From: Flavobacteriaceae bacterium 3519-10 | Lineage (GTDB): Bacteria > Bacteroidota > Bacteroidia > Flavobacteriales > Weeksellaceae | Direction: 5' to 3' | DNA length: 64,000 nt | Assembly: GCA_000023725.1 (NCBI GenBank) | Contig: CP001673.1 | Coordinates: 1,126,342 to 1,190,341 of the forward strand | Shown: in pieces, positions 1 through 64,000 of the stretch | How the letters are laid out: every line of letters begins with the position of its first letter | How positions within the stretch are numbered: the first letter of the stretch is position 1 | Notes under the pieces: generated by a model | Databases searched by the model: none | What the model was told of the DNA's origin: nothing | Seen by the model: only the letters and a program-made list of their open reading frames with translations | Program-made: the position numbers and the translations under genes

Positions 1-1134
1 CACGGATCGCCTTTTATCGGCAAGAAAATTCTTGAAGTTTTAATTAAAAACGGCGCACGAATGGCCCGAGCCGGCGAGTTTACGATGCGCGCTTTTATGA
101 ACGGCCGCATCGATCTTTCGCAGGCAGAATCTATTGCTGACCTGATCGCTTCAGAAAATGAGGCGTCGCGAAAAGTGGCGCTGAACCAGTTGAAAGGCGG
201 AATTACCAACGAAATTTCTATCCTTCGCACCGATTTGCTGAACTTTGTTTCCTTAATAGAACTTGAACTCGATTTTGCTGAAGAGGATGTAGAGTTTGCC
301 GACCGCGACGCGTTGGTGCAGCTTTTACGTAAAATAGAAGAAAAACTCATTTCACTTATTGACAGTTTCGAATACGGAAACGCCATTAAAAACGGAGTAG
401 GGGTGGCGATCATTGGAAAGCCGAATGCTGGGAAATCTACGCTGCTCAACGCGCTGTTAAAAGAAGAGCGCGCGATTGTGAGTGATATTGCCGGCACAAC
501 CCGCGACACTATTGAGGAAATGCTTCATATCAAAGGCAATGCTTTCCGACTGATTGATACCGCGGGTTTGCGCGAAACATCCGATGAGATCGAGAAAATT
601 GGCGTAGCAAAAGCGCGCGAAAAAGTGGCCACTGCCGAAATTTTAGTCTATCTGATCGACAGCACCGAAACCGATATATCGGAGGATGTGGAACTGATCC
701 GCGATCTGGCGCGCTACGATTTATCTTTAATTGTGCTGCTGACAAAGACTGACCTACCTAAAAGCGCCTTACAAAGTGAAGAGATCCGTAACAGCTTACC
801 TGTCCTGGATTTCAAGGACTTTCATCTCATTCCGGTGTCCGCAAAGCAGAACTCAAACCTTGATGAACTTAAAGAAGCATTTACAGGCTATGTGGATGAC
901 CTAAATAGCGGCGAAAACAACGTGGTGATCACCAACCAGCGCCATTTCGAGGCGCTGCAGCACTCACTGCAGGCCGTTCATGCTGTGCACGAAGCAGTAA
1001 GTTCCAGGATTACCACCGAGCTGCTGGCGTACGAGCTCCGCAACGCTTTGGAATACCTCGGCGAAATATCGGGGGAATTTACCAATGACGAAGTCTTAGG
1101 TAATATTTTTTCGAAGTTTTGTATCGGAAAGTAG
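1..1134 (+). CDS. mnmE: tRNA modification GTPase MnmE (TrmE), 5' end outside window
   Basis: MnmE with MnmG installs the (carboxymethyl)aminomethyl group on U34 of certain tRNAs, using GTP and a formyl-THF-derived carbon. The frame is already open at base 1, reading HGSPFIGKKILE, a conserved MnmE N-domain stretch, so the Met codon at base 61 is internal and roughly 80-90 residues lie upstream of the window. The central G domain has a P-loop (GKPNAGKSTLLN), the switch region DIAGTTRDTIEE, a DTAGLRET G3 motif and the TKTDLP G4 motif. The protein ends in FCIGK, the C-terminal CxGK motif whose Cys is needed for modification. Nothing suggests it is broken. Family assignment is secure. Confidence 0.97.
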   Translation, partial: HGSPFIGKKILEVLIKNGARMARAGEFTMRAFMNGRIDLSQAESIADLIASENEASRKVALNQLKGGITNEISILRTDLLNFVSLIELELDFAEEDVEFADRDALVQLLRKIEEKLISLIDSFEYGNAIKNGVGVAIIGKPNAGKSTLLNALLKEERAIVSDIAGTTRDTIEEMLHIKGNAFRLIDTAGLRETSDEIEKIGVAKAREKVATAEILVYLIDSTETDISEDVELIRDLARYDLSLIVLLTKTDLPKSALQSEEIRNSLPVLDFKDFHLIPVSAKQNSNLDELKEAFTGYVDDLNSGENNVVITNQRHFEALQHSLQAVHAVHEAVSSRITTELLAYELRNALEYLGEISGEFTNDEVLGNIFSKFCIGK

Positions 1135-1233
1135 CTTGATCTAAAGCGACTTCCACATCCGTATGAAATTAAAGACCCCCACAAGTGGTCCGGAAATTGA
1201 CCTGTGGATGCGTAACAATGGTATCTCCAATAA

Positions 1234-1803
1234 ATGCATGAAACTTTAAAAAGCTTTATTCTGGCCCGTTCGTCACCAGATGAGCGGGCGCTCGCACAAA
1301 TTCTTTCGTGTTTCAGTTCCGTTAAGACCAAGCGTAACCAGATTCTTACGGGCCGTGATGAAGTTTGCCGGCATTATTACTTTATAAACAGCGGGAGTAT
1401 GCGAATCTTTACCACGGATAAAAACGGGAATGAAAGATCCCGATATTTTGCATTTGAGGGCAATTTTGTTACTGCACTTCCAAGTTTCATAGACCAGCTG
1501 CCGGCAGACGAATACCTGCAGAGCATTGAGCCGTCTGAACTTCTATGTATCACGCGTTCTGATTTTTACAGTTTGGTGGAGAATGTGCCCGCATTTGCTA
1601 AAATCTATACCGAAATTCTGGAACTGGGATTTATAGCAGCCCAAAAAAGAATTTATGGATTTCAGAGTTTTAATGCGCTCGAAAAGGTGAGATGGATTAT
1701 CCGACACCAGCCGCAGGTGCTTTTACGGCTGTCCAACAAAATGGCAGCTACTTATCTTGGCATATCGCCTTCCACATTAAGCAGGATAAAACCACGGTTA
1801 TAG
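1234..1803 (+). CDS. Crp/Fnr-family transcriptional regulator
   Basis: This 189-residue protein has the Crp/Fnr layout: an N-terminal cyclic-nucleotide-binding-like beta-barrel (about residues 20-115, with the YYFINSGSMRIF strand-turn typical of Bacteroidota members) and a C-terminal helix-turn-helix ending in LSNKMAATYLGISPSTLSRIK. It lacks the Fnr cysteine cluster, so an iron-sulphur oxygen sensor is unlikely and no ligand can be assigned. It lies about 100 bp after mnmE and 63 bp before a haem-binding-like secreted protein on the same strand, which makes the downstream genes plausible targets. The C terminus is short after the recognition helix, which is common in this subfamily. The family is clear but the specific role is unknown. 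Confidence 0.88.
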   Translation: MHETLKSFILARSSPDERALAQILSCFSSVKTKRNQILTGRDEVCRHYYFINSGSMRIFTTDKNGNERSRYFAFEGNFVTALPSFIDQLPADEYLQSIEPSELLCITRSDFYSLVENVPAFAKIYTEILELGFIAAQKRIYGFQSFNALEKVRWIIRHQPQVLLRLSNKMAATYLGISPSTLSRIKPRL

Positions 1804-1866
1804 AAAACGTTGACTTAGAGCAACTTTTTGCGGTTACCGACGCATTACCTTTGCTGAAATCTAAGT

Positions 1867-2388
1867 ATGAAACCGATCTTACTCATTCTGATCCTGCTGT
1901 CAACGCTGGCATCAGCACAAAACACCATTCAGCCTGAACCGGTCCCGCAGCTGTCTTTTGTCAGGTCTGCAGACCAGCTGACTTTGGAAGCGGCATTGGA
2001 ACTTGCAAAAAGAAGTTCTGAAAAAGCAAGAAGTTTTGATCGTGAAGTATCCGTCGCAGTTCTGGATGCCTCGGGTACAGTGGTCTTGCTGCTCCGTGGT
2101 GACGGCGTTGGGCCTCATAATACCGAAGCGGCACGGCGAAAGGCATACACTGCACTTTCAACTAAGACCGCGACACTTTCGCTTCTCAGGACATCCGCTG
2201 CAAATCCCGACACGCATAACCTCAATACGCTTCCCGAGTTGCTGCTGCTCAGTGGCGGAGCCCCCATCTGGTATCGCGGAAATGTGATAGGCGGCATTGG
2301 GGTCGCCGGTGGCGGCAGTGCGGAAAATGATGATGTCATCGCGCGTGCAGCCGCAATACCTGAACAAGGAATTTTAACTTCCAAATAA
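1867..2388 (+). CDS. Secreted GlcG/HbpS-family haem-binding-like protein
   Basis: This 173-residue protein has a signal peptide (MKPILLILILLSTLASAQ) followed by a GlcG/HbpS (DUF336) domain. Recognisable family features are an N-terminal LTLEAALELAKRSSEKA helix, the VAVLDASGTVVLLLRGD strand pair and the C-terminal glycine-rich VIGGIGVAGGGSAENDDVIARAA. HbpS relatives bind haem or small ligands, and this one would act in the periplasm. It sits between a Crp/Fnr regulator and the hydroxyisourate hydrolase gene 16 bp downstream, so the two secreted proteins probably share a transcript. The actual ligand cannot be read from sequence. Confidence 0.85.
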   Translation: MKPILLILILLSTLASAQNTIQPEPVPQLSFVRSADQLTLEAALELAKRSSEKARSFDREVSVAVLDASGTVVLLLRGDGVGPHNTEAARRKAYTALSTKTATLSLLRTSAANPDTHNLNTLPELLLLSGGAPIWYRGNVIGGIGVAGGGSAENDDVIARAAAIPEQGILTSK

Positions 2389-2404
2389 TCTTAAAATAAT
2401 CAAT

Positions 2405-2803
2405 ATGAAAAAAATGTTTTTTACTGCCTTTTTCGCAGTTCTGTCTGTCTGCGCTTTCGGCCAGACAAACACTTACCAGTTGTCCAGCCACATTCTTGAT
2501 GTGTCTGAAGGAAAACCTGCCAGCGGCGTAAACATCCGGCTGGAACTTTACAGCAGTGGGGTATGGTCTTTAGTTGATGAGAAAACAACCGATAAAAACG
2601 GCAGAATCACCGATTTTTTACCCGGTAACAAATCCACAGGTATCTACAAACTTACGTATCTCGTCAGCGATTACTTTAAAAGGACAAATAAAGAAACTTT
2701 CTACCCTTTTATAGAAGTTGTATTCCAGATCAAAGATGATCAGCATTATCACGTACCCATTACGCTTTCCGCTTACGGATATTCGACCTACCGAGGAAAT
2801 TAG
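2405..2803 (+). CDS. uraH: Periplasmic 5-hydroxyisourate hydrolase (transthyretin-like)
   Basis: The 132-residue product matches the transthyretin-related hydrolase that opens 5-hydroxyisourate to OHCU in urate breakdown. It begins with a signal peptide (MKKMFFTAFFAVLSVCAFG), so this copy acts outside the cytoplasm. The mature part starts with the catalytic-His strand SSHILDVSEGKPASGV, then TTDKNGRI with the active-site Arg, and QHYHVPITLSAYGYSTYRG with the second His. The family signature YRGS at the C terminus is YRGN here, a conservative end change. Length is normal for the family. The gene follows the HbpS-like gene by 16 bp. No other uric-acid genes lie in the window, so the physiological context remains open. 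Confidence 0.88.
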   Translation: MKKMFFTAFFAVLSVCAFGQTNTYQLSSHILDVSEGKPASGVNIRLELYSSGVWSLVDEKTTDKNGRITDFLPGNKSTGIYKLTYLVSDYFKRTNKETFYPFIEVVFQIKDDQHYHVPITLSAYGYSTYRGN

Positions 2804-2880
2804 AATTGATGCAAAACAGGTATTGTGACGTGACGCTACCCATTCACAAAAATGTACAACTTAAAATAAAAAAAATAATC

Positions 2881-3651
2881 ATGGTAAAAATTTTCAATCT
2901 GATCGCAATTGCAGCCCTGCTCTCGGGGTGTAAAGCGGGTGATGCAGCTCATGAAGCGGTAGAGAGGGAACTTCGGGGGTCCTGGGAAATAACTGATCTT
3001 CGGGGTAATAAACCCAAAACCATTAAACCTGTACGGATAGAATTTTCCGAAGACAACAGGGTAAACGGGTTTTTAGGCTGCAACACGGTGCGGGGAACCT
3101 ATATGGCAGACATCAAACACCAGCGGATTAAGCTGAATGGTCTTGCGACTACAAGGATGACCTGCCCGGATCAGAATTTTGAAAATGAAATGACCAAAGC
3201 TCTCGAAGACGCAGCAAACTTCACTTTTGAAGACGGAAAACTGGTGCTAAGCGGAGATGACCGGTCTCCTTTGGCCACGTTTAAAAAAATCAGCCATCCT
3301 GAAGTAACAAACAAATACTGGAAAGTAGTTCAGCTGGATGGTAAGGCGGTTACCATGGAGGCATCGCAGCGGCAGGAACAGTATTTTATACTCCGCAGTG
3401 ACGGAACTGTTAACGGATTTGCCGGCTGCAATAACTTCACAGGTGCTTACCAGATTAACGATGGAAACAGAATCCGTTTTAATGAGAACATGGCAGCGAC
3501 AATGAGAGCCTGCCCCAACCTTGGCTTCAATGAGCGTGGATTTCTAGAAGTTTTCCGGCTTGCAGACCGCTATACCGTCAGCGGTGATACCTTACAGCTT
3601 ATTGTTGGAAAACGGATGCCTCTCGCTGTTTTCGAAGCGGTATATTTCTAA
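2881..3651 (+). CDS. META-domain lipoprotein (two HslJ-like domains)
   Basis: The chosen ATG gives a 256-residue protein whose first residues form a lipoprotein signal peptide with lipobox LLSGC. An upstream in-frame Met at 2806 would put 25 charged residues before the signal and is less likely. Two META/HslJ-like domains follow, at about residues 28-135 and 140-250. Each has the pattern W-x-(10-15)-V followed by NGF-GCN and a later CP (VNGFLGCNTVRGTY and VNGFAGCNNFTGAY). META proteins in E. coli (HslJ) are heat-inducible outer-membrane lipoproteins linked to novobiocin resistance; the biochemical role is not known. The duplicated domain is common in Bacteroidota. Confidence 0.87.
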   Translation: MVKIFNLIAIAALLSGCKAGDAAHEAVERELRGSWEITDLRGNKPKTIKPVRIEFSEDNRVNGFLGCNTVRGTYMADIKHQRIKLNGLATTRMTCPDQNFENEMTKALEDAANFTFEDGKLVLSGDDRSPLATFKKISHPEVTNKYWKVVQLDGKAVTMEASQRQEQYFILRSDGTVNGFAGCNNFTGAYQINDGNRIRFNENMAATMRACPNLGFNERGFLEVFRLADRYTVSGDTLQLIVGKRMPLAVFEAVYF

Positions 3652-3943
3652 GGTCATGCGCGCACTCTAACGGCGCCTGAGCTAGCATAGTAAAAGGGCA
3701 GGCCACGCGGAGCTTTGCGTTCCGTTTAAGTCTTAGTGCCAATGGGCGTACATCTTAAGTATTGAACCATCGCGGGCAAGTTGAAAAAGTAACATTTGAT
3801 GCAATTGAGAAATCTAATCCACACTAAATGTATGATGCTAACCTTCCGGATTTCCGGGAGGTTATTGTTTTTCACAACGTATCACTGCCGGCGTATCCCT
3901 TAAGTGCGCGACAGTATGAAGGGTTGGCAGTAAAAGGATCGCT

Positions 3944-3990
3944 CTTTTTACCAAATGGTAAATTATACCGCCAGCCATTTGCTAACTTTG
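3944..3990 (+). promoter_or_regulatory. Operator plus promoter of the Crp-like gene
   Basis: CTTTTTACCAAATGGTAAAT at 3944-3963 contains the perfect 6-4-6 palindrome TTTACC-N4-GGTAAA (3947-3962). Twenty bases downstream is TAACTTTG (3983-3990), a perfect Bacteroidota -7 element. The palindrome therefore covers the -33 region. Transcription would start at about 3995, essentially at the ATG of the regulator (3996), so the mRNA would be leaderless or nearly so. The same 20 bp recur before the SDR gene at 4569. Confidence 0.7.
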
Positions 3991-3995
3991 GGGGA

Positions 3996-4562
3996 ATGGA
4001 AGCATTCACAGACTATATTTTGCAATTCGGCAACCTGAACAGACAGCAGATTGATCTTATTGTTGGTAAAGCGAAAGAAACAGAACTTCGCAAAGACAGT
4101 TATTTTTCTGAAGCCGGTAAAATTCCGCGTCAGGTGGGTTTTGTGCTCGAAGGCGTTATGCGCGGCTGCTACTATAATAACAAAGGCGACGAAATTACGC
4201 GTTGCTTTATTTCTGAAAACAGTTTGGTGGTAGATTACGTGAACTTTGAAGCCCATACGGCCTCTTCCGAATATTTACAGGCCAGCACCGACTGTAATCT
4301 CGTTGTTTTTTCAAAAGCAGATTGGGAGGATCTTTCGCGTACCATCGTCGGGTGGGACCCCATCAAAAACAAAATGGTTCAGCAATGCCTCTACCAAAAA
4401 TCAAGGAAAGGCCCTGTAATTTCTCAGGACGCCACTACACGCTATCTGGAATTTCTCGAAAACTATCCGACGCTTGCGAACAGGGTAGCACTTTCTCATA
4501 TTGCGTCCTACCTTGGCGTTACACAGCAGTCGCTGAGCAGGATAAGAAAAAATATCAGTTAG
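3996..4562 (+). CDS. Crp/Fnr-family regulator, probable autoregulator
   Basis: Starting at the ATG at 3996 gives a 188-residue protein beginning MEAFTDYILQFGNLNRQQ, the usual N terminus of this Bacteroidota Crp/Fnr group. The longer frame from 3828 runs through the promoter and operator and is rejected. The nucleotide-binding fold (EAGKIPRQVGFVLEGVMRGC, then DEITRCF) is followed by a C-terminal HTH, ALSHIASYLGVTQQSLSRIRK. A TTTACC-N4-GGTAAA palindrome lies 34 bp upstream of the start, and an identical site precedes the adjacent SDR gene, so this protein is the natural candidate to bind both. No Fnr-type cysteine cluster is present and the effector is unknown. Confidence 0.88.
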   Translation: MEAFTDYILQFGNLNRQQIDLIVGKAKETELRKDSYFSEAGKIPRQVGFVLEGVMRGCYYNNKGDEITRCFISENSLVVDYVNFEAHTASSEYLQASTDCNLVVFSKADWEDLSRTIVGWDPIKNKMVQQCLYQKSRKGPVISQDATTRYLEFLENYPTLANRVALSHIASYLGVTQQSLSRIRKNIS

Positions 4563-4568
4563 AATCCG

Positions 4569-4616
4569 CTTTTTACCAAATGGTAAATGGCTACATTTTA
4601 TTTCGGACAATCTTTG
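4569..4616 (+). promoter_or_regulatory. Second copy of the TTTACC-N4-GGTAAA operator, SDR promoter
   Basis: The 20 bases at 4569-4588 are identical to those at 3944-3963, with the palindrome at 4572-4587. Twenty-one bases further is AATCTTTG (4609-4616), one base from the TAnnTTTG -7 consensus. Spacing from palindrome to -7 element is 20 bp in the first promoter and 21 bp here, which argues for a functional operator over the -33 region. The SDR start codon follows at 4644. Confidence 0.68.
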
Positions 4617-4643
4617 CGGTATTAATTTTAAAACAAAGAAAAA

Positions 4644-5381
4644 ATGAAGTCCGTATTGATCACCGGTGCCAACAAAGGCATTGGCTTTGAAACAGCCCGC
4701 CAACTACTGCAAAAAGGTTTTTACGTGTATCTCGGAAGCCGGGATGTCGAAAATGGTATCAAAGCCGTTCAAAAACTTAAGGCCGAAAACCTCGCTCATG
4801 TTGAAGTTATTCAAATGGACGTCACCGACCCTGCTTCTGTAAACAGCGCCCGACTCGAAATCGGTAAAAAAACCAGTTGTCTGGACGTCCTGATCAACAA
4901 TGCAGGTATCAACGGCGGCGCACCTTATACCGCTCTTGAGGCAAGCAAAGAGCAGTTTATGGCTGCATTTAATACCAATGTATTTGGCGTGGCAAGTGTT
5001 ACCCAGTCGTTTATGGGTTTATTGCGCAAATCTCCTGCACCCAGAATTGTGAATGTAAGCACAAGCGTCGGCTCACTCACCCTGCAAAGCGACCCTACGT
5101 GGATGGGTTACGACTTTGCGAAATATGCGGTTTACGGTTCATCAAAAGCAGCCTTGAATATGCTTACCGTCCATTTGGCTTACGAACTTCGCGACACTCC
5201 GTTCAAAGTTAATGCAGTTTGTCCCGGTTATACAAAAACCGATTTTACAGGCGGCAACGGAGGCGAAGTGGAAGAAGCCGCAAAACGCATTGTAAAATAT
5301 GCAATGTTGAACCCGGATGGTGTAACAGGCGCCTTTATCAGTGAAGAAACCAACCCTGCAACTGGCAGTATTCCGTGGTGA
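4644..5381 (+). CDS. Short-chain dehydrogenase/reductase (SDR)
   Basis: This 245-residue classical SDR has the nucleotide-binding motif TGANKGIG near the N terminus, NNAG at about residue 90, the catalytic Ser in NVSTSVGSL, and the YGSSKAA (Tyr-x3-Lys) active site, followed by PGYTKTDF. It would reduce or oxidise a carbonyl or alcohol with NAD(P)(H) in the cytoplasm; carbonyl-reductase-like members have the same beginning. The gene is 81 bp after a Crp-like regulator and shares its operator, so regulation by that protein is likely. A strong hairpin terminator follows at 5444. Substrate cannot be predicted. Confidence 0.9.
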   Translation: MKSVLITGANKGIGFETARQLLQKGFYVYLGSRDVENGIKAVQKLKAENLAHVEVIQMDVTDPASVNSARLEIGKKTSCLDVLINNAGINGGAPYTALEASKEQFMAAFNTNVFGVASVTQSFMGLLRKSPAPRIVNVSTSVGSLTLQSDPTWMGYDFAKYAVYGSSKAALNMLTVHLAYELRDTPFKVNAVCPGYTKTDFTGGNGGEVEEAAKRIVKYAMLNPDGVTGAFISEETNPATGSIPW

Positions 5382-5443
5382 TATCCTGTTTCATGCAGGA
5401 AACGGAGTTCATATATGAAATGAATACGTGACAATTGTACAGT

Positions 5444-5470
5444 AACCTCTTCCTTTGAAGAGGTTTTTTA
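5444..5470 (+). terminator. Rho-independent terminator after SDR gene
   Basis: AACCTCTTC (5444-5452) and GAAGAGGTT (5457-5465) form a perfect 9-bp stem with a CTTT loop, directly followed by a T run. It ends the regulator-SDR unit before the iron-type TonB receptor. Confidence 0.85.
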
Positions 5471-5636
5471 TTGTTTTGTAAAGAGTGACAATGCAGTTCA
5501 ATTCGGGTTTAACTGAGAAATCTTTCGGAGTACGTGGCTCAACGGGCCATGCCATAACACACGTTAACTGTCGTAATTTTTTATGCTAAATGTGCGTCCG
5601 GAGCAGGAGACCATTAGTGCAATTTTCAGATTATTG

Positions 5637-5702
5637 TTTAGAATTGTTCCAAATAGTGAATTTAATTTCTACATTTGCATCACTATTTAAAACTATTCTA
5701 AA
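5637..5702 (+). promoter_or_regulatory. Iron-type promoter with two Fur-like palindromes
   Basis: Site 1 is TTTAGAA-TTG-TTCCAAA (5637-5653) and site 2 is TTTAAAA-CTA-TTCTAAA (5686-5702). Each is a 7-3-7 palindrome with one mismatch. Between them lies TACATTTG (5670-5677), a perfect -7 element, with a TTG at 5644 as possible -33. One palindrome covers the -33 element and the other the transcription start, an arrangement expected for a repressor. The two sites also form a larger inverted repeat (19 of 22 bases). A Fur-type repressor is inferred from the downstream siderophore-type receptor; the protein itself is not in the window. Confidence 0.65.
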
Positions 5703-5707
5703 TAAGC

Positions 5708-7846
5708 ATGAGAAGAAAACTATTGCCAGTTGCCCTCATTATGGGCGTTACGACATTTCACGCACAAAGCGCGGATACTTTAAAGACTGAAGATATCACT
5801 GAGGTGATTATCAATCAAACTAAAAAGTACAAAAACGAAAATGCTTTCGCAGTATCAAAACTGCCCCTAAAGGATATTGAAAACCCGCAGGTTTATAACA
5901 GTATTCCAAAGGCCGTCTTAAAAGACCAGGTTTCCACGAATTTTAAAAGCGTACTGACCAATGCCACCGGCATCACCCGTCTTTGGGAGAGCACCTCCCG
6001 TGGCGGTGACGGTGCAGAGTATTATACGATGCGTGGATTTTCTACCCAGTCGAGATTGGTGAACGGCATGGCAAGTTTTAATAACGGCGGGCTCGATCCT
6101 GCTAATATCGAGAATATCGATGTCATCAAAGGGCCGGCGGGAACGCTGTATGGCGGATCGCTGGTTTCGTATGGCGGCCTCGTAAATATCCAGACTAAAA
6201 AGCCGTACGATCATTTAGGCGGAGAAGTTAATTACATAACCGGCACCAATGATCTCCACAGGCTTACACTTGATGTTAATGCGCCTGCTTCGGAGAAACT
6301 TTCACTCAGGCTGAACACTGCTCTGCATTCGGAACATTCGTTTCAGGACAGGGGTTTCAACCGCTCATTTTTCCTGGCGCCTTCGCTGAAGTATGCACCG
6401 AACGAACGGCTGACTTTTCTGGTGAATACCGAATTCAAAAATAATGAAGCAGCCAATGCGCCGATGATTTTCCTCAGCCGGTATGCGCCGCTTTCATTCA
6501 GCAGTATTGATCTGTTTGAGGCTAATTATCTGAAATCGTACACAAGCAGTGAACTCACGACCACCAACCCGAGTTTCAGCATCCAGGGCCAGATGATCTA
6601 TAAGATTTCACCCCAGTGGACGTCCCAAACGCAGGTGTCAACAAGTTCAAGCAAGGCGATGGGATACTATCAATACCTTTGGGACGATTCGAACGGAGAC
6701 ACTTTTACCCGTTATCTGTCTAAAAGCGACAGCAAAACCCTTGCATCAGGGATCCAGCAAAACTTCATCGGCGATTTTAAGATCGGCAACATGAGAAACC
6801 GTCTGGTTGTGGGATTTGATTATCTCAATACCCAGGTCATTGCCAACGATACCGGATGGACTACCTTAGGTGTGGTGTCTTTAGTGAACCAAACCGATAC
6901 CGGTATCCTCACCAAATCGGCCGCTGATCAGGCGGTGGGAGCTTTGGATGTGGTGCCGGAAGCCTCGGCAGAAACCAACATCAAAAGTGCATATTTCTCT
7001 AACGTCCTGAACATTCTTCCCAATTTATCGGCCATGGTCAGCCTCCGGATAGATAACTTCAGCGGCAAGCCCAATCAGTGGGCAGAGCAGGAAATCGAAA
7101 ATCAGACTTCCTTTTCGCCTAAACTTGGAGTTGTTTATCAGCCTATTCTTAATAAACTGTCGCTGTTTGCCAATTATATGAACGGTTTTCAGTATCTCGC
7201 GCCTTCGCAGGTGTCGCTGCCGGGCTCTTCGGAAACACAGCTGATCATTTACGATCCTGAAAGGGCAAACCAGTGGGAGGTAGGCGCGAAGGCCAACATC
7301 ATAGCCAATAAACTTTCACTTACTGCAAGTTACTACGACATTACGGTGACCAATAAGATCGTGGCCAATCCCAGTTCTGACGGCGCTTTGCAGGGCGGTG
7401 AAGTTTTCAGTAAGGGCTATGAATTCAGTGCGGTCGGAACTCCGGTAGAAGGACTGAATTTAATTGCCGGGTTCAGCCGTAACAAAAGTGAGCTCATTAG
7501 CGGAGATGATACGTATAATGGTCTCAGACCCGAAGAAGCAGGCCCTGAAATCCTTGCGAATTTCTGGACGAATTATAAAGTGCAGCACGGTATCCTGAAA
7601 GATCTTACCGCAGGTTTCGGCTTCAATTACGCGGGCGAGCATAAAACCCTTAACCGCCACGTCATCGGCACCTTTACGCTGCCAAGTTACACGGTGATGA
7701 ATGCGATGGTGGGCTATTTCCCCGAAAAATACAGCATTGCTTTAAAACTTGACAATCTTGCCAACAAAAGATATTTTTCGGGGTGGAGCACGGTAACGCC
7801 TCAGAGACCCAGAACACTTTCTCTTTCATTAGGGTATCAGTTTTAG
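5708..7846 (+). CDS. TonB-dependent siderophore-type receptor
   Basis: The 712-residue protein is an outer-membrane ligand-gated porin. A signal peptide (to about FHAQS) is followed by a plug domain containing the family stretches STNFKSVLTNATGI, YYTMRGFSTQSRLVNG, IENIDVIKGPAGTLYGG and GGLVNIQTKKP, then a beta-barrel ending in the C-terminal aromatic SLGYQF. This plug pattern is that of FhuE/FoxA-like ferric siderophore receptors rather than SusC proteins, since no carboxypeptidase-like N-terminal domain is present. Two Fur-like palindromes bracket its promoter, and a PepSY membrane protein follows 60 bp downstream, a common partner in iron uptake. Iron-siderophore import is well supported but the ligand is unknown. 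Confidence 0.92.
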   Translation: MRRKLLPVALIMGVTTFHAQSADTLKTEDITEVIINQTKKYKNENAFAVSKLPLKDIENPQVYNSIPKAVLKDQVSTNFKSVLTNATGITRLWESTSRGGDGAEYYTMRGFSTQSRLVNGMASFNNGGLDPANIENIDVIKGPAGTLYGGSLVSYGGLVNIQTKKPYDHLGGEVNYITGTNDLHRLTLDVNAPASEKLSLRLNTALHSEHSFQDRGFNRSFFLAPSLKYAPNERLTFLVNTEFKNNEAANAPMIFLSRYAPLSFSSIDLFEANYLKSYTSSELTTTNPSFSIQGQMIYKISPQWTSQTQVSTSSSKAMGYYQYLWDDSNGDTFTRYLSKSDSKTLASGIQQNFIGDFKIGNMRNRLVVGFDYLNTQVIANDTGWTTLGVVSLVNQTDTGILTKSAADQAVGALDVVPEASAETNIKSAYFSNVLNILPNLSAMVSLRIDNFSGKPNQWAEQEIENQTSFSPKLGVVYQPILNKLSLFANYMNGFQYLAPSQVSLPGSSETQLIIYDPERANQWEVGAKANIIANKLSLTASYYDITVTNKIVANPSSDGALQGGEVFSKGYEFSAVGTPVEGLNLIAGFSRNKSELISGDDTYNGLRPEEAGPEILANFWTNYKVQHGILKDLTAGFGFNYAGEHKTLNRHVIGTFTLPSYTVMNAMVGYFPEKYSIALKLDNLANKRYFSGWSTVTPQRPRTLSLSLGYQF

Positions 7847-7906
7847 CAACATCAAATTATTTTAATCGATCGGAAGTCGGCGGTAGAAGGCTGATTTCCG
7901 GTTTTT

Positions 7907-9130
7907 ATGTTCAGCATGAGAAAAAAACACCCCCATAGCAGACCGGCAAAAAAATCCTTTCTGCGCACCATAGCCGGTAAACTCCACCTTTGGTTTGGTC
8001 TGTCCATCGGCCTGATCGTGTTCATTGTCAGTATCACAGGCGCCTTATATGTCTTTAAGGATGAAGTGCAGAACTGCCTTCGCAAAGACTACCTCTATCA
8101 CGCCGAGCCCGGTATAGAATCAAAAAAAATCCTGCCGCTGAGTGTGCTGGAACAAAAAGTAAATCAGCAGACCGGTGAGAAATATCCGCTGCACTGGGTT
8201 GATATCCCACTGGATAAGTCGAAAACCTATAAATTTTATTATTACGAGAATGATCCCGAAGCCTGGAATTATTTTGATGAGTTCGTTATTTATAAAACAG
8301 CGTATGTAAACCCTTTTACAGGCAAAGTTTTGTCGGTGCAGGACGAAAAGAACGGATTCTTCAATATCGTCAAGTTCATCCACTGGAGCTTTCTTCTGAA
8401 GTCGGAGTGGGGGAAATACGTGGTAGGAACTCCGGTTTTTATCTTCCTGCTGATGGTTATTACAGGCATTATCTTATGGTGGCCCAAGAACCGTAAAGCG
8501 CGCAAACAGCGGTTATGGTTCCAGTGGAAGAACATTAAAAGCTGGCGCCGCCGCAATTATGACCTGCACAGTATTGTCGGGTTTTACGCTTCGTTTCTTG
8601 CCGTGGTTGCGGCTGTGACAGGTCTTTTTTATTCATTTTTCTTCATGCAGGCCATTATGTACGTAGTTTTTTCCGGTGGTAATACAGAATATCCCGATTA
8701 CTCACATATCACAACCACCGCGCCCAAAGAAATGCGCAACGCCGGCACTCTTGATAAAATGGCGGCCAAAGTGGAGGAACTGTATCCTACGGCGTCTGCG
8801 TACAGCCTCGATTTCGGACATCCGCACATTGATGATCATGAGCATCCGAACTATGAAGTTTTCGTAAAGCAGCTCGATTATTCTTACCACATCAACCATC
8901 AGATCATCTTTGACGAAAATTCAGGTGAAATGCTGCAGAACAGGCCGCATAAAACCAAGGACTTTGGACAAAAATATGTGGCTGCAAATTACGATATTCA
9001 TGTCGGCGCCATATGGGGGATATGGGGAAAAATCCTGGCGTTTATTGTGAGTCTGGCGTGTGCCTCATTGCCGGTAACCGGTTTTTTGGTGTGGTATGGA
9101 AGGAAAGTTAAGGGCAGGGCGAAAGGGTGA
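7907..9130 (+). CDS. PepSY-associated TM-helix protein, probable iron reduction/uptake partner
   Basis: This 407-residue inner-membrane protein has four hydrophobic blocks: LHLWFGLSIGLIVFIVS near residue 30, VGTPVFIFLLMVITGIILW near 180, a double-length block near 225-260, and ILAFIVSLACASLPVTGF near 380. Large periplasmic stretches between them contain PepSY-like segments (FNIVKFIHWSFLL, with a conserved HW). Family members sit beside TonB siderophore receptors and some act as ferric-siderophore reductases. It follows the receptor by 60 bp and probably uses the same iron-responsive promoter. A second possible start lies three codons downstream at 7916. Confidence 0.88.
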   Translation: MFSMRKKHPHSRPAKKSFLRTIAGKLHLWFGLSIGLIVFIVSITGALYVFKDEVQNCLRKDYLYHAEPGIESKKILPLSVLEQKVNQQTGEKYPLHWVDIPLDKSKTYKFYYYENDPEAWNYFDEFVIYKTAYVNPFTGKVLSVQDEKNGFFNIVKFIHWSFLLKSEWGKYVVGTPVFIFLLMVITGIILWWPKNRKARKQRLWFQWKNIKSWRRRNYDLHSIVGFYASFLAVVAAVTGLFYSFFFMQAIMYVVFSGGNTEYPDYSHITTTAPKEMRNAGTLDKMAAKVEELYPTASAYSLDFGHPHIDDHEHPNYEVFVKQLDYSYHINHQIIFDENSGEMLQNRPHKTKDFGQKYVAANYDIHVGAIWGIWGKILAFIVSLACASLPVTGFLVWYGRKVKGRAKG

Positions 9131-9265
9131 GAGCGCACTTTGCGGTTAGAGCAGAAAGTACATCCGGGTATTACTTCAGTCGTGAGATGGTTCACTTTGT
9201 TGCACGCCGTTCAGAATAACCACGCAGGAGGCAATGATTGCATCGAATCTTCAATTCCAGAAAAA

Positions 9266-9289
9266 AGTCTCCCTTAATCAAGGGAGACT
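9266..9289 (-). terminator. Hairpin terminator for the minus-strand fragment
   Basis: AGTCTCCCTT (9266-9275) and AAGGGAGACT (9280-9289) form a perfect 10-bp stem with a 4-base loop. The plus strand has a run of A just upstream, so on the minus strand the stem is followed by a T run. It ends the broken minus-strand gene at 9338 and may also stop readthrough from the PepSY gene. Confidence 0.75.
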
Positions 9290-9337
9290 GTCTTTGGATC
9301 CCGGCCTTACAGGTATCCCAAATCTGTATATTCTGAA

Positions 9338-9790
9338 TCAATTAAAGGTAAACCAATACGTACCGTTATAGATGAGTACAACTCCTTTTGAAGTAGTGCC
9401 TCCCAATTCATTAAAAGTGGAATTTCCATAATTGAATCCGCCATCCCTGAAAAACTTGCCATTAGGATTAATTGAGGCCGCTACACTTTCAGAAAAAAAG
9501 TGAATTTGCAGGCCTACAGACGGATTTTGGGGAAGCAGCAAGCTATGGTTTCCTGTAATGTAAACAAATTGGCTGTTATTACTTAAAGTAGTTCCGCTGC
9601 TGCTTATAGTTACCACAGGCAAACAGGCCGGCTGCGGAGGGCGTTGCCCATTGTCCGTCCCACCTAAAATAAGTTGTGGAAGATGCAGTCCCACCTTCTG
9701 GACTTATTTTTGCGATTGTAACTGATGAATTTGCTATTTCTGCCGTCCCCACTGCCTTGGCCGAAATAATATTAACTCCTGTAGGTTTTA
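9338..9790 (-). pseudogene. Frameshifted C-terminal fragment of a tail-fibre-like surface protein
   Basis: Two overlapping minus-strand frames together give one coherent protein tail. The upstream frame reads SAKAVGTAEIANSSVTIAKI, then TTYFRWDGQWATPSA, and then becomes nonsensical. The other frame picks up with ACLPVVTISSSGTTL and continues through FVYITGNHSLLLPQN to the end NGTYWFTFN. The switch lies at about 9620-9650 and needs a one-base frameshift. The GTAEIANSSVTIAKISP motif is typical of phage tail-fibre/collar-like and adhesin-like proteins of Flavobacteriia. The 5' end is lost: upstream of about 9790 the frame runs into a dispersed noncoding repeat. This is a relic, with its own terminator still intact. 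Confidence 0.6.
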
Positions 9791-9828
9791 TTTTTCTTTT
9801 GACTGCGTCGAACCACTGCGTTAGGTTT

Positions 9829-10266
9829 GCCTTGATGCAAAAGAACCGTCCGCCGCGGCGGACAAGACTTGGATTTATTTGCGTCATCCTTCTTATTTTT
9901 TTATTGGATTCGGCGAACTCCTTCGTCGTTTTGCTAAAAGGTTTTAAGTTCTTTTTTCCTTGATGAAAAAAGAACCAAAAAAATCAAGACTTGTATCTTT
10001 TTGCTAAAATTTTAAATTATTTGCTAAAATTTCCAAAACTCGGGCGGATAGTAGATTGCTTTGTTGATTGATGATATTTGCCGCCACTCAAACAGTGGAA
10101 ATTTTTTAACGCAAATTATTTAAAATTTCTTCACGCAAAAATCTCCTAGGTCGCTAAAAATGCACGAGACAAGAATTATGAGCCAAGTGCTTTTGCTGCG
10201 CAAAAGAGATCCTTTGCGGGCTCAGGATGATAAATAGATAAGGGCCAGGGAAAAAGGAAAAGGAAA
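9829..10266. repeat. Dispersed hairpin repeat, copy A
   Basis: This noncoding stretch shares long blocks with 45052-45490 and 45630-46045. Blocks in order are a hairpin (GTTCTTTTTTC 9948-9958 and GAAAAAAGAAC 9965-9975), CAAGACTTG, TTTTTGCTAAAA, an ACTCGGGCGG block, GCCGCCACTC followed by CAGTGGAAATTTTTTAACGC, TTTCTTCACGCAAAAATCTC, GCGGGCTCAGGATGA, and a GGCCAGGGAAAAAGG tail. No protein is conserved among the copies. It fills most of the gap between 9791 and 10443. Confidence 0.7.
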
Positions 10267-10443
10267 AAGAATCAACAAATAATAACAGAACGATGAAAAC
10301 AAAATTTCTTAACGCAAATCTCCGAGGTCTGTTGTGTTTTAAATGCTTAATTCATCGTCTTTTCCTGTTTTGAAGTAAAGTGCTGAAGCGGGTGGAACGT
10401 ACGTTTACTATTTTTTCGAGATAATTATATTGTCTCTTAATTT

Positions 10444-10830
10444 TTATGCTACGATATTTTGTTTTCCTTTTTCCAGTTTGCGGTAATAGATAAAGGATAC
10501 AGCCAGAATTACCAAATAAACGAATGGCATCACCACTTGACTTGCGGGATCGCCTACGGCTATGTGGGCAACAGAGGCGGAAATAAGATTGATTGTAAAA
10601 CCTGCATACGCAAAATATTTAAACCCTTTTGGGACAAAAGGAAGCATTAAGGCTAATGACCCCAAAATCTTTGCTACTGCCAACTCAACCCTCAGATAAT
10701 CCGGAATGCCCAGGTGGGAAGAAAAACCTGCTTTTACTTCGGCATCTGTAAGATACATATAGGCCGAAAACAGCATAGACAGGCCAAAGATCCCGGTAGT
10801 AATCGCCATAATTATTTTTTGTTTTTTCAT
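10444..10830 (-). CDS. DoxX-family membrane protein
   Basis: This 128-residue protein has four predicted membrane helices and the DoxX-like pattern: a first helix IIMAITTGIFGLSMLFSAYMY, then GIPDYLRVELAVAKILGSLALM, KGFKYFAYAGFTINLISASVAHIA, and a last helix VVMPFVYLVILAVSFIYY before a basic tail. DoxX-like proteins are poorly characterised; some take part in thiol or quinone redox processes. The gene is divergent from an HxlR-type regulator. The 104-bp region between them has palindromes and a minus-strand -7 element TACCTTTG (10857-10864), so control by the HxlR protein is likely. Confidence 0.87.
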   Translation of the reverse strand: MKKQKIIMAITTGIFGLSMLFSAYMYLTDAEVKAGFSSHLGIPDYLRVELAVAKILGSLALMLPFVPKGFKYFAYAGFTINLISASVAHIAVGDPASQVVMPFVYLVILAVSFIYYRKLEKGKQNIVA

Positions 10831-10856
10831 CTTTTAAAATTTTATTAGTTGTGTAG

Positions 10857-10917
10857 CAAAGGTAGAATGCATTTGTATACTTTTGCAATTAAGTAACCAA
10901 AAGTTACTGTAACTTTG
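10857..10917. promoter_or_regulatory. Divergent doxX/hxlR promoters with nested palindromes
   Basis: AGTAAC-N5-GTTACT (10892-10908) and AAGTTAC-T-GTAACTT (10901-10915) are both perfect palindromes and overlap. TAACTTTG (10910-10917) is a perfect -7 element for the plus-strand regulator, and CAAAGGTA (10857-10864) is the minus-strand -7 for doxX. A further AAGTAACTT lies at 10926-10934, touching the regulator's start. The sites fit an HxlR-type dimer that represses its own promoter and doxX. Confidence 0.68.
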
Positions 10918-10934
10918 AGGTAACTAAGTAACTT

Positions 10935-11279
10935 ATGACAAAGAAGGCAACGACACACGAAGAATGCAAAACGCACATGAGGGCAGTTCACGATGCGCTG
11001 TATGTGCTGAACGGTAAATGGAAAATACCCATTGTTACCACCCTGTTTTTTCACGATAAAAGGCGGTTTTCAGATATTCTGAATGACGTGGAAGGCATAT
11101 CCAACAAAATGCTGAGCAAGGAACTGAAAGAGCTGGAGATCAACAAGTTCCTCAAAAGAACTGTACTGGACACTCAACCTGTAACGGTGGAATACGAACT
11201 TACGGAATACGGTCGGAAACTAGAGCCCGTAATTATTAACTTATCGGAATTTGGTATCGAACACCGAAAGAGATTATAA
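10935..11279 (+). CDS. HxlR-family winged-helix regulator
   Basis: The 114-residue protein has the compact HxlR fold: LNGKWKIPIVTTLFFHDKRRFSDI, then GISNKMLSKELKELEINKFL (recognition helix) and the wing VTVEYELTEYGRKLEPVI. HxlR proteins bind as dimers and usually control a divergent neighbouring gene, often answering to electrophiles or redox stress through cysteines. Here one Cys (in EECKTHMRA) lies at the N terminus, at the position used by redox-sensing relatives. The start codon lies 17 bases after a TAACTTTG -7 element, giving a very short leader. Palindromes in the promoter suggest autoregulation together with control of doxX. Confidence 0.9.
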   Translation: MTKKATTHEECKTHMRAVHDALYVLNGKWKIPIVTTLFFHDKRRFSDILNDVEGISNKMLSKELKELEINKFLKRTVLDTQPVTVEYELTEYGRKLEPVIINLSEFGIEHRKRL

Positions 11280-11510
11280 AACGTTGTTGTGTCTTTTGTG
11301 GGGGCGTCGTGCCTGCTGATAACCCGTATTTGGTTTTGGGGAAATAGTCAGAGCAGGTATTGTCCCTTTAGTCTCTGTTCATTTCATCATTATTATTTGA
11401 CAGTAGTATGAACAAATGCCTTTCGGAGCACAATCGTTGACAGGCAACCAATAGTTAAGGAACTGCTGAACTATCGTTGCATCGTAATGGGCAGCAGGGC
11501 TTTTTGCCCG

Positions 11511-12431
11511 TCAGTTAAACGCCTGTCTAAACTCTAAAGGGGTTTGATTCGTTTTTTGTTTAAATAATTTGCTGAATGATTGCGGGTATTCAAATCCGAA
11601 CTGAAAGGCGATCTCACCAACCGTGAGATTTGTTGTGATTAGCAAGTCTTTCGCTTTTTCTATTAAATGGTTGTGGATATGTTGCTGTGTATTTTGCCCG
11701 GTAAGATTTCGGAGCATATCGCTTAAATAGTCGGCAGAAATATTTAATTGATCCGAAAGATACTGAACACTTGGCAGTCCCGTATTTTGCAAACGGTCTT
11801 CCTCAAAGCATTCAGCTAATAATTCTTCTAATTTGATCAACAAACCGTTACCCGCTGTTCTTCTGGTAATAAACTGTCTGTTGTAATAGCGATTACAATA
11901 GTGAAGTAAAACTTCGATCTGCGAGACCATAACATCCTGGCTGAAATTATCGATAACAGAACGGTATTCGTTCTCAATGTTTTGCATGATGGCGATAACC
12001 GATTTTTCTTCGTCTTCAGAAAGGTGCAAGGCTTCATTTACAGCATAAGAAAAATAACCGTAATTCTTTATTGCTTTCCCCAACGGATAGTTTCTGATAA
12101 AATCGGGGTGGATGACCAACCAATAGCCCGACAGTTTCAAGTCTTCAACAATGTCGGTGGTAATGACCTGTTTTGGCGAAAAAAAGGTCATTACGCCTTC
12201 ATCAAAATCATAATATTGTTGGCCGTATTTCATTTTGCCGTCAAAGTTCTTTTTGATCGCAATACAGTAAAAATTATAAGAAACTGTACGCAGCATTTCA
12301 TCGTCAAAACATTTTATTTCCTCAAAACGGATAACACTTACGAGTGGATGTTTGGGTTTTGGCAATTCCAGTAACCGATGCAGGTCAGAAATCGAATGGA
12401 TGATATACGGTTTATGAACAGGTTCTTTCAT
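11511..12431 (-). CDS. AraC-family transcriptional regulator
   Basis: This 306-residue protein has an N-terminal cupin-like sensor region (about residues 20-180) and a C-terminal AraC double HTH: LSDQLNISADYLSDMLRNLTG as the first and VGEIAFQFGFEYPQSFSKLF followed by TPLEFRQ as the second. This arrangement is common beside SDR genes in Bacteroidota, where the regulator answers to an aldehyde, a ketone or stress. It lies 17 bp downstream of an SDR gene on the same strand, so the two are almost certainly cotranscribed. The ligand is unknown. No frameshift or truncation is visible. Confidence 0.92.
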   Translation of the reverse strand: MKEPVHKPYIIHSISDLHRLLELPKPKHPLVSVIRFEEIKCFDDEMLRTVSYNFYCIAIKKNFDGKMKYGQQYYDFDEGVMTFFSPKQVITTDIVEDLKLSGYWLVIHPDFIRNYPLGKAIKNYGYFSYAVNEALHLSEDEEKSVIAIMQNIENEYRSVIDNFSQDVMVSQIEVLLHYCNRYYNRQFITRRTAGNGLLIKLEELLAECFEEDRLQNTGLPSVQYLSDQLNISADYLSDMLRNLTGQNTQQHIHNHLIEKAKDLLITTNLTVGEIAFQFGFEYPQSFSKLFKQKTNQTPLEFRQAFN

Positions 12432-12448
12432 GATGCAATAATAAAATA

Positions 12449-13285
12449 TCAGTCGAAATTGGTTGATAAAGTTAAATGTTTCCAGGCTTCAAACTCCAGC
12501 ATTTCCTGCTCCCGCTGTTGTTTTACCAATTCAAACGTATCCGGTCCCAATAAGAGACGCAGTGGCGGAGTTTCCAGTTCAACGATCTCCGTTAAAATTT
12601 TTACCAGTTTTTCGGGGTCGCCTGTTTGTTGCCCGCTGAAATCGGTCCACATTTTTTCGGCTTTAGCTAAACCATACACCTCAATTTTATTTTCGGCAAA
12701 TGTCATTGAACCTTTGTCCATAAAACTGGTTCTGAACTGCCCGGGTGCCACTACGGTTACTTTTATTCCAAACGGGCTTACTTCCGCTGCCAATCCTTCG
12801 GAAAGTCCTATTACGGCAAACTTTGCAGCGTTATAACTCGTAGCATTTGCAAATCCTACATAACCCGCATTCGAAGCAATATTGATGATATGCCCGGATT
12901 GTTGCTGTCTTAAATACGGCATTGCATTCCTGATGATGTTCACGGTTCCGAAGAGGTTTACACCCACTGTTTTCCGAAATTCTTCATCCGTCATTTCTTC
13001 CATACTGCCTACCAAAGAATAGCCTGCATTATTGACAACAACATCAATTCTCCCGAATTTTTCGATGCATTGTTCAATTGCATTTTTTACTTCTTTGTCT
13101 GACGTAATATCCACTTTTAATGGCAGGAAAAGTTCCGGATTTTCCGGAACGGAAGTTTTAAGATCTTCAATATTCCTCGAAGTGGCAACTACTTTTTGAC
13201 CTTGTGATAATGCTAATTTTGTCAATGCCAGACCTAAACCTTTCGAGGCGCCTGTAATCAGCCATACTTTTTGATTGTTCATCAT
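12449..13285 (-). CDS. Short-chain dehydrogenase/reductase, operon with AraC regulator
   Basis: The protein of about 278 residues is a classical SDR: LITGASKGLGLALTK at the N terminus, NNAGYSLVGSMEE, INIASNAGYVG with the catalytic Ser, and YNAAKFAVIGL (Tyr-x3-Lys). A tandem ATG pair at 13285/13282 is the best start because it places the Rossmann strand at the usual distance. An in-frame Met 8 codons upstream would add a Lys-rich tail. It is the first gene of a two-gene unit with the AraC regulator 17 bp downstream. Upstream, GGATAC (13302-13307) and GTATCC (13336-13341) form a spaced inverted pair that could be a regulator site. Confidence 0.9.
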   Translation of the reverse strand: MMNNQKVWLITGASKGLGLALTKLALSQGQKVVATSRNIEDLKTSVPENPELFLPLKVDITSDKEVKNAIEQCIEKFGRIDVVVNNAGYSLVGSMEEMTDEEFRKTVGVNLFGTVNIIRNAMPYLRQQQSGHIINIASNAGYVGFANATSYNAAKFAVIGLSEGLAAEVSPFGIKVTVVAPGQFRTSFMDKGSMTFAENKIEVYGLAKAEKMWTDFSGQQTGDPEKLVKILTEIVELETPPLRLLLGPDTFELVKQQREQEMLEFEAWKHLTLSTNFD

Positions 13286-13491
13286 CTTATATTTTTTATT
13301 AGGATACAAAATTCCTCAAGTTTAACAAATAAAAAGTATCCAAAAACAGTATAATTGTATGCTGAACAAGATAAGATGGTTTTGTTGTCATAGAATGTGC
13401 AGCCGGGGTCACGTGGAGCAAACCGGAGGAGTGAGCGGTAATGGTTGCGAAAGCAGCCGTCGTGCGCAGCAATAATATAAAGAATAATTCC

Positions 13492-14091
13492 TTACGTTTT
13501 GGGCGCTGAAAACTCATGGGTCAGGCCGTCCAGAAACCGCAGGATAAATTCCTCTTCTTCCTGGGCGCTTACGGCCAGCAGGGTGGCGACCTGCGTATGT
13601 CCTAAAATAATAGCAAGATGGGACGCAACTTCATAAGCGGTCATTTTGTACCGAGCCACTTTTCGCGCGCTAATAATAAGAGTTATCTCCCAGGTGATCC
13701 TGTCCTTGGCGCACATGTTTAAATGGTTTTCCGTTTCGACGAGAAGGGCTGTCACGTGGACGCTGTCCTTGTACTCGACGGGAATATCCAGAAGGTTGAA
13801 GATGGTTGTGAGCCGTTTTTCATGGTTCAAATTGATCAGTGAATGATTCTTAAGTATGGTCTCAAGCTTGGGTGAACTCACCTGGCCCTCCGTCGAAGTG
13901 AACGATGTGTCGATCGCCACCTGCGCAAAATAGAGCTCTTTCAGCATATCATGCAGAAACAGCTGTAAAGTGCTTACGCACAGCGAATCGGCATTGTCGC
14001 CTGGTGCCATGTTAACCATAATAGTATTGTAAGTTCCTGTTTGACTGGCAAATGCTAAGTTTATAGCAGTTCTATTTAACATAATAACCAA
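13492..14091 (-). CDS. DUF892 (YciE/YciF-like) ferritin-fold protein
   Basis: The 199-residue protein begins its recognisable domain at about residue 40 with LQLFLHDMLKELYFAQVAI, the first helix of the DUF892 four-helix bundle. It continues with NHSLINLNHEKRLTTIFNLL and a last helix pair, ISARKVARYKMTAYEVASHL then LGHTQVATLLAVSAQEEEEF. YciE/YciF proteins are stress-induced and ferritin-like. In this copy the E-x-x-H type ligands are only partly kept (HEKR, ARYKMTAYE), so a working di-metal site is uncertain. The first 30 residues have no clear role and a downstream Met may be the true start. It is monocistronic in appearance. Confidence 0.78.
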   Translation of the reverse strand: MVIMLNRTAINLAFASQTGTYNTIMVNMAPGDNADSLCVSTLQLFLHDMLKELYFAQVAIDTSFTSTEGQVSSPKLETILKNHSLINLNHEKRLTTIFNLLDIPVEYKDSVHVTALLVETENHLNMCAKDRITWEITLIISARKVARYKMTAYEVASHLAIILGHTQVATLLAVSAQEEEEFILRFLDGLTHEFSAPKT

Positions 14092-14556
14092 TGCTGTGCC
14101 AAAAAATATAGGATTGAATTAAGTATTCACTTCCGTTTGCAGCGTGAACTGCGAAGCAGGCTGCCAACCGCCTTCGCAGTTGCCGGTAAAAAATTTACAT
14201 GTATCTGAGACGTTTTCAAGATTGCCAGGATTGGCGGACCTTTCTGGGATCACCGGTTTCGCCGCGCTTCGAAGACGGCGTATACATACGCCGGAAAACC
14301 GGCTTGTATACCGCGCGGTTAAGTCTTACGTTTAGGTATTGCCGAAGGCGTGGTCATGATGGGGCAGTACGTTCGTGCAGTTTCCGTCCCGATGAAGGGG
14401 TCAGTTGCTGACCCGCGTCTCCGGTCTGGTGTTCCGTCTCTGTTCTTTGTGAGGACCGGTTATGATCTCTTCTGGATACATGCTTATAGTGAATTTGTGT
14501 TTTAAGCAGGATGTACGGTCCGTTGAACTTCGACGTTATCTTCGTGCGTTTATGCA
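14092..14556. other. 465-bp gene-free region with strong inverted repeats
   Basis: No coding frame here looks real. The region carries AACTGCGAAG (14147-14156) with CTTCGCAGTT (14172-14181), a perfect 10-bp stem. It also carries a nested structure in which CCGGTTT (14253-14259) pairs with AAACCGG (14296-14302) around CGGCGTA-TACA-TACGCCG (14276-14293). It lies upstream of the DUF892 gene on the minus strand and could be its structured leader, a small RNA, or a decayed element. Confidence 0.4.
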
Positions 14557-14763
14557 CTAAGACGTATGGCAGGCCGGAGAGCAGGTTTTGCAACCGTTGG
14601 ATTTCTCATACGGTATTTTTGCCTCGCGTACGGCAGCGTCGCACGTGTAGAATTCTCCCAGGTACTTTCTGTTTTCAGAGGCTGGAAGATACCGGCAATC
14701 GGTCTGATGTACTTCATGATCGCAGTTCGACTGCTTATTTCTGTTTACGTAATACTTTTTCAT
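14557..14763 (-). CDS. Small cysteine-rich protein, CHTS-ending family
   Basis: This 68-residue protein starts MKKYYVNRNKQSNCDHEVH and ends GCKTCSPACHTS. Cysteine and histidine positions (CDHEVH, C-RYLP, C-DAAVREAK, CKTCSPACH) suggest a small zinc-binding or disulphide-stabilised fold. I recognise the pattern from conserved hypothetical proteins in diverse bacteria that share the NR-x-LG, AK-x-x-Y and C-terminal CHTS motifs. No function is established to my knowledge. It is convergent in position with nothing and lies between the DUF892 gene and a response regulator, apparently alone. The evenly spread motifs make a chance frame unlikely. Confidence 0.72.
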   Translation of the reverse strand: MKKYYVNRNKQSNCDHEVHQTDCRYLPASENRKYLGEFYTCDAAVREAKIPYEKSNGCKTCSPACHTS

Positions 14764-14858
14764 CAGATGTGTTTATTTGTGCAATTCAAAAGTACAGGCT
14801 TTTCCTCACAAGACCTTACGGAAAACCGTAATCAGCCACTTTTGTCAGTCTTTGTTTT

Positions 14859-15521
14859 TTATAACAGTCCAAGATCCTTGCACAACACGATCATCTCGAT
14901 ATTATTTTTTGCGTCGAGGGTTTCGCGCAAGTCATTCAGGCGTTTTTCGATGGCACTTCGGCTGTCCGGCCTGATGCCGTTTTCTTTAAAGTAATCTCCA
15001 ATTTCCTTCTGTTTCCATCCTTTAGCAATCAGCTTCAGCAGCTGTATATCGTAGGAACTCAGGTTCTGTGTGGTATTCCTTATTGAATTCAGGATCTGCT
15101 GGGGCATCACCTTTTCTCCGGCCATCACTTTTAACAGGGTGCTGCGCAGTTCCCTGCCGTCGTTCCTGCCTTTGCTTACGAAACCGTCCACCCCGTATTC
15201 CCTGAACAGTTCATCGATCACTGCCGCACGCTTTTCAATAGAAAATGCAATGATCTTTAAATTCGGCTGCAATGCCCGGGCGTCGCGGATCAGCTCCTGG
15301 CCGGATGTGAGGTGCTGTGTCCGGTGGTCACTTATAAAACCCAGGTCGGTAACAAGCACATCAAAAGGGTGGCCCGCTTTCAGCGCTTCAGCGATCAGTT
15401 TGTAGGCGTCGTCACAATAATTGGTGAATGCGTAATCGGTGATATTCAGCTCTTTTAAGGTGTTTATCACGCCAATATTTTCTATTTCGTGATCCTCGGC
15501 AATGAGAACTCTGGTATGCAT
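14859..15521 (-). CDS. LuxR/NarL-type response regulator
   Basis: The 220-residue protein has a receiver domain (VLIAEDHE acidic pair, VLVTDLGF with the phospho-accepting Asp, then FSIEK and FVSKG) and a C-terminal HTH region, LSSYDIQLLKLIAKGWKQKEI. The C-terminal domain resembles NarL-type HTH but has an insertion (KENGIRPDSRSAIEKRLNDL) where the recognition helix is expected. It starts 2 bp after the stop of a TPR histidine kinase, so the two form a two-component system. Output genes are not identifiable from this window. Confidence 0.9.
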   Translation of the reverse strand: MHTRVLIAEDHEIENIGVINTLKELNITDYAFTNYCDDAYKLIAEALKAGHPFDVLVTDLGFISDHRTQHLTSGQELIRDARALQPNLKIIAFSIEKRAAVIDELFREYGVDGFVSKGRNDGRELRSTLLKVMAGEKVMPQQILNSIRNTTQNLSSYDIQLLKLIAKGWKQKEIGDYFKENGIRPDSRSAIEKRLNDLRETLDAKNNIEMIVLCKDLGLL

Positions 15522-15523
15522 GC

Positions 15524-17167
15524 TCAGTTTTTTGGAATTAAGATATCGGTGATGAGTCCTCCGGAAGGATTCGGGCCAAAATTAATTTTTCCGCCCAGTT
15601 TGTCAATACGGTTTTCCATATTCCGGAGACCGGATCCTTTCCATTTTGCTGAATCACTTATTCCCACGCCATTATCGGTATATTTTATATGGATTCCGCC
15701 GGCAGTTTCTTCAAACAGAAGCGATGCAGTTCTGGCTTCACTGTGTTTTTTCATATTCACCATCAGTTCGCGTAAAACATAAAAGATTTCGACCTGGACC
15801 TCCGGAGCTATCCGCCTCCAAAGTTCCCAGGTGTTGCCGATGACCAGAACCCGATGCCGCCCGGAAGAATAGGATTCAAGCATTTCATACAGCCGTACGG
15901 AGAAATCCTGCTCAATGACCGTGTCGAAATCGTCGCGCGCAATATCCCGCGATTCTTCATACAGTTTTTCAATGCTGTTCAGTACCTTATGCCGGTTCAG
16001 CACTTCGGCATTCTGTATCTCCACCATCGTATGATACAGTCCGTTAGCCACCACATCATGCACTTTTTTTGAGTACTTGAGTTGGGTATCCCGCACGGCG
16101 ATCTCATTTTTATGCGCCTGCTTCCTGCGCCATTTCAGGAAAAGTACAGTCGCAAGGCCAGCAATGATCATCAGCGCGACGATGAGGAGCCGCTGGGTCA
16201 GGATTTCATTCCTCGAACTCAGAAGGTCTGCCTTGTTTTTCTCCGCTTCGTAGATCACCGAGGTAAAATGATGTCTGGACCGGTTCCTGCTGTTCTGCAG
16301 ACTGTCATTCAGCTTACGGTAGGTGCCGAACAGAGATTTAATGCGCGCTGCTTCCCCGGCGTCAATCATTTTTCCCAACGCTTCCAGCTGATCGGCAGCG
16401 TTTCCGGTTATGCGCGCGTTATCATGCATCGCGCCGGCGAATTCATACGATCTGCGCCGGTCTGTCGCTTTATAGAAATCGGCGAGGTGCGAATAGCTGG
16501 TGGTCAGTCCGTACCGGTCTCCGTTTCTTTTCCGGCTTTCCAGCACCGTCAGCATTTCCCTTTCGGCCGGATTATTTTTTCCAGCTAAGAATTTGGAATA
16601 CGCAAAATTATCAGCAACCCTGTTGTGGAAACTGATGCTGTCTTTTATAGCGTCTTCCCCGGCAATTTCTTTAAACAGGCTTTCTGCAGTGGCATACCGG
16701 CCCATTTTCAGGTAGGCAATACCGATATTGTTTTTAATGCTTAACTTGTAATATTGATGTTCCGTCAGCGGTAAGGCTTTATGATACCAATACACGGCGT
16801 TTTCGTGGTTCTGAAGCAGATTATGATTGATCGCAAACTGGTTGTAAACTGAAGTCAGCAGCGTTTCATCGGTAGCCGATAATTTAAGGGCTTTGCTTAG
16901 GTTTTCATTGCTGCCCAGGAAATCCCCTTTTTCGGTCTGGATAATGGCAAGAAACACGAGCGAGTAGGCGGCGTCGCGGGGTTTCTGTTCGGTCATGTAG
17001 GCCTGATAGGCACTGTAGAAGCCGGGAAAAGCCTGTTCATATTCACCGCCGTCATATAATCGTTCGGCTTTTTTATACAGGGTATCCGCCGCGGAAACCT
17101 CCTTTTTATCACTGCAGGCGAAAACCAACAGCAGAATGCACAGAAAAGGGGAATGAATAATTTTCAT
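15524..17167 (-). CDS. TPR-containing lipoprotein sensor histidine kinase
   Basis: The 547-residue protein begins with a lipoprotein-like signal (LLLVFACSDKKE, Cys 18). A periplasmic TPR array follows, at about residues 25-270 (for example AERLYDGGEYEQAFPGFYSAY). Then come a transmembrane helix (LLIVALMIIAGLATVLFL) and a HisKA_3-type dimerisation helix with the phospho-His in KKVHDVVANGLY. The C-terminal HATPase has the N box ELMVNMKKHSEA, DNGVGI and GSGLRNMENR. It is the sensor partner of the response regulator whose gene starts 2 bp downstream. The signal sensed by the TPR region is unknown. Both a lipid anchor and a membrane helix are predicted; the N-terminal stretch may simply be an uncleaved or SPI signal. 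Confidence 0.92.
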   Translation of the reverse strand: MKIIHSPFLCILLLVFACSDKKEVSAADTLYKKAERLYDGGEYEQAFPGFYSAYQAYMTEQKPRDAAYSLVFLAIIQTEKGDFLGSNENLSKALKLSATDETLLTSVYNQFAINHNLLQNHENAVYWYHKALPLTEHQYYKLSIKNNIGIAYLKMGRYATAESLFKEIAGEDAIKDSISFHNRVADNFAYSKFLAGKNNPAEREMLTVLESRKRNGDRYGLTTSYSHLADFYKATDRRRSYEFAGAMHDNARITGNAADQLEALGKMIDAGEAARIKSLFGTYRKLNDSLQNSRNRSRHHFTSVIYEAEKNKADLLSSRNEILTQRLLIVALMIIAGLATVLFLKWRRKQAHKNEIAVRDTQLKYSKKVHDVVANGLYHTMVEIQNAEVLNRHKVLNSIEKLYEESRDIARDDFDTVIEQDFSVRLYEMLESYSSGRHRVLVIGNTWELWRRIAPEVQVEIFYVLRELMVNMKKHSEARTASLLFEETAGGIHIKYTDNGVGISDSAKWKGSGLRNMENRIDKLGGKINFGPNPSGGLITDILIPKN

Positions 17168-17191
17168 TCCCCTAAAGTAAATAATTTCGGG

Positions 17192-17356
17192 TTACTTTCT
17201 TGGCGGTATAGGCTGGTTTTCGCCACCTGTATCTCCCGGATCTGCATTTTGGGGCAGACTCGTGCCCACTGTTTGGTGGTCTGCGTCAATGTTAAGTGCA
17301 GGAGTACTCGTATTTGTAAAATTTAATCCTAAAAGGATCAGCAATAATTCTAACAT
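17192..17356 (-). CDS. Small secreted or membrane peptide upstream of the histidine kinase
   Basis: A 54-residue product, MLELLLILLGLNF then a polar tail rich in Asn, Gly and Pro ending NQPIPPRK. The ATG at 17356 gives a compact hydrophobic N terminus; an in-frame ATG at 17392 would add 12 aromatic-rich residues. It stops 24 bp before the histidine kinase start, so it is probably first in the same transcript. It could be a signal peptide-like leader or a peptide sensed by the kinase. No family was recognised, and small size keeps confidence modest. Confidence 0.45.
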   Translation of the reverse strand: MLELLLILLGLNFTNTSTPALNIDADHQTVGTSLPQNADPGDTGGENQPIPPRK

Positions 17357-17392
17357 GGTAAAAAATTTAAAGATTGGGTAATACTTGTGCAT

Positions 17393-17744
17393 GTTCAGAA
17401 CACAGGTTCCGACCAGCTGAATGAAAAAAGAAGCGCTTCTTTAAAGTTTTAGGGGAAGTGGGGCAGGTATGAACAGAGGGAAATTCCGCTTCCCCAAGCC
17501 AGTTTCTCCATCTGTTTTTCACTGCCGTTTTTACAAATCAGTTTTGTAACTTTGTTGTTAGTGTCTGTTTTTATCTCACTGATTTATAGGACAAAGTAAC
17601 GGGTCTGTTGATGGAATTGGAAGACACTGCAGGGACAGATGCCGGACAGGTAAAAGGCCGGGTATTTATGGAAAACCGTACATACTGAGACACCATTTCT
17701 GTCTATTTTTGGACAACTTAAACTTTAATGAGTACACAATACCG
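17393..17744. other. Intergenic region with promoter of the following gene
   Basis: No gene is seen. GGGGAAG (17452-17458) and CTTCCCC (17489-17495) form an inverted repeat, and GAAGCGCTTC (17430-17439) is a palindrome before the minus-strand kinase operon. TATTTTTG (17704-17711) is a perfect plus-strand -7 element that would start RNA at about 17717 and supports the ATG at 17745. Confidence 0.55.
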
Positions 17745-18677
17745 ATGAAAAAGAAACGTCTGCTGCTCCGGATGGTTTTCGATAAAGCCAGAGCCGAGCT
17801 GCCTGAGGGAAGCATTACCAGCCTCGCAGCCTTCTTAAATGCCTGTTTCGAAGAGAAATTTGGCTATGCTAAAAATGAACGGACTTTTGTGAGGTATTAC
17901 AAAAGTCTTGTGGTAGACGGTAGGGATTATGTGATTGATGTGATCACGCTCGATCAGATGTCTCAATATTTGGGATATAAGGATTTTTCCCAGTATGCCA
18001 AAGAAATGGCGGCAGGTAAGGATGAAGATTGTAAACCTCTTAAAGTAACCGTTTCCGACGGGGAGAATTCGGTGAGCAGTATTTCTGATGCACTCTCTAA
18101 TATTGTCATTAATATTACAAATTCACCAGTTTTCACACTGCCGCAATTCATCACGCAGCACAAAAACGGCTTTGGTGTATTGGGCGTGCTGCTTTTGGGT
18201 GGCTTTATGGTCAACCAGACCGGATATTTTAAGACACCGGAGACTTCTCTGCCCGCTACCAGCCCCTCTGTGTTGTACACAAACGCTCACAATCCTCCTA
18301 TAACGGCAAAAGAAGTCTTTTCGAATTCAACTTCGTCAGACCTCCGTGCTGCCCCGGTGATGGTACTCGAGCAGGCACGTAAAAAGGAATGTATGTATTG
18401 GAAGGAAGATCACTATGAAGCGGCTTTCTGCGACGAGATAATTACAGGAACTACCCTGATTGCTTTGGATGATGAGCAGCTTCAGTCGCTGAAGAAGATC
18501 ACCTTGCCCGATACTTTAACGGTTCAGAACGCGCTGGGAAAAGTATGGTATGATAAGTCAGATAATCACCTTGAGTTTTTCACGGATTTTGGTCTGCATC
18601 CTGTCAATGGCAAAACCCTCAAACCCATTACAAAGCATATGATTGAGAGACATATAGACGGACGTGTAGTGCCGTAG
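17745..18677 (+). CDS. Conserved Bacteroidota protein with one TM helix, function unknown
   Basis: About 310 residues from the ATG at 17745. A TTG start at 17709 would overlap the -7 element at 17704 and is rejected. The N-terminal half (to about residue 130) is soluble and basic, with KNERTFVRYYKSLVVDG and a YKDFSQYAKEM block. A single hydrophobic helix, GFGVLGVLLLGGFMVNQ, follows near residue 150, and then an extracytoplasmic C-terminal domain containing ECMYWKEDHYEAAFCDE and FFTDFGLHPVNGKTLKPIT. This C-terminal pattern recurs in uncharacterised Flavobacteriia proteins. The layout, with a cytoplasmic front, a helix and a periplasmic sensor-like domain, would suit a signalling protein, but no activity can be assigned. 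Confidence 0.7.
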   Translation: MKKKRLLLRMVFDKARAELPEGSITSLAAFLNACFEEKFGYAKNERTFVRYYKSLVVDGRDYVIDVITLDQMSQYLGYKDFSQYAKEMAAGKDEDCKPLKVTVSDGENSVSSISDALSNIVINITNSPVFTLPQFITQHKNGFGVLGVLLLGGFMVNQTGYFKTPETSLPATSPSVLYTNAHNPPITAKEVFSNSTSSDLRAAPVMVLEQARKKECMYWKEDHYEAAFCDEIITGTTLIALDDEQLQSLKKITLPDTLTVQNALGKVWYDKSDNHLEFFTDFGLHPVNGKTLKPITKHMIERHIDGRVVP

Positions 18678-18931
18678 AAGCTGTCAGCAAATACAGGTTG
18701 GAACATACGTGTCTGCGGTTGAAATTATTATAGTTTTGACCAATAAAAGCGCATAATCAGTCAGGATGGGCCTTAATAATTTGTATTGGGTAGTATAAGT
18801 TATAAAATCCAGAAGCTTAGCAATTACGGAAAACCATAATTTAAGTCGGACCAAACTCTTTATTTTTATAGAAAATTTGGTTCGGACGGCGTAATTTATA
18901 AGGTGAATACAAGCAGAGAAGAGAAGAAACT
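18678..18931 (+). promoter_or_regulatory. Leader region of the motor/cytoskeleton cluster
   Basis: This 254-bp gap carries TAGTTTTG (18731-18738), a perfect match to the -7 consensus, but no well-spaced -33 element is visible. An imperfect inverted repeat follows, GTCGGACCAAA (18845-18855) with TTTGGTTCGGAC (18876-18887), around an AT-rich loop. The repeat could be a terminator for the preceding gene, an operator, or an attenuator in front of the next operon. Confidence 0.35.
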
Positions 18932-19288
18932 GTGAACAATACGATGAAAATAAAAATCAAGGAACTATTAGAATTTGGAGCCTTTAGTCAGCGGAAGAAA
19001 AAGAATTTTATAGCTAGGTGGCGCTTTCCTCAAACGGGCGGTCCTAACGAAAAGGGCAACGCACGGCATTATTGGGGCAGAATTCTGTCTGCGTTGGTAG
19101 CCGCACGTAAAGAAAACAGCAACCAGAAAATACTTCGGAAAATAGTGGACACACAAAGGGATATAAACAATACAACCACCAGTCGCACAATTCAGCAGTA
19201 TGCCCAAAATCTTAAAGTATTCACCACCTTCCGGGATTTCATGTTTTCGGATCTTTTTCCCAAAGACTGTTTGGAAGGGTTACTTTAA
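18932..19288 (+). CDS. Small basic hypothetical protein preceding the motor cluster
   Basis: A 118-residue frame with GTG start at 18932, preceded by the purine-rich AGAGAAGAGAAG; an ATG four codons in (18944) is the alternative. The N terminus is Lys-rich (MKIKIKELLEFG, RKKKNFIARWRF) and the rest is helical and polar (TTTSRTIQQYAQNLKVFTTF). No signal peptide or membrane segment is seen and I do not recognise a family. It lies 110 bp upstream of the lipoprotein that opens the motor-like operon, in the same direction and similarly AT-rich, so it may be a regulator or accessory of that system. It could also be an unrelated or truncated gene. Confidence 0.5.
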   Translation: MNNTMKIKIKELLEFGAFSQRKKKNFIARWRFPQTGGPNEKGNARHYWGRILSALVAARKENSNQKILRKIVDTQRDINNTTTSRTIQQYAQNLKVFTTFRDFMFSDLFPKDCLEGLL

Positions 19289-19398
19289 TCAATTTCGCGG
19301 GCATGACCGGCATCCAAGGTTTCAATAATGGAATTCAACCAGAAAGGATTAAAAGTTTTTTACGTTGATATTCACCCAGTTCTTAACTTGTTTATAAA

Positions 19399-20826
19399 AT
19401 GAAAAATAAAACATACGCACTAGCCCTTTTTGCTCTAACTTTTATCATTGTAATCTATTTCAGCTTTTCATCATGCGGTGGCAGTAACTTAATAGCCAAG
19501 GCCGGCTCTGATGGTGTTATAACGTGCGAGGAGTACACAGAAATTAAATTGTCAATCTTGCCAAAATCGCGTGAACTTGCAGTGTTGTTTGAAAGCCCCG
19601 GTAAAATTGATGATGAAAAGTTAAAAGATTTCATCATCAATCATGTGAATATTCGTTCAGGGAGTTTGAAATTCAATGACTGTAAAGAAGAGATCACAGA
19701 AGTAGGTCTTTATTTGGAGAATTCTCTCAGTATGATTGGATATATATCAAATGCCAGTGATTTTCAAAAGAATACCCTTGACCTTTACAGTTCATTAGGA
19801 CACAAAAATAAAGCGAGTACCTATCTCGTTAACAGGAATTTAGAACCCAAAGGAAACATACCGACTTCGGGTCTCGCGGATATCATCAGTTCGCAATCTA
19901 AATTTGTAAGTGCCGGCTCCAATATTTCAGATCTTAATAAAGTTTTGGAAAATGTTCTTGCCAATACAAAAGCGAACAATATTTCAATAATCACGTCCGA
20001 TTTCATTTATTCATTAGAAGGACAAAACCTTGTTGTGGTCGGGGGTGTTACGAAAGACCTCTTTTTAAAGAATTCAAAAAGAATTAAAGATTTATCAGTT
20101 CTTCTTATCCAAATGGATTCCCAGTTTAATGGTCTTTATTATGATATGAATAATAAACCTGTGCAGCTATCTAAAGTGAGGAGACCGTATTATTATATGG
20201 TTGTAGGAAGCTCAGATATGGTTGAGAAGTTTTCAAATATCATTAAGGTTAACAAACTAAATGGCTTTCTGAACTCCTACTATCTTACCTCAAAAAAACA
20301 AGAACCTTTTCAAAAAATTTTAGTAGGCACGGAATCAATTGGGAGGATGAAGGTAGATACTAACAACCCCAATAAGATTGAGCTATCCAAACCGGTAAAT
20401 AATCAAGTGCAATTTTCAATAGCGGTCGACCTGTCTAAATATCCTGATCAATCCAAACTTCTTGACGCTGCGAATTATAAAATAAGTCAAGGATATAAAA
20501 TTGAAAAAATCGAAAAAATTAATCCGGATAATAATCCAACTAAAGTCAATGTAAATGATTGGGTAACTTTAAAAAGCGCGACCGCGACGCATTACATCGT
20601 GGTTAAAAATGTTGGATTTCCATTAAAAAATGATTTGATTCTAAGCTTAGAAAACAATCAGCCCGGCTGGATTAAAGCGAGCTCGACTGACAATGACACT
20701 AACATTACTCAAAATCTTGACAAAACATTTGGCTTATTACATCTTGTTAACGGAATTAGTGATGCATTCGAACAAATTAACGATGGGGATAATTCTTTCT
20801 TTACCTTAAAATATAAAATCAATTAA
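19399..20826 (+). CDS. Lipoprotein with degenerate VWA-like domain (motor cluster gene 1)
   Basis: The 475-residue product has a long lipoprotein signal with lipobox FSSC (Cys 26). At residues 104-115, LYLENSLSMIGY aligns in style with the VWA metal-site motif D-x-S-x-S, but the first Asp is Glu (E107, S109, S111). IPTSGLADII (about 155-164) and ISIITSDF (195-202, D201) occupy the places of the second and third metal-site loops. VWA domains mediate metal-dependent protein contacts. The C-terminal 170 residues look beta-rich. The stop is 2 bp before the next start, making it the first gene of a tightly packed operon with tubulin-like, actin-like and stator-like proteins. Periplasmic location is inferred from the signal. 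The VWA call is mine and needs structural confirmation. Confidence 0.72.
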   Translation: MKNKTYALALFALTFIIVIYFSFSSCGGSNLIAKAGSDGVITCEEYTEIKLSILPKSRELAVLFESPGKIDDEKLKDFIINHVNIRSGSLKFNDCKEEITEVGLYLENSLSMIGYISNASDFQKNTLDLYSSLGHKNKASTYLVNRNLEPKGNIPTSGLADIISSQSKFVSAGSNISDLNKVLENVLANTKANNISIITSDFIYSLEGQNLVVVGGVTKDLFLKNSKRIKDLSVLLIQMDSQFNGLYYDMNNKPVQLSKVRRPYYYMVVGSSDMVEKFSNIIKVNKLNGFLNSYYLTSKKQEPFQKILVGTESIGRMKVDTNNPNKIELSKPVNNQVQFSIAVDLSKYPDQSKLLDAANYKISQGYKIEKIEKINPDNNPTKVNVNDWVTLKSATATHYIVVKNVGFPLKNDLILSLENNQPGWIKASSTDNDTNITQNLDKTFGLLHLVNGISDAFEQINDGDNSFFTLKYKIN

Positions 20827-20828
20827 AT

Positions 20829-21218
20829 ATGAATTCTTTTTTTGCTAACCTCTATGAACTTCTATATTATGATGCAAATTTTTCCACGGCGGTATTCAGT
20901 ACCGGCCTTTACACTGTTATAGGAGTTTTATCCGTCATCATCCCTTTTATTATTGGTCTTGTTTACTATAAAATTGTAGACAGACCCTCATTTGCAACGG
21001 TATTTATTTGGTTGGTTGCAGGTGGAATTTCTGCTCTGCTCAGTTTCCTTGTAAGTTATAACTGGGTGTATGCTAATTTGGCAGACCTTTACGAGTTCTC
21101 AACTTCCCAATTTATGACCCTAGGTCTTATCAGTGCTGTGTACAGTTTCCTGATCTATGTCCTGTTTTCATTTCTTTTTAAAAGAATCAGTATTAACACT
21201 AAAAATATCCCATTCTAA
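20829..21218 (+). CDS. Small polytopic membrane protein (motor cluster gene 2)
   Basis: This 129-residue protein has three strong membrane helices: LYTVIGVLSVIIPFIIGLVY, FATVFIWLVAGGISALLSFL and FMTLGLISAVYSFLIYVLF. A short basic end follows (KRISINTKNIPF). It starts 2 bp after the lipoprotein stop and its stop codon overlaps the start of the tubulin-like gene by one base (TAATG), so translation of the three genes is coupled. No family was recognised. Its position between a periplasmic lipoprotein and a cytoplasmic cytomotive protein suggests a membrane connector or anchor. That is inference only. Confidence 0.75.
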   Translation: MNSFFANLYELLYYDANFSTAVFSTGLYTVIGVLSVIIPFIIGLVYYKIVDRPSFATVFIWLVAGGISALLSFLVSYNWVYANLADLYEFSTSQFMTLGLISAVYSFLIYVLFSFLFKRISINTKNIPF

Positions 21219-22744
21219 TGGCTAAGTTATTTGTATTTGGTATAGGCGGTACCGGCGCACGCGTCATTAAATCTTTAGCAATGCTCATGGCTGCAGGTGT
21301 TGACACCGGGTATGACATCGTACCTATTATTTTGGATCCTGACGCTGCGAATTCTGATGTAAACCGGACAAAAGCTATTCTGGATGATTACGTAAAGATC
21401 CGGAATAAAGGCAATGATAATGGTGAGGCATCCTTTTTTAAAAATAAAATCAATCCATTAGGCGATGTAGTAAAGAATGACGATAAGGGAACGATTGGAT
21501 CAAATTTCGTGGTGAATATTGATGGGTTAGATAATGGAGAAAAATTTAAAAGTTTTATCGACCACCAAAGTCTAGATGCTGACAATAAGAAGATGATTGA
21601 TCTCCTCTTTTCGGAAGACAATTTGGAGCTCCCCTTAGATGTTGGCTTCAAGGGAAATCCAAATATTGGAAGCGTAGTGCTTAATTCTTTTGTAAACTCC
21701 AGTACTTTTCATGCCTTTGCAAATATCTTTGATAAAGACGACCGCATATTTATTATCAGCTCTATTTTTGGCGGAACCGGGTCAGCTGGTTTTCCACTTC
21801 TTCTCAAAAATATCAGAGAGGGTAATATTGGTGGAAATAATTTTGCTTATTTAAAGGATGCTATTGTTGGTGCTATTTCTGTACAGCCCTATTTTAAGAT
21901 TGAAAAGAGTGAAGGGGCAGAAATAGATTCACATACTTTTATTTCTAAAACTAAATCTGCACTGTACTATTATGATCATTTTATATCCAAAAGTGACTCA
22001 CTCAACGCCACTTATTATATTGGTGATGACAGTACCGGAGTTTATGAGCATAATGTAGGTGGAACTGTTCAGAAAAACAATGCTCATTTCGTGGAATTGG
22101 CTTCTGCACTGGCAATTGTAGATTTTGCTAAAGATCAAAGTCTGCAGTCTGCTAACGGTAAAGCATTGAATCCTGTGTACAGGGAGTTCGGGGTTAAAGC
22201 TCATGAGGGGTTTTTAAATTTCAGTACAGTTTCGGATCTGACCTCCAACATGATTAAAAAACCACTCGCTCAATATTTTTATTTTGATCTCTTCATCAAT
22301 AAAATGCTTACTGAGACCATGAGCGATCCCTATTCTCAAACCAAAAGAGGAGCTCACTTTGACAAAAGTTTTACTTCAACTCAATACTTTAATACCCTGA
22401 AATCATTTAACCGGGCATTCCGGGTCTGGCTTGGTGAAATGAAGGAAAATACGGTTTCTTTTGCACCTTTCAGTATTAATGTGGAGCAAGATTCTAAGGG
22501 CAACATCAATGATTTTTCTTATTCTGCAAGTAGTGAAATTTACACCTATATTGACGGTTCAGTTCCTAGTAAAGATGGCTTCCTGGGATTAGGAAAGAAA
22601 AACTTCGAACTTTACAGACATACACTTAGTACGGTTTCTGAGAAGGAAGTAAAAATTTTTGTAGGAGCAGAAGACCGGTTTCTTAAAGTCTTCTCTCTCG
22701 CTACGCAGGAACTTCTCAAAGAGAAAAATCTTATCAATTCTTAA
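21218..22744 (+). CDS. Tubulin/FtsZ-like GTPase (motor cluster gene 3)
   Basis: The 508-residue protein opens with a Rossmann-type strand and the glycine loop FVFGIGGTGARVI (residues 5-17). At about 185-191 it carries GGTGSAG within FIISSIFGGTGSAGFP, the tubulin/FtsZ phosphate-binding signature (GGGTGTG in FtsZ). The interval between the loops, longer than in FtsZ because of an acidic insertion, is as in the 'tubulin-like' bacterial family. No signal or membrane helix is present, so it is cytoplasmic and could polymerise with GTP. The C-terminal part (about 300-508) has no recognised domain. The gene overlaps the upstream gene by one base and is 10 bp from the giant actin-like ATPase gene. 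Family membership is fairly sure; polymerisation is not. Confidence 0.82.
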   Translation: MAKLFVFGIGGTGARVIKSLAMLMAAGVDTGYDIVPIILDPDAANSDVNRTKAILDDYVKIRNKGNDNGEASFFKNKINPLGDVVKNDDKGTIGSNFVVNIDGLDNGEKFKSFIDHQSLDADNKKMIDLLFSEDNLELPLDVGFKGNPNIGSVVLNSFVNSSTFHAFANIFDKDDRIFIISSIFGGTGSAGFPLLLKNIREGNIGGNNFAYLKDAIVGAISVQPYFKIEKSEGAEIDSHTFISKTKSALYYYDHFISKSDSLNATYYIGDDSTGVYEHNVGGTVQKNNAHFVELASALAIVDFAKDQSLQSANGKALNPVYREFGVKAHEGFLNFSTVSDLTSNMIKKPLAQYFYFDLFINKMLTETMSDPYSQTKRGAHFDKSFTSTQYFNTLKSFNRAFRVWLGEMKENTVSFAPFSINVEQDSKGNINDFSYSASSEIYTYIDGSVPSKDGFLGLGKKNFELYRHTLSTVSEKEVKIFVGAEDRFLKVFSLATQELLKEKNLINS

Positions 22745-22754
22745 AGGTAAAAAC

Positions 22755-25700
22755 ATGGCAAAAGTATTCAGATTATTTGACGATATAGATGTGCAACACT
22801 GGGAAAACACCAACCAAATAGGACCAGCACAGATCAATACAATTGGTGATGTTTCCGGTGGAATTATGAGTAAAGATCCTACCTCTATTCCGTCACCTTT
22901 TGCGAGGATGGATTTGGCTAAATCGGCGTTTAAAAATGTGGTTGATTTAAAGAATGTAGATGGGCAAACTGTTTTTAATAAAATTGTTTCAGATAATTTT
23001 GATCTGATGGAACTGCTTTTTCACAGCAATGAAATTGGAGGAATTGAGATTACATCTTGGGATGCAAACCAAAGCGTTGCACATTTAATTGGGAGCAACA
23101 ATAGAAAGCACCGATTGCTGGGAAAAACTTTGCAGTTATTCATCAACCAAGACCGAATATTTGTTGACAACCCGAAGATCTTTATTTTCAGCAGAAATCA
23201 TAAAATACTGGGAGGAACATCGCCATTGTCAGTTGTATTTACTACAGGAAACTCTTTGAGAGACACCAATATTCAACTTACTGAGCGAGCTTTGTTTACT
23301 TCGCCCTATCAGCCGTTATATAAAAGAGACGCCGATTTCCAGAAATATGTATATAGTTTAGTCTATAATAATACAGCATTCGGTAATAAATTTCTTGAGC
23401 TTAAAGAATATCTTGATTATTCATTAAAAATTTTAGATAACGATAATCACAGTCTTTATCTGGAATTACAGAATATTAAGTTAGATCAAAATTTCTACAG
23501 TAATACTTTCGCAGAATTAAATGGGAGTGTGGATGGCAATACGGTAACACTTTTTAATATACCGTTAAGAAAATCTAAAGGGACAGTTTTAGAGAGTGAC
23601 TTTTTTATCGACACGAATTTACCGCAGCCCAACGGAATTCCGTTGATTTTACAAAACGAATATACTTTACCGTTAAATTATATTGGAACAACCCGATGGA
23701 CGGAAAACAATATTAATGTTCCATTTAATGACGAACGAGCATTACATGAAAGGACACTACCTGGATTAATTAAAAAATATCCTTATAAGACGGTCGACGA
23801 TTTTCTTGAACCTGTGATTTTCAGGCTTCCATATGAACTGGACTCTGCGAAATTCCTGTCCGTGTCAGCAGTTGAAAACAAGTCATTTCTGTTGCCGCTA
23901 AAAAGTACATTTTTTAAATACTTTACAACTGATGATCTTTTAAACAGAAGAGTGGGCGGACAACCAATGCTCAGTATGGAAGTTCTGCAAAATTCCGTCA
24001 CCGTGCAGCTTAGAATACCGATAAAAAAACAAGGTCATTATATTACATTATCCCGTAAATATAAGGTAGACGGGGAGATTGATATTTCAAGAAATATCGG
24101 TGCAGTAAAAAATCTGTTTATGAATGTGGGAGTCAGTCCATTTTTGCAACTGGAGAATTCCGACGCCAGCGATCACTACCGAATCGGTTTGTTTAATATG
24201 ATTGACCGCGGGGTTAATTTAAGTTTTTCCTACCAAGGCAAAGCAACACCTGTTGAAAATTCTTATGTAAGGACGTCTGAAGTGTTTTTCAGCAGTCGGT
24301 ATTTTGTTCTTAACCATAAATTTGATGCTGTAAAAGTTGAATTTGACGGCTACTCTGCGCTGTTAATTCCAAAGCTGCGAAAACAATCAGAAGGCCCGAG
24401 AAGTTTTACGTTTGGAGTAGATTTTGGAACAACGAATACTCATATAGAGTACAAAGAGGATCAAGGAAGGCCTATTCCATTTACAATCCACCCAGAAGAC
24501 TTACAAACTGTTTACACTATTTCGAATATATCTCAGTCTAATATCGAAGTCTCCAGATTAACTGAATTAAAAAAACTCAGTGAATATGAATATATACCAG
24601 AGTTTTTACGAGGTGACCTCAATGAGTTTCCTATCAGGACTGTCATTTCAAACTCGGCAAAATTAGGAGTAGCAGATGTTAAATTTTCACTTTCCCAAAT
24701 GAGTATTCCGTTTAATTACATCCTTGAAGATTCGCTTGAATCCAATACCTATACACAGAATCTGAAATGGGGAAGTAATCAGGTAGATGCACTGCATGCA
24801 GATAAAATACGACTATTTTTAGATGAATTATTTTTCCTGATGAGAAATAAGGTTCTAACCAATAACGGAAACTTATCGTCAACCAAGATACACTGGTCCT
24901 ATCCATTAAGTATGCCGATAAGACAAATCAGTGACCTGGAAAATTTTTATACCAACCTATACAAAAAGTATATCTCCAGTACACAATCTACCAGCAATGT
25001 AAAAAAATATAATGAGTCTATTGCACCCTTTGAGTATCTGAAAACAGAAGGTGGGCTGGTTGCTTTTACAAAGCCTGTTGCGTTGTTGGATATCGGGGGT
25101 GGAACTACAGATATTGTGATATACAAAAATAACAATGCTGAAAAAATTACCTCATTTAGATTTGGAGCTAATAAAATTTATTCTAATTCTAATTCTGGTA
25201 TACATGGAAATGGTTTTACTAAAGAAATTGAAAAATTTAAGGAAGGTAATAATCTTAGTCCAATTTTCTTAAGTATATTAAATAAATTTATGACTTCTGA
25301 GAACATGACGGAAGGAATATCTTTATTATTTTCTGCAGACACCAATATCCGACATAAAGATACTGTATCAAATAAATTCAGTGATCAATTGCGCTCAAAT
25401 GAAAACCTAAAATCTGCTTATGTATTCTACTATGCAGCCATTGTGTATCATTTAGCAAAATTCATGAAAGCGAATAATTACGATATGCCCGCAAAAATAA
25501 TTTTCTCGGGAAATGGATCCAAAATTCTTAACATTATTGATAATAATGACAGTGCTCCTATACTAACCAAAATATCGACCTACGTTTTTGATAAGGTTTA
25601 TGAAGCCACAGGTAGCAATCTCATTTCTATAGAAAAGCGGAATAATCCTAAGGAAATGACGGCGAAAGGTTTAACATACACAAATAATTTTGCACAGGAC

Positions 25701-26054
25701 ATCAATGAAATGAAATCCACCTTACTTGGGACGCAAGACAATACGCTACTTAACTATAATTCTTCAGTTACTTATGAGACATTAAACAATAAAGATGCTC
25801 AGTCAGTAAATGCCGAAGTGAACGATTTTATTGATCTTTTTGTAGAAATGTACAGTCATCTCAATACAGAATACTTTGATGTTGACGCCCAATTATTAAA
25901 AGGATTTAAGGAAACATTAAGCAGAGATACCCTTAACTATATTATGAAAGGAATTGAAGAAAATAAAGGAAATGATCTTAAAATCACGGACAGTCTTTTC
26001 TTTTATCCTTTAGAAAATTCACTATATCAATTTGTACAGTATGTTAATAAATAA
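22755..26054 (+). CDS. Giant protein with Hsp70/actin-like ATPase domain (motor cluster gene 4)
   Basis: The product has 1099 residues. The C-terminal half holds an actin/Hsp70-type nucleotide fold: phosphate-1 motif FGVDFGTTNTHIEY (about 552-565), phosphate-2 motif VALLDIGGGTTDIVIY (about 773-788) and adenosine motif KIIFSGNGSKIL (about 913-924). The N-terminal 540 residues are unassigned and rich in beta strands and aromatic residues. No membrane segment is present. ATP-dependent assembly or conformational switching at the membrane is a fair inference. An actin-like and a tubulin-like protein encoded next to each other in one bacterial operon is uncommon. The 3' end overlaps the next gene by 14 bases. 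Confidence 0.82.
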   Translation: MAKVFRLFDDIDVQHWENTNQIGPAQINTIGDVSGGIMSKDPTSIPSPFARMDLAKSAFKNVVDLKNVDGQTVFNKIVSDNFDLMELLFHSNEIGGIEITSWDANQSVAHLIGSNNRKHRLLGKTLQLFINQDRIFVDNPKIFIFSRNHKILGGTSPLSVVFTTGNSLRDTNIQLTERALFTSPYQPLYKRDADFQKYVYSLVYNNTAFGNKFLELKEYLDYSLKILDNDNHSLYLELQNIKLDQNFYSNTFAELNGSVDGNTVTLFNIPLRKSKGTVLESDFFIDTNLPQPNGIPLILQNEYTLPLNYIGTTRWTENNINVPFNDERALHERTLPGLIKKYPYKTVDDFLEPVIFRLPYELDSAKFLSVSAVENKSFLLPLKSTFFKYFTTDDLLNRRVGGQPMLSMEVLQNSVTVQLRIPIKKQGHYITLSRKYKVDGEIDISRNIGAVKNLFMNVGVSPFLQLENSDASDHYRIGLFNMIDRGVNLSFSYQGKATPVENSYVRTSEVFFSSRYFVLNHKFDAVKVEFDGYSALLIPKLRKQSEGPRSFTFGVDFGTTNTHIEYKEDQGRPIPFTIHPEDLQTVYTISNISQSNIEVSRLTELKKLSEYEYIPEFLRGDLNEFPIRTVISNSAKLGVADVKFSLSQMSIPFNYILEDSLESNTYTQNLKWGSNQVDALHADKIRLFLDELFFLMRNKVLTNNGNLSSTKIHWSYPLSMPIRQISDLENFYTNLYKKYISSTQSTSNVKKYNESIAPFEYLKTEGGLVAFTKPVALLDIGGGTTDIVIYKNNNAEKITSFRFGANKIYSNSNSGIHGNGFTKEIEKFKEGNNLSPIFLSILNKFMTSENMTEGISLLFSADTNIRHKDTVSNKFSDQLRSNENLKSAYVFYYAAIVYHLAKFMKANNYDMPAKIIFSGNGSKILNIIDNNDSAPILTKISTYVFDKVYEATGSNLISIEKRNNPKEMTAKGLTYTNNFAQDINEMKSTLLGTQDNTLLNYNSSVTYETLNNKDAQSVNAEVNDFIDLFVEMYSHLNTEYFDVDAQLLKGFKETLSRDTLNYIMKGIEENKGNDLKITDSLFFYPLENSLYQFVQYVNK

Positions 26055-26832
26055 AAAGACACTCTATTTGGGAGTTGGCGCATCTATCGTATTTGGGTGT
26101 AAAGAAACTGTTCCCCAAAATTTAGATCAACAATCCGGAATCAGCGATATTTTAATAAATGGTTTATTATTGTTGATTTCTTTTCTTATTCTTGGTGTTT
26201 TTGTTATAAAAATTATATCTATTAGGAAGAAGAGAAGTAAACGACCAACAAACAATGATAACGAAAATCATAATTTCTCTAGTATACAAAATTCATATGC
26301 TGACCACAATGCGGAGATAGTTTTATTAAATAAAAACCTTCGTAATCTACAACAAGAGTTGAATGCAAGCAAGCAAAAATATAAAGCGTTAGAGGATGAA
26401 AGTTTAGAATTACGAAAAGAGTTAGAGGCGACCAAATTGCAAGATCTGCAGGTAGATAGTAACATAATTACAAGCCCCTTACCGACAGTGGAAAAAGTGA
26501 TAAAGGATAATGTTATCAAGCTGAAATACTCTAAGTTCGCTGACGAGAAAGGAGTTTTTCCTCATACCCATTTAACCACATCTGATGACGGTTCATGTTA
26601 CTACCAGTTAACGATTGACGAGGAAAAGAGGACCGGTCAATTCGAACCTATTATATCCGAACTCAATATGCATAGTTTTAAAAACAATAAAAGTATGCTG
26701 CTCTTTCCTTATTGTGAAATTGTTAATGTCTTAGATTTTTGGAGTAATATAAACATACTGGAACCCGGTTCTTTGAAACCCAGTGATGTAGAATGGATTG
26801 TTGAAAATAAATGTAGAATTGAACTGGTATAA
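26041..26832 (+). CDS. Membrane protein with coiled coil (motor cluster gene 5)
   Basis: The ATG at 26041 (a TTG at 26032 is also in frame) gives 263 residues. The N terminus is moderately hydrophobic with a Cys (SIVFGCKET), which could be a weak lipoprotein or signal sequence. It is followed by a clear membrane helix, ILINGLLLLISFLILGVFVI, and a very basic stop-transfer stretch, RKKRSKR. Residues of about 95-145 form a coiled coil (heptads in LLNKNLRNLQQELNASKQKY). The C-terminal domain (about 160-263) is soluble and unassigned. The gene overlaps the end of the ATPase gene and is 2 bp from the MotA-like gene. It might link the cytoplasmic cytoskeletal proteins to the stator complex. Confidence 0.72.
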   Translation: MLINKKTLYLGVGASIVFGCKETVPQNLDQQSGISDILINGLLLLISFLILGVFVIKIISIRKKRSKRPTNNDNENHNFSSIQNSYADHNAEIVLLNKNLRNLQQELNASKQKYKALEDESLELRKELEATKLQDLQVDSNIITSPLPTVEKVIKDNVIKLKYSKFADEKGVFPHTHLTTSDDGSCYYQLTIDEEKRTGQFEPIISELNMHSFKNNKSMLLFPYCEIVNVLDFWSNINILEPGSLKPSDVEWIVENKCRIELV

Positions 26833-26834
26833 TT

Positions 26835-28469
26835 ATGACACAAATATCCCCTTTAGTTATTTTAGAAATCTTACTGTTAGCTGGTATAATATTTTTTCAG
26901 TTCAGGTCATTTTTAGCGACGAAACTAAAAATTGAAAAACTCAGTACCATTATACCGCAGCTTAAAGATTATAGTCTTGAAAAATTTAGTTTTGACCACT
27001 ATTTAATCAATACAAAATCCCAGGAGATTATTAATAATCCCAGCGAATATGACGGTAAATCCGCATCAAATGAAAATGAGGAGATTTCAGAATTATTTGC
27101 AGCGCCTAATTATGACGTTGTTTTAGTATCGGTTAATCTTATTACATTAAAAAATGGAGGAAGCACTATTTTTAATAAGATAAAAAAAGCCCTTAATTCT
27201 TACCTGCTTAAAAATAAGGGATCAGCCGCCGACTTTAATTTAATGCAGGATGTTGTCAACAGAAATGTTGATGCCGAGGATGATGAAATTTCTCACGGAC
27301 TAAACATTCCCTTATACTTGGGGTTGATGGGAACTATGGTTGGGATTATTGTGGGGTTAATTAATCTGACAGTTTCTGACACCGTAAAAGGAGATTCTTT
27401 TGATCCTTCAGCGTTTTTAATTGGTGTAGCAATCGCAATGGGAGCCAGTTTTATAGGGTTGTTATTCACCGTTCTCAATAACAGCAGCTATCAGCGTGCA
27501 AAGAAAAATGTTGAGCTGAACAAAAATGATTTCTATACTTTTTTGCAGACGGAATTGATGCCTGTAGTTAATGCGAGTGTTTCAAGTGCTGTTTATACCC
27601 TTAAAGATGTGGTGGTTAATTTTAATAAAGACTTTTCAAGTAATCTGACCGTATTGAACAAACTGTTTGGGAAGAGTTATAAGGCTCTAGAAGGGCAAGC
27701 CTCCATTTTAGATAAATTGGAAGAGATGGACATTAAGCAGTTTGCTGCCGCAAATGTCAAAATTTTAAAAGAGCTGTCCAACGCAACAGAAAAGATTCAT
27801 TCTTTCCAGCTTTACGTGGACTCCTTAAACACAATGATGTCTGAGACGAACAGAGCTACCATGTCTATCCGAGAACTGTTGAATGGTGTAAATAACTTCA
27901 GTGATCTGGCAGTAAAGTTGGAACAGAGAGTTGATGAATCCGCCCATTTACTACAATTTGCGACTGAGCATATCACTTTCCTAAAAGATAATTCTTCACA
28001 GGTAAAAAGTTTAAGTAATGATTTTACCGATTTCACTGAAAAATCTATGAGAACATTGGAGAATGTAAGCAGTGATGTGCTAACTAATTTCAGAAAATTT
28101 GCGGAAGACGAATCCGAAATTCTTAAAAACAGTATTAAAACAAGACCAGATCAGTTTGAAAAACTCAATCAATTAGATCGATTAGAAAGTATTGAAAATG
28201 CAATCGGCGAAACGAACACCAATATACTTCATTTGGGTGAGCATAAACTGGAAGTACAGCACGACCGATTGATTAAGGCTCTGAGTGAGGTGGAAAATTC
28301 TGTAAGGAATATAAAAATAAGTTTAGGAAGGGACACTGGTCTATTGCCGGAAGCTGACCGAGAAAAAATGCTCAATCTCGTAGAGGCACAGATGGATTAT
28401 CTGAAGAGTAATGCATTTACCAGACTTTTCCCTTACAAAATGGTAAAAAGAAGAACTAATGGCCAGTAA
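26835..28469 (+). CDS. MotA/TolQ/ExbB-like channel protein with coiled-coil tail, ZorA-like (motor cluster gene 6)
   Basis: A 544-residue protein. Helix 1 (ILEILLLAGIIFFQF) is near the N terminus. After a soluble insertion come paired helices IPLYLGLMGTMVGIIVGLIN (about 158-177) and AFLIGVAIAMGASFIGLLFTV (about 193-213). The G-x-x-GTMVGI and IGVAIA-GAS-IGLLFT patterns are those of MotA/TolQ/ExbB stator subunits. From about residue 230 to the end it is almost entirely helical with heptads. This matches ZorA of the Zorya anti-phage system, which joins a MotA-like channel to a long intracellular coiled-coil tail. It overlaps the MotB-like gene by 11 bases. Proton- or sodium-driven rotation is expected from the family. 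Confidence 0.85.
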   Translation: MTQISPLVILEILLLAGIIFFQFRSFLATKLKIEKLSTIIPQLKDYSLEKFSFDHYLINTKSQEIINNPSEYDGKSASNENEEISELFAAPNYDVVLVSVNLITLKNGGSTIFNKIKKALNSYLLKNKGSAADFNLMQDVVNRNVDAEDDEISHGLNIPLYLGLMGTMVGIIVGLINLTVSDTVKGDSFDPSAFLIGVAIAMGASFIGLLFTVLNNSSYQRAKKNVELNKNDFYTFLQTELMPVVNASVSSAVYTLKDVVVNFNKDFSSNLTVLNKLFGKSYKALEGQASILDKLEEMDIKQFAAANVKILKELSNATEKIHSFQLYVDSLNTMMSETNRATMSIRELLNGVNNFSDLAVKLEQRVDESAHLLQFATEHITFLKDNSSQVKSLSNDFTDFTEKSMRTLENVSSDVLTNFRKFAEDESEILKNSIKTRPDQFEKLNQLDRLESIENAIGETNTNILHLGEHKLEVQHDRLIKALSEVENSVRNIKISLGRDTGLLPEADREKMLNLVEAQMDYLKSNAFTRLFPYKMVKRRTNGQ

Positions 28470-29136
28470 AAAAAATGATATCTTTTGGATAAGCTATGCA
28501 GACTTACTTTCCAGTTTATTTTTTATCATCCTTGTACTTTTTGCCATAACATTCTTTAAATATAACCAGAAAGTAGAAAATCTTAAAAAAAAACTAGAGG
28601 TGTTTCGTTTGGTTGAAGAGAGTCTGGGACCATTAAAAAAGAAAAAAGACATATTTAAATATGAATCCGATTACAAAAGATTTGTTTTAGCAGAAGAAGT
28701 AAGTTTTAATATCAGTAAAACCGACATAACCCCAACTGATGTAAAGGACTTTCCGGCAAAATCAGCATATTTATTAAAAGTAGGTAAAGGTTTAAAAAAT
28801 ACATTAGATACCATCGCTTATCATAGAACTAAAAAAGAAGGGTTGAAGGACGTTTCGTACCTATTAGTAATCTCTGGTTATGCGTCGAAACTTTCGGTCG
28901 CCAATGAAGCTGAAGATTACAATTTAAGTTACGACCGCGCATATAATCTTTGGAAATTCTGGAAACGAAACGGTATTGATTTCGAAGACCTTAAATATAA
29001 AGGTTTTGTCGACCTGCAAATTGCGGGGAATGGTTGGGGTGGGATGGGAAGGATCTCATCGAAAAACAATAGTGAAGAAGAAGGGAACCAAAGATTTATC
29101 ATCCAGATTATTCCCAAAACAAAAAATATTGATTAA
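28459..29136 (+). CDS. MotB/OmpA-like stator protein, ZorB-like (motor cluster gene 7)
   Basis: The 225-residue protein has a short cytoplasmic start and one membrane helix with the motif FWISYADLLSSLFFIILVLF. Asp 15 sits where MotB carries its essential ion-binding Asp. A charged linker follows, and then an OmpA-like peptidoglycan-binding region (ISGYASK, then NLSYDRAYNLWKFW) that would anchor the complex to the cell wall. With the overlapping upstream MotA-like gene it forms an ion-driven stator pair. ZorB has the same composition. No ZorC, ZorD or ZorE gene follows; instead a lipoprotein nuclease does. Confidence 0.85.
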   Translation: MASKKNDIFWISYADLLSSLFFIILVLFAITFFKYNQKVENLKKKLEVFRLVEESLGPLKKKKDIFKYESDYKRFVLAEEVSFNISKTDITPTDVKDFPAKSAYLLKVGKGLKNTLDTIAYHRTKKEGLKDVSYLLVISGYASKLSVANEAEDYNLSYDRAYNLWKFWKRNGIDFEDLKYKGFVDLQIAGNGWGGMGRISSKNNSEEEGNQRFIIQIIPKTKNID

Positions 29137-29152
29137 AAGTGCTTCCATTGAT

Positions 29153-29770
29153 ATGTCTATTCATAAAATAAATTTTAAATTACTTTATCTTACTGTATTT
29201 ATAATTTTCACTTTTTGCCAGTCAAAGAGTGAAACAGAAATTATTCGTAGAAGCGACAGAAGTCCTGGTTTGGCAGCGCAGTCAGTAGAAACTCGTGAGA
29301 AGGACTTCAGGCAATCAGAAAAAACTGTAGGCAACCCCACACCGGCTTCCACAGAAACAACTAAAACCCCCTATCTGGTTTATAAAGTTGTGGATGGAGA
29401 TACTTTTTGGATGAGAGATCAAAATAATCTGGAAACCAAGGTAAGACTCATAGGAATAGACGGTCCTGAAACCCGTAATACGAGGAAAAAGAAGAAAGGT
29501 TATTATGGTAATGAAGCGAAAGTATATTTGCAGAGTTTGATATTAGACAGGTACGTGTTTATTGAACAGGATGTTCGGTCACGTGATCAATATGGCAGAT
29601 TACTGGCGTACGTGTACACCGAGAATAATTTATTTGTGAATGCAGATTTGATAGCGAACGGATATGCTGTAATAATGTCGGTGCCTCCTAATGTAAAGCA
29701 TCAGGATGAATTTTTTAACTTACAGCAGCAAGCGAGGAAGAATAGGGCAGGAATGTGGGGAAGAGAGTAA
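29153..29770 (+). CDS. Staphylococcal-nuclease-type lipoprotein
   Basis: From the ATG at 29153 the product is 205 residues, with a lipoprotein-like signal (FIIFTFCQSKSE). A frame open from 28976 overlaps the MotB-like gene and is not used. After a polar linker the SNase domain begins: YKVVDGDTFWM, VRLIGIDGPET (catalytic Arg and Asp), NEAKVYLQSL, then RDQYGRLLAYVY (second catalytic Arg) and RKNRAGMWG at the end. SNases cut DNA and RNA in a calcium-dependent way. Localisation outside the cytoplasm is predicted. It is 16 bp after the stator gene, so it is likely cotranscribed and could be the effector of the cluster, although secreted SNases are common by themselves. Confidence 0.85.
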   Translation: MSIHKINFKLLYLTVFIIFTFCQSKSETEIIRRSDRSPGLAAQSVETREKDFRQSEKTVGNPTPASTETTKTPYLVYKVVDGDTFWMRDQNNLETKVRLIGIDGPETRNTRKKKKGYYGNEAKVYLQSLILDRYVFIEQDVRSRDQYGRLLAYVYTENNLFVNADLIANGYAVIMSVPPNVKHQDEFFNLQQQARKNRAGMWGRE

Positions 29771-29791
29771 TGTTGTGGACTACCATTAGTC

Positions 29792-30038
29792 GTTGTGTGT
29801 AAGCTCCCCCGAAAACAGTACGGTTAAAAAGTGAAAAATTAACTAATTTTAAATCGTTATTAAGACATTGAAAAAGAGCACTTTCAGTCCTGAAAAAATT
29901 GAAGGTGTTTTAAAGAGTTTGCAGGGGGCCGCAGTGCTGATATGCTTGTCAGTGAAAATAGGGTGCTGCGGTTCCTGACCGCTTTTCAATATCCAACAGC
30001 GACAGCAGCAAAATATCAAGAAAATATTCTGCTTTTGA
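29792..30038 (+). mobile_element. Decayed IS3-like element remnant 1
   Basis: CTCCCCCGAAAACAGTACG begins a stretch that recurs at 34268-34440 in the same orientation with many substitutions. It leads into KKSTFSPEKIEGVLKSLQ, which resembles the start of an IS3-type OrfA transposase with the ATG changed to TTG; the frame then breaks. It lies directly behind the nuclease gene that ends the motor cluster. Confidence 0.45.
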
Positions 30039-30206
30039 AATGAACTGAGAAGGGGGGAGCTCACAATAACCAAGGATGACATTAAAGCCCAGCTTAAGAT
30101 GGGCATAATCGTGAAGCTGCATCAGTATGGCTATCCACCGATTACGGAGGATGAGGTGTATAAAAATGTAGTGGAGCAGGCGGAGAATTTTAAGCGGAAC
30201 CGATAG
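30039..30206 (+). pseudogene. C-terminal remnant of a type I restriction subunit (HsdR-like)
   Basis: An open frame ends at the TAG at 30204 and reads KMGIIVKLHQYGYPP, then EVYKNVVEQAENFKRN. This resembles the C-terminal DUF3387-type tail of HsdR, with a K-x-L-x-K/Q-YGYPP core and a final V-x-EQAE helix. About 55 residues remain; no start codon or upstream HsdR sequence exists because an IS remnant lies directly before it. It is a trace of a former type I restriction system at this site. Confidence 0.45.
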
Positions 30207-30255
30207 GTGGCTTATCTTCATAGAAGATTCATTAAAACAATATCATTTCTAAACT

Positions 30256-32763
30256 ATGAAGGCAAACGAATTGCAGATTATCAACTTTTTGCAGGCTCCC
30301 AATGTGCAGTTTGTAATCCCGGTGTATCAGCGGAATTATGACTGGACGAATTCAGAATGCCGGGAGCTGCTCAATGATATAATATCTGTGCAGGAGCAGG
30401 ACAGAGGTACCCACTTTATTGGCAGCATTGTATTCGTGCATGAAGGCACGTACAGTACCAGCGAAGTAAAGGAATTGGTAATCATCGACGGGCAGCAGCG
30501 TTTAACCACCATCAATATCCTGTACGTTGCACTTTACCGTTTTGCCAAAGAAAACAGCATGGCCGATGATGCCGAAAGACTCTACAACATGTATCTGACT
30601 AATCAGTATGTTAAAAACGAATCAAGTAAGTTAAAATTAAAACAGACCGATGCCAATTCGATGGCCTTCAAAGCAATAATGATGGGAACGGAGAGTGCAT
30701 CAAGTACCTTTTCTAACGTTACGGAGAACTATAACTATTTCAGAAGCATCATTACTGAGAACAACTTCGATCTGATTCTGGGAGGCCTGAACCGGCTTAT
30801 TTTTGTTGAAATCTCGCTGGAGCGCGACAAAGACGACCCACAGCGGATTTTCGAAAGCCTGAACTCGACCGGTTTAGATTTATCACAGTCTGACCTGATA
30901 AGGAATTTTATTTTAATGGACCTTCCGCCAAAAGACCAAAACAGAATATTTGAAACCATTTGGAACCCCATTGAAGAAAATGCAAAGGACCTTATAAAAC
31001 AGAATTCGTTGGTCTCCGAATATATACGGGACTACCTGACATTGCGTAACAAGAAAATTCCCAATAAGAATAAAGTATATACGGAGTTCAAGAGTTTATA
31101 CGCGAACAAAAAAGACGAAGCATTCCAGCAGGAACTTGAAAACATAAAGTCCTTATCGGTTCACTATAAAATGTTTATCAATCCGTCCACCGTATTAGAC
31201 CCGGGCATTAAAAAAGAGCTCGATTATATCAACCGGCTGGAGATCAATGTGGCATATCCCTTTTTGTTGCAAGTCTTTGAAGACGCTGAAAACGGCTTGC
31301 TGTCAAAAGAAGATTTAATCCGGGTGCTCAAATTGATTCAGAGCTATGTTTGGCGAAGGTTTATTGTAGGTTTACCTACCAATGCGCTCAATAAAATATT
31401 CATGACGCTGTACTCCGAGGTAGACGTAGAAGAATATTACGATTCAGTAGCAAAGGCGTTGATTAAAAAAAAGGGGAGTGGCAGGTTTCCGACCGATGAA
31501 GATGCAAAAACGGCCCTCCGCGACAAAGACCTCTACAACACCCAGCCCAAGAACAGAAATTACCTGTTTGAAATGTTGGAGAATTACAACAACCGCGAGT
31601 TCGTAAACACAAACCAGGAACAAATTACGATAGAACATATCTTCCCGCAGCATCCCAGCGACAGGTGGAACGCAGACTTAACAGCTGAAGAATTTGTTGC
31701 TTTTAAGGAGAAACACCTTAATACCATTGGTAACCTTACACTTTCAGGTAACAATGGTGCGTTAGGTAACAAATCGTTTTCTGAAAAAAAGGAGATGAAT
31801 GTGGCTGGCAGTGAACAGGGCTACCGGTATAGCAGATTGTGGCTGAATTCATATTTAAAATCCATTGACAGCTGGAGCATTTCAAATTATGATGAAAGAC
31901 AGCATATGATCTATGAGAGATTTTTAAAAATATGGGAATTTCCTGCCGTAGAAATTCCAGAGGCTGAAGACGCCGAGGAACAGAACATTTTTGATGCAGA
32001 AAGTCCCACACATAAAAAACTGGAGTTTTTTATTTTCCAAAATACCAGAGCTGAAATGGATTCGGTGGCCCAAATGTATTTTTATGTGGTGAGAAATCTG
32101 TACGAAAAGAACTCTCAGCTGCTGCTCGGCAATCAGGAACTTTTAAAAATAACAAGAAATGCTCACGATTTCCGGGCACCGCAGGAAGTGATTAATGGTT
32201 GGTTTATCGAATCCAATATTGACAGCAACTCTAAATTCTCAGTACTGAAAAGGTTGCTTACTTTATTTGAAATGGAAGATGAACTCTACGTAAAATACCT
32301 CACCGGACCGGGCGTGCAAGTCGAACCCAACAGGTTTGCGATACGCAAAAAATACTGGCAGCAATTACTGCCCCTTATTAGCAATAACGGCTTTTTTACG
32401 AATGTTAATCCTTCAAAAGAACATTCCATAAGTACAGGGGCTGGCATTGGTGGCTTATCATATACCATGGTAGTAACACGTTCCGATATTCGCATCGAAT
32501 TAACCATTCTTACCGCCAGCCAGGAAAAAAACAAAATGTATTTCAACAGATTGCTTAAAAATAAAGAGGTCATAGAGCAGGCTTTTGGAAAGCCACTCGC
32601 GTGGGAGGAGTCGCCCGAGAATAAAATGAGCCGTATCAAATACGAACTCTTAGAGGTGAGTATATTTAATGAATCTGACTGGGGGAAAATGAATGAGTTT
32701 TTTGTGCAGAATATGCCTAAGTTTGAACAGGCGTTAAGACCGTTTATAAAGGCGTTGAAGTAA
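30256..32763 (+). CDS. DUF262-DUF1524 (GmrSD-type) restriction-like protein
   Basis: The 835-residue protein fuses the two GmrS/GmrD halves. The N-terminal DUF262 domain has IPVYQRNYDWTNSEC (about 21-35), IGSIVFVHEG and IIDGQQRLTT, and it hydrolyses nucleotides in GmrSD. The DUF1524 nuclease half has the HNH-like IEHIFPQHP at about 458-466 followed by NTIGNLTLSGNNG. The C-terminal 250 residues end in a region resembling DUF4268 (NKMSRIKYELL, then DWGKMNEFF). GmrSD is a type IV restriction system that cuts glucosylated hydroxymethylcytosine DNA of T-even phages; other single-chain relatives are also anti-phage. The gene stands alone between two copies of a decayed IS end. Target specificity is unknown. 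Confidence 0.88.
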   Translation: MKANELQIINFLQAPNVQFVIPVYQRNYDWTNSECRELLNDIISVQEQDRGTHFIGSIVFVHEGTYSTSEVKELVIIDGQQRLTTINILYVALYRFAKENSMADDAERLYNMYLTNQYVKNESSKLKLKQTDANSMAFKAIMMGTESASSTFSNVTENYNYFRSIITENNFDLILGGLNRLIFVEISLERDKDDPQRIFESLNSTGLDLSQSDLIRNFILMDLPPKDQNRIFETIWNPIEENAKDLIKQNSLVSEYIRDYLTLRNKKIPNKNKVYTEFKSLYANKKDEAFQQELENIKSLSVHYKMFINPSTVLDPGIKKELDYINRLEINVAYPFLLQVFEDAENGLLSKEDLIRVLKLIQSYVWRRFIVGLPTNALNKIFMTLYSEVDVEEYYDSVAKALIKKKGSGRFPTDEDAKTALRDKDLYNTQPKNRNYLFEMLENYNNREFVNTNQEQITIEHIFPQHPSDRWNADLTAEEFVAFKEKHLNTIGNLTLSGNNGALGNKSFSEKKEMNVAGSEQGYRYSRLWLNSYLKSIDSWSISNYDERQHMIYERFLKIWEFPAVEIPEAEDAEEQNIFDAESPTHKKLEFFIFQNTRAEMDSVAQMYFYVVRNLYEKNSQLLLGNQELLKITRNAHDFRAPQEVINGWFIESNIDSNSKFSVLKRLLTLFEMEDELYVKYLTGPGVQVEPNRFAIRKKYWQQLLPLISNNGFFTNVNPSKEHSISTGAGIGGLSYTMVVTRSDIRIELTILTASQEKNKMYFNRLLKNKEVIEQAFGKPLAWEESPENKMSRIKYELLEVSIFNESDWGKMNEFFVQNMPKFEQALRPFIKALK

Positions 32764-33294
32764 AGCTTACGGTACAAAGAAAGCAGGTTAGATAAATACG
32801 GCGTAACTGATATAGCTATCATTTCAGAAGGTCATGTAGATTGAAACGTTGAATTTTGCACCAGTTATCGGGAAAAAAACGTCTTCGATATTAGATTAGT
32901 TCTTCAGGTTTATACGCTCTACATCAAATAATTACAAAACCATAGCTTGCTCGATAAAAAGAAATTGCGAGAAATTCGGTGTGGGGAAACCTGTACTTAT
33001 CATCTCCCAATTTTATGGTGAATTGTGGTGCGATAACATTAATGAACTACACTAGCAGATGCAATAACGGGCACAGGACAGCTCCGGCTCATGAAAGGTA
33101 AATCTTTGAGAAAGAAAATAAATCATTAGTTTTGATGTAGCACGGATCAATTTGAAAGTTCAGGAAGTATTTTAGGGAATTTACTAGTGTACTTTCGCTC
33201 GGAATGAGTGGTGTACTTTGTTCGGAATAATCAACAGCTAATTAAGCTTGATTTTTATGGATTATAGATTTGGAATTTATAGAAAAAATTGAAG
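32764..33294. other. Intergenic region with IS21-like end repeats
   Basis: No gene is visible. Two direct repeats, GTGTACTTTCGCTCGGAAT (33187-33205) and GTGTACTTTGTTCGGAAT (33211-33228), resemble the multiple terminal repeats at ends of Bacteroidota IS21-type elements. TAGATTTG (33265-33272) is a perfect -7 element for the next gene, giving a leader of about 16 bases. The first 400 bases hold nothing recognisable. Confidence 0.45.
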
Positions 33295-34089
33295 ATGGCT
33301 GAAAAAATATTTCATTACTGTACGATTGATACACTTGAAAAAATTCTTACCAACAAAACAATACGTTTCTCGAGATTTGATCTCATGGATGATCAAACGG
33401 AAACTGATGGTCTGCCGGAAATGTTGAAGAAAAACTATTTTCTTTCATGTTGGGTTTCGGACCGCAAGGAAAAGATTCCGCAATGGGCAATGTATGCTCC
33501 TAGGGGTGTACGTATCGAATTGCCGATAAAATGGTATAAAAAATTTCCTATTCCTGTTGTTGGTACAGATCAGTTTATAGAAAAAATCCCTGTCGATGAT
33601 GATCATCCCGGTCGTAATACCTTCTTCCCCAAACCTTTTAAAGAATGGTTTTTAGCCAGTCAAGGATTTTACTTTGTACCTCCTCTGGATGAAGAAGATG
33701 GCTTTGTGACAAAGGTGATATACAGCGAGAATTTTTCAAAACTCAAACAACAGCACTGGAAAGCAAATGAAGATGGCACCAGCATATCCTTAGCTCATCA
33801 GGCAGCACCTATAAAATTTAAAGATGACTACTGGTCGTTTCAGGATGAAGTGAGATTTTATCTAACAGCGGGATGTAGACACGAAGATAGACATCTGTTG
33901 CCGGATTACATTGACCTACCTGTTGACGAGCAGGCCCTCAAAAAAATAAAAATTCGACTTTACCCAAATTGTAAAAGTGAGGACTGGAAAGCGGTAAAGA
34001 ATCTCATTTCTGATAAATTCTCAACCTTAGACTCCAAAGACATAATTGAAAAGAGTGATCTCGAAGGCAAATATTTTCCCAAGGTGTAG
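33295..34089 (+). CDS. DUF2971-like protein
   Basis: The ATG at 33295 gives 264 residues; a TTG two codons earlier is in frame. The N terminus, FHYCTIDTLEKILTNKTIRFSRFDLMDDQTE, followed by FLSCWVSDRKEKIPQWAMYA, follows the DUF2971 pattern (Y-x-x-x-x-T-L-x-I-L-x-N-x-T-I-RFS, N/DD, then a SCW and a W-x-x-YA motif). DUF2971 proteins have no established function but are frequent in defence islands and prophages. No membrane segment or nuclease motif was seen. The upstream IS21-like ends and the downstream IS relic suggest arrival by transfer. Confidence 0.75.
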   Translation: MAEKIFHYCTIDTLEKILTNKTIRFSRFDLMDDQTETDGLPEMLKKNYFLSCWVSDRKEKIPQWAMYAPRGVRIELPIKWYKKFPIPVVGTDQFIEKIPVDDDHPGRNTFFPKPFKEWFLASQGFYFVPPLDEEDGFVTKVIYSENFSKLKQQHWKANEDGTSISLAHQAAPIKFKDDYWSFQDEVRFYLTAGCRHEDRHLLPDYIDLPVDEQALKKIKIRLYPNCKSEDWKAVKNLISDKFSTLDSKDIIEKSDLEGKYFPKV

Positions 34090-34267
34090 GTGACCTTTAA
34101 TAATGCATTATCCAGTGATTACAAATGCTCTAGACATACTAAAAATTGGTATTGATAAAGGAACCAATTTAAATTATTAAGAAAAATACCTCGACATCAT
34201 TAGACCTTTTGGTCATTTCTTAGCTGAATCAGGTCGCCATTTTTACCTGATGACTGGCTTTTTTCTA

Positions 34268-34440
34268 TCTGTTGTGTAAATTCCCCCGAAAACAGTACGA
34301 TTACAAGTATAAAATTAATTAACTTTAAACCGGAATCAAGACATGGAAGCATATTCCATTCTGCAAAGATTGATGGAGTTTTAAATGAGTTTACCGGAGA
34401 TCACAGAATACTGAACGTGAGGAGTTATCGGAGGTTTCCA
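34268..34440 (+). mobile_element. Decayed IS3-like element remnant 2
   Basis: This is the second copy of the sequence at 29792, in the same orientation. It has TTCCCCCGAAAACAGTACG, then the blocks AAATTAATTAACTTTAAA and AAAGATTGATGGAGTTTTAAA that parallel the first copy. The coding part is destroyed. The two copies bracket the GmrSD-like and DUF2971 genes. Confidence 0.45.
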
Positions 34441-34449
34441 CAATAGTTG

Positions 34450-36345
34450 CTATTTATCCATGAAAAGTTTGGCTTTATTATCTTTTAAGTCGATTAAAAA
34501 TTTTTCTTTCTCAATGTAGATATTAAAAAGTAAGGTTGAAAGATTATCATCAGTTTTTTCGAATCTATAAAGTAAATTTCGTATCAGATTTCCTGAATAA
34601 TCTTTAATCTTCCAAATATAATAAGGAAGCATTGCATTGTCAAAATGTGCGTTATGAACAATTAAATTGCGATATCGATATGTCATTAATAAATCGTCTT
34701 CTACAGATTTAATTTGCTGTTTAATAATTGTTGCAGAATAATTATTATTGTTGTAAAAATCAATAAGATTTTCAATCTTTTCTTTAAGAAATAAATTAGT
34801 TTCAAAATCTTTTATCTCTGGTAAAGATTCAACAAATTTTTGAAGATAAATTGGCTCGCCTTCTTTTGTAACTAAATTAGCTTTCTCAATTAAATTATCA
34901 GGTAGGCCTGTTTTGTTAAATAACTTATTATGAGCAATGACACTATAATGGTTATAATACTCCCATCCGAACTCGTATATAAAATTAAATATATAATTAG
35001 AGGATACTATACTTTGAATTATTTCAATTTTCTTTTTGTTCTTGGTTTGAATATCATTTTTAATATTTTCAAATTCTGAGTTTATAATATTTTCGATTGA
35101 TATCCAGTAATTCAATAATTTATCTTCTGGTTTGAGAGAATTTTCACCTTTGCTATACCAATGTATTGCATTTAACAATGTTGAAGCTGTTTCGTCACTC
35201 TGAGATGAAAATAAAATTTTATATTTATCTAACTCTGCTAATCTCTTGTGTAATCGGTTTATCCTTAAAGATTTATGAAGCTTAATAAAATCATTATTAT
35301 TGTTACTCCACGAAGTATTAATGATAATGCCGTCTTTAATTACTAAATACTTTGAAGTGATAATTTCTATTTCAATTTTTGTATCATAATAAGTGTGAAG
35401 CAAATTAATTGCATTCTGAAGCTTTGAGATTGCTATTGCTAGAGATGATTCGCTAGCTAAAAAATCTACTTTAACCGCGGCTTGTATATACTTATCATCT
35501 TTATCGCTTTGAAGTTCTTCGTCATCAAAATTGTCATTAACCGCAAACCTTTTTTGGGAAGGTGAGTAAAACGCTATATCTCCAATCTCGAAACCTTGAT
35601 CACCTCTTAAGCCTTGAATAACAAAAATGTAATATGCTTCTTCTCGTTCTTTGTTATAAATATTAATAAATTCTTGAATCCTGTCTTTTAAAGTTAAGTT
35701 GCTAATTACGTTCGAAATAGCCAAGTTGAGATTTTCTCTATCTATTTGTCCATCCACCTTATAATCCGAATATGATATGTTATGGGGGTATGTGGTTACT
35801 AGTATATCCTCTTCGCCATTGTTTATGATTTGATAATTATCAAATATTTTGTCAGTGAATTTTTTTATATCCTTAAGAACATATCCTTTCTTGATAAATT
35901 CTATGATTATATTTTGCGTGTAATAATTTATTTCCTTCAGAGTATCTCCTAACGATAAGTGGTTAAATAAAATTTCAATTAAATTTTCAAGACACTTTGT
36001 AAAATATAGCCCCTTTTGAAATTTTGTTAAAATATCCTTGGATATTGTGTAGATTAAATTATTCTTGTTAGGTTCATGAAAAATTCTGCAAAGATATTTG
36101 AAGTCCGAATAAAATAATTCGCTTAGTGTTTTATCGGTGGAAAAGTATTCGTCCAATTTGCCTTTGAAAAACTTTCTATTCTCATCATTTCTAAAATTGT
36201 TTTCTTCAATTTCAACTATTATATCCTCCAATAGTATATGGACATTGTATAGATTTAATCCGTAAGATTTTTTTAGAAAATTGTCAATAAGATGATGCCA
36301 TAAATCTTGCCAATATTCAATTTTATTCTCAATATGTTCATCCAT
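34450..36345 (-). CDS. Large HEPN-domain protein (Apea-like)
   Basis: This 631-residue, very AT-rich gene encodes a mostly helical protein. Near the C terminus it has YRYRNLIVHNAHFD, an R-x4-H motif characteristic of HEPN nucleases, preceded by LLNYWISIENIINSEFE, which fits the first HEPN helix of Apea-type domains. HEPN proteins are RNases in toxin-antitoxin, Abi and CRISPR systems. The N-terminal 380 residues are unassigned. The gene is on the minus strand at the start of a run of defence-type genes, with a downstream IS relic only 10 bp past its stop. RNase activity is inferred from the motif. Confidence 0.68.
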   Translation of the reverse strand: MDEHIENKIEYWQDLWHHLIDNFLKKSYGLNLYNVHILLEDIIVEIEENNFRNDENRKFFKGKLDEYFSTDKTLSELFYSDFKYLCRIFHEPNKNNLIYTISKDILTKFQKGLYFTKCLENLIEILFNHLSLGDTLKEINYYTQNIIIEFIKKGYVLKDIKKFTDKIFDNYQIINNGEEDILVTTYPHNISYSDYKVDGQIDRENLNLAISNVISNLTLKDRIQEFINIYNKEREEAYYIFVIQGLRGDQGFEIGDIAFYSPSQKRFAVNDNFDDEELQSDKDDKYIQAAVKVDFLASESSLAIAISKLQNAINLLHTYYDTKIEIEIITSKYLVIKDGIIINTSWSNNNNDFIKLHKSLRINRLHKRLAELDKYKILFSSQSDETASTLLNAIHWYSKGENSLKPEDKLLNYWISIENIINSEFENIKNDIQTKNKKKIEIIQSIVSSNYIFNFIYEFGWEYYNHYSVIAHNKLFNKTGLPDNLIEKANLVTKEGEPIYLQKFVESLPEIKDFETNLFLKEKIENLIDFYNNNNYSATIIKQQIKSVEDDLLMTYRYRNLIVHNAHFDNAMLPYYIWKIKDYSGNLIRNLLYRFEKTDDNLSTLLFNIYIEKEKFLIDLKDNKAKLFMDK

Positions 36346-36527
36346 TACGAGGGTTTTGATATAATTATGCTTAATAAAAAGGTGATCGCGAAAAACTGAA
36401 GTAAGTGGTCTACCTTTTCGACAGTTTGTAAATGTTTTTCATGAAATTTGCACTTGCCAACCGAAAACGGAATCAGGCGCTGCTGAATAGCAACCTGCGA
36501 GGGATAAATTCGGTAGTAACTTTACGA

Positions 36528-37085
36528 TTAAAGAAGTTTGATGTTTTTTAGTCCGTTAACTAACAAATTGATTAAACTTTTTGATGCAGTTTCACTTATT
36601 AGCCCGCTTATCGTCATTTCTGTTAGCTTTCCCAGAAACAATTCGTACCATTTCTTTTTCCCAAGATAATAATGGTCTTTTAGATCCTCAATATTATCAA
36701 AGATAATTTCTTGGCCATATTCCAATTTCTGCAATTTTTGTACAATCTGGTTGGTCAAATTGTCTGCAAATAACTTTTCTTGAATTGTAAAAGTGTCTTT
36801 GTTAATATTTAATCCCAATCTTTGCAATTCTTGCTGCAGATAATATATGATTAGTTTTAAATTGTAATTCTTTGGGCAACTTCTTAAATCACTGCAGACT
36901 AAAAGATGTTCTTCATAAACTTCATTTGTATTTTCAAGGAGGACAGTTAGAAATTTGATTTTGTCTCCTTTGTTATCAATATCATTAATCTTATTCCTAA
37001 CGATTTGTAAAACCTCTCCATGAGGTTTTGACCGTCGAATATTATAGGTAAATATTTTAAATGCTAAATCTGCAATTATTTCCAT
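36528..37085 (-). CDS. Hypothetical AT-rich protein in defence island
   Basis: A 185-residue soluble, helical protein starting MEIIADLAFKIFTYNIRRSK. Features seen are two cysteines in CSDLRSCPKNYN, a long amphipathic helix near QEKLFADNLTNQIVQKLQKL, and a C terminus rich in Leu, Ile and Asn. I do not recognise a family. It is separated by 147 bp from the HNH gene upstream on the same strand and by 182 bp from the HEPN gene downstream, distances that match the cassette-like spacing of the island. It could be an accessory or immunity factor. Confidence 0.62.
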   Translation of the reverse strand: MEIIADLAFKIFTYNIRRSKPHGEVLQIVRNKINDIDNKGDKIKFLTVLLENTNEVYEEHLLVCSDLRSCPKNYNLKLIIYYLQQELQRLGLNINKDTFTIQEKLFADNLTNQIVQKLQKLEYGQEIIFDNIEDLKDHYYLGKKKWYELFLGKLTEMTISGLISETASKSLINLLVNGLKNIKLL

Positions 37086-37232
37086 ATTTTATATGTTATT
37101 GCCGAGAGCGTTTTAGGAATTGCCGAAGACCGGGAATTTAGCATATTAAACATTAGAAATTCTAAAGCTGAACCATGTACAAATGGCCCCGAGAAGCCGT
37201 TCAGCCAAACTTTTGGCAATTCATTATTAGCT

Positions 37233-37928
37233 TTAGCAGTATTTATTTAAGTTTCTTTTCATTGTTATTACTTCTTCATATTTAATATCTCCCTTTGTAA
37301 TTTTTGAATGACAATTAGGGCATAGCATTAATAAGTTATCAATTTTATTGTTTGCTGGATTTTCGTCTATATGATGAACGTGAAAATGTTCTACATCTTC
37401 ATTGTAACAAAATGGGCAAACAGATTTTATTTCCTTTTGCAAAATTGATCTAATTTTATAAGAAATAGTTTTACGAGGCTTAGATTCAGAAACTTTTTTT
37501 CTTCCTTTTTCAAAATTATAAAAATTAAATTCTGGACATTCAGAATAATGTTGTGTTTTTAAAACTCTATGTTTCGGTTCTGTGTAATATTTGTCATATT
37601 CAGCAGAAACACAAGCTTCGTCCTTAAACAAAGAATTCATTGCATCAAAAAGATTTACTTCGGGACACATTCCACTAAAGCAATAACTTGAGTTACCTTT
37701 TATCCAAGTAGGGGCTTCTCCTTGAATATCTATTTTTTTAGACTCAAAATCACTTGGCAAAGTTCCGTCTTTTAATAAAGCTTCTTGAACATTTTGACCT
37801 GCGTCATACTTGTCATAATCAGAGTTAAAGTAGATGGTGAATGCTCTTCTGCTACAATAATTTAAAATTGGACACCTTATTGGTAAATTTTTATTTTTTC
37901 CAATTTCATAATATTCTTTTTGACTCAT
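37233..37928 (-). CDS. HNH endonuclease with N-terminal cysteine-rich domain
   Basis: The 231-residue protein has a C-terminal HNH nuclease (about 170-215): CPFC, HVHHIDENPANNKIDNLL (HH and N of the beta-beta-alpha metal motif) and MLCPNCHSKI, giving the two zinc-binding CxxC knuckles. The N-terminal 160 residues carry more cysteines (RCPILNYCSRRAF, YCFSGMCPEVNLF) and may form a separate zinc-binding specificity domain. Such fusions are usual for restriction-like or effector nucleases. It is bounded upstream by a 10-bp perfect inverted repeat at 37966 and 38124. DNA cleavage is a family-based inference. Confidence 0.82.
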   Translation of the reverse strand: MSQKEYYEIGKNKNLPIRCPILNYCSRRAFTIYFNSDYDKYDAGQNVQEALLKDGTLPSDFESKKIDIQGEAPTWIKGNSSYCFSGMCPEVNLFDAMNSLFKDEACVSAEYDKYYTEPKHRVLKTQHYSECPEFNFYNFEKGRKKVSESKPRKTISYKIRSILQKEIKSVCPFCYNEDVEHFHVHHIDENPANNKIDNLLMLCPNCHSKITKGDIKYEEVITMKRNLNKYC

Positions 37929-37965
37929 TGCGTTCTTTTGGAAAAGGTTAAAGCTCGCGAGCCAA

Positions 37966-38133
37966 GGCTTGGCGATAGCGGTGGATTATAAAGCTGAAAC
38001 ATTTTATTATGCACTAAACTGAGCAAGAGCTTTTTATTATTTACTAAAGTATAAAAAAAGAAATATAAAAACTGGAGCAGATAAAAATGCATAAACTTTC
38101 ATTTTATTCCATAACCCGTCTTTTCGCCAAGCC
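37966..38133. repeat. Inverted repeat spanning the HNH / Mrr-STAND gene junction
   Basis: GGCTTGGCGA (37966-37975) and TCGCCAAGCC (38124-38133) are perfect 10-bp complements spaced 148 bp apart. They occupy almost the whole gap between the HNH gene and the STAND gene. The form recalls attC-type recombination sites of gene cassettes, though no integrase gene lies in the window. Confidence 0.5.
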
Positions 38134-38162
38134 GATGTAAGTAACAGTTTTATTTTAACTTA

Positions 38163-40451
38163 TCACCGTTCAAAAATTGCATCGATATCGTCTCCACTAG
38201 AACTGTCGGAAAAATAAGGTCTATGAGCATCTTTATCATAGTCTGGTTCGTAATTTTCCAAATATCTTGTAACTTTCGAATCGATATCTACTCCCGAAAC
38301 TATGCTAGATGTAGAGAAAGAAATTCTATCTAATACATTTACGTTGAAGCCATCTAAGAAGGAATCAAGATTCTCTCTGATTTCATCTTCAATACCGCTT
38401 ATATCGACGTCCATTTCGGGATGACCTTCGTAGCTATAAGTTTGCCTGATATGCTTATGAAAATCAATATCTAAGTCATTATTATCAACAATGCTTCTTA
38501 GATATCTATCAATTAAAATATCAATTTGTACTAAAATATTTTCATCTCCAATTTCATTCTCATCTACAAAATCTAGTAATTTTTTTAATGAGTCTTCATC
38601 ATCTACATCATTTATAAAATTATATAAAAAATTAAAATTTTTATATTTAATAGCTGGTTCAAAGTCTGATAATATCATTAGTAATTCCCATAATCTATCA
38701 CCGCTAGGTTTATCAGTATTTACAAGTGTATTGAGGAAAAGCCCTATCCTTTTATTAATAATATCATTAAAAAAGTTTATATACGATAACGCAATTAAAA
38801 AATCCCAATCTTCCTCCTGTAATTTACGTTCAAAAAAGTAGTCAAATAAACTTTCAAGAATTCTATTTAGATTGTTATTAGTTATCTTTTCTGATCTTAG
38901 TAAACCATGTAAAAAATCTAACGAAACTTCTGAATCTAATGACTTTACAATATTGCAAATTAATTCCACTTCGCTTGAATAGGAACCTAGAACAAAATCT
39001 GCAATGGAGGGATTAAATAAAACATATTCATATTTATTGTCTCCTAATAAATTCCTATTTAGTAATGATTTAGTCGCTAATTTTCTTACAGCTTCAAAAG
39101 ATTTATCAGAATAGTCACCCAAATTTACTTGGTGAATATTTAAAAAATTATTGTAAGAATTTCTTAAATCATCCTCAGGTATTTTTCCGTTATTAAAAAC
39201 AGTTAAAAATGTAAGAGCTCTTACACAGTCATCAGTTTGATTTTGAAAATATCCTTCCCAAATAACCTGAGGTTTATTTAGGCTCTTTATAATATGGCTC
39301 CAATAATCTTCAGGTTTTATATTTCCGACAACAGAAGAATCATTTATGAATTCTATTATTCGAGGATTGAAATTTCTATGCTTTAATATGTCCTTGTATC
39401 TTTTATCTTCATATATAATATCGATATATTGTTTTGGTAAATTTGAATGATATATATGATTATAAAGAATTTTAGCTTTATCTATATTAGTCAAATTTTC
39501 AATTGTTAATAAAAATTCGTTCTCGCGAATTTTCAAATTTTGAAAAGAGTGACTTGAGAGGTAAGCTTTATTTAAAATGTTTGTTCTTGATGTAAGGATA
39601 AACTTTTTACTATTATCTTTTCTAATTCTGTTTATAAATTTGACAATATGAGAATCTCTTTTATTGTTGACGGCATCATAAATATTACTACCTAAGAAAT
39701 CATCGCAATAAAAAAGAATTTTCTTTTGTTCATTTTCACGGAATAAACTTTCAGCTTCACTAACATTTTCTTCTATGTCACAAAATTCATAGCCTTTTGC
39801 TATATAATGAATTGCTAAATTATCACCAAGAGTAGTTTTTCCGATTCCTGGTTCACCAGTCAAAATGATAACATTATTTTCTTCTAGTATTCTTAATCCT
39901 TTATTGTGATTTTCGGTTACTACATATCGATGTGTTTTTTCTTCAATTTCACGTATAGTACTTTGGCTTCTGCCTTTTATAGCGCTGTTATAAAGAATCT
40001 CTAATACACTCGTACTTGTAATCCATAGTTTATAATTCCTTTCGACGATATCTTGATTTTCTTTTTTAGATAGGAAAGTATTTAAATCTTCCTGTCCCCA
40101 AATATCTCCTTCTGTTAGAATGTAAGGTTGAAAAATACTTTTGATTTCTTGTTTATTAATTCTAGAAAGTTTTTTTGATGTGACAAAAACATATCTACAT
40201 GGATTTAGCTTTTCTACTTTATCTGATTCTTCGGTTTTTAATTTTGAAATTAATTGAGGATAGGGTGTCTCTTGGTAATGTTTACACTGTATAATTCCTT
40301 CTTTTTTATCTCCAATCCAAAATCGACCGTCAACTCCACCATCTCGTCCGGACTTAAAAATTTCTACTTTATTTTCTAAATCTTTCTCGATTACGGAAGC
40401 AGCTAAAATTTCAAATTCTCGATCATTTAATTTTGAGAAGTCATATTCCAT
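38163..40451 (-). CDS. Mrr-like nuclease fused to STAND-type NTPase
   Basis: The 762-residue protein starts with a PD-(D/E)xK fold of the Mrr type: DGGVDGRFWIG (D37, D41) and GIIQCKHYQ (Q55-x-K57). A P-loop NTPase follows, with Walker A GEPGIGKTT (199-207), Walker B ILFYCDDFLG and an ILTSRTN sensor stretch at about 280. This is the nSTAND-type arrangement. The C-terminal 350 residues are helical and probably the sensor. STAND proteins with N-terminal nucleases (Avs and relatives) detect phage proteins and then degrade DNA. This one is shorter than most Avs proteins and may be a distinct subtype. It is a single-gene unit with inverted-repeat spacers on both sides. Confidence 0.82.
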   Translation of the reverse strand: MEYDFSKLNDREFEILAASVIEKDLENKVEIFKSGRDGGVDGRFWIGDKKEGIIQCKHYQETPYPQLISKLKTEESDKVEKLNPCRYVFVTSKKLSRINKQEIKSIFQPYILTEGDIWGQEDLNTFLSKKENQDIVERNYKLWITSTSVLEILYNSAIKGRSQSTIREIEEKTHRYVVTENHNKGLRILEENNVIILTGEPGIGKTTLGDNLAIHYIAKGYEFCDIEENVSEAESLFRENEQKKILFYCDDFLGSNIYDAVNNKRDSHIVKFINRIRKDNSKKFILTSRTNILNKAYLSSHSFQNLKIRENEFLLTIENLTNIDKAKILYNHIYHSNLPKQYIDIIYEDKRYKDILKHRNFNPRIIEFINDSSVVGNIKPEDYWSHIIKSLNKPQVIWEGYFQNQTDDCVRALTFLTVFNNGKIPEDDLRNSYNNFLNIHQVNLGDYSDKSFEAVRKLATKSLLNRNLLGDNKYEYVLFNPSIADFVLGSYSSEVELICNIVKSLDSEVSLDFLHGLLRSEKITNNNLNRILESLFDYFFERKLQEEDWDFLIALSYINFFNDIINKRIGLFLNTLVNTDKPSGDRLWELLMILSDFEPAIKYKNFNFLYNFINDVDDEDSLKKLLDFVDENEIGDENILVQIDILIDRYLRSIVDNNDLDIDFHKHIRQTYSYEGHPEMDVDISGIEDEIRENLDSFLDGFNVNVLDRISFSTSSIVSGVDIDSKVTRYLENYEPDYDKDAHRPYFSDSSSGDDIDAIFER

Positions 40452-40669
40452 TTTAAGTGTCAGTTATTTTCAAATTTAAGGAATAATATATTGTACGTTT
40501 CGGGACGGTTTTTAATAAATTATCGCTTAGGGTCGGTGTTTGCAGCTGGGCGAAGTGGCGGAAATAGAAGCACAAGGTTTGGTTTTCCACAAAAATTCAC
40601 TCGAAGAACGGCCGTTTAGTTTAGCTTTAAGCCCAACATTCAGCCAAACTGCTGCTGTGCGCTTAACTT

Positions 40670-41566
40670 TTATAATGTCAGTTTATGAATGAAATCTGTA
40701 ATTGCTGGAATATTTTCATATAGTCCTCTTCCTGCAACTGAAGCAGTTACACCACCTAACCATTTCATAGTTTTTTCTACAAATTTTGGTTTGTCCCTTG
40801 TTTTAGTATCAATAATTGTTTTAAGTTCTTCAATTTCTGCTTCAGTAACTCCATAAGATTTTAATTTTTCGACATCTTCTGATTTTAATGAAGTGATATT
40901 AACGGCTTGTACATTATTATTTCCTGTTGCAATATTTAAAGGATTACTATTTCCATAAATATTATTGGTGATTATATGTTGAACTTTATTTTTATTTTCT
41001 TCTGTCATTTCGTATTTATTTTGAAGGTTTGGAAATTCATTATTTAATTGCATTAAAGTATCAATTAGTTTTTGTTTTGTTAATTCAATAACACTTTGAT
41101 AGTGTACTTTACCAATTTCTCTTTGAGCTTTACGAATTACTCCTCTGTATAGAGTAATCTGTGGTTTAAATGGCTTTGCCAAAATTTCAATCATTTGCGG
41201 CGGTAAAGTGATATATCCTTTTGACGTATCAATGCTTTCAATTTGTGCCTCAACTATTGAAATAGGTTCTATTATAAAATGATTATTTACGGATTCTTTA
41301 AATTTATCATCCATATCTTCAGGTACTACTACTGGAAAAGTATGAAATCTTCCACCGGGAATTTCCATAACAAGTTCAATTAAGCTCCAAATTTTTCTAT
41401 AGCTTGGTAAATATTCATCTTGATATTCATATCCTTCAAGTTCCTTATTTAGCCATTTTGAGAAAATGTCATTTTTGATTTCATTTGCAATAAGTTTTGC
41501 TCTTGTTAAACCTTGAGATAATTTAATTTTATCGTAAGTTATATCAGTAATTAGTTCTTTTATCAT
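40670..41566 (-). CDS. AbiTii-domain protein
   Basis: The 298-residue protein opens with the AbiTii pattern: LSQGLTRAKLIANEIKNDIF, SKWLNKELEGYEYQDEYLP, then a YR motif. The domain spans about residues 1-190. It is followed by an Asn-rich turn region (NNIYGNSNPLNIATGNNNVQ) and a helical tail that may touch the membrane (KWLGGVTASVAGRGLYE). AbiTii is named for the lactococcal AbiT abortive-infection system; its mechanism is not established. The OLD-like ATPase gene is 157 bp upstream on the same strand, so these may be two components of one unit or separate cassettes. The spacer layout favours separate cassettes. Confidence 0.78.
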   Translation of the reverse strand: MIKELITDITYDKIKLSQGLTRAKLIANEIKNDIFSKWLNKELEGYEYQDEYLPSYRKIWSLIELVMEIPGGRFHTFPVVVPEDMDDKFKESVNNHFIIEPISIVEAQIESIDTSKGYITLPPQMIEILAKPFKPQITLYRGVIRKAQREIGKVHYQSVIELTKQKLIDTLMQLNNEFPNLQNKYEMTEENKNKVQHIITNNIYGNSNPLNIATGNNNVQAVNITSLKSEDVEKLKSYGVTEAEIEELKTIIDTKTRDKPKFVEKTMKWLGGVTASVAGRGLYENIPAITDFIHKLTL

Positions 41567-41702
41567 TTTATGTTATTGGTTCAACGTTTTGCCACTTTGC
41601 GAAGGCGGGGGTTTTTAGCATTAAATTTTTATTAGATCACAAAGCTTGAATTTAGCACTTCACTGTCATAGAACACTGAAACCTCTTTTTTGCCAAACGC
41701 CT

Positions 41703-41716
41703 GTTAGCGGTTCAGC
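41703..41716. repeat. Inverted cassette-like boundary repeat (3' side of OLD-like gene)
   Basis: GTTAGCGGTTCAGC lies 7 bp past the OLD-like gene's stop. Its reverse complement, GCTGAACCGCTAAC, matches GCTGACCGCTAAC at 43393-43405 beyond the start codon, with one base missing. The gene is thus bracketed by an inverted pair. Confidence 0.5.
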
Positions 41717-41723
41717 TTTTTGT

Positions 41724-43376
41724 TTAATGCGCTAATTCCCAACATTTTTCTAAGGCACTATGACATATTTGTAAGTCTGCTTCAAATTGTGCTTGTGTTA
41801 TATTGTCGCCAACGTGTTTTGCAAGTTGTCTTTTCTTTTTTCCTGTAATTATTCTGTCACCATTACCATTAACTGCATCTAATTCAGCCTGAGTTTTTTT
41901 CCAATTTGTATAAGTTGGACAGGGTTGATTTGGATAACATTGTTCTATGTCTCTTTCAACTAATCGAAAAAATTGATTGTTTATATTTAAATGATTGTAA
42001 GTTACCAAAAACTGAGCAACACCTGCTTGTTTTTGTGCGCTTGGTTGGTCAATAAGAATTATTGCTCTGTTTTTGTAGATACTTGTGTCTAAAGGCGCAA
42101 ATAATTTTTCAATTGCATTTATACTTCTTTCTGCTTGGTCTATATCACCATTAGCTTTTACAATCTGTATAACTGGTTTTTCAGAATAAAAACGTTTTAT
42201 TACACGAGTTAATAATTCAAATTCACTTAAACCTTCTACAATCAAAAAGTTTTTAGGTAATAATAAGTCTGCCGGACTACCGCCAAGCAATTCAAAAACA
42301 ACATATGGCTTTTCTAAATCTGTTACAGAAGTGATGGAAGTTTCACCGCTATTTTTTTCTACTTTAAAAATTGTTTGACTTGTGTAATTGTCTGCTACAA
42401 AAACTGATGAGTGAGTATTAATAAAAACTTGATCTCTTGTTTGAGATAATATGTGCAGTACATTTTTTAAATTTCGTTGAGCAGTTGGATGAAGATGCAA
42501 TTCTGCTTCATCAATAAAAAACAAAAACGATTTTCCTACGTCTTCATTTGCTTTTCTAAAATCAGCATAGGCTTGAATTATAGCGAGCATTAATGCTCTT
42601 TGCATTCCGTCACCTTTTTCTTCCGCAAGTGTTTCAATTCCATCGTCAACAGTTGTTTCGAAATTTTTCAACAAATCATCAAAAACTGGTGCAGAAACTT
42701 CAAACTTTACCTTTGTACAATCAGGAAATTGTTTTTCTAAATGTATTTTAACATTATTCCCAACGTTATCAAATTCCGCTTTAATTTCAGAATTATCATC
42801 TTCAAAAAGTTCACGAAATTTAGCTTGAAATTGCTGATATTGTTCATTTTCTTGCAATATTGCTGTCAATACGCCAGAAAGCATAATTCCAATTGGTGTT
42901 GTTTTGCCATATTTAGCAACACTGTCATAATACTGTTTGGTATTTATATATTCGAATTTTGGTAAAAAATCATTCAGCGCTGCATCAAATCCAGTTCCTG
43001 GATTAACTTCAGTTCCATTAATAAACATTTTACGTTTAGTTGGTAAGAGACTTGATCTTTTAAAAGTTACTATATCTGAACCGTCTAACGCATTCTCTAT
43101 TTTGGTTCTATTTGCCACATTCTGCATTTGAGCCACTCCATCTATTGCACCAGTAAATGTAATTTCAACAATAATCTCTCTTTCAGTTTCTCTTTTGAAT
43201 TTTAAGTCTTCAAGCTTTGTGCTTTTACTAATTCCGTTAAAAAAAAATTCTACCGCTTCAAAGAAGTTAGTTTTCCCACAGTTGTTTTGTCCAACAAAAA
43301 TATTGAAATCTGTTGTTGTAAATTCTGTCTGTTGTATTGACCTGAAATTGTCAATTTTAATTGCTTTTATTTTCAT
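41724..43376 (-). CDS. OLD-family ATP-dependent nuclease-like protein
   Basis: This 550-residue protein combines an SMC/ABC-type ATPase with a TOPRIM region. It starts IKIDNFRSIQQTEF and has Walker A GQNNCGKTN (29-37), Walker B FLFFIDEAELHLHP at about 290 and the switch His in INTHSSVFV. The TOPRIM part follows: FLIVEGLSEFELLTRV with the catalytic Glu and AIILIDQPS with the Asp pattern reduced to one Asp. OLD proteins restrict phage by nicking DNA; in Gabija and other systems they work with partners. No UvrD-like GajB partner is present. The AbiTii gene is the nearest downstream gene. A functional TOPRIM is probable but not certain because of the incomplete DxD. Confidence 0.85.
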   Translation of the reverse strand: MKIKAIKIDNFRSIQQTEFTTTDFNIFVGQNNCGKTNFFEAVEFFFNGISKSTKLEDLKFKRETEREIIVEITFTGAIDGVAQMQNVANRTKIENALDGSDIVTFKRSSLLPTKRKMFINGTEVNPGTGFDAALNDFLPKFEYINTKQYYDSVAKYGKTTPIGIMLSGVLTAILQENEQYQQFQAKFRELFEDDNSEIKAEFDNVGNNVKIHLEKQFPDCTKVKFEVSAPVFDDLLKNFETTVDDGIETLAEEKGDGMQRALMLAIIQAYADFRKANEDVGKSFLFFIDEAELHLHPTAQRNLKNVLHILSQTRDQVFINTHSSVFVADNYTSQTIFKVEKNSGETSITSVTDLEKPYVVFELLGGSPADLLLPKNFLIVEGLSEFELLTRVIKRFYSEKPVIQIVKANGDIDQAERSINAIEKLFAPLDTSIYKNRAIILIDQPSAQKQAGVAQFLVTYNHLNINNQFFRLVERDIEQCYPNQPCPTYTNWKKTQAELDAVNGNGDRIITGKKKRQLAKHVGDNITQAQFEADLQICHSALEKCWELAH

Positions 43377-43392
43377 TGGTTTGGTGTTTAAA

Positions 43393-43405
43393 GCTGACCG
43401 CTAAC
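43393..43405. repeat. Inverted cassette-like boundary repeat (5' side of OLD-like gene)
   Basis: GCTGACCGCTAAC lies 16 bp upstream of the OLD-like start codon and is the inverted partner of the sequence at 41703-41716. Together they delimit a unit of one gene. Confidence 0.5.
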
Positions 43406-43588
43406 TCTTAATATTTATGACGAAATCATACATATTCACCCCGAATTTGCAGATATGTATAACAATCATGACACTTAATTATTAAATAAGATATATAAAA
43501 GTATTTGCATTCATGAACTCTAAAAATACAAAACACTTTTCAATCCCAATTACGGCTTTCCGTAAAATAAAAGTTATCCGCTCTTTTT

Positions 43589-44098
43589 TTATTCCACCCT
43601 CACATACTTATTCTTCCTCCCATCCTTATCCGCAATCTTCACCATATTATCGCTCAAAAGGTTTCTCATTACCCCTGCAATATGGGACGACGTTACAACA
43701 TTAATATCTATTTGCTTTAATTCGGCAAGTTCTTCTCTTATTTGTGCTACCGTTTTGCCCTCACTTAGAAAATTGGTTTGAACGATCGACTCCTTTATAG
43801 TCCGAGTTAATCTAGATCCTTCCCTCAGCTCAGGTGGTAGCTTTCTTATGGCTATTGGCTTAATATTGAAATCCTTCAGCGTCGCGAGAGGATAGCCTAC
43901 CGAAACTGCATAATTAACATAGGAATCCATCGTTTTTGCTTCTCCGCGTTCTACTTTCTCCACTGTGCTTTTAGACAGTCCAGTCATGTAGATAATATTT
44001 GGAATGGAGAACCCGTTCTGGATTCTTTTTGTTCTTAATGTTTCACCAAGCTTCTGCCTGTATAAAGTTGCTGTCGTACTATTGTCGTCAATATTCAT
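43589..44098 (-). CDS. XRE-type HTH regulator
   Basis: The 169-residue protein has an N-terminal XRE domain: LGETLRTKRIQNGFSIPNII, MTGLSKSTVEKVERGEAKTM, and SVGYPLATLKDF. A second, winged-helix-like region, residues of about 100-165, has FLSEGKTVAQIREELAEL, HIAGVMRNLLSDNMVKIAD and a basic end KNKYVRV. It would regulate local genes and is the likely controller of the defence genes on its strand, whose nearest start is 212 bp away. Upstream, in the opposite direction, lie two candidate small RNAs. Targets are not established. Confidence 0.82.
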   Translation of the reverse strand: MNIDDNSTTATLYRQKLGETLRTKRIQNGFSIPNIIYMTGLSKSTVEKVERGEAKTMDSYVNYAVSVGYPLATLKDFNIKPIAIRKLPPELREGSRLTRTIKESIVQTNFLSEGKTVAQIREELAELKQIDINVVTSSHIAGVMRNLLSDNMVKIADKDGRKNKYVRVE

Positions 44099-44176
44099 TA
44101 TTATTTTATTAATGTTAAAAGACTTTATTTTTAAAACTTATTTGCATGTAATGAATATTTGTATTATATTTGTGAA

Positions 44177-44280
44177 GCGATATGATAATTAAGGTGTTAT
44201 ACACCATGATTAACGATGTTTTCTCGAACTAGAACGACCAATTTTCACCATCGAGAACACCGTGAAATCGCTCCATGCTT
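44177..44280 (+). ncRNA. Candidate structured small RNA 1 (tandem pair)
   Basis: TATATTTG (44165-44172) is a perfect -7 element and predicts a start near 44177. The RNA would hold two hairpins, GGTGT-TAT-ACACC (44193-44205) and TTCTCGA/TCGAGAA (44221-44227 with 44251-44257, extendable to 9 of 10). A closing stem forms between GAAGCGAT (44173-44180) and ATCGCTCC (44267-44274). Its 3' sequence GTGAAATCGCTCCATGC (44262-44278) recurs at the end of candidate 2. No coding frame fits. Confidence 0.35.
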
Positions 44281-44303
44281 AAAAAGTTCTTACTTTTGTA
44301 CTT

Positions 44304-44405
44304 GCATGGGGGCGGTTTTCACGTAAGCTTTAGATGGTAACTTCTTTCGGGAAGTAGGGTTTGGTCGCCCTTAGTTCTAAAGTGTGAAACCGCTCCTTGC
44401 TTTTT
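44304..44405 (+). ncRNA. Candidate structured small RNA 2 (tandem pair)
   Basis: TACTTTTG (44291-44298) is a perfect -7 element placing the start at about 44304. GCATGGGGGCGGTTTTCAC (44304-44322) pairs with GTGAAACCGCTCCTTGC (44384-44400). Inside, CTTTAGA (44328-44334) pairs with TCTAAAG (44376-44382), enclosing ACTTC-TTTCGG-GAAGT (44340-44355) and AGGG/CCCT (44356-44371). The closing stem is followed by a T run, as in a terminator. The 5' arm can also pair with the 3' repeat of candidate 1, so a switch between structures is possible. I could not match it to SRP RNA, RNase P or tmRNA. Confidence 0.45.
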
Positions 44406-44813
44406 CAGGGATCTTCCCCGCACTCCGAAACCATCGTTCCATAAACCCAAAACACATTAGTATGAGAACGACATTTGCCCAATTACCCCCTTAAATACAC
44501 AAGAACCTTAAGGTTCCACCACAGCTTTTCCCAATCCGTTTGGGAGATAAAGAACGCCAACGCTATACCCACCGCTGCGAAGGGGTAAGGATCCTGTGTA
44601 CGCAAATGCCGCACAGAATATACTAAATTTTGCCCCTAAGCACACCAAAGCCCTTGCAGGAGCCGGAGAGTGGAGTAAGCACATTTTTAAACTGGTACGT
44701 TAAAAGTAGTTTGTTTATTTCAATTATCCAAATGAAGATGAAAGGCGATGGGAAATGGGGTAGCGTTGGTTTTTTTTAAATGCTGGGTGCGGGATGCTGG
44801 GTGCTGGATGTTT
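44406..44813. other. Gene-poor region with a short coding-like relic
   Basis: No complete gene is visible. On the plus strand, 44590-44703 stays open and reads like protein (DPVYANAAQNILNF, then HTKALAGAGEWSKH, ending at a TAA), which could be the tail of a lost gene. From about 44781 the sequence turns into GCTGGGTGCGGGATGCTGG and similar short G-rich repeats, and then into the dispersed repeat family. Confidence 0.3.
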
Positions 44814-44817
44814 GCTT

Positions 44818-44890
44818 TTGACTTCGTCGAACCACTGCTTTACTTTTGCTTCGCAAAAGAGGTTCCTCGCAGGCTCGGAATGACATCGGT
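44818..44890. repeat. Partial copy of the dispersed repeat
   Basis: CGTCGAACCACT, TTCGCAAAAGAG and GCTCGGAATGAC follow the same order as at 45380-45440 in copy B. They are also related to 9794-9830 at the left end of copy A. The remaining blocks of the element are absent here. Confidence 0.5.
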
Positions 44891-45051
44891 CTTATCCGGA
44901 ACGACAGCGATGCTGTACACAATGATATTTACAGTGGGTGCAACCACTGCGGCCTTCGGGCTTTAACCGGAGATAGTTTCTTTTCATTTATATTTTTTTG
45001 TTAACAGGCAGGGGAGGATCAGAGGGGAATCTCCTGCTGTAACAAAGGTTT

Positions 45052-45490
45052 TAATTTCTTTTTTCCTTGATGAAAAAAGAACCAAAAAAATCAAGACTTG
45101 GATTTAATTTTTCTTTTGCCTTGATGCAAAAGAAACAAAAAATCAAGACCTGGATACTTTTGCTAAAAAATTGAAATTTCTTCAAGAAAATCCCCCAAAC
45201 TCGGGCGGGAAGAAGATTGCTCGACTGGGTGGAGATTATTGCCGCCACTCGAACAGGGGGGATTTTTATGATTGTTTAATCGAAGATATGTTCCTGAAGA
45301 AATTCCAATTTTTCTTCACGCAAAAGTCTCCGAAGTCGGAGAAATGCGAGAGCCAACAATCAAGAGCCAAGTGCTTTTGACTCCGTCGAACCACTTCGTT
45401 TGGTTTGCTGCGCAAAAGAGATCCTTCGCGGGCTCAGGATGACAATAGATAAGAGCCAGGGAAAAAGGATAAAGATTCAACAATTAAAAG
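45052..45490. repeat. Dispersed hairpin repeat, copy B
   Basis: This copy shares its blocks with the repeats at 9829 and 45630: TTTCTTTTTTCCTTGATG hairpin, CAAGACTTGGAT, a second hairpin TCTTTTGCCTTGATGCAAAAGA, TTTTGCTAAAA, ACTCGGGCGG, GCCGCCACTCGAACAG, CTTCACGCAAAAGTCTCCG, GCGGGCTCAGGATGACA and the AAGAGCCAGGGAAAAAGGA tail. The two hairpins are variants of each other with complementary changes in both arms. No conserved reading frame is apparent. Confidence 0.7.
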
Positions 45491-45629
45491 AACAACGATG
45501 ACAACAAACTTTGATTATTATACCGATACCTCATAAAGAGCTCCTCACATTCATATCAATGCTCTTCCGAAGGATTGTCTTCAGCGGGGAAGTTCCCACT
45601 TTCTACACAGGCTTTCCCGCAGGGCAGTC

Positions 45630-46045
45630 CGAGGAGTTAGTTCTTTTTTCCTTGATGAAAAAAGAACCATCCGCCGCGGCGGACAAGACCTGGATCTTTT
45701 TGCCTCATTTCTATTATATTTTTAATGGATTCGGCGAAACTCCTTCGTCGTTTTGCTAAATGGTTAATAGTTCTTTTGGCTTGAACCAAAAGAACCAAAA
45801 GTTCAAGACTTGGATCTTTTTTGCTAAAATTTTAATCAATGTGCTAAAATTTCCAAAATTGACTCCCTGCGGTCGCCGAACCACTACGTTAGGTTTCGGG
45901 CGGATAAAAAGAAGATTTCTTCGATACGGGGTACTTGCCGCCACTCGAACAGTGGAAATTTTTTAACGCACATTTTTTAAAATTTCTTCACGCAAAAATC
46001 TCCTAGGTCGATAAGAATGCAAGAGCCAAGTAAAAAGTAAGAAGA
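45630..46045. repeat. Dispersed hairpin repeat, copy C
   Basis: Here the blocks are TTCTTTTTTCCTTGATGAAA hairpin, the GCCGCGGCGG element also seen in copy A, CAAGACCTGGAT, a third hairpin variant GTTCTTTTGG-CTTGAA-CCAAAAGAAC (45769-45794), CAAGACTTGGAT, GCTAAAATTTCCAAAA, GCCGCCACTCGAACAGTGG and CACGCAAAAATCTCCTAGG. A CCGAACCACTACG insertion interrupts the middle block. The copy is next to copy B, so 44.8-46.05 kb is mostly this family. Confidence 0.7.
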
Positions 46046-46183
46046 GCAAAGGGGTCTTGCGAAGGTTTCGTTTAATATTATAAATCTAAAATCGTTGTTC
46101 TTAAATCTATAATTTAATTTAAAATCGGGCATCTGGCATCGGGCATCCCTCACCCCTCACCCCGCAAATGACAAAAAAAAGCC

Positions 46184-46213
46184 CTTTCCCAAAAGTTTGC
46201 AGCCGCGGGAAAG
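46184..46213. terminator. Hairpin upstream of the SusC-like gene
   Basis: CTTTCCC (46184-46190) pairs with GGGAAAG (46207-46213). A run of A precedes it on the plus strand, so it reads as a stem plus T run on the minus strand. No minus-strand gene ends here, so it may instead be a leader structure or an insulator in front of the SusC operon. Just before it, at 46126-46165, are GGGCATC and CACCCCTCACC short repeats typical of gene ends in this genome. Confidence 0.35.
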
Positions 46214-46256
46214 AGCAGTGAATATTATCAGTATAAACCAATAACACAACAAAACT

Positions 46257-49200
46257 ATGAAAAAAAAGTTTTGCAGGCCGGCAGGCATCGCCTTTGCCTT
46301 TCTGCTCTCGGGAGTGTACACAACAGTACATGCCCAATCCCGCACCGTCACGGGAACTGTTAATGACGGTGACAAACCACTCAGCGGAGTCACTGTCAGT
46401 CAGGAAGGCAGCAGCCAGATGACGACCACCACTGCCTCGGGAGCGTTCTCGCTTCAAGCGTCCGGCGAAAACCCGGTACTTGTTTTCAGGCATCCCGAAT
46501 ACGGAGAAAGAAAAATAGTAGCCGACAGGAGCTCTTTCGTGGTCTCCCTCACCGAAAAAGTGAATACGATTCAGGAAGTGGTGCTCAACGCAGGTTACTA
46601 TGCAGTAAATGCCCGCGAAAGCACGGGCAGCATTGCAAAAGTGACTGCCAAAGAAATTGAGAACCAGCCGGTGACGAATGTTTTGTCGGCGGTGCAGGGG
46701 AGGATGGCAGGGGTGAGTATTACGCAGAACAGCGGCACACCCGGAGGAGGGTTTGATGTGCAGATCCGGGGAAGGAACAGTCTGAGGAATCTGCTCAACA
46801 GCATGACGGATGGAAATGCACCGCTGTACATTATAGATGGCGTGCCTCTCGCAGGGGACCTGATCTCAACGCTCTCCACAAGTGCTTTGCCTCTGCAGCG
46901 CATCAGTCCGTTAAACAGCATTAACCCTAATGATGTTGAAAGCATTGAGGTGCTAAAAGACGCAGATGCTACGGCGATCTATGGATCAAGAGGCGGTAAT
47001 GGTGTCATACTGATAACGACTAAGAAAGGGAAAGCCTCCCCGGTTCGTCTTAAAGTAAACAGCAGCCAGGGCTTCAGTCAGGTGGGCAGCGTGCTTAAGA
47101 TGATGAACAGTGCTGAATACATCAGCATGCGCAAACAGGCCTACGCGAATGTCGGCACCACTGTGTATCCGGCCAACGCCTACGACATTAACGGAACCTG
47201 GGATCAGACCCGATACACCGACTGGCAGAAAGAACTGCTTGGCGGAACGGCGGAAAACACCAATATCCTTGTGAATGTTTCCGGCGGGTCGGACAGGAAC
47301 AGTTTTTCGGTGAGTGCAGGATACGGTAACCAGACTTCGGTTTTTCCCGGCGGGCAGCAATACCGGACGAATACCCTTTCATCCCACTTCGATCACCATT
47401 CTGCCGACCGAAAGTTCAGCCTGGGATTTTCGAATCTTCTTACGCTCACTAAAAACCGCACGCTTAACACGGATTTCACAAACGCGGCCCTCAGGCTTGC
47501 GCCCAATGCGCCGGCGCTGTTTGACACTGCCGGGAATCTGAACTGGGAAAACGGGAGCTTTAACAATCCATTGGCACAGCTCAACGCTCGTTACCGGAAT
47601 GCAACCCAGCACGTGAATCAGAACCTGAATATAGCCTACCGCTTCTGGGGTGGTTTTTCGGCTAAACTTAATGCCGGTGCAACCTTACAGCAGCTGGAGG
47701 AATACAGCCTGCTGCCGAATACGATCTACAGCCCTTCGTCGGGTCTCCATAGCAGCTCCGCCTATTCATCTTCATCGCGCGGCACCAGTTCGGTTTTCTC
47801 GTATCTTCTTGAGCCGCAGCTCACCTGGACAAAGAAATATGATGCGCATGAATGGTCGGTTTTAACGGGCGTCACATTTCAGGAAAGTGTGAATAAGAAT
47901 TCAGGGATGAACGGTTACGGGTATGCGAGCAATTCGCTGCTTGAGAACATCGCTGCCGCGACGAACGTGACGGTTTTACCGCTTGAGGAAAACCAATACC
48001 GGTATGCGGCTTTTTTCGGACGTACAAACTATCAGTTTAAAAACCGCTATATCCTGAACCTTACCGCACGCCGGGACGGTTCCAGCCGTTTCGGGCCGAA
48101 CCGCCGGTTTGCCAGTTTCGGAGCAGCCGGAGCGGCCTGGGTGCTGTCGGAAGAAAGTTTTCTAAAAGATTTCAGCTGGCTGAGTTTCGCCAAACTGCGC
48201 GGCAGTATCGGCCGCACCGGTAGCGATGCGATAGGAGACTTTCAGTTTCTGAATACGTACAGTATCGGCTATTATGCTTACGACGGTTTGCCCGGACTCT
48301 ATCCTTCGCGTCTTTATAATCCGGACTTTTCATGGGAAAAGACCGATAAACTTGAGGCAGCACTGGATGTTTCTGTTTTTAATGACCGTATTGCTTTAAC
48401 GGCAGCCTGGTACCGCAACCGCTCCTCGAATCAGCTGGTAGGCATCCCTTTGCCATCTACTACAGGCTTTTCGTCGATCCTCGCCAATCTCGGTGCCACG
48501 GTGGAAAACAGCGGCTTTGAACTTGAACTCGGGGTGCACCCTTTGAAAGGCAGTGCGTGGGAATGGAGCAGCTCATTTAATATCAGCATTCCAAGGAATA
48601 AACTCCTTGCCTTCCCGGGGCTGGAGGGTTCCACCTATGCCAACCGGTATGTAGTCGGCGAGTCAATCTATGTGGTTAAACTGCTGGATTATAACGGGAT
48701 TAATGCGGAAGGACAATACACCTTTACTGATTTTAACGGGGACGGTAAAATATCTTCTCCCGACGATTCTAAAGCACTGCGGACTTTGGGACCTAAATAT
48801 TTCGGCGGTTTTCAGAACACGGTGCGCTACAGAGATTTCAGTTTGGCTTTTCTGGTCCAGTTCGTTAAACAGCAAGGCTGGAATTATTTCAGGACGATGG
48901 CCACACCAGGTTTAATGGTTAACCAGCCCGTGGATCTGCTGAACGTGTGGTCGCCTACCAATCCGGGTGGTATTATCATGCCTTACACACCGGGCAATGA
49001 CAGCCTTACCAACACGCTTAGTGATCATTTTATGAACAGTACCGCAGCGGTGAGCGACGCGTCGTTCATCCGGTTGAAAAACATCCAGCTTAACTACGCC
49101 GTTCCGCTGCAGAATACGCTCATAAAGGAAGCCCATATCTATGTACAGGGCCAGAATATGCTTACGTGGACAAACTACTTCGGGCTTGATCCGGAATTTG

Positions 49201-49262
49201 TGACGTCAGGATTTCTACCTCCTTTAAAAACCCTGTCGATGGGCCTGCAATTAACCTTTTAA
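46257..49262 (+). CDS. SusC/RagA-family TonB-linked outer-membrane transporter
   Basis: A 1001-residue protein with signal peptide (to VHAQS), a carboxypeptidase-regulatory-like domain (VTGTVNDGDKPLSGVTVSQE), a TonB/plug region (QEVVLNAGY, VTNVLSAVQGRMAGVSITQ, IRGRNSLRN, PLYIIDGVPL, VESIEVLKDADATAIYGSRG, GVILITTKKG) and a beta-barrel ending GLQLTF. SusC proteins import oligosaccharides or peptides in complex with a SusD lid. The SusD-like gene follows by 14 bp, and then an S9 peptidase, so imported substrates are probably peptides or glycopeptides rather than glycans. No regulator of the sigma/anti-sigma type lies directly upstream; a TPR-AraC regulator is downstream at 55.9 kb. Confidence 0.95.
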   Translation: MKKKFCRPAGIAFAFLLSGVYTTVHAQSRTVTGTVNDGDKPLSGVTVSQEGSSQMTTTTASGAFSLQASGENPVLVFRHPEYGERKIVADRSSFVVSLTEKVNTIQEVVLNAGYYAVNARESTGSIAKVTAKEIENQPVTNVLSAVQGRMAGVSITQNSGTPGGGFDVQIRGRNSLRNLLNSMTDGNAPLYIIDGVPLAGDLISTLSTSALPLQRISPLNSINPNDVESIEVLKDADATAIYGSRGGNGVILITTKKGKASPVRLKVNSSQGFSQVGSVLKMMNSAEYISMRKQAYANVGTTVYPANAYDINGTWDQTRYTDWQKELLGGTAENTNILVNVSGGSDRNSFSVSAGYGNQTSVFPGGQQYRTNTLSSHFDHHSADRKFSLGFSNLLTLTKNRTLNTDFTNAALRLAPNAPALFDTAGNLNWENGSFNNPLAQLNARYRNATQHVNQNLNIAYRFWGGFSAKLNAGATLQQLEEYSLLPNTIYSPSSGLHSSSAYSSSSRGTSSVFSYLLEPQLTWTKKYDAHEWSVLTGVTFQESVNKNSGMNGYGYASNSLLENIAAATNVTVLPLEENQYRYAAFFGRTNYQFKNRYILNLTARRDGSSRFGPNRRFASFGAAGAAWVLSEESFLKDFSWLSFAKLRGSIGRTGSDAIGDFQFLNTYSIGYYAYDGLPGLYPSRLYNPDFSWEKTDKLEAALDVSVFNDRIALTAAWYRNRSSNQLVGIPLPSTTGFSSILANLGATVENSGFELELGVHPLKGSAWEWSSSFNISIPRNKLLAFPGLEGSTYANRYVVGESIYVVKLLDYNGINAEGQYTFTDFNGDGKISSPDDSKALRTLGPKYFGGFQNTVRYRDFSLAFLVQFVKQQGWNYFRTMATPGLMVNQPVDLLNVWSPTNPGGIIMPYTPGNDSLTNTLSDHFMNSTAAVSDASFIRLKNIQLNYAVPLQNTLIKEAHIYVQGQNMLTWTNYFGLDPEFVTSGFLPPLKTLSMGLQLTF

Positions 49263-49276
49263 AAAAAAATAAAACA

Positions 49277-50668
49277 ATGAAAATACAATATACCCTCAAA
49301 CGGATTTATACGGTAAGCCTGGGCGCCCTGCTGCTGTCAGCGCTGCATTCGTGCGAAAACCTTCTGGACGTAAATACGCCGGTCAGCCAGACGGGCAGTG
49401 AACAGGTTTTTGAATCTGTAGGAACCGCGGATGCTGCGCTCAGCCATCTGTACACGGAAATTCAGGCGTACTCGCTGCTAAACGGCGGGTCGGGCGGGGC
49501 GGGAGCGCTGCTGGGTGCTTATACGGATGATCTCATCAGTTATGATGTCTATTCTCAGAACGGCGATATGGATATTTATCAGAATGTGCAGGGGCCCAGT
49601 AACATCAGCATCAAAGGCGTTTGGACCAACGCTTACAGTGAAATTTATACGGCTAATGCCATTATAAACGGGGTGGAAAAAAGCACCGGAATCGGCGAAG
49701 ACGACCGCAGGCGCATTAAAGGGGAGGCCCTGTTTGTGAGAACCCTGATCTATTACTACCTCAACCAGCTGTTTGGCGACATCCCTTATACGGCAACGAC
49801 TGATTACACGGTAAACCAGATGCTAAAGAAAATCCCTTCAGCTGAAGTTCAGCTCAAAATTCAGGAAGACCTTTACAGCGCAGCTGCTTTGCTTAATGAC
49901 GAGTACCGGAATCCGGAGCGCATTTACCCGAACCGGAAAACGGCTGAACTTCTGCTGGCAACTGTACTGATGACCCGCCAGCAATACGCCACCGCAGAGG
50001 CGCTTCTCCGTGGGATAATACAAAGTCCGCTCTATCAGTGGCAGCCGGCAGTACAGGAAACTTTTAAAAAGAACGGGCAGCATATTCTCTGGCAACTGAA
50101 GCCCCTTTATCCGACCCAAGCGACGAACGAGGTGCTTCTTTACTACTTTGAAAGCGCTCATCCTACGATGTACACCCTGTCTGATCACCTGATCACCTCG
50201 TTCTCCGCAGGTGACCTCCGCAAACAGTGGTGGACGAAGGAGATCACGGTAGAACAGACTGCCTATTACCGCGCTGATAAGTACACCCGGATATTTGACA
50301 ATACGGATGAGTATTCTATTGTGTTCCGGCTGGAAGAAGCCTATCTGCTGCTGGCCGAAGCACTGGCACAGCAAGGCAAACTAAGCGAAGCGCTACCTTA
50401 CCTGAACGCGGTAAAAGCGAAAGCAGGCATCCCGCATGTAGCGCCCTCCGTTACCAAAGAACAGCTGCTGGACGAAATTCTCGCTGAAAACAGAAAAGAA
50501 TTTTTTACCGAGCGCGGCATCAGGTTCACCACTCTTAAACGAATGAACCGCTTATCGGATCTGACTTCGCATAAGCCTAACTGGAAAGCGCATCACCAGG
50601 TATGGCCGCTGCCTTTTTCTGAACTTTCACTCAATCCTAACCTCAATCCTCAAAATAATGGCTATTAA
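49277..50668 (+). CDS. SusD/RagB-family outer-membrane lipoprotein
   Basis: The 463-residue protein has a lipoprotein signal (LLLSALHSCENLLD, lipobox SALHSC) and a TPR-like helical SusD fold. Characteristic stretches are RRIKGEALFVRTLIYYYLNQ (the conserved A-x-x-RA-x-x-Y-x-x-L helix), LFGDIPY, RLEEAYLLLAEAL and ENRKEFFTERGIRF. It binds substrate on the cell surface and caps the SusC barrel. Its stop overlaps the start of the S9 peptidase by 11 bp, so translation is coupled. No carbohydrate-active enzymes neighbour the operon. The C-terminal end LNPNLNPQNNGY is typical of SusD proteins. Confidence 0.95.
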   Translation: MKIQYTLKRIYTVSLGALLLSALHSCENLLDVNTPVSQTGSEQVFESVGTADAALSHLYTEIQAYSLLNGGSGGAGALLGAYTDDLISYDVYSQNGDMDIYQNVQGPSNISIKGVWTNAYSEIYTANAIINGVEKSTGIGEDDRRRIKGEALFVRTLIYYYLNQLFGDIPYTATTDYTVNQMLKKIPSAEVQLKIQEDLYSAAALLNDEYRNPERIYPNRKTAELLLATVLMTRQQYATAEALLRGIIQSPLYQWQPAVQETFKKNGQHILWQLKPLYPTQATNEVLLYYFESAHPTMYTLSDHLITSFSAGDLRKQWWTKEITVEQTAYYRADKYTRIFDNTDEYSIVFRLEEAYLLLAEALAQQGKLSEALPYLNAVKAKAGIPHVAPSVTKEQLLDEILAENRKEFFTERGIRFTTLKRMNRLSDLTSHKPNWKAHHQVWPLPFSELSLNPNLNPQNNGY

Positions 50669-53141
50669 GACCCATCCTTTGTTTTTGTTTTTGTTTCTTC
50701 ATTTGTTTTCACTGCAGGTTTCTGCCCAAAAAGATGAACTGTCCCCGAAAAGTCCCTTTGCAGGTAAGACCTATGATATCTCCTGGGTGGTACCCTCGGA
50801 GGATCTTAAGTACTTGACGTTCCAGAAAACGTATGATTATTCAGCCGATACACTGGCACTTGTATCTACGAAACATCCGGACAAAATCCCGTATCAGGCC
50901 CCGGACGTTTATCCTATTAGCGTAAAATACACGAAAGGAGGCGCGGTATTCATGAGTGGTGGCGTCACTGCAAGGCTGGTAGATCTTACATCGCTGAAAG
51001 AGCAGGTATGGAACGGCATACGGAAGGCTTTTTATGTACCGTCTTACGAAAGAATTGTTCTATTTGACGGCAAAGGTTTACGTATTCTGGATGCGAAAGG
51101 ACGCTTAACCGAAGAAATGACGCAGGTGTCTGCGGTGCAGGAGAAGGACGAACGGATATTTTACACGCAAAAAACGGCTGAAGGTGACCAACTGATGGAA
51201 TGGACTCCTGAGACAAAACATGTGCTGTCTGCCGTGGGCGGTGAAAACTTCCATGTCAGTTACTGCAGGGGGCCTGTGGTCATCTATTATCACCATGATT
51301 CGCGTACTGGCCATGCTAAAATGTACCTGACTGACCGTAGCAAGCAAAAAACGTATGCTTTACCTGAGTACCTTGACGGGACACCCAGCAGGCCGGTTGA
51401 GGTTTCAGCCCTGAGATCAGGGCGCTATTTTGTTACTTTCGCTACAGAGAATAAAAAAGTGCTACAGAAATCTGATGTCGATATCTGGTACGGCAATGAC
51501 AATAAACTTGAAAACAAGTTTTACAATGATGAGATTATGACTTATGCCATCTGGAATCCTGTGATTAATGAAATAAGACCGCTGGATTACCAACGTTTTC
51601 CGACCCACATTGACACCGGTGAAGGACGCTATCTGCTGGCGTCTGATCCCAAACAGAACCAGGATTATATCAGACAAAAAATCAAACAGAAGTTCTACCG
51701 ATACGATACAGAAGAGGACCGGTATGAGGTAATGGGTGACACCGGCCTCTACCAGAACACCGACAAAGATGGAAAATACCTGCTTTCGCATGATAACGAT
51801 AACTGGGTGGTCTATACGATCGCTACCAATGAAAAGAGGATTATCGCAGTGAAAGACGGCATCGATGCTCATGAAATTTTTTTCAGTTCCGACGGAAATT
51901 TTGTGTTGTTTCCCCGCCTGGAGCGGATCAGTGCATATGATCTGCGAACCGGCGAACTCAGAGAAACACCTATATCTTCAGGCTACACTGCAACAGTGGC
52001 GCATGGATTAAGGCGAGGCTTTTCCCTGCACAGCTTTTTTTACCGAAACTGGTACGAGGCAGGGCAACCCCTGCTGATCAAGGTGCACAACTACAGTACT
52101 TCAGAGCAATCGATTGGACTCTACCGGAATGAGAGATTTCAGGGTCTGGTGAGTTCAGGCAGCGATAATCTTACCCCTATTGCGGCTTTTCCGCAGCAAA
52201 AAAGCTATCTGTACCTGAGAAGCAACTATAATCTGCCGCCTGTACTTACCCTGAATACGGGTTTTAAAGACCGCGTAATCTACCGGAGCAATCCGCAGGA
52301 TAAATCGGTTTCCGGTGCACGGATGGAAAAAATTGCCTACACCAACTCTAAAGGCGTTGCCCTGACCGGTGTGCTTTTTTACCCCAGCACCTTCGACAAA
52401 TCACAGAAATATCCAATGATAGTTGGCATTTATGAGCTGATGCACAGCAACAGTAACCGCTATCTAAGAGACGGGTTTGCCGGAAGGGTAGAGGGTATTA
52501 ATATCCGGTATTATCTGGACCGTGGATATTTTATTTATCTGCCCGATATTGTATTTGACGGACGCGGCCCCGGCCGCTCCGCACTCGACTGTGTGGAGTC
52601 GGGCGTAAACGCCCTCAGGTCTCATAAGCATATTGATTTTGCAAAGCTTGGGCTGGTCGGCCATTCGCACGGCGGTTATGAAACCAACTTCATTGCTACT
52701 CAAAGCAAATTATTTGCTGCCTACGTGGGAGGTGCGGGAAACAGCGATCTCGTGCGCTCTTATCATTCGTTCAATTATAATTATACAAGCCCTTTTTACT
52801 GGCAGTTCGAGGAACAGCAGTACCGCCTGTTCAAACCGTTTGCCGAAGACAAAAATCTGTACATTGACAACAGTCCTGTGTATCATGCCGAGAAAGTGAC
52901 CCAGCCCATTTTACTGTGGACGGGAACCAACGACCAGAATATCTATTGGGAACAGACCATGGAATATTATCTTGCGCTCAGGCGTAACGATAAAAAGGTA
53001 GTTGCCCTCTTTTATGATAAGGAGGATCACAGTTTTGAGAAACGAAAAAACCGTGAGGATCTGTTTGTCAGGATATCAGACTGGTTCGATTATCATCTTA
53101 AAGGTATTCGTAAAGACTGGATCCATGTGATGAATAGCTAA
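50658..53141 (+). CDS. Prolyl-oligopeptidase-type (S9) peptidase
   Basis: This 827-residue protein has a signal peptide (to VSAQ), a long N-terminal beta-propeller region (repeats with SADTLALVST-like and KDGKYLLSHDNDNWVV-like blades) and a C-terminal alpha/beta hydrolase domain. The catalytic triad can be read: Ser in GLVGHSHGGYE (about 670), Asp in GTNDQNIYWE (about 760) and His in KEDHSF (about 791). S9 peptidases cut short peptides after Pro or other residues. The nucleophile motif is GHSHGG rather than the more usual GxSYGG. It is the third gene of the SusCD operon and overlaps SusD by 11 bp, so it likely trims imported peptides in the periplasm. Confidence 0.92.
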   Translation: MAIKTHPLFLFLFLHLFSLQVSAQKDELSPKSPFAGKTYDISWVVPSEDLKYLTFQKTYDYSADTLALVSTKHPDKIPYQAPDVYPISVKYTKGGAVFMSGGVTARLVDLTSLKEQVWNGIRKAFYVPSYERIVLFDGKGLRILDAKGRLTEEMTQVSAVQEKDERIFYTQKTAEGDQLMEWTPETKHVLSAVGGENFHVSYCRGPVVIYYHHDSRTGHAKMYLTDRSKQKTYALPEYLDGTPSRPVEVSALRSGRYFVTFATENKKVLQKSDVDIWYGNDNKLENKFYNDEIMTYAIWNPVINEIRPLDYQRFPTHIDTGEGRYLLASDPKQNQDYIRQKIKQKFYRYDTEEDRYEVMGDTGLYQNTDKDGKYLLSHDNDNWVVYTIATNEKRIIAVKDGIDAHEIFFSSDGNFVLFPRLERISAYDLRTGELRETPISSGYTATVAHGLRRGFSLHSFFYRNWYEAGQPLLIKVHNYSTSEQSIGLYRNERFQGLVSSGSDNLTPIAAFPQQKSYLYLRSNYNLPPVLTLNTGFKDRVIYRSNPQDKSVSGARMEKIAYTNSKGVALTGVLFYPSTFDKSQKYPMIVGIYELMHSNSNRYLRDGFAGRVEGINIRYYLDRGYFIYLPDIVFDGRGPGRSALDCVESGVNALRSHKHIDFAKLGLVGHSHGGYETNFIATQSKLFAAYVGGAGNSDLVRSYHSFNYNYTSPFYWQFEEQQYRLFKPFAEDKNLYIDNSPVYHAEKVTQPILLWTGTNDQNIYWEQTMEYYLALRRNDKKVVALFYDKEDHSFEKRKNREDLFVRISDWFDYHLKGIRKDWIHVMNS

Positions 53142-53146
53142 AAAAA

Positions 53147-53172
53147 GGATGCCTGAACGGCATCCCTTTTTT
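53147..53172. terminator. Bidirectional terminator between S9 peptidase and DUF6520 gene
   Basis: GGATGCC (53147-53153) and GGCATCC (53159-53165) form a 7-bp stem with loop TGAAC. An A run precedes it and a T run follows, so it can stop transcription from both converging genes. Confidence 0.85.
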
Positions 53173-53175
53173 TAG

Positions 53176-53454
53176 TTATTTAACAATACGTTCTTTTAGA
53201 GCGGTCGGACATGAAGTGCCGTTGAGATCATAAAGCGTTTCGGGGCCCATTCCGACATTTCCTGTGCAGGTTATGGTTCCAACCGTTTCACACAGTTTGC
53301 CTGATGGTATGCATTGCGGTGTTTCATTTGGATGAAACGCATAGCCCTGACGCAGGACTTTTGAACTGTCTTTGGAAGCATGCGTTGCATACGCGCTTCC
53401 TGCTCCTGCCAGCACAACAAAGGCCGGTAAAAGGAACTTTCTTAGATTTTTCAT
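53176..53454 (-). CDS. DUF6520-like small secreted protein
   Basis: Starting at the ATG at 53454 gives a 92-residue protein, MKNLRKFLLPAFVVLAGAGS, with signal cleavage expected near AYATHAS. The mature part has four cysteines (CIPSGKLCETVGTITCTGN and SCPTALKER). This is the layout of the Flavobacteriia DUF6520 family, whose function is unknown. It lies 25 bp downstream of a MauE-like protein gene and ends the operon at the shared terminator. The cysteines and the MauE neighbour suggest a disulphide-forming or redox context. Confidence 0.78.
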   Translation of the reverse strand: MKNLRKFLLPAFVVLAGAGSAYATHASKDSSKVLRQGYAFHPNETPQCIPSGKLCETVGTITCTGNVGMGPETLYDLNGTSCPTALKERIVK

Positions 53455-53479
53455 AATAAAAATATTAAAATGATTGTGC

Positions 53480-54997
53480 CTACTCTGAAAAAGGTTTTCG
53501 GCTTCCCCTTTTGATGAAAGCTTGAGCAACCGTCTGCGCAAAACGGTACCTCACGATTTCATCGCCCGCCAGTACAAAAAAGTACCTGTCGGTTACTAAC
53601 ATCTGAGACATTCTGTGAGCACCGCGGTGCTGTACATACATGCTGCCCCAGTAGCCTGCAGGTGATGTCGTATAAATATCCACCACCGCATTTTTTCTCC
53701 ATTGCGCTCTGGATTCGTGCCTGCCCATCAGGCCCGACTCGTTGAAGAGCAGCCCATGGTGGAATGTCATACTTCGGTTGACGTGTAAAGGAGGCTCTGA
53801 GAGTTTCCGCTTACCATCAGGAAGGGTTAAAATTTTTAGATCTGCATTGGATATCGTGTCGATTGTCTTTTTTTGGCCCGTCAGCTGCGCATCTTTGTTG
53901 AAATGCAGGATCTGATTGCGATAATAAAACATATAGACAGCAAAACCAGCTGCGGAATCGTACAGAAGTTCTCCATCGGCATCAAAGCCCCCGTCTGCGT
54001 TGGTCGTGAGTGCCGAGCTGTTTACCTTTACCACGGCTGGTTTGCCCACAGTAAGGCTTGCTACCGACAGTCTGTCGCTTTTAGCGTCCTGCACCCGCAG
54101 CAGGAATTCCTTCGGAGACACAGCAGCCAGCTTATCAAAATAAATGTCTTTACTGCTTATCTCCCGAAGCGGCTTCGCAAGCGAGTCCACGGGTGAGGAG
54201 TAGATGACGGGTACCGTCCCGTCATGTGCGTAGAGCATCCCGTCCTGTACGGTGTAAGTAAGGTTACTGAACCGGTGGTTGGTAGCAGGTTCGAGATCGA
54301 GTGTATCGCTCTTCTGAAGGGAGTGATCCATCCGCAAAATACGGAACGGCGTGCTGGAATTACCCAGATAGATGGTGTTTCCCGAGCTTCCTGCAAAATA
54401 ATATGAATTTACTTTGAGATCGTAGGCTCTTTCCTCCCTAATCGGATGGTGCGGAAAACGTCTTGTAAAATTATTTGCTTTTTTGATAATATGTTCCGAA
54501 GAAAGAAACAGGGCAACCATACCGCCTGCTGACAGCACCCCGGTGAGCATCAACAGCGCCGCAGGCCGGTTCCAGCCGCGCGCCATTGCTTTCTCCATCA
54601 AAATAATGGCTGCCAGTGCCATCAGGACGCAAACAATATTAAAAACAAGATGCTGATCCCAGGTCATTTTCTCGAGAACGCCGCCGCACGAACACGGCAC
54701 AAAATCACTGTAGTTAAGGATCAGTGTAATATACACCGTAAAGGCCACCATCAGGCCGAAAGAGGCATGCAGCCCAAGCAGCCTGGTACGGTCGAAACAC
54801 AATAAAAGCACCACCACCATTTCCACTATTATGACTGCATAGGATACAAAACCTGCCCAGGCACTCAACAGGGGAGACTGCGCGAGCTGCACCTGGAAGT
54901 TCTGAAAGTCCATGCCTTTGCTGAAAGCGGCATAGCCGAAGAGCAGTGCAAAGAACACCGCAGTGATAAAAGGAAGATAGCTCAGTATTGTTTTCAT
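53480..54997 (-). CDS. MauE-like membrane protein with beta-propeller-like C terminus
   Basis: The ATG at 54997 gives 505 residues. An upstream Met would add 25 polar residues and is rejected because it overlaps the preceding small gene. Residues 1-190 form a MauE/DoxX-type domain with four or five membrane helices, FSKGMDFQNFQVQL near the start, and the characteristic CSCGG motif. A further helix (AALLMLTGVLSAGGMVAL) precedes a long extracytoplasmic C-terminal part with repeated beta-strand units that look propeller-like. MauE is linked to cysteine tryptophylquinone and disulphide maturation in methylamine dehydrogenase. The role here is unknown. It sits in an operon with two small secreted proteins. 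Confidence 0.85.
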   Translation of the reverse strand: MKTILSYLPFITAVFFALLFGYAAFSKGMDFQNFQVQLAQSPLLSAWAGFVSYAVIIVEMVVVLLLCFDRTRLLGLHASFGLMVAFTVYITLILNYSDFVPCSCGGVLEKMTWDQHLVFNIVCVLMALAAIILMEKAMARGWNRPAALLMLTGVLSAGGMVALFLSSEHIIKKANNFTRRFPHHPIREERAYDLKVNSYYFAGSSGNTIYLGNSSTPFRILRMDHSLQKSDTLDLEPATNHRFSNLTYTVQDGMLYAHDGTVPVIYSSPVDSLAKPLREISSKDIYFDKLAAVSPKEFLLRVQDAKSDRLSVASLTVGKPAVVKVNSSALTTNADGGFDADGELLYDSAAGFAVYMFYYRNQILHFNKDAQLTGQKKTIDTISNADLKILTLPDGKRKLSEPPLHVNRSMTFHHGLLFNESGLMGRHESRAQWRKNAVVDIYTTSPAGYWGSMYVQHRGAHRMSQMLVTDRYFFVLAGDEIVRYRFAQTVAQAFIKRGSRKPFSE

Positions 54998-55007
54998 AAC
55001 GCATGTT

Positions 55008-55169
55008 TTAGGCAGGATAGAGGAGTTGCCATTTAACTTTTTTACCGCAGTATTCCGGCACGATATCACCACGGGCTAGGGGAAGGGTGGTGGTAACGGA
55101 ACCCACCACTTTCCAGATGCCGCTTTGCGGACATTTGCTGCCCGAGTGTACTGACTTAACCCCGTACAT
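55008..55169 (-). CDS. Very small protein with CPxSGxW motif
   Basis: A 53-residue frame runs from the ATG at 55169 to the TAA at 55008: MYGVKSVHSGSKCPQSGIWK, then GSVTTTLPLARGDIVPEYCG and a KVKWQLLYPA end. C-P-x-S-G-x-W, a hydrophobic beta-rich centre and a late Cys resemble small modules found in effector-associated and secreted proteins that share a CP-x-(S/T)-G-x-W motif. It begins 5 bp after the repeat lipoprotein stop and ends 10 bp before the MauE-like start, so it fits perfectly as an operon gene. It may be a separate peptide, or the other half of a frameshifted lipoprotein gene. Confidence 0.65.
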   Translation of the reverse strand: MYGVKSVHSGSKCPQSGIWKVVGSVTTTLPLARGDIVPEYCGKKVKWQLLYPA

Positions 55170-55174
55170 TGGAG

Positions 55175-55606
55175 TCAACGGCTTGAGACAGATACATTTT
55201 TCCAGTTATCACGGTCCTTCGGCACATCCTTTGGCGGATCTTTCGGTTCGTCAGAAGCGTCCGGCTCTGTCTCCTGCGGAAGATCCCCTCGCGGGTTTGC
55301 AGTTATATTCTTCCAGTTGTCACGGTCCTTCGGCACATCCTTCGGCGGATCCTTTGGCTCTTCGAAAGCGGCCGGTTCTGTCTCCTGCGGAAGGAGCACG
55401 CTCGGTTTCGCTGTTATATTCTTCCAGTTGTCACGGTCTTTCGGCACATCCTTCGGCGGATCTTTAGGTTCATCAAAAGCTCCCGGTTCCGGCTCTGTGA
55501 CGAGATATACGGCGGGTTTCGCTGTGACCTCGTCGGCCGGACGGCAGGAGTTAAAAAGCAGGACTGTAAGAACTGCGGTTGCTGAGATTAACTTAATGGG
55601 TTTCAT
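55175..55606 (-). CDS. Lipoprotein with three 37-residue repeats
   Basis: From the ATG at 55606 the product is 143 residues, MKPIKLISATAVLTVLLFNS then CRPADE, a clear lipobox (LFNSC). The mature protein is built mostly of repeats containing EPKDPPKDVPKDRDNWKN, present three times and spaced 37 residues (111 bp) apart. The repeats are highly charged, rich in Pro and Asp, and probably extended or disordered. It is the first gene of an operon with the small CPxSGxW protein, the MauE-like protein and the DUF6520-like protein. Start and signal are convincing; function is unknown. Confidence 0.8.
   Translation of the reverse strand: MKPIKLISATAVLTVLLFNSCRPADEVTAKPAVYLVTEPEPGAFDEPKDPPKDVPKDRDNWKNITAKPSVLLPQETEPAAFEEPKDPPKDVPKDRDNWKNITANPRGDLPQETEPDASDEPKDPPKDVPKDRDNWKNVSVSSR
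55190..55530. repeat. Tandem 111-bp repeats inside the lipoprotein gene
   Basis: About three near-identical 111-bp units, each containing GTCACGGTCCTTCGG or a close variant and a CCTTCGGCGGATCC-like stretch, run head to tail within the lipoprotein coding region. High similarity between units suggests recent duplication or ongoing homogenisation. These are coding repeats, with no spacers that would indicate a CRISPR. Confidence 0.8.
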
Positions 55607-55852
55607 GTTTGGGATTGTTAATTGGGTTAATAATCCCGGCCGGGTCCTGATAGAATTCTGAAGCGAATGTACAGGCGGATTCAGCTGAAAAAAAAATGAT
55701 TGATGATGCCAGATGTAAACTTTCACGCTGCTTTTTTCACGGATAAAAACATCAGTTTACCGGTATCATGCTGTCTATCAGTATCTTTATTTGTACGTTT
55801 GAATTATGGCCTCTGCTTTTATTTTTCCGCACTTTTTGGATTTCTTTTTTTT

Positions 55853-55860
55853 TACATTTG
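55853..55860 (+). promoter_or_regulatory. -7 promoter element of the TPR-AraC regulator
   Basis: TACATTTG is a perfect match to TAnnTTTG. It predicts a start near 55867, about 40 bases before the ATG at 55906. A TTTG at 55835-55838 could be the -33 element, though spacing is short. Confidence 0.5.
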
Positions 55861-55905
55861 TTTTTCCAGTCATCGTAACATGTGTGTAACCAACTCATGA
55901 GCTGT

Positions 55906-57573
55906 ATGAAAGGCCTGATTTTCTTCCTGACGGTGTTTGCCGTGCTGTTAACCGCGCAGGACTATGCCGATTTCCGGTCGCGTTACGACCATTATCCGAA
56001 TGATGATCCCGGGGCATTCCGGTATGTACACCCTTATATTGAGAAAGCAAAGCGTGAGGGAAACTACGAGGAACTTACGCAGGCCTATAAGGATGCCGTA
56101 AGTTTCAGCCCTGAACACAAGATCGCCTACGCGGACAGCATGATCTCTGCCGCATCGCGTACCCGTAACCCAGACCTGCTGGCCACCGCCTATCTCACCA
56201 AGGGAACGGTTTACTATTTCAATTACAGGAAGTATAAACCTGCTCTGGATGAATACCTCAAAGCATGGCAGTATGCGCAGCATTCAAAATCGGATTATCT
56301 GTACTACAAAAACCTCTATCATATCGGGGTCGTGAAAAGTTATCTGGGCTATTACAGTGAAGCACTGACTATCTTTGAAAGATGTAAGAACCATTTCAGG
56401 AACCCGCACAGCGAGCCGGAACCTCCGAATATAAAATATAACCGCAGAAAAGGCTATCTCAATACCCTGCATCAGGAAGCAGTATCCCTGCTTCATCTTC
56501 AGCGGACGGACAAGGCGCAGGCCGTTCTTGAAAGCGGCCTGGCAGAAACCGGTGCCGAGGCTGATTACGCGCTCGAAAGAAGCTATTTCTACAATCTGCA
56601 GGGGATTGTGGCCTACAGGCAAAAGCGTGACAGCGCCGCCGTGACCCTTCTTGCGACTGCACTTGCCGGGCTCGAGAAAAAGAATGATTTTACCCATGCG
56701 GCCATTGCGTATTATTATCTGGGTAAAAGCAGCGCGCGCCTCGGTAAATCGGAAGACGCTCTGCGTAATTTCGCAAAAATAGATTCTGTTTTCAGGGCGC
56801 ATTCTTTTATCCTGCCTGAAGTACGCGGCGCGTATGAGTTTCTCATCACTTATTATCACCATATCGGGAACAAGGAACAGGAACTGTATTACACCACCCA
56901 ACTTTTAAAGGCCGACCAAATAATATCCGCCGATTTCAAATATCTTTCAGGTAAAATTTACAAAGAGTATGATACGCAGGATCTTCTGGAATCCAAAAAA
57001 AGGCTCGAATCGACAGCCCCCTTTTTTTATCTGATTATCGGCATTCTGCTGGCTGCCTTTATGGGGCACGCCCTGTATCTGTACAGGAGGCGGCGGGCCG
57101 AAATGGAGATCTACCGGCAATATCAGTCGTTTCTGCTCAAAGCCCAAGAAGAGCAGCAGGGTGTGGACGTGCCACCCGTTGCTCTAAAACGCCACCATAA
57201 GATTGCCGACCGTTCCCTGATCAAGCTGTTGCATAAACTGGAGACTTTTGAAAACAGCAGGTTATTTCTTGAGAAAGGCCTCACAAGGCAAAGGCTGGCA
57301 GCAGCCTTAGAGACTAACGAGTCCTACCTTTCTAAAGTAATCAATGAATATAAAGAAAACAACTTCAATGGCTACATTAACCGGCTCCGTATTCAGTATA
57401 TTACCCAGAAGCTGCGGGACAGCAGTGTTCACCGCAGCTTTTCTATAGAGGGGCTTGCCGCGGAATGTGGTTTCGCCGACCGGATTAAGTTTACCAAAGC
57501 GTTTACCGAAATCAACGGCATGAGTCCCCGCGAAATGATCAGGGAACTCAACCGGGAAGCAGCCCACCTTTAA
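55906..57573 (+). CDS. Membrane-bound TPR-AraC regulator
   Basis: The ATG at 55906 gives 555 residues beginning MKGLIFFLTVFAVLLTAQDY, a signal or anchor. Earlier in-frame starts (GTG 55882, ATG 55897) are possible. Residues of about 30-360 are TPR-like helices (for example YYSEALTIFERCKNHF, and YYYLGKSSARLGKSEDALRN). A membrane helix follows (FFYLIIGILLAAFMGHALYL), then a basic linker and a C-terminal AraC-type HTH (LAAALETNESYLSKVINEY, GYINRLRIQYITQKL, EGLAAECGFADRIKFTKAF). The protein would sense a periplasmic signal with its TPR domain and bind DNA directly. The neighbouring RteC gene follows by 50 bp and SusCD lies upstream, so it may regulate nutrient-uptake genes. Confidence 0.9.
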   Translation: MKGLIFFLTVFAVLLTAQDYADFRSRYDHYPNDDPGAFRYVHPYIEKAKREGNYEELTQAYKDAVSFSPEHKIAYADSMISAASRTRNPDLLATAYLTKGTVYYFNYRKYKPALDEYLKAWQYAQHSKSDYLYYKNLYHIGVVKSYLGYYSEALTIFERCKNHFRNPHSEPEPPNIKYNRRKGYLNTLHQEAVSLLHLQRTDKAQAVLESGLAETGAEADYALERSYFYNLQGIVAYRQKRDSAAVTLLATALAGLEKKNDFTHAAIAYYYLGKSSARLGKSEDALRNFAKIDSVFRAHSFILPEVRGAYEFLITYYHHIGNKEQELYYTTQLLKADQIISADFKYLSGKIYKEYDTQDLLESKKRLESTAPFFYLIIGILLAAFMGHALYLYRRRRAEMEIYRQYQSFLLKAQEEQQGVDVPPVALKRHHKIADRSLIKLLHKLETFENSRLFLEKGLTRQRLAAALETNESYLSKVINEYKENNFNGYINRLRIQYITQKLRDSSVHRSFSIEGLAAECGFADRIKFTKAFTEINGMSPREMIRELNREAAHL

Positions 57574-57623
57574 TAAGCATGTTTATCCCTAAGAGGTTTT
57601 TTTGTATTTTTTACTTAAAAAAT

Positions 57624-58496
57624 ATGACTGCAAAACTCCTCTTCCGCAAATGTGAAAAACTGTATGCCGGCCTGCTGGTGATGCTTGAAAAAACCGAAAC
57701 CTCAAACACTGACGGAGATGCCGGACAGTATGAAAGAGCGCTGATGGATATCGATCTCGCGATCCGGCAGCTTAAAACGTGGGTAAGCGGATATACGTTC
57801 GCCTGGGTCGCGGAAGAGGTTTATTTTTTCAGGGAGATCAAACCCAAATTCACCGCCCTGTTCATTTACTATGCGAAAGTGCTCGCCACGGAGGCTGCGA
57901 AACCCAACGCGGGGCAGTATGCCCTCAAGGAATATTATGAATACGAACTTAAGGACCTTAAGCGGTTCACTGATGAACATCAGGACTTTTATGAATATTA
58001 CCGGCGAAAGGCCACTTATCTTGATGAAAAGTACTTCGTGCGCAATCAGTTCGATTTCAAGATGCGCATCGATGCCAACCTGTACAACTACGACCAGGAT
58101 TTTGCGACGTCGCATGACCATCTTGTCGCACAGATCCTCGCGCATGACCGCCTTGAAAAACACTTCCTTACCGCCATTTATACGATAGAGGGTTATTACT
58201 ATGACAAGTTCTCGGATAAATCGCCGCTTACCTGGTCGGGCTCAAAGTCAGCACTGATCGAACTGCTGTACGCGCTGCACGTAACGCAGTCGTTCAACGG
58301 CGGCAATATCGATTTCAGTGAGACCGTGCGTTTCATTGAAAAGTCGTTTAATACTGAACTCGGGAATTTCTATAAGACACTGCACGAGATCCGGAACCGC
58401 AAGACGGGGAGTACCAAGTTTCTTGCGGGACTGACCGAAAGCCTGAAGCAGCATTTTGAGCAGGCTGAGGACCAGGGAAATGTGAGGGGTGCGTAA
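57624..58496 (+). CDS. RteC-family protein
   Basis: The ATG at 57624 gives 290 residues (MTAKLLFRKCEKLYAGLL); an earlier in-frame Met would add a hydrophobic odd start. Diagnostic RteC stretches are AEEVYFFREIKPKFTALFIY, KRFTDEHQDFYEYYRRKATYL and LDEKYFVRNQFDF, followed by WSGSKSALIELLYALH. RteC in CTnDOT is a transcriptional activator of excision genes. Chromosomal RteC proteins of unknown role are usual next to TPR-AraC genes in this order. It ends shortly before an AraC remnant, so the locus may have been a larger regulator cluster. Confidence 0.88.
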   Translation: MTAKLLFRKCEKLYAGLLVMLEKTETSNTDGDAGQYERALMDIDLAIRQLKTWVSGYTFAWVAEEVYFFREIKPKFTALFIYYAKVLATEAAKPNAGQYALKEYYEYELKDLKRFTDEHQDFYEYYRRKATYLDEKYFVRNQFDFKMRIDANLYNYDQDFATSHDHLVAQILAHDRLEKHFLTAIYTIEGYYYDKFSDKSPLTWSGSKSALIELLYALHVTQSFNGGNIDFSETVRFIEKSFNTELGNFYKTLHEIRNRKTGSTKFLAGLTESLKQHFEQAEDQGNVRGA

Positions 58497-58541
58497 GAGC
58501 CAGGGCAAAAGGTAAAAGGAAAAAGTGCGGGTTCTCATTGA

Positions 58542-58823
58542 CCTCCACGTTACCTGTCCAGTTACCTCAACACCGAAAAAGGAGTCCGTTTCCACCGTTA
58601 CCTAAGCGAACTGCGGATATCTTACATCGCCGCACAGCTGGCCGGAGACCCTGCAATGCTGGAGAAAGGAAGGCAGGAACTGGCGGTATCTTGCGGCATC
58701 ATGTCTTCGTCCAACTTCCTGCATCTTTTCTCAGAAATCTATGGAACGTCGCTTTCGGAATACAGGGAACAGTGCAGGAAAAAGTTCGCTGGGGAGGAGG
58801 GGCAGAACCACAGCCTTTCCTGA
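58542..58823 (+). pseudogene. AraC-type HTH fragment
   Basis: After an in-frame TGA at 58539, a 93-residue frame reads SYLNTEKGVRFHRYLSELRI and then IMSSSNFLHLFSEIYGTSLS, the second half of an AraC HTH domain, ending in a TGA at 58821. There is no start codon and no sensor domain. It lies 46 bp after the RteC gene and probably derives from a degraded TPR-AraC paralogue. A short GAGCCAGGGCAAAAGG piece of the dispersed repeat lies just upstream at 58497, marking a possible breakpoint. Confidence 0.7.
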
Positions 58824-59104
58824 GCCTTGCAATCGCTGCCCCCCTTAGATCTCTAAACCAAGCAGGAACTTTTTCAGTCGGTTGCTGAAAAACTAAAAGC
58901 CGCGGCAGCGGATCCAACGGGATCTGATCACACCACGCCTGTCACTCACTTCGTCGATTCTTCGATTTCAGAACGGAGCGCAGCGCAGTGAAGAATCTCC
59001 ATGCTGCGTAAAGTCTCCTGATTGTCAGCAATAAAAATCCTGTTCTTTATACTTCGGTGCTGAAGGTAGTTTCAACGTGAAAATCGCAGACAACTATTTA
59101 CATA
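58824..59104. other. Gene-free spacer
   Basis: No gene or strong hairpin is seen. It contains AGCGGATCCAACGGGATCTGATCAC and TCGTCGATTCTTCGATTTC fragments that look like degraded repeat material. Confidence 0.4.
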
Positions 59105-59941
59105 TCAATGCTGAGCACTTTCTACCGTTAACAATGTTCTTTTGACGTCTTCTTTATACTTGCGCCCAACAGGAACCGTTATATCACTGATTTCTATCCT
59201 GCTCGCAGAAACTGAGGTAATATGCTGTTTATTAACCACAAAAGAGCGGTGAATCCTTACAAACTGGGACCCGGGCAACAGCTCCTGAACAGAGGTCAGT
59301 GTCTTCAGCACCGTAAACTCCGAAGCATCCAGTTTGATCCTGCAGTAGTTTCTAAGGCTTTCCACAAAAACAATTTCACTGATTCGGACTTTCCTTATGC
59401 TTTTGTCGATTTTAAAATTGATATACTCCTTATCATCATCCTTAAAAGTGGCATTCTGTTTCAAGAGTCTGTTTTCTTCGTTCAGTTCCGAATTGTTTCG
59501 CTGAAGGTTTTCAAACTGAGTCAGATAGGTGTAGGCGAGCGGAATCATTGCCGCAATATTAATATCCAGCGCGGTATTCATTATTTCTGAAAGGACGAAA
59601 TAGCCGGTATTTTTAAAACCCGGAAGAAAATGTGGCTGAATGAAATAAAGAGCCAGCGGGCGCTGTATAAAAACACTGATCAAAGCCACCAGAACGCAGT
59701 AGGAAATAAAGAAGCTGAAATACTTTTTCTTACTGAAGAACATCGGGAACAGGTAAAAAAGCGTGACATAGACCAATACCATCCTCGAAGGAAGACAGAA
59801 AACCTGAATCAGCATATTGCGCGAATAACTGTGATCTGAAACGCCCCAAACAAATCCGAAAAACAGAACAAACACCGTCCAGTATACAACGTGTTTCAGC
59901 CAGGATTTTGATTTGAAGCGTTCAAAAAACGATGGATTCAT
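59105..59941 (-). CDS. Membrane-bound LytTR DNA-binding regulator
   Basis: From the ATG at 59941 the product is 278 residues (an upstream Met 18 codons earlier is less likely). Four membrane helices (HVVYWTVFVLFFGFVW, RMVLVYVTLFYLFPMF, FFISYCVLVALISVF, INIAAMIPLAYTYL) precede a coiled-coil linker and a C-terminal LytTR domain: YINFKIDKSIRKVRISEIVF, VESLRNYCRIKLD, VRIHRSFVVNKQHI and IPVGRKYKEDVKR-like. This one-component form, with the LytTR domain directly on the membrane sensor, differs from the usual LytS/LytR pair. It is divergent from the esterase-fusion gene and may regulate it. Confidence 0.88.
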   Translation of the reverse strand: MNPSFFERFKSKSWLKHVVYWTVFVLFFGFVWGVSDHSYSRNMLIQVFCLPSRMVLVYVTLFYLFPMFFSKKKYFSFFISYCVLVALISVFIQRPLALYFIQPHFLPGFKNTGYFVLSEIMNTALDINIAAMIPLAYTYLTQFENLQRNNSELNEENRLLKQNATFKDDDKEYINFKIDKSIRKVRISEIVFVESLRNYCRIKLDASEFTVLKTLTSVQELLPGSQFVRIHRSFVVNKQHITSVSASRIEISDITVPVGRKYKEDVKRTLLTVESAQH

Positions 59942-60044
59942 ACTTTTTAATCTTCTCCAAATGTAATTATTTATCCTAAAACCATCTTCCGCCATTTCTG
60001 AGTCTGTTTTTTGTACAGCATAACCTGCTGTTTGTCCTAACGCC

Positions 60045-60075
60045 TTGTAACAAAGACAAAGGAAGAATATTTTTG
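60045..60075 (+). promoter_or_regulatory. Promoter of the esterase-fusion gene
   Basis: TATTTTTG (60068-60075) is a perfect -7 element, with TTG (60045-60047) 20 bases upstream as a -33 element. It predicts a start at about 60080, 15 bases before the ATG at 60095. Confidence 0.6.
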
Positions 60076-60094
60076 ATTAAAATTACATTCAAGA

Positions 60095-62092
60095 ATGAAA
60101 CTTCCCCTTTCTTTTTCACTTTTATTTTTAGCATTTCTTATCCCGGTTTCAGGATTCAGCCAGGAAAACCGGGCGACGGTTGAAGCGGCAGCCTATCTGA
60201 AACAACATCCCAAACAGCCGAAAGATTATCTTGTTTCCAAGTTCACGAATTATCCTCTTGTTCTGTTGGGCGAAGACCACGCTGTAAAGGAAAATCTGGA
60301 TTTTGTAAAAAGCCTTATTCCGGAACTGTATGAAGCCGGCGTTTACAATCTCTGTATGGAATTCGGGTCTTACGAAAAGCAACAGGAACTGGATGAACTG
60401 CTGAATGCAGACCTGTTTGATGAGCGGAAAGCAAAAGATATGTTCTTTTTTTACAACGTCGGCTGGGCTTACAAAGAATATTTCGACCTCTACAAAGCGG
60501 TTTGGGCATTCAACAGGACCTTACCACGCGATGCGAAGAAGTTCCGGATTGTCAACCTCAGCTACCAATACCGATGGGAAAACTTCAAAGGCGGTGCAAG
60601 AACGCCCGAAAATATGAAAGCCGTTTTTAATCTGGGAACACCTGACCGGTTCCGCACGGAGATTATTAAAAAGGAAATCATCAGCAAAGATGAAAAAGCG
60701 CTGATCTATATGGGGCACGTTCATGTTTTCACCCGGTACAGAATGCCCATCCTGAAAATGAACAGTGATGACTTTTGTGATTACGATGAGGGGATGGTGG
60801 GAAACCGTCTTTACCGGTTAATGCCCGGAAAGATCTTCAACATTATGTTCCATACCCCGATGTTTTCGAAGACGCAGTATAATCCGGCTTATGTGTCGCC
60901 GGCCACTGGTGAACTTGAGAACGCGCTGCAGCAACTCAATTATCCACAGATTGGGTTCGATCTGATCAATACGCCTGTCGGAAAGCTTCGCGATAACAGT
61001 TTTTTCAGCTTCTGTCATTCAGATTTTAAGATGGAGGATTTCTTTGACGGTTATATTTTCCTCAAACCTTTCAAAGATCTGACTGGTTGCACTTTCGATG
61101 ACGATTTTTTCACAGGAAAAGACTGGACCTCTATCGAGAATAATTTTCCGGACCCGGACTGGAGAAAGCCGAAAAATCTGGAAGAATATAAAACAGCGGT
61201 TAAGAAATATGTAAATCTCAAAGACCGCTACAAAGAGGTGATCCAGACTTCGGTTCCTTCTGTGGGTTTTGGTAAAATTATCAGAATCAATCAATTCCCC
61301 TCGAAATATGTTGCGCCGAGAAATGTAGATGTCTGGTTGCCGGAGCATTTTAATCCCAATAAGAAATATGCTGTTCTTTATATGCACGACGGACAGATGC
61401 TTTTTGACGGGGCCGTTAACTGGAATCATTCTGAATGGAAAGTGGACGAAAATTACACAGCACTAAGCACAAAAATTAAACTGAAAGACTGCATTATCGT
61501 TGGACTTTGGAATACCGGCGCAACCCGGCATTCCGAGTATTTTCCACAAAAAGTTTTTGAACGTTTATCTGAGGAACTGCAGAACCAAACCCTCGAAAAA
61601 TACTTTGCGGGAAAAGTTCAGTCGGATCACTATCTGAAATTCATTGTAGAAGAAGTGAAGCCGTTTATTGATAAAAATTACCCTACGCTAAAAGACCGAG
61701 CGAACACTTACATTGCCGGTTCCAGTATGGGCGGACTGATATCGATGTATGCAATGTGCGAATATCCCGAAATTTTCGGGGGCGCAGCCTGTCTTTCCAC
61801 GCACTGGATTGGAATCACGGACCTTTTGAATGACGAAATTCCGACCGCTTTCCAAAACTATCTCAGACAAAAACTTCCGGATCCGAAAACCCATACAATC
61901 TATTTCGATTACGGAACCGAGGGACTGGACAGCCATTACGAAAAGCATCAGAAAAAAGTCGACCAACTCATGAAAGAGAAAGGCTTTGACAAAAACAACT
62001 GGGCCACCAGGAAATTCGAAGGGGCGGACCATAGCGAAAATGCCTGGAGCCAACGCTTTTCAATTCCACTGGAATTTCTTCTTAAAAAATAA
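60095..62092 (+). CDS. EreA/ChaN-like domain fused to a putative esterase
   Basis: This 665-residue protein starts with a signal peptide (to about GFSQ). The N-terminal half (about 30-360) resembles erythromycin-esterase/ChaN-like proteins, with LLGEDHAVKEN near residue 57 (the GExH motif), NLCMEFGSYE, and YMGHVHVF with conserved histidines. The C-terminal half (about 385-665) is an alpha/beta hydrolase of the esterase-D type: WLPEHFN, YMHDGQMLFDG, nucleophile motif GSSMGG (about 542-547), and GADHSEN with the catalytic His. Fusion of these two domains is unusual and suggests a single enzyme acting on an exported ester. It heads a pair with the GH13 enzyme, 20 bp away. Confidence 0.82.
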   Translation: MKLPLSFSLLFLAFLIPVSGFSQENRATVEAAAYLKQHPKQPKDYLVSKFTNYPLVLLGEDHAVKENLDFVKSLIPELYEAGVYNLCMEFGSYEKQQELDELLNADLFDERKAKDMFFFYNVGWAYKEYFDLYKAVWAFNRTLPRDAKKFRIVNLSYQYRWENFKGGARTPENMKAVFNLGTPDRFRTEIIKKEIISKDEKALIYMGHVHVFTRYRMPILKMNSDDFCDYDEGMVGNRLYRLMPGKIFNIMFHTPMFSKTQYNPAYVSPATGELENALQQLNYPQIGFDLINTPVGKLRDNSFFSFCHSDFKMEDFFDGYIFLKPFKDLTGCTFDDDFFTGKDWTSIENNFPDPDWRKPKNLEEYKTAVKKYVNLKDRYKEVIQTSVPSVGFGKIIRINQFPSKYVAPRNVDVWLPEHFNPNKKYAVLYMHDGQMLFDGAVNWNHSEWKVDENYTALSTKIKLKDCIIVGLWNTGATRHSEYFPQKVFERLSEELQNQTLEKYFAGKVQSDHYLKFIVEEVKPFIDKNYPTLKDRANTYIAGSSMGGLISMYAMCEYPEIFGGAACLSTHWIGITDLLNDEIPTAFQNYLRQKLPDPKTHTIYFDYGTEGLDSHYEKHQKKVDQLMKEKGFDKNNWATRKFEGADHSENAWSQRFSIPLEFLLKK

Positions 62093-62112
62093 CCAACTTA
62101 CCTTTTATTATT

Positions 62113-63969
62113 ATGAAAAAATTACTTCCCGTCTTTTTGCTTTTCCTCAGTTTCAATTCGCTGTTCTCTCAAAGAATTGAACGTATTGAGCCCGCCAACT
62201 GGTGGACCGGAATGAAATATAACACCGTCACGCTGTTGATTTATGGTAAAGACCTCTCGGATTTGCAACCGGCGGTTTCTTATCCCGGTGTTACCATCAC
62301 CGAAAGTAAAACGGTTGAGAATAAAAACTATCTTTTTCTGACTTTGCAGATCAGTGCTGATGCAAAACCCGGAACCGTTAAAATTAAATTCTCAAAGGAT
62401 AAAAAAATACTTCTGACAAAGGATTTTCCGATTTTCGCACGGGAAGCCAACAGTGCAAACCGAGAAAGTTACGGTTCGAAAGATGCTGTTTTGCTGATTA
62501 TGCCGGACCGATTTTCAAACGGTGATGAAAAGAATGATATTGTAAAAACCACGCTCGAGCAAAAACTTGACAGAACCCATGAAAATGCGAGACACGGCGG
62601 CGATATTCAGGGGATTATCAATCATCTGGATTATATTCAGTCTTTGGGGTATACGCAGATATGGAACACGCCTCTGATTGAAAATGATGAACCTGCCTAT
62701 TCTTATCACGGGTATGCCGCAACGGATTTCTACAGGATTGACCCTAGATTCGGCAGCAATGAGGATTTTAAAAAACTTTCTGCCGAAGCCCGAAAAAGAG
62801 ATATTGGTCTGATTTGGGATGTTGTGCTTAATCATTGTGGTACACAGTATTATTTCATCAAAGACTTACCGGAGAAAAGCTGGGTCAACTATCCCGATCC
62901 GGAAAACAGACTCAGGACTACGCATCTTAAAACAACCGTCACAGACCTCTATGCCACCGAAATTGATAAAGAAGAATATCTTAGTGGCTGGTTTGATGGG
63001 CATATGGCAGACCTCAACCAAAAAAACCCATTGGTAGCCAAATATCTCACGCAGAATGTTATTTGGTGGATTGAGTACGCGGGCATTTCCGGCCTGCGTG
63101 TCGATACCTATTCTTATTCGGATAAAAACTTCTTAGCCGGATGGTCAAAAACTGTTCTTGAAGAATATCCGCGAATTAACATTGTCGCCGAAGAAATGTC
63201 ACGGAATATAGCCCAGACTTCTTATTGGCAGATTGACAAGGATAATAAAGACGGTTACAAAAGCTATATACCCATGATGATGGATTTTTCCCTGAACGAC
63301 CAGATTGTTTCTGCACTCAATGAAAAAAGCAATTGGTTTTCTTCCTGGAGAAAAGTGTATGAAAGTGTGGCAAATGATTTCCTTTTTCCACATCCTGACA
63401 ATCAACTGATCTTCCCGGATAACCACGATGTGGACCGATTCTATTCCCGTATCAATAAAAATTTTGACCACTGGAAACTTGGGATAGCCATGTACATGAC
63501 GATGCGCGGTACACCCCAGTTTTTCTATGGAACCGAAGTTCTGATGACCAACGACAAAGCGGGTAGCGACGGGCAGAGGAGAAGCGACTTCTACGGAGGC
63601 TGGAAAGGTGACACGAAAAGTGCAGTGACAGAAACAGGACTGTCTGATGAGGAAAAAGAAGCCAAGAAATACTTTGCTCATTTACTCAACTGGCGAAAAA
63701 CGAGTGACGCAGTTGCCCACGGAAAATTCAAACATTACGGCCCGACCGATAATGATGTATATGTTTATTTTCGCTATACGGACACACAAAAACTGATGGT
63801 TATACTTAACAAAAATCCGGAGCAGGTAACACTTGCCCTCGATCGGTATAATGAAATGATTCCTTTAAAATTTCAGGCAAAAGAAGTGATCTCGGGAAGA
63901 AAAGTCAGTTACCAAAATACCGTTGAGATTCCTGCAGGAACAGCAATGATCCTTGAAATAGAGCATTGA
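62113..63969 (+). CDS. GH13 maltodextrin-degrading enzyme (cyclomaltodextrinase/neopullulanase-like)
   Basis: This 618-residue secreted enzyme (signal to about LFSQ) has an N-terminal beta-sandwich typical of Cyc-maltodext_N domains (RIERIEPANWWTGMKY), then the GH13 barrel. Motifs are DVVLNH (region I), GLRVDTYSY with the nucleophile Asp at about 333 (region II), NIVAEEMSRN with the acid/base Glu at about 360 (region III) and FPDNHDVDRF with the third Asp at about 438 (region IV). SusA-like enzymes of this kind break cyclodextrin, pullulan or starch oligomers in the periplasm. It follows the esterase fusion by 20 bp. The window contains no malto-type SusCD directly beside it. It is complete and shortly before the window end. 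Confidence 0.93.
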   Translation: MKKLLPVFLLFLSFNSLFSQRIERIEPANWWTGMKYNTVTLLIYGKDLSDLQPAVSYPGVTITESKTVENKNYLFLTLQISADAKPGTVKIKFSKDKKILLTKDFPIFAREANSANRESYGSKDAVLLIMPDRFSNGDEKNDIVKTTLEQKLDRTHENARHGGDIQGIINHLDYIQSLGYTQIWNTPLIENDEPAYSYHGYAATDFYRIDPRFGSNEDFKKLSAEARKRDIGLIWDVVLNHCGTQYYFIKDLPEKSWVNYPDPENRLRTTHLKTTVTDLYATEIDKEEYLSGWFDGHMADLNQKNPLVAKYLTQNVIWWIEYAGISGLRVDTYSYSDKNFLAGWSKTVLEEYPRINIVAEEMSRNIAQTSYWQIDKDNKDGYKSYIPMMMDFSLNDQIVSALNEKSNWFSSWRKVYESVANDFLFPHPDNQLIFPDNHDVDRFYSRINKNFDHWKLGIAMYMTMRGTPQFFYGTEVLMTNDKAGSDGQRRSDFYGGWKGDTKSAVTETGLSDEEKEAKKYFAHLLNWRKTSDAVAHGKFKHYGPTDNDVYVYFRYTDTQKLMVILNKNPEQVTLALDRYNEMIPLKFQAKEVISGRKVSYQNTVEIPAGTAMILEIEH

Positions 63970-63988
63970 TCTTTTGGGGAGGCAGGCG

Positions 63989-64000
63989 TCAAGAGCCAGG
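63989..64000 (+). repeat. Dispersed repeat tail at window edge
   Basis: TCAAGAGCCAGG at 63989 matches the start of the AAGAGCCAGGGAAAAAGG motif at 45453 and 58495. The remainder lies beyond the window. Confidence 0.35.

Follow-up and report, generated by a model that had tools for sequence, protein, structure and literature searches.

The stretch of DNA analysed here, which we call the window, comprises 64,000 nucleotides of the Flavobacteriaceae bacterium 3519-10 genome and carries a seven-gene operon on its forward strand, the 3′ end of which is formed by two stator genes, A and B. The order is vWA-like lipoprotein (g1), small membrane protein (g2), tubulin-like GTPase (g3), actin-fold ATPase (g4), transmembrane/coiled-coil protein (g5), A (g6), and B (g7), and the reading frames abut or overlap, those of g6 and g7 by 11 bases. 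As the original prediction had stated, tubulin-like and actin-like genes precede the stator pair and an SNase gene follows it.

The g1 gene (19399–20826) encodes a protein that looks by eye like a lipoprotein and that, from its reading frame and alignment, has a vWA-like motif, ENSxSMxGY, and an invariant second Asp. S111, M112, and D201 are present in 22/22 members, and the first residue of the motif is E in 19/22 and D in 3/22, with D replacing E in two cyanobacterial relatives. We found no vWA match for g1 among PDB sequences, and because Pfam VWA_2 is matched by only 1 of the 22 members, the putative vWA fold rests on the motif and its context and is weakly supported. The g2 gene (20829–21218) encodes a small membrane protein, as judged by eye from its hydrophobic segments.

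The g3 protein (21218–22744) is assigned to the FtsZl1/Tubulin_2 family of GTPases by Pfam and by alignment. The window protein itself matches Tubulin (E = 3.7e-4) and Tubulin_2 (E = 5.6e-3) below the cut-offs, and Tubulin_2 (PF13809) matches all but one of the 25 aligned members with E no higher than 0.01, the best at 2.2e-10. The GGTG part of its GGTG..G loop is invariant (25/25), and the phage records searched with this tubulin gave no match. For the 1099-residue g4 protein (22755–26054), an AlphaFold2 model with a mean pLDDT of 83.7 predicts an actin/MreB/Hsp70 ATPase fold at residues 549–983. The best structural match of the model is MreB (2wus; Z 13.0 over 287 residues, 3.5 Å), Pfam FtsA is matched below its cut-off (E = 7.5e-5), and the actin-fold residues D556, G558, D779, G781, G782, and D786 are kept in 31/31 sequences. 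The N-terminal 540 or so residues belong to no named family. The g5 reading frame (26041–26832, where the start may be TTG at 26032 or ATG at 26041) encodes a signal/transmembrane and coiled-coil protein whose C-terminal segment is conserved; it shares 19% identity with its relative in genome G083 and has only weak, coiled-coil-type matches among PHROGs. By eye, the g1 and g5 proteins both seem to be exported or bound to a membrane.

The A subunit (26835–28469, 544 residues) was predicted to be a MotA-like protein with a tail of about 310 residues, and the reading frame, the Pfam match, and the fold all bear this out. The match to MotA_ExbB (E = 3.6e-4) scores 20.7 bits against a cut-off of 22.9, and a low-confidence model makes the tail (approximately residues 230–531) mostly helical. 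The predicted fold of residues 1–250 (mean pLDDT 70) resembles TolQ (Z 13.1), ExbB (12.9), ZorA (11.3), and PomA (8.4). The first 24 rows of the fold search consist entirely of TolQ, ExbB, and ZorA entries; an unrelated helical protein first appears at Z 10.0, and PomA is ranked among such unrelated entries. The scores are thus slightly higher against TolQ and ExbB than against ZorA, and for helical proteins such Z values may mean a shared arrangement only. Thr167 and Thr212, in two channel helices corresponding to TM3 and TM4 of MotA, are invariant in 33/33 sequences.

A phylogeny of the channel core, a check proposed with the original prediction, places A with ZorA and splits the two from TolQ, ExbB, and MotA with 100% ultrafast bootstrap, on an alignment of 104 columns. 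The AU test rejects a grouping of A with TolQ/ExbB (p 0.002) and with flagellar MotA (p 0.025), and the SH test rejects the former but not the latter (p 0.109). We therefore dismissed an ordinary TolQ/ExbB or flagellar stator, the flagellar grouping being rejected by AU and not by SH. A clade of the A-subunit family without ZorA is compatible with the data (AU p 0.40), so that a nesting of ZorA inside the family is neither backed nor rejected. The tree used 11 of 14 fetched Zorya loci, so called from their ZorB score and the sizes of neighbouring genes; L132, L138, and L140 were dropped with broken or short A genes. The ExbB/TolQ reference consisted of 31 loci, 17 of which were picked up by profile after being missed by a strict motif, and three Zorya loci (L135, L142, and L143) have A genes that the A profile did not pick up at an E threshold of 1e-3.

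The B subunit (28459–29136, 225 residues) is of the MotB/ZorB type by Pfam, PADLOC, and alignment, and the predicted OmpA region and the Asp within the FWISYADLL helix are both found. Pfam OmpA is matched below its cut-off (E = 1.8e-3), and the Asp (Asp15) is invariant in 38/38 aligned sequences. In the periplasmic OmpA-like domain an Arg (Arg160) is kept in 38/38, and the Asp matching that of the GHTD motif is present in 0/38, as compared with GHT[DSN] in 11/11 Bacteroidota ZorB sequences examined, 8 of them with D. Since this peptidoglycan-binding Asp is missing, the anchoring of B is uncertain.

The identification of the pair as ZorA and ZorB stands in part. It is favoured by the tree and by a profile search of the PDB, whose top two solved hits for the B family are ZorB. 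Against it, NCBIfam searched with the window proteins alone names A as ExbB first (1.1e-6) and ranks MotB (4.4e-6) ahead of ZorB1 (2.3e-4) for B, and no ZorA model is among those that PADLOC gives for A at E up to 1. The PADLOC matches of A to LmuB (1.4e-4) and DruC fall in the helical tail and were dismissed. A PADLOC call of ZorB was dismissed as well, because with E capped at 1e-5 the ZorB1 model matches 369/395 Bacteroidota genomes (and 5/14 control genomes) and is thus non-specific; its top 15 scores lie at 128–205 bits, followed by a gap to about 70, and the window B scores 42.5. By sequence and model, A and B are subunits of the ion-driven 5:2 motor superfamily, with ZorAB as the closest relatives.

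We examined how constant the operon is in the best 80 of 227 genome loci by tubulin similarity to the window, 17 of them from Hymenobacter. Of 67 related loci with complete flanks, 57 hold all seven genes in identical order; the g2 family is present in 66/67 and the g5 family in 65/67, and the family profiles were built from the same loci on which these counts rest. The 67 loci take in the window, one contig from a virus collection, and a few bins labelled Williamsia and Oscillibacter; with this membership and the Hymenobacter share, the set is not made up of independent loci, nor of Bacteroidota alone. The motB gene is gone in 10 of the 67, and motA is also gone in six of those ten, so the motor is not obligatory. 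A similar core without the motor lies on a plasmid of Synechococcus NIES-970, and a core without the stator is also found in two Bacteroidota genomes; phyla beyond Bacteroidota were sampled through plasmid records only. Among the cyanobacterial loci L090 and L091, the tubulin and actin-like profiles match both, the vWA and g5 profiles match L091 only, and the g2 places in both and a vWA-like gene on the other strand of L090 were read by eye. The L090 record ends just past the g5 place, which limits the absence of a stator there to that end. In L091 an ordinary ExbB/ExbD pair, to which the A profile gives no match, sits next to a TonB-receptor gene some 10 kb upstream. Conversely, a stator of the same family exists without the core, and in a Parabacteroides record a member of that family neighbours a DarT gene and one that is NADAR-like. 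Such separate occurrences would be expected if the stator genes were mere neighbours of the FtsZl1 core and worked independently, but the order kept in 57 loci and the abutting or overlapping frames of the window make this very improbable.

Downstream of B lies the accessory gene for an SNase-family nuclease (about 29153–29770, forward strand, the start being inferred as the ATG before a lipoprotein-like signal seen by eye). It matches Pfam SNase at E = 6e-25 and, below the cut-off, NCBIfam thermonuclease at 1e-27, and the same gene occurs in L007. This slot is variable and holds nucleases and proteases (72 of 93 downstream ORFs were scanned, up to three per locus, with short and several locus-end-cut ORFs left out). 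A same-strand gene starts within 300 bases of B in 45 of the 61 loci with a B gene, and 42 of these 45 are lipoprotein-like, by a crude rule that also picks out 278 of the 1098 ORFs in these loci, a control that includes the operon's own genes. The motor could accordingly be imagined to move the co-encoded lipoproteins across the envelope in an energised transport or surface-presentation device, comparable to TolQR, ExbBD, and GldLM, which power other envelope processes. The exported or membrane-bound look of g1 and g5 and the transport or signalling role proposed for FtsZl1 by the reviewer Jekely in 2010 (PMC2875224) agree with this. We nevertheless consider it distinctly unlikely, given that Pfam recognises no outer-membrane channel in the window operon, that A groups apart from TolQ/ExbB, and that the hydrolase families vary between loci with no single cargo evident.

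Defence genes (GmrSD-like, PDC-S73, AbiTii, and OLD-like) adjoin the operon at 30–44 kb. A comparison of the flanks with six genomes of the genus did not locate the borders of the island. As had been noted, no ZorC, ZorD, or ZorE lies beside the pair; PADLOC lists none of these models for the nine proteins at 19399–32763, the ninth being represented by the best 25 of 31 families. An HNH gene on the opposite strand at a distance of 8 kb (37233–37928) was considered as a detached ZorE and dismissed, as the match (27 bits) covers the HNH part of ZorE2 alone. A Zorya that lost its effectors was dismissed too: the partner genes belong to the independently described FtsZl1 operon family, and the core also occurs without this stator. 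The suggestion that a stator module was recombined with a new partner therefore holds insofar as the cytoplasmic partner set is different, and not in the sense of a Zorya stripped of ZorC/D/E.

The locus could instead be a new Zorya-type anti-phage system, in which the stator would sense envelope damage at DNA injection, and the rod would trigger the tubulin/actin NTPases as effectors, with an exported hydrolase (nuclease or protease) acting in the periplasm. The ZorAB lineage of the stator, the defence genes nearby, the variable nuclease/protease slot, the DarT and NADAR-like genes next to the Parabacteroides stator, and the presence of the tubulin gene in only 2 of 36 genomes of the window's genus all speak for it. 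However, the tubulin gene is found in 61/61 genomes of Hymenobacter, the genus being named from L182, which matches H. perfusus L078 at 100%; of 80 genomes of the family containing Hymenobacter, 67 carry the A subunit. Fixation across a genus is unusual for defence systems. Together with the lack of a known effector in the locus, the exported look of the downstream hydrolases, and the non-specific PADLOC support for ZorB, this makes the anti-phage reading possible but doubtful, and from the 61/61 and 2/36 counts we conclude that dedicated phage defence is not the best explanation.

The explanation we prefer, with a probability of roughly one half, is that the operon encodes a motor-equipped, envelope-spanning FtsZl1 (Tubulin_2) machine that most likely serves a constitutive cell-envelope process. 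Five A subunits would encircle two B helices, and either the OmpA-like domain of B or the lipoprotein partners would hold this subunit in the periplasm. Ions passing Asp15 of B and the Thr residues of A could then rotate the A ring with its long cytoplasmic rod, which would drive or signal to the tubulin-like and actin-like NTPases under the inner membrane through a predicted contact; this step is modelled on the proposed recruitment of nuclease effectors by the ZorA rod. Outside, the machine may cooperate with the exported lipoprotein hydrolases encoded just downstream, and candidate roles are envelope maintenance, remodelling, or the energised deployment of surface lipoproteins. The patchiness in the window's genus and the adjoining defence genes count against the envelope machine, as a defence system would show both, and so does a ZorA grouping built on 104 columns while single-sequence searches give ExbB and MotB. 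A bolder version, which we regard as unlikely, is that the ion motor turns a rod, roughly 45 nm long should its helices be continuous, against the tubulin-like GTPase and the actin-like ATPase, and that this Hymenobacter-fixed envelope machine is the ancestor or sister source of the Zorya motor.

The analysis suggests that ZorAB-lineage motors also serve a cell-envelope machine. A motor of this lineage outside Zorya bears on the origin of Zorya's motor, the function of an uncharacterised tubulin family becomes testable, and ZorB profile matches alone should not be taken as a sign of phage defence.

Makarova and Koonin (2010) described FtsZl1 GTPase, vWA, OmpA-domain, and membrane proteins in predicted operons (PMC2875224); the Figure 1 legend names Bacteroides caccae, and a reviewer mentions FtsZl1 in Bacteroides capillosus. 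That paper names the peptidoglycan-binding OmpA domain and calls such proteins beta-barrel porins, adhesins, or enzymes, and its main text contains none of the terms MotA, MotB, ExbB, TolQ, stator, and Hsp70. The tubulin and OmpA-type genes of the window operon match theirs, as the putative vWA gene would, and the OmpA-domain gene, motB, is present in 57/67 loci. The P-loop GTPase and protein kinase that are frequent but not universal in FtsZl1 operons have no Pfam match among the ten proteins at 17709–29770. The window operon differs in that its OmpA protein belongs to a stator as the B subunit, alongside an A partner, and its core includes an actin-fold ATPase. One of the 2010 reviewers raised the question of how an FtsZ-like protein in the cytoplasm could work with periplasmic and OmpA-type partners (PMC2875224), and a MotB/ZorB-type subunit whose helix would cross the inner membrane, paired with a motor ring, offers a concrete answer.

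A likeness to Ter clusters is seen in L203, where a divergent Tubulin_2-like gene lies near three TerD genes. Its neighbours are core-like in size and order, and no TerD match was found among the scanned proteins of the window, L006, and L008. TolQR, ExbBD, and MotAB/PomAB share the A-subunit fold, and the top NCBIfam names for the window proteins come from among these systems, but their E. coli A subunits have 230–295 residues, as opposed to 544 in the window, and the tree sets the window A apart (from TolQ/ExbB by AU and SH, from MotA by AU). Zorya I/II (PMC11890865) shares an A subunit with a long cytoplasmic tail and a B subunit with a transmembrane Asp and an OmpA-like domain, and supplies the nearest relatives of A in the tree and of B in the profile search. 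Unlike Zorya, the window pair is without adjacent ZorC/D/E, its B subunit is without GHTD, its partners are tubulin-like and actin-like, and the tubulin gene of its operon is fixed in Hymenobacter.

We found seven genes on the + strand of the window with frames that abut or overlap, encoding a vWA-like lipoprotein (g1, 19399-20826), a small membrane protein (g2, 20829-21218), a tubulin-like GTPase (g3, 21218-22744), an actin-fold ATPase (g4, 22755-26054), a TM/coiled-coil protein (g5, about 26041-26832) and, last, the stator A and B subunits (g6, 26835-28469; g7, 28459-29136). ORF calling placed the stator pair exactly where the original prediction had it, and the SNase gene said to follow the pair is present about 16 bases past the B gene (about 29153-29770, +) with a lipoprotein-like signal. 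The genome is a single contig of 2.77 Mb, and the nearest named relative locus, among the best 80 of 227 loci, is that of Kaistella sp. SH40-3 (L009, same-genus genome G033). A response regulator and a TPR histidine-kinase-like gene, recognized by eye, lie near the operon (14859-17167, -), and a pair that looks similar by eye is immediately 5′ of g1 in Sphingobacterium humi (L017:5569-7958, +). The closest relative (G033) has a trypsin-like gene about 31 bases before g1 (L006:9421-10539); a Pfam scan gave no trypsin-like match in either ORF 5′ of g1 in the window.

By sequence, g3 is assigned to the Tubulin_2/FtsZl1 family, and residues 549-983 of g4 have an actin/MreB/Hsp70 ATPase fold by predicted structure and fold search. 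In the vWA-like motif of g1, 19 of 22 sequences have Glu where the first Asp would be. Such operons were described in 2010 by Makarova and Koonin as FtsZl1 operons; they proposed membrane remodelling, and took the OmpA proteins, which carry peptidoglycan-binding domains, for beta-barrel porins, adhesins or enzymes (PMC2875224). A word search of the whole main text of that paper returned no occurrence of MotA, MotB, ExbB, TolQ, stator or Hsp70, and none of the papers listed by keyword searches of an open-access library links the FtsZl1 tubulin family to a stator.

The complete seven-gene set occurs in order in 57 of the 67 fully flanked loci (vWA-like 66, g2 66, actin-like 67, g5 65, A 61 and B 57), in a sample made up of the nearest 80 of 227 loci plus a few, which are not independent of each other. 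Five-gene cores without a stator are found in two Bacteroidota genomes (L200, L201). On a Synechococcus NIES-970 plasmid, profiles matched genes of the vWA-like, tubulin, actin-like and g5 types, a small membrane protein occupies the place of g2, and the profile search found no stator of the tubulin-operon family beside this core. The tubulin and actin-like genes of a Gloeothece plasmid agree, and that record is cut a short way further 3′. In three loci from Prevotella and relatives (L038, L045, L049), the core is intact, the B gene is missing and A is present only in short fragments (179-191 aa in L038 and L049), as might be expected of a decaying motor. Two further loci carry divergent Tubulin_2-like genes (3e-33) and neighbours that are core-like by size and order: in L203 (G323, 4172-15107) three TerD genes follow, and in L202 (G422) there is a protein that looks like TerD by eye and has no Pfam match.

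The original prediction had likened the stator to ZorAB, with stator phylogeny as the check. The tree was built from 85 sequences over 104 columns (33 from the tubulin-operon family, 1 DarT-associated, 11 ZorA, 7 flagellar MotA, 31 Bacteroidota ExbB/TolQ-type, and E. coli TolQ and ExbB); in it, family plus ZorA separate from all others with 100% ultrafast bootstrap. By the AU test, the A family groups neither with ExbB/TolQ (rejected at 0.002) nor with MotA (rejected at 0.025), but the SH test does not reject the MotA grouping (0.109); a family clade excluding ZorA is not rejected (AU 0.40). Searched against all PDB sequences, the B family profile ranked ZorB type I first (7.6e-14), followed by another ZorB (3e-7), Campylobacter MotB (4e-5) and ZorB type II (4.2e-4). 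The best channel match of the A profile was type II ZorA (5.9e-4), which is weak evidence taken alone because coiled-coil proteins outscore it. A tail-free A core profile gave 24-33 bits for 9 of 11 ZorA and 11 bits for two divergent ones, versus 16-18 for two TolQ-type proteins, 10 for E. coli MotA and 8 for E. coli ExbB. Run on 296 Bacteroidota genomes with an E limit of 1e-6, the A profile picked up three members of its own family and, beyond the family, three genes, all at ZorB loci.

Single-sequence names and folds lean the other way. The A subunit matches Pfam MotA_ExbB just below threshold, its top NCBIfam match is exbB2 (1.1e-6), and its PADLOC matches include no ZorA model; for B, NCBIfam MotB (4.4e-6) is ahead of ZorB1 (2.3e-4). 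In a model built from 33 sequences (mean pLDDT 70), A residues 1-250 matched TolQ, ExbB and ZorA in all top 24 rows (Z 13.1 to 10.3), leaning slightly to TolQ/ExbB over ZorA; the first unrelated helical row is just under these (Z 10.0), and PomA (Z 8.4) is amid unrelated rows. A strand pair (46-54, 97-105), missing from several relatives in the alignment, separates the first TM helix from the channel core; an extra cytoplasmic beta-sheet has been described as a Zorya feature (PMC12505986). Past residue 250, long helices are predicted with low confidence. Giving more weight to the tree and family profiles than to single-sequence names and fold scores, we conclude that the stator is probably closest to the ZorAB lineage. 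The PADLOC ZorB1 profile (PDLC00609) has hits in 369 of 395 Bacteroidota genomes at an E limit of 1e-5, so a score of at most 70 bits is no ground for calling a locus Zorya.

All 61 of 61 Hymenobacter genomes carry the tubulin gene, the genus name being based on L182, which matches H. perfusus at 100%. Inspection of the complete operon covered two of these genomes (L144, L145) and 17 named Hymenobacter loci, all 17 with a nearby TPM-domain-like gene recognized by a short string. In Hymenobacter's family, 67 of 80 genomes have the A subunit. Within the window's genus, 2 of 36 genomes carry the tubulin gene, as do 8 of 296 across the phylum sample (A family, 3 of 296). The operon is thus a fixed trait in one lineage and mobile-looking in another, a pattern that points to a cellular role open to gain and loss rather than to dedicated defence, with defence the less likely alternative. 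In the window, the operon adjoins a GmrSD/DUF262-type gene that belongs to a defence-like island (30256-44098), with PDC-S73, AbiTii and OLD-like genes farther on. The HNH part of a protein at 37233-37928 (-), 8 kb from the stator and on the opposite strand, weakly matches ZorE2 (27 bits). Parabacteroides distasonis NZ_OY725823.1, called a plasmid, carries same-family A (3e-81) and B (4e-71) genes (L123:11953-16075) directly 3′ of DarT and DUF6939/NADAR-like genes, near a site-specific integrase and without tubulin or actin genes, possibly a stator-linked toxin-antitoxin defence module.

A same-strand gene lies within 300 bases 3′ of B in 45 of the 61 loci having B, and 42 of these 45 first genes are lipoprotein-like, versus 278 of 1098 ORFs of the same loci. 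The 72 downstream proteins scanned include trypsin-like (18), SNase (13), retropepsin-like protease (11), EEP nuclease (7), Endonuclease_NS (5), transglutaminase (3) and S9 peptidase (2) types; Hymenobacter L144 has an S9 peptidase gene.

What the data support directly is the gene content, the motifs, the predicted folds and the lineage. In an ion-powered, motor-equipped variant of the FtsZl1 machine, A and B would assemble 5:2, ion flow would drive rotation of the motor, and, as gene order suggests, the machine might be coordinated with exported hydrolases. The A rod may couple to g3, g4 or g5, which we propose by analogy with Zorya: there, defence is reported to depend on the periplasmic domain of B, on ion flow and on the tail of A, the last proposed as a recruiter of nucleases (PMC11890865). 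The TM Asp and the OmpA Arg of B are each kept in 38 of 38 aligned sequences. At the GHTD position, Asp occurs in 0 of 38 tubulin-operon B subunits, whereas Zorya ZorB has GHT[DSN] in all 11 examined.
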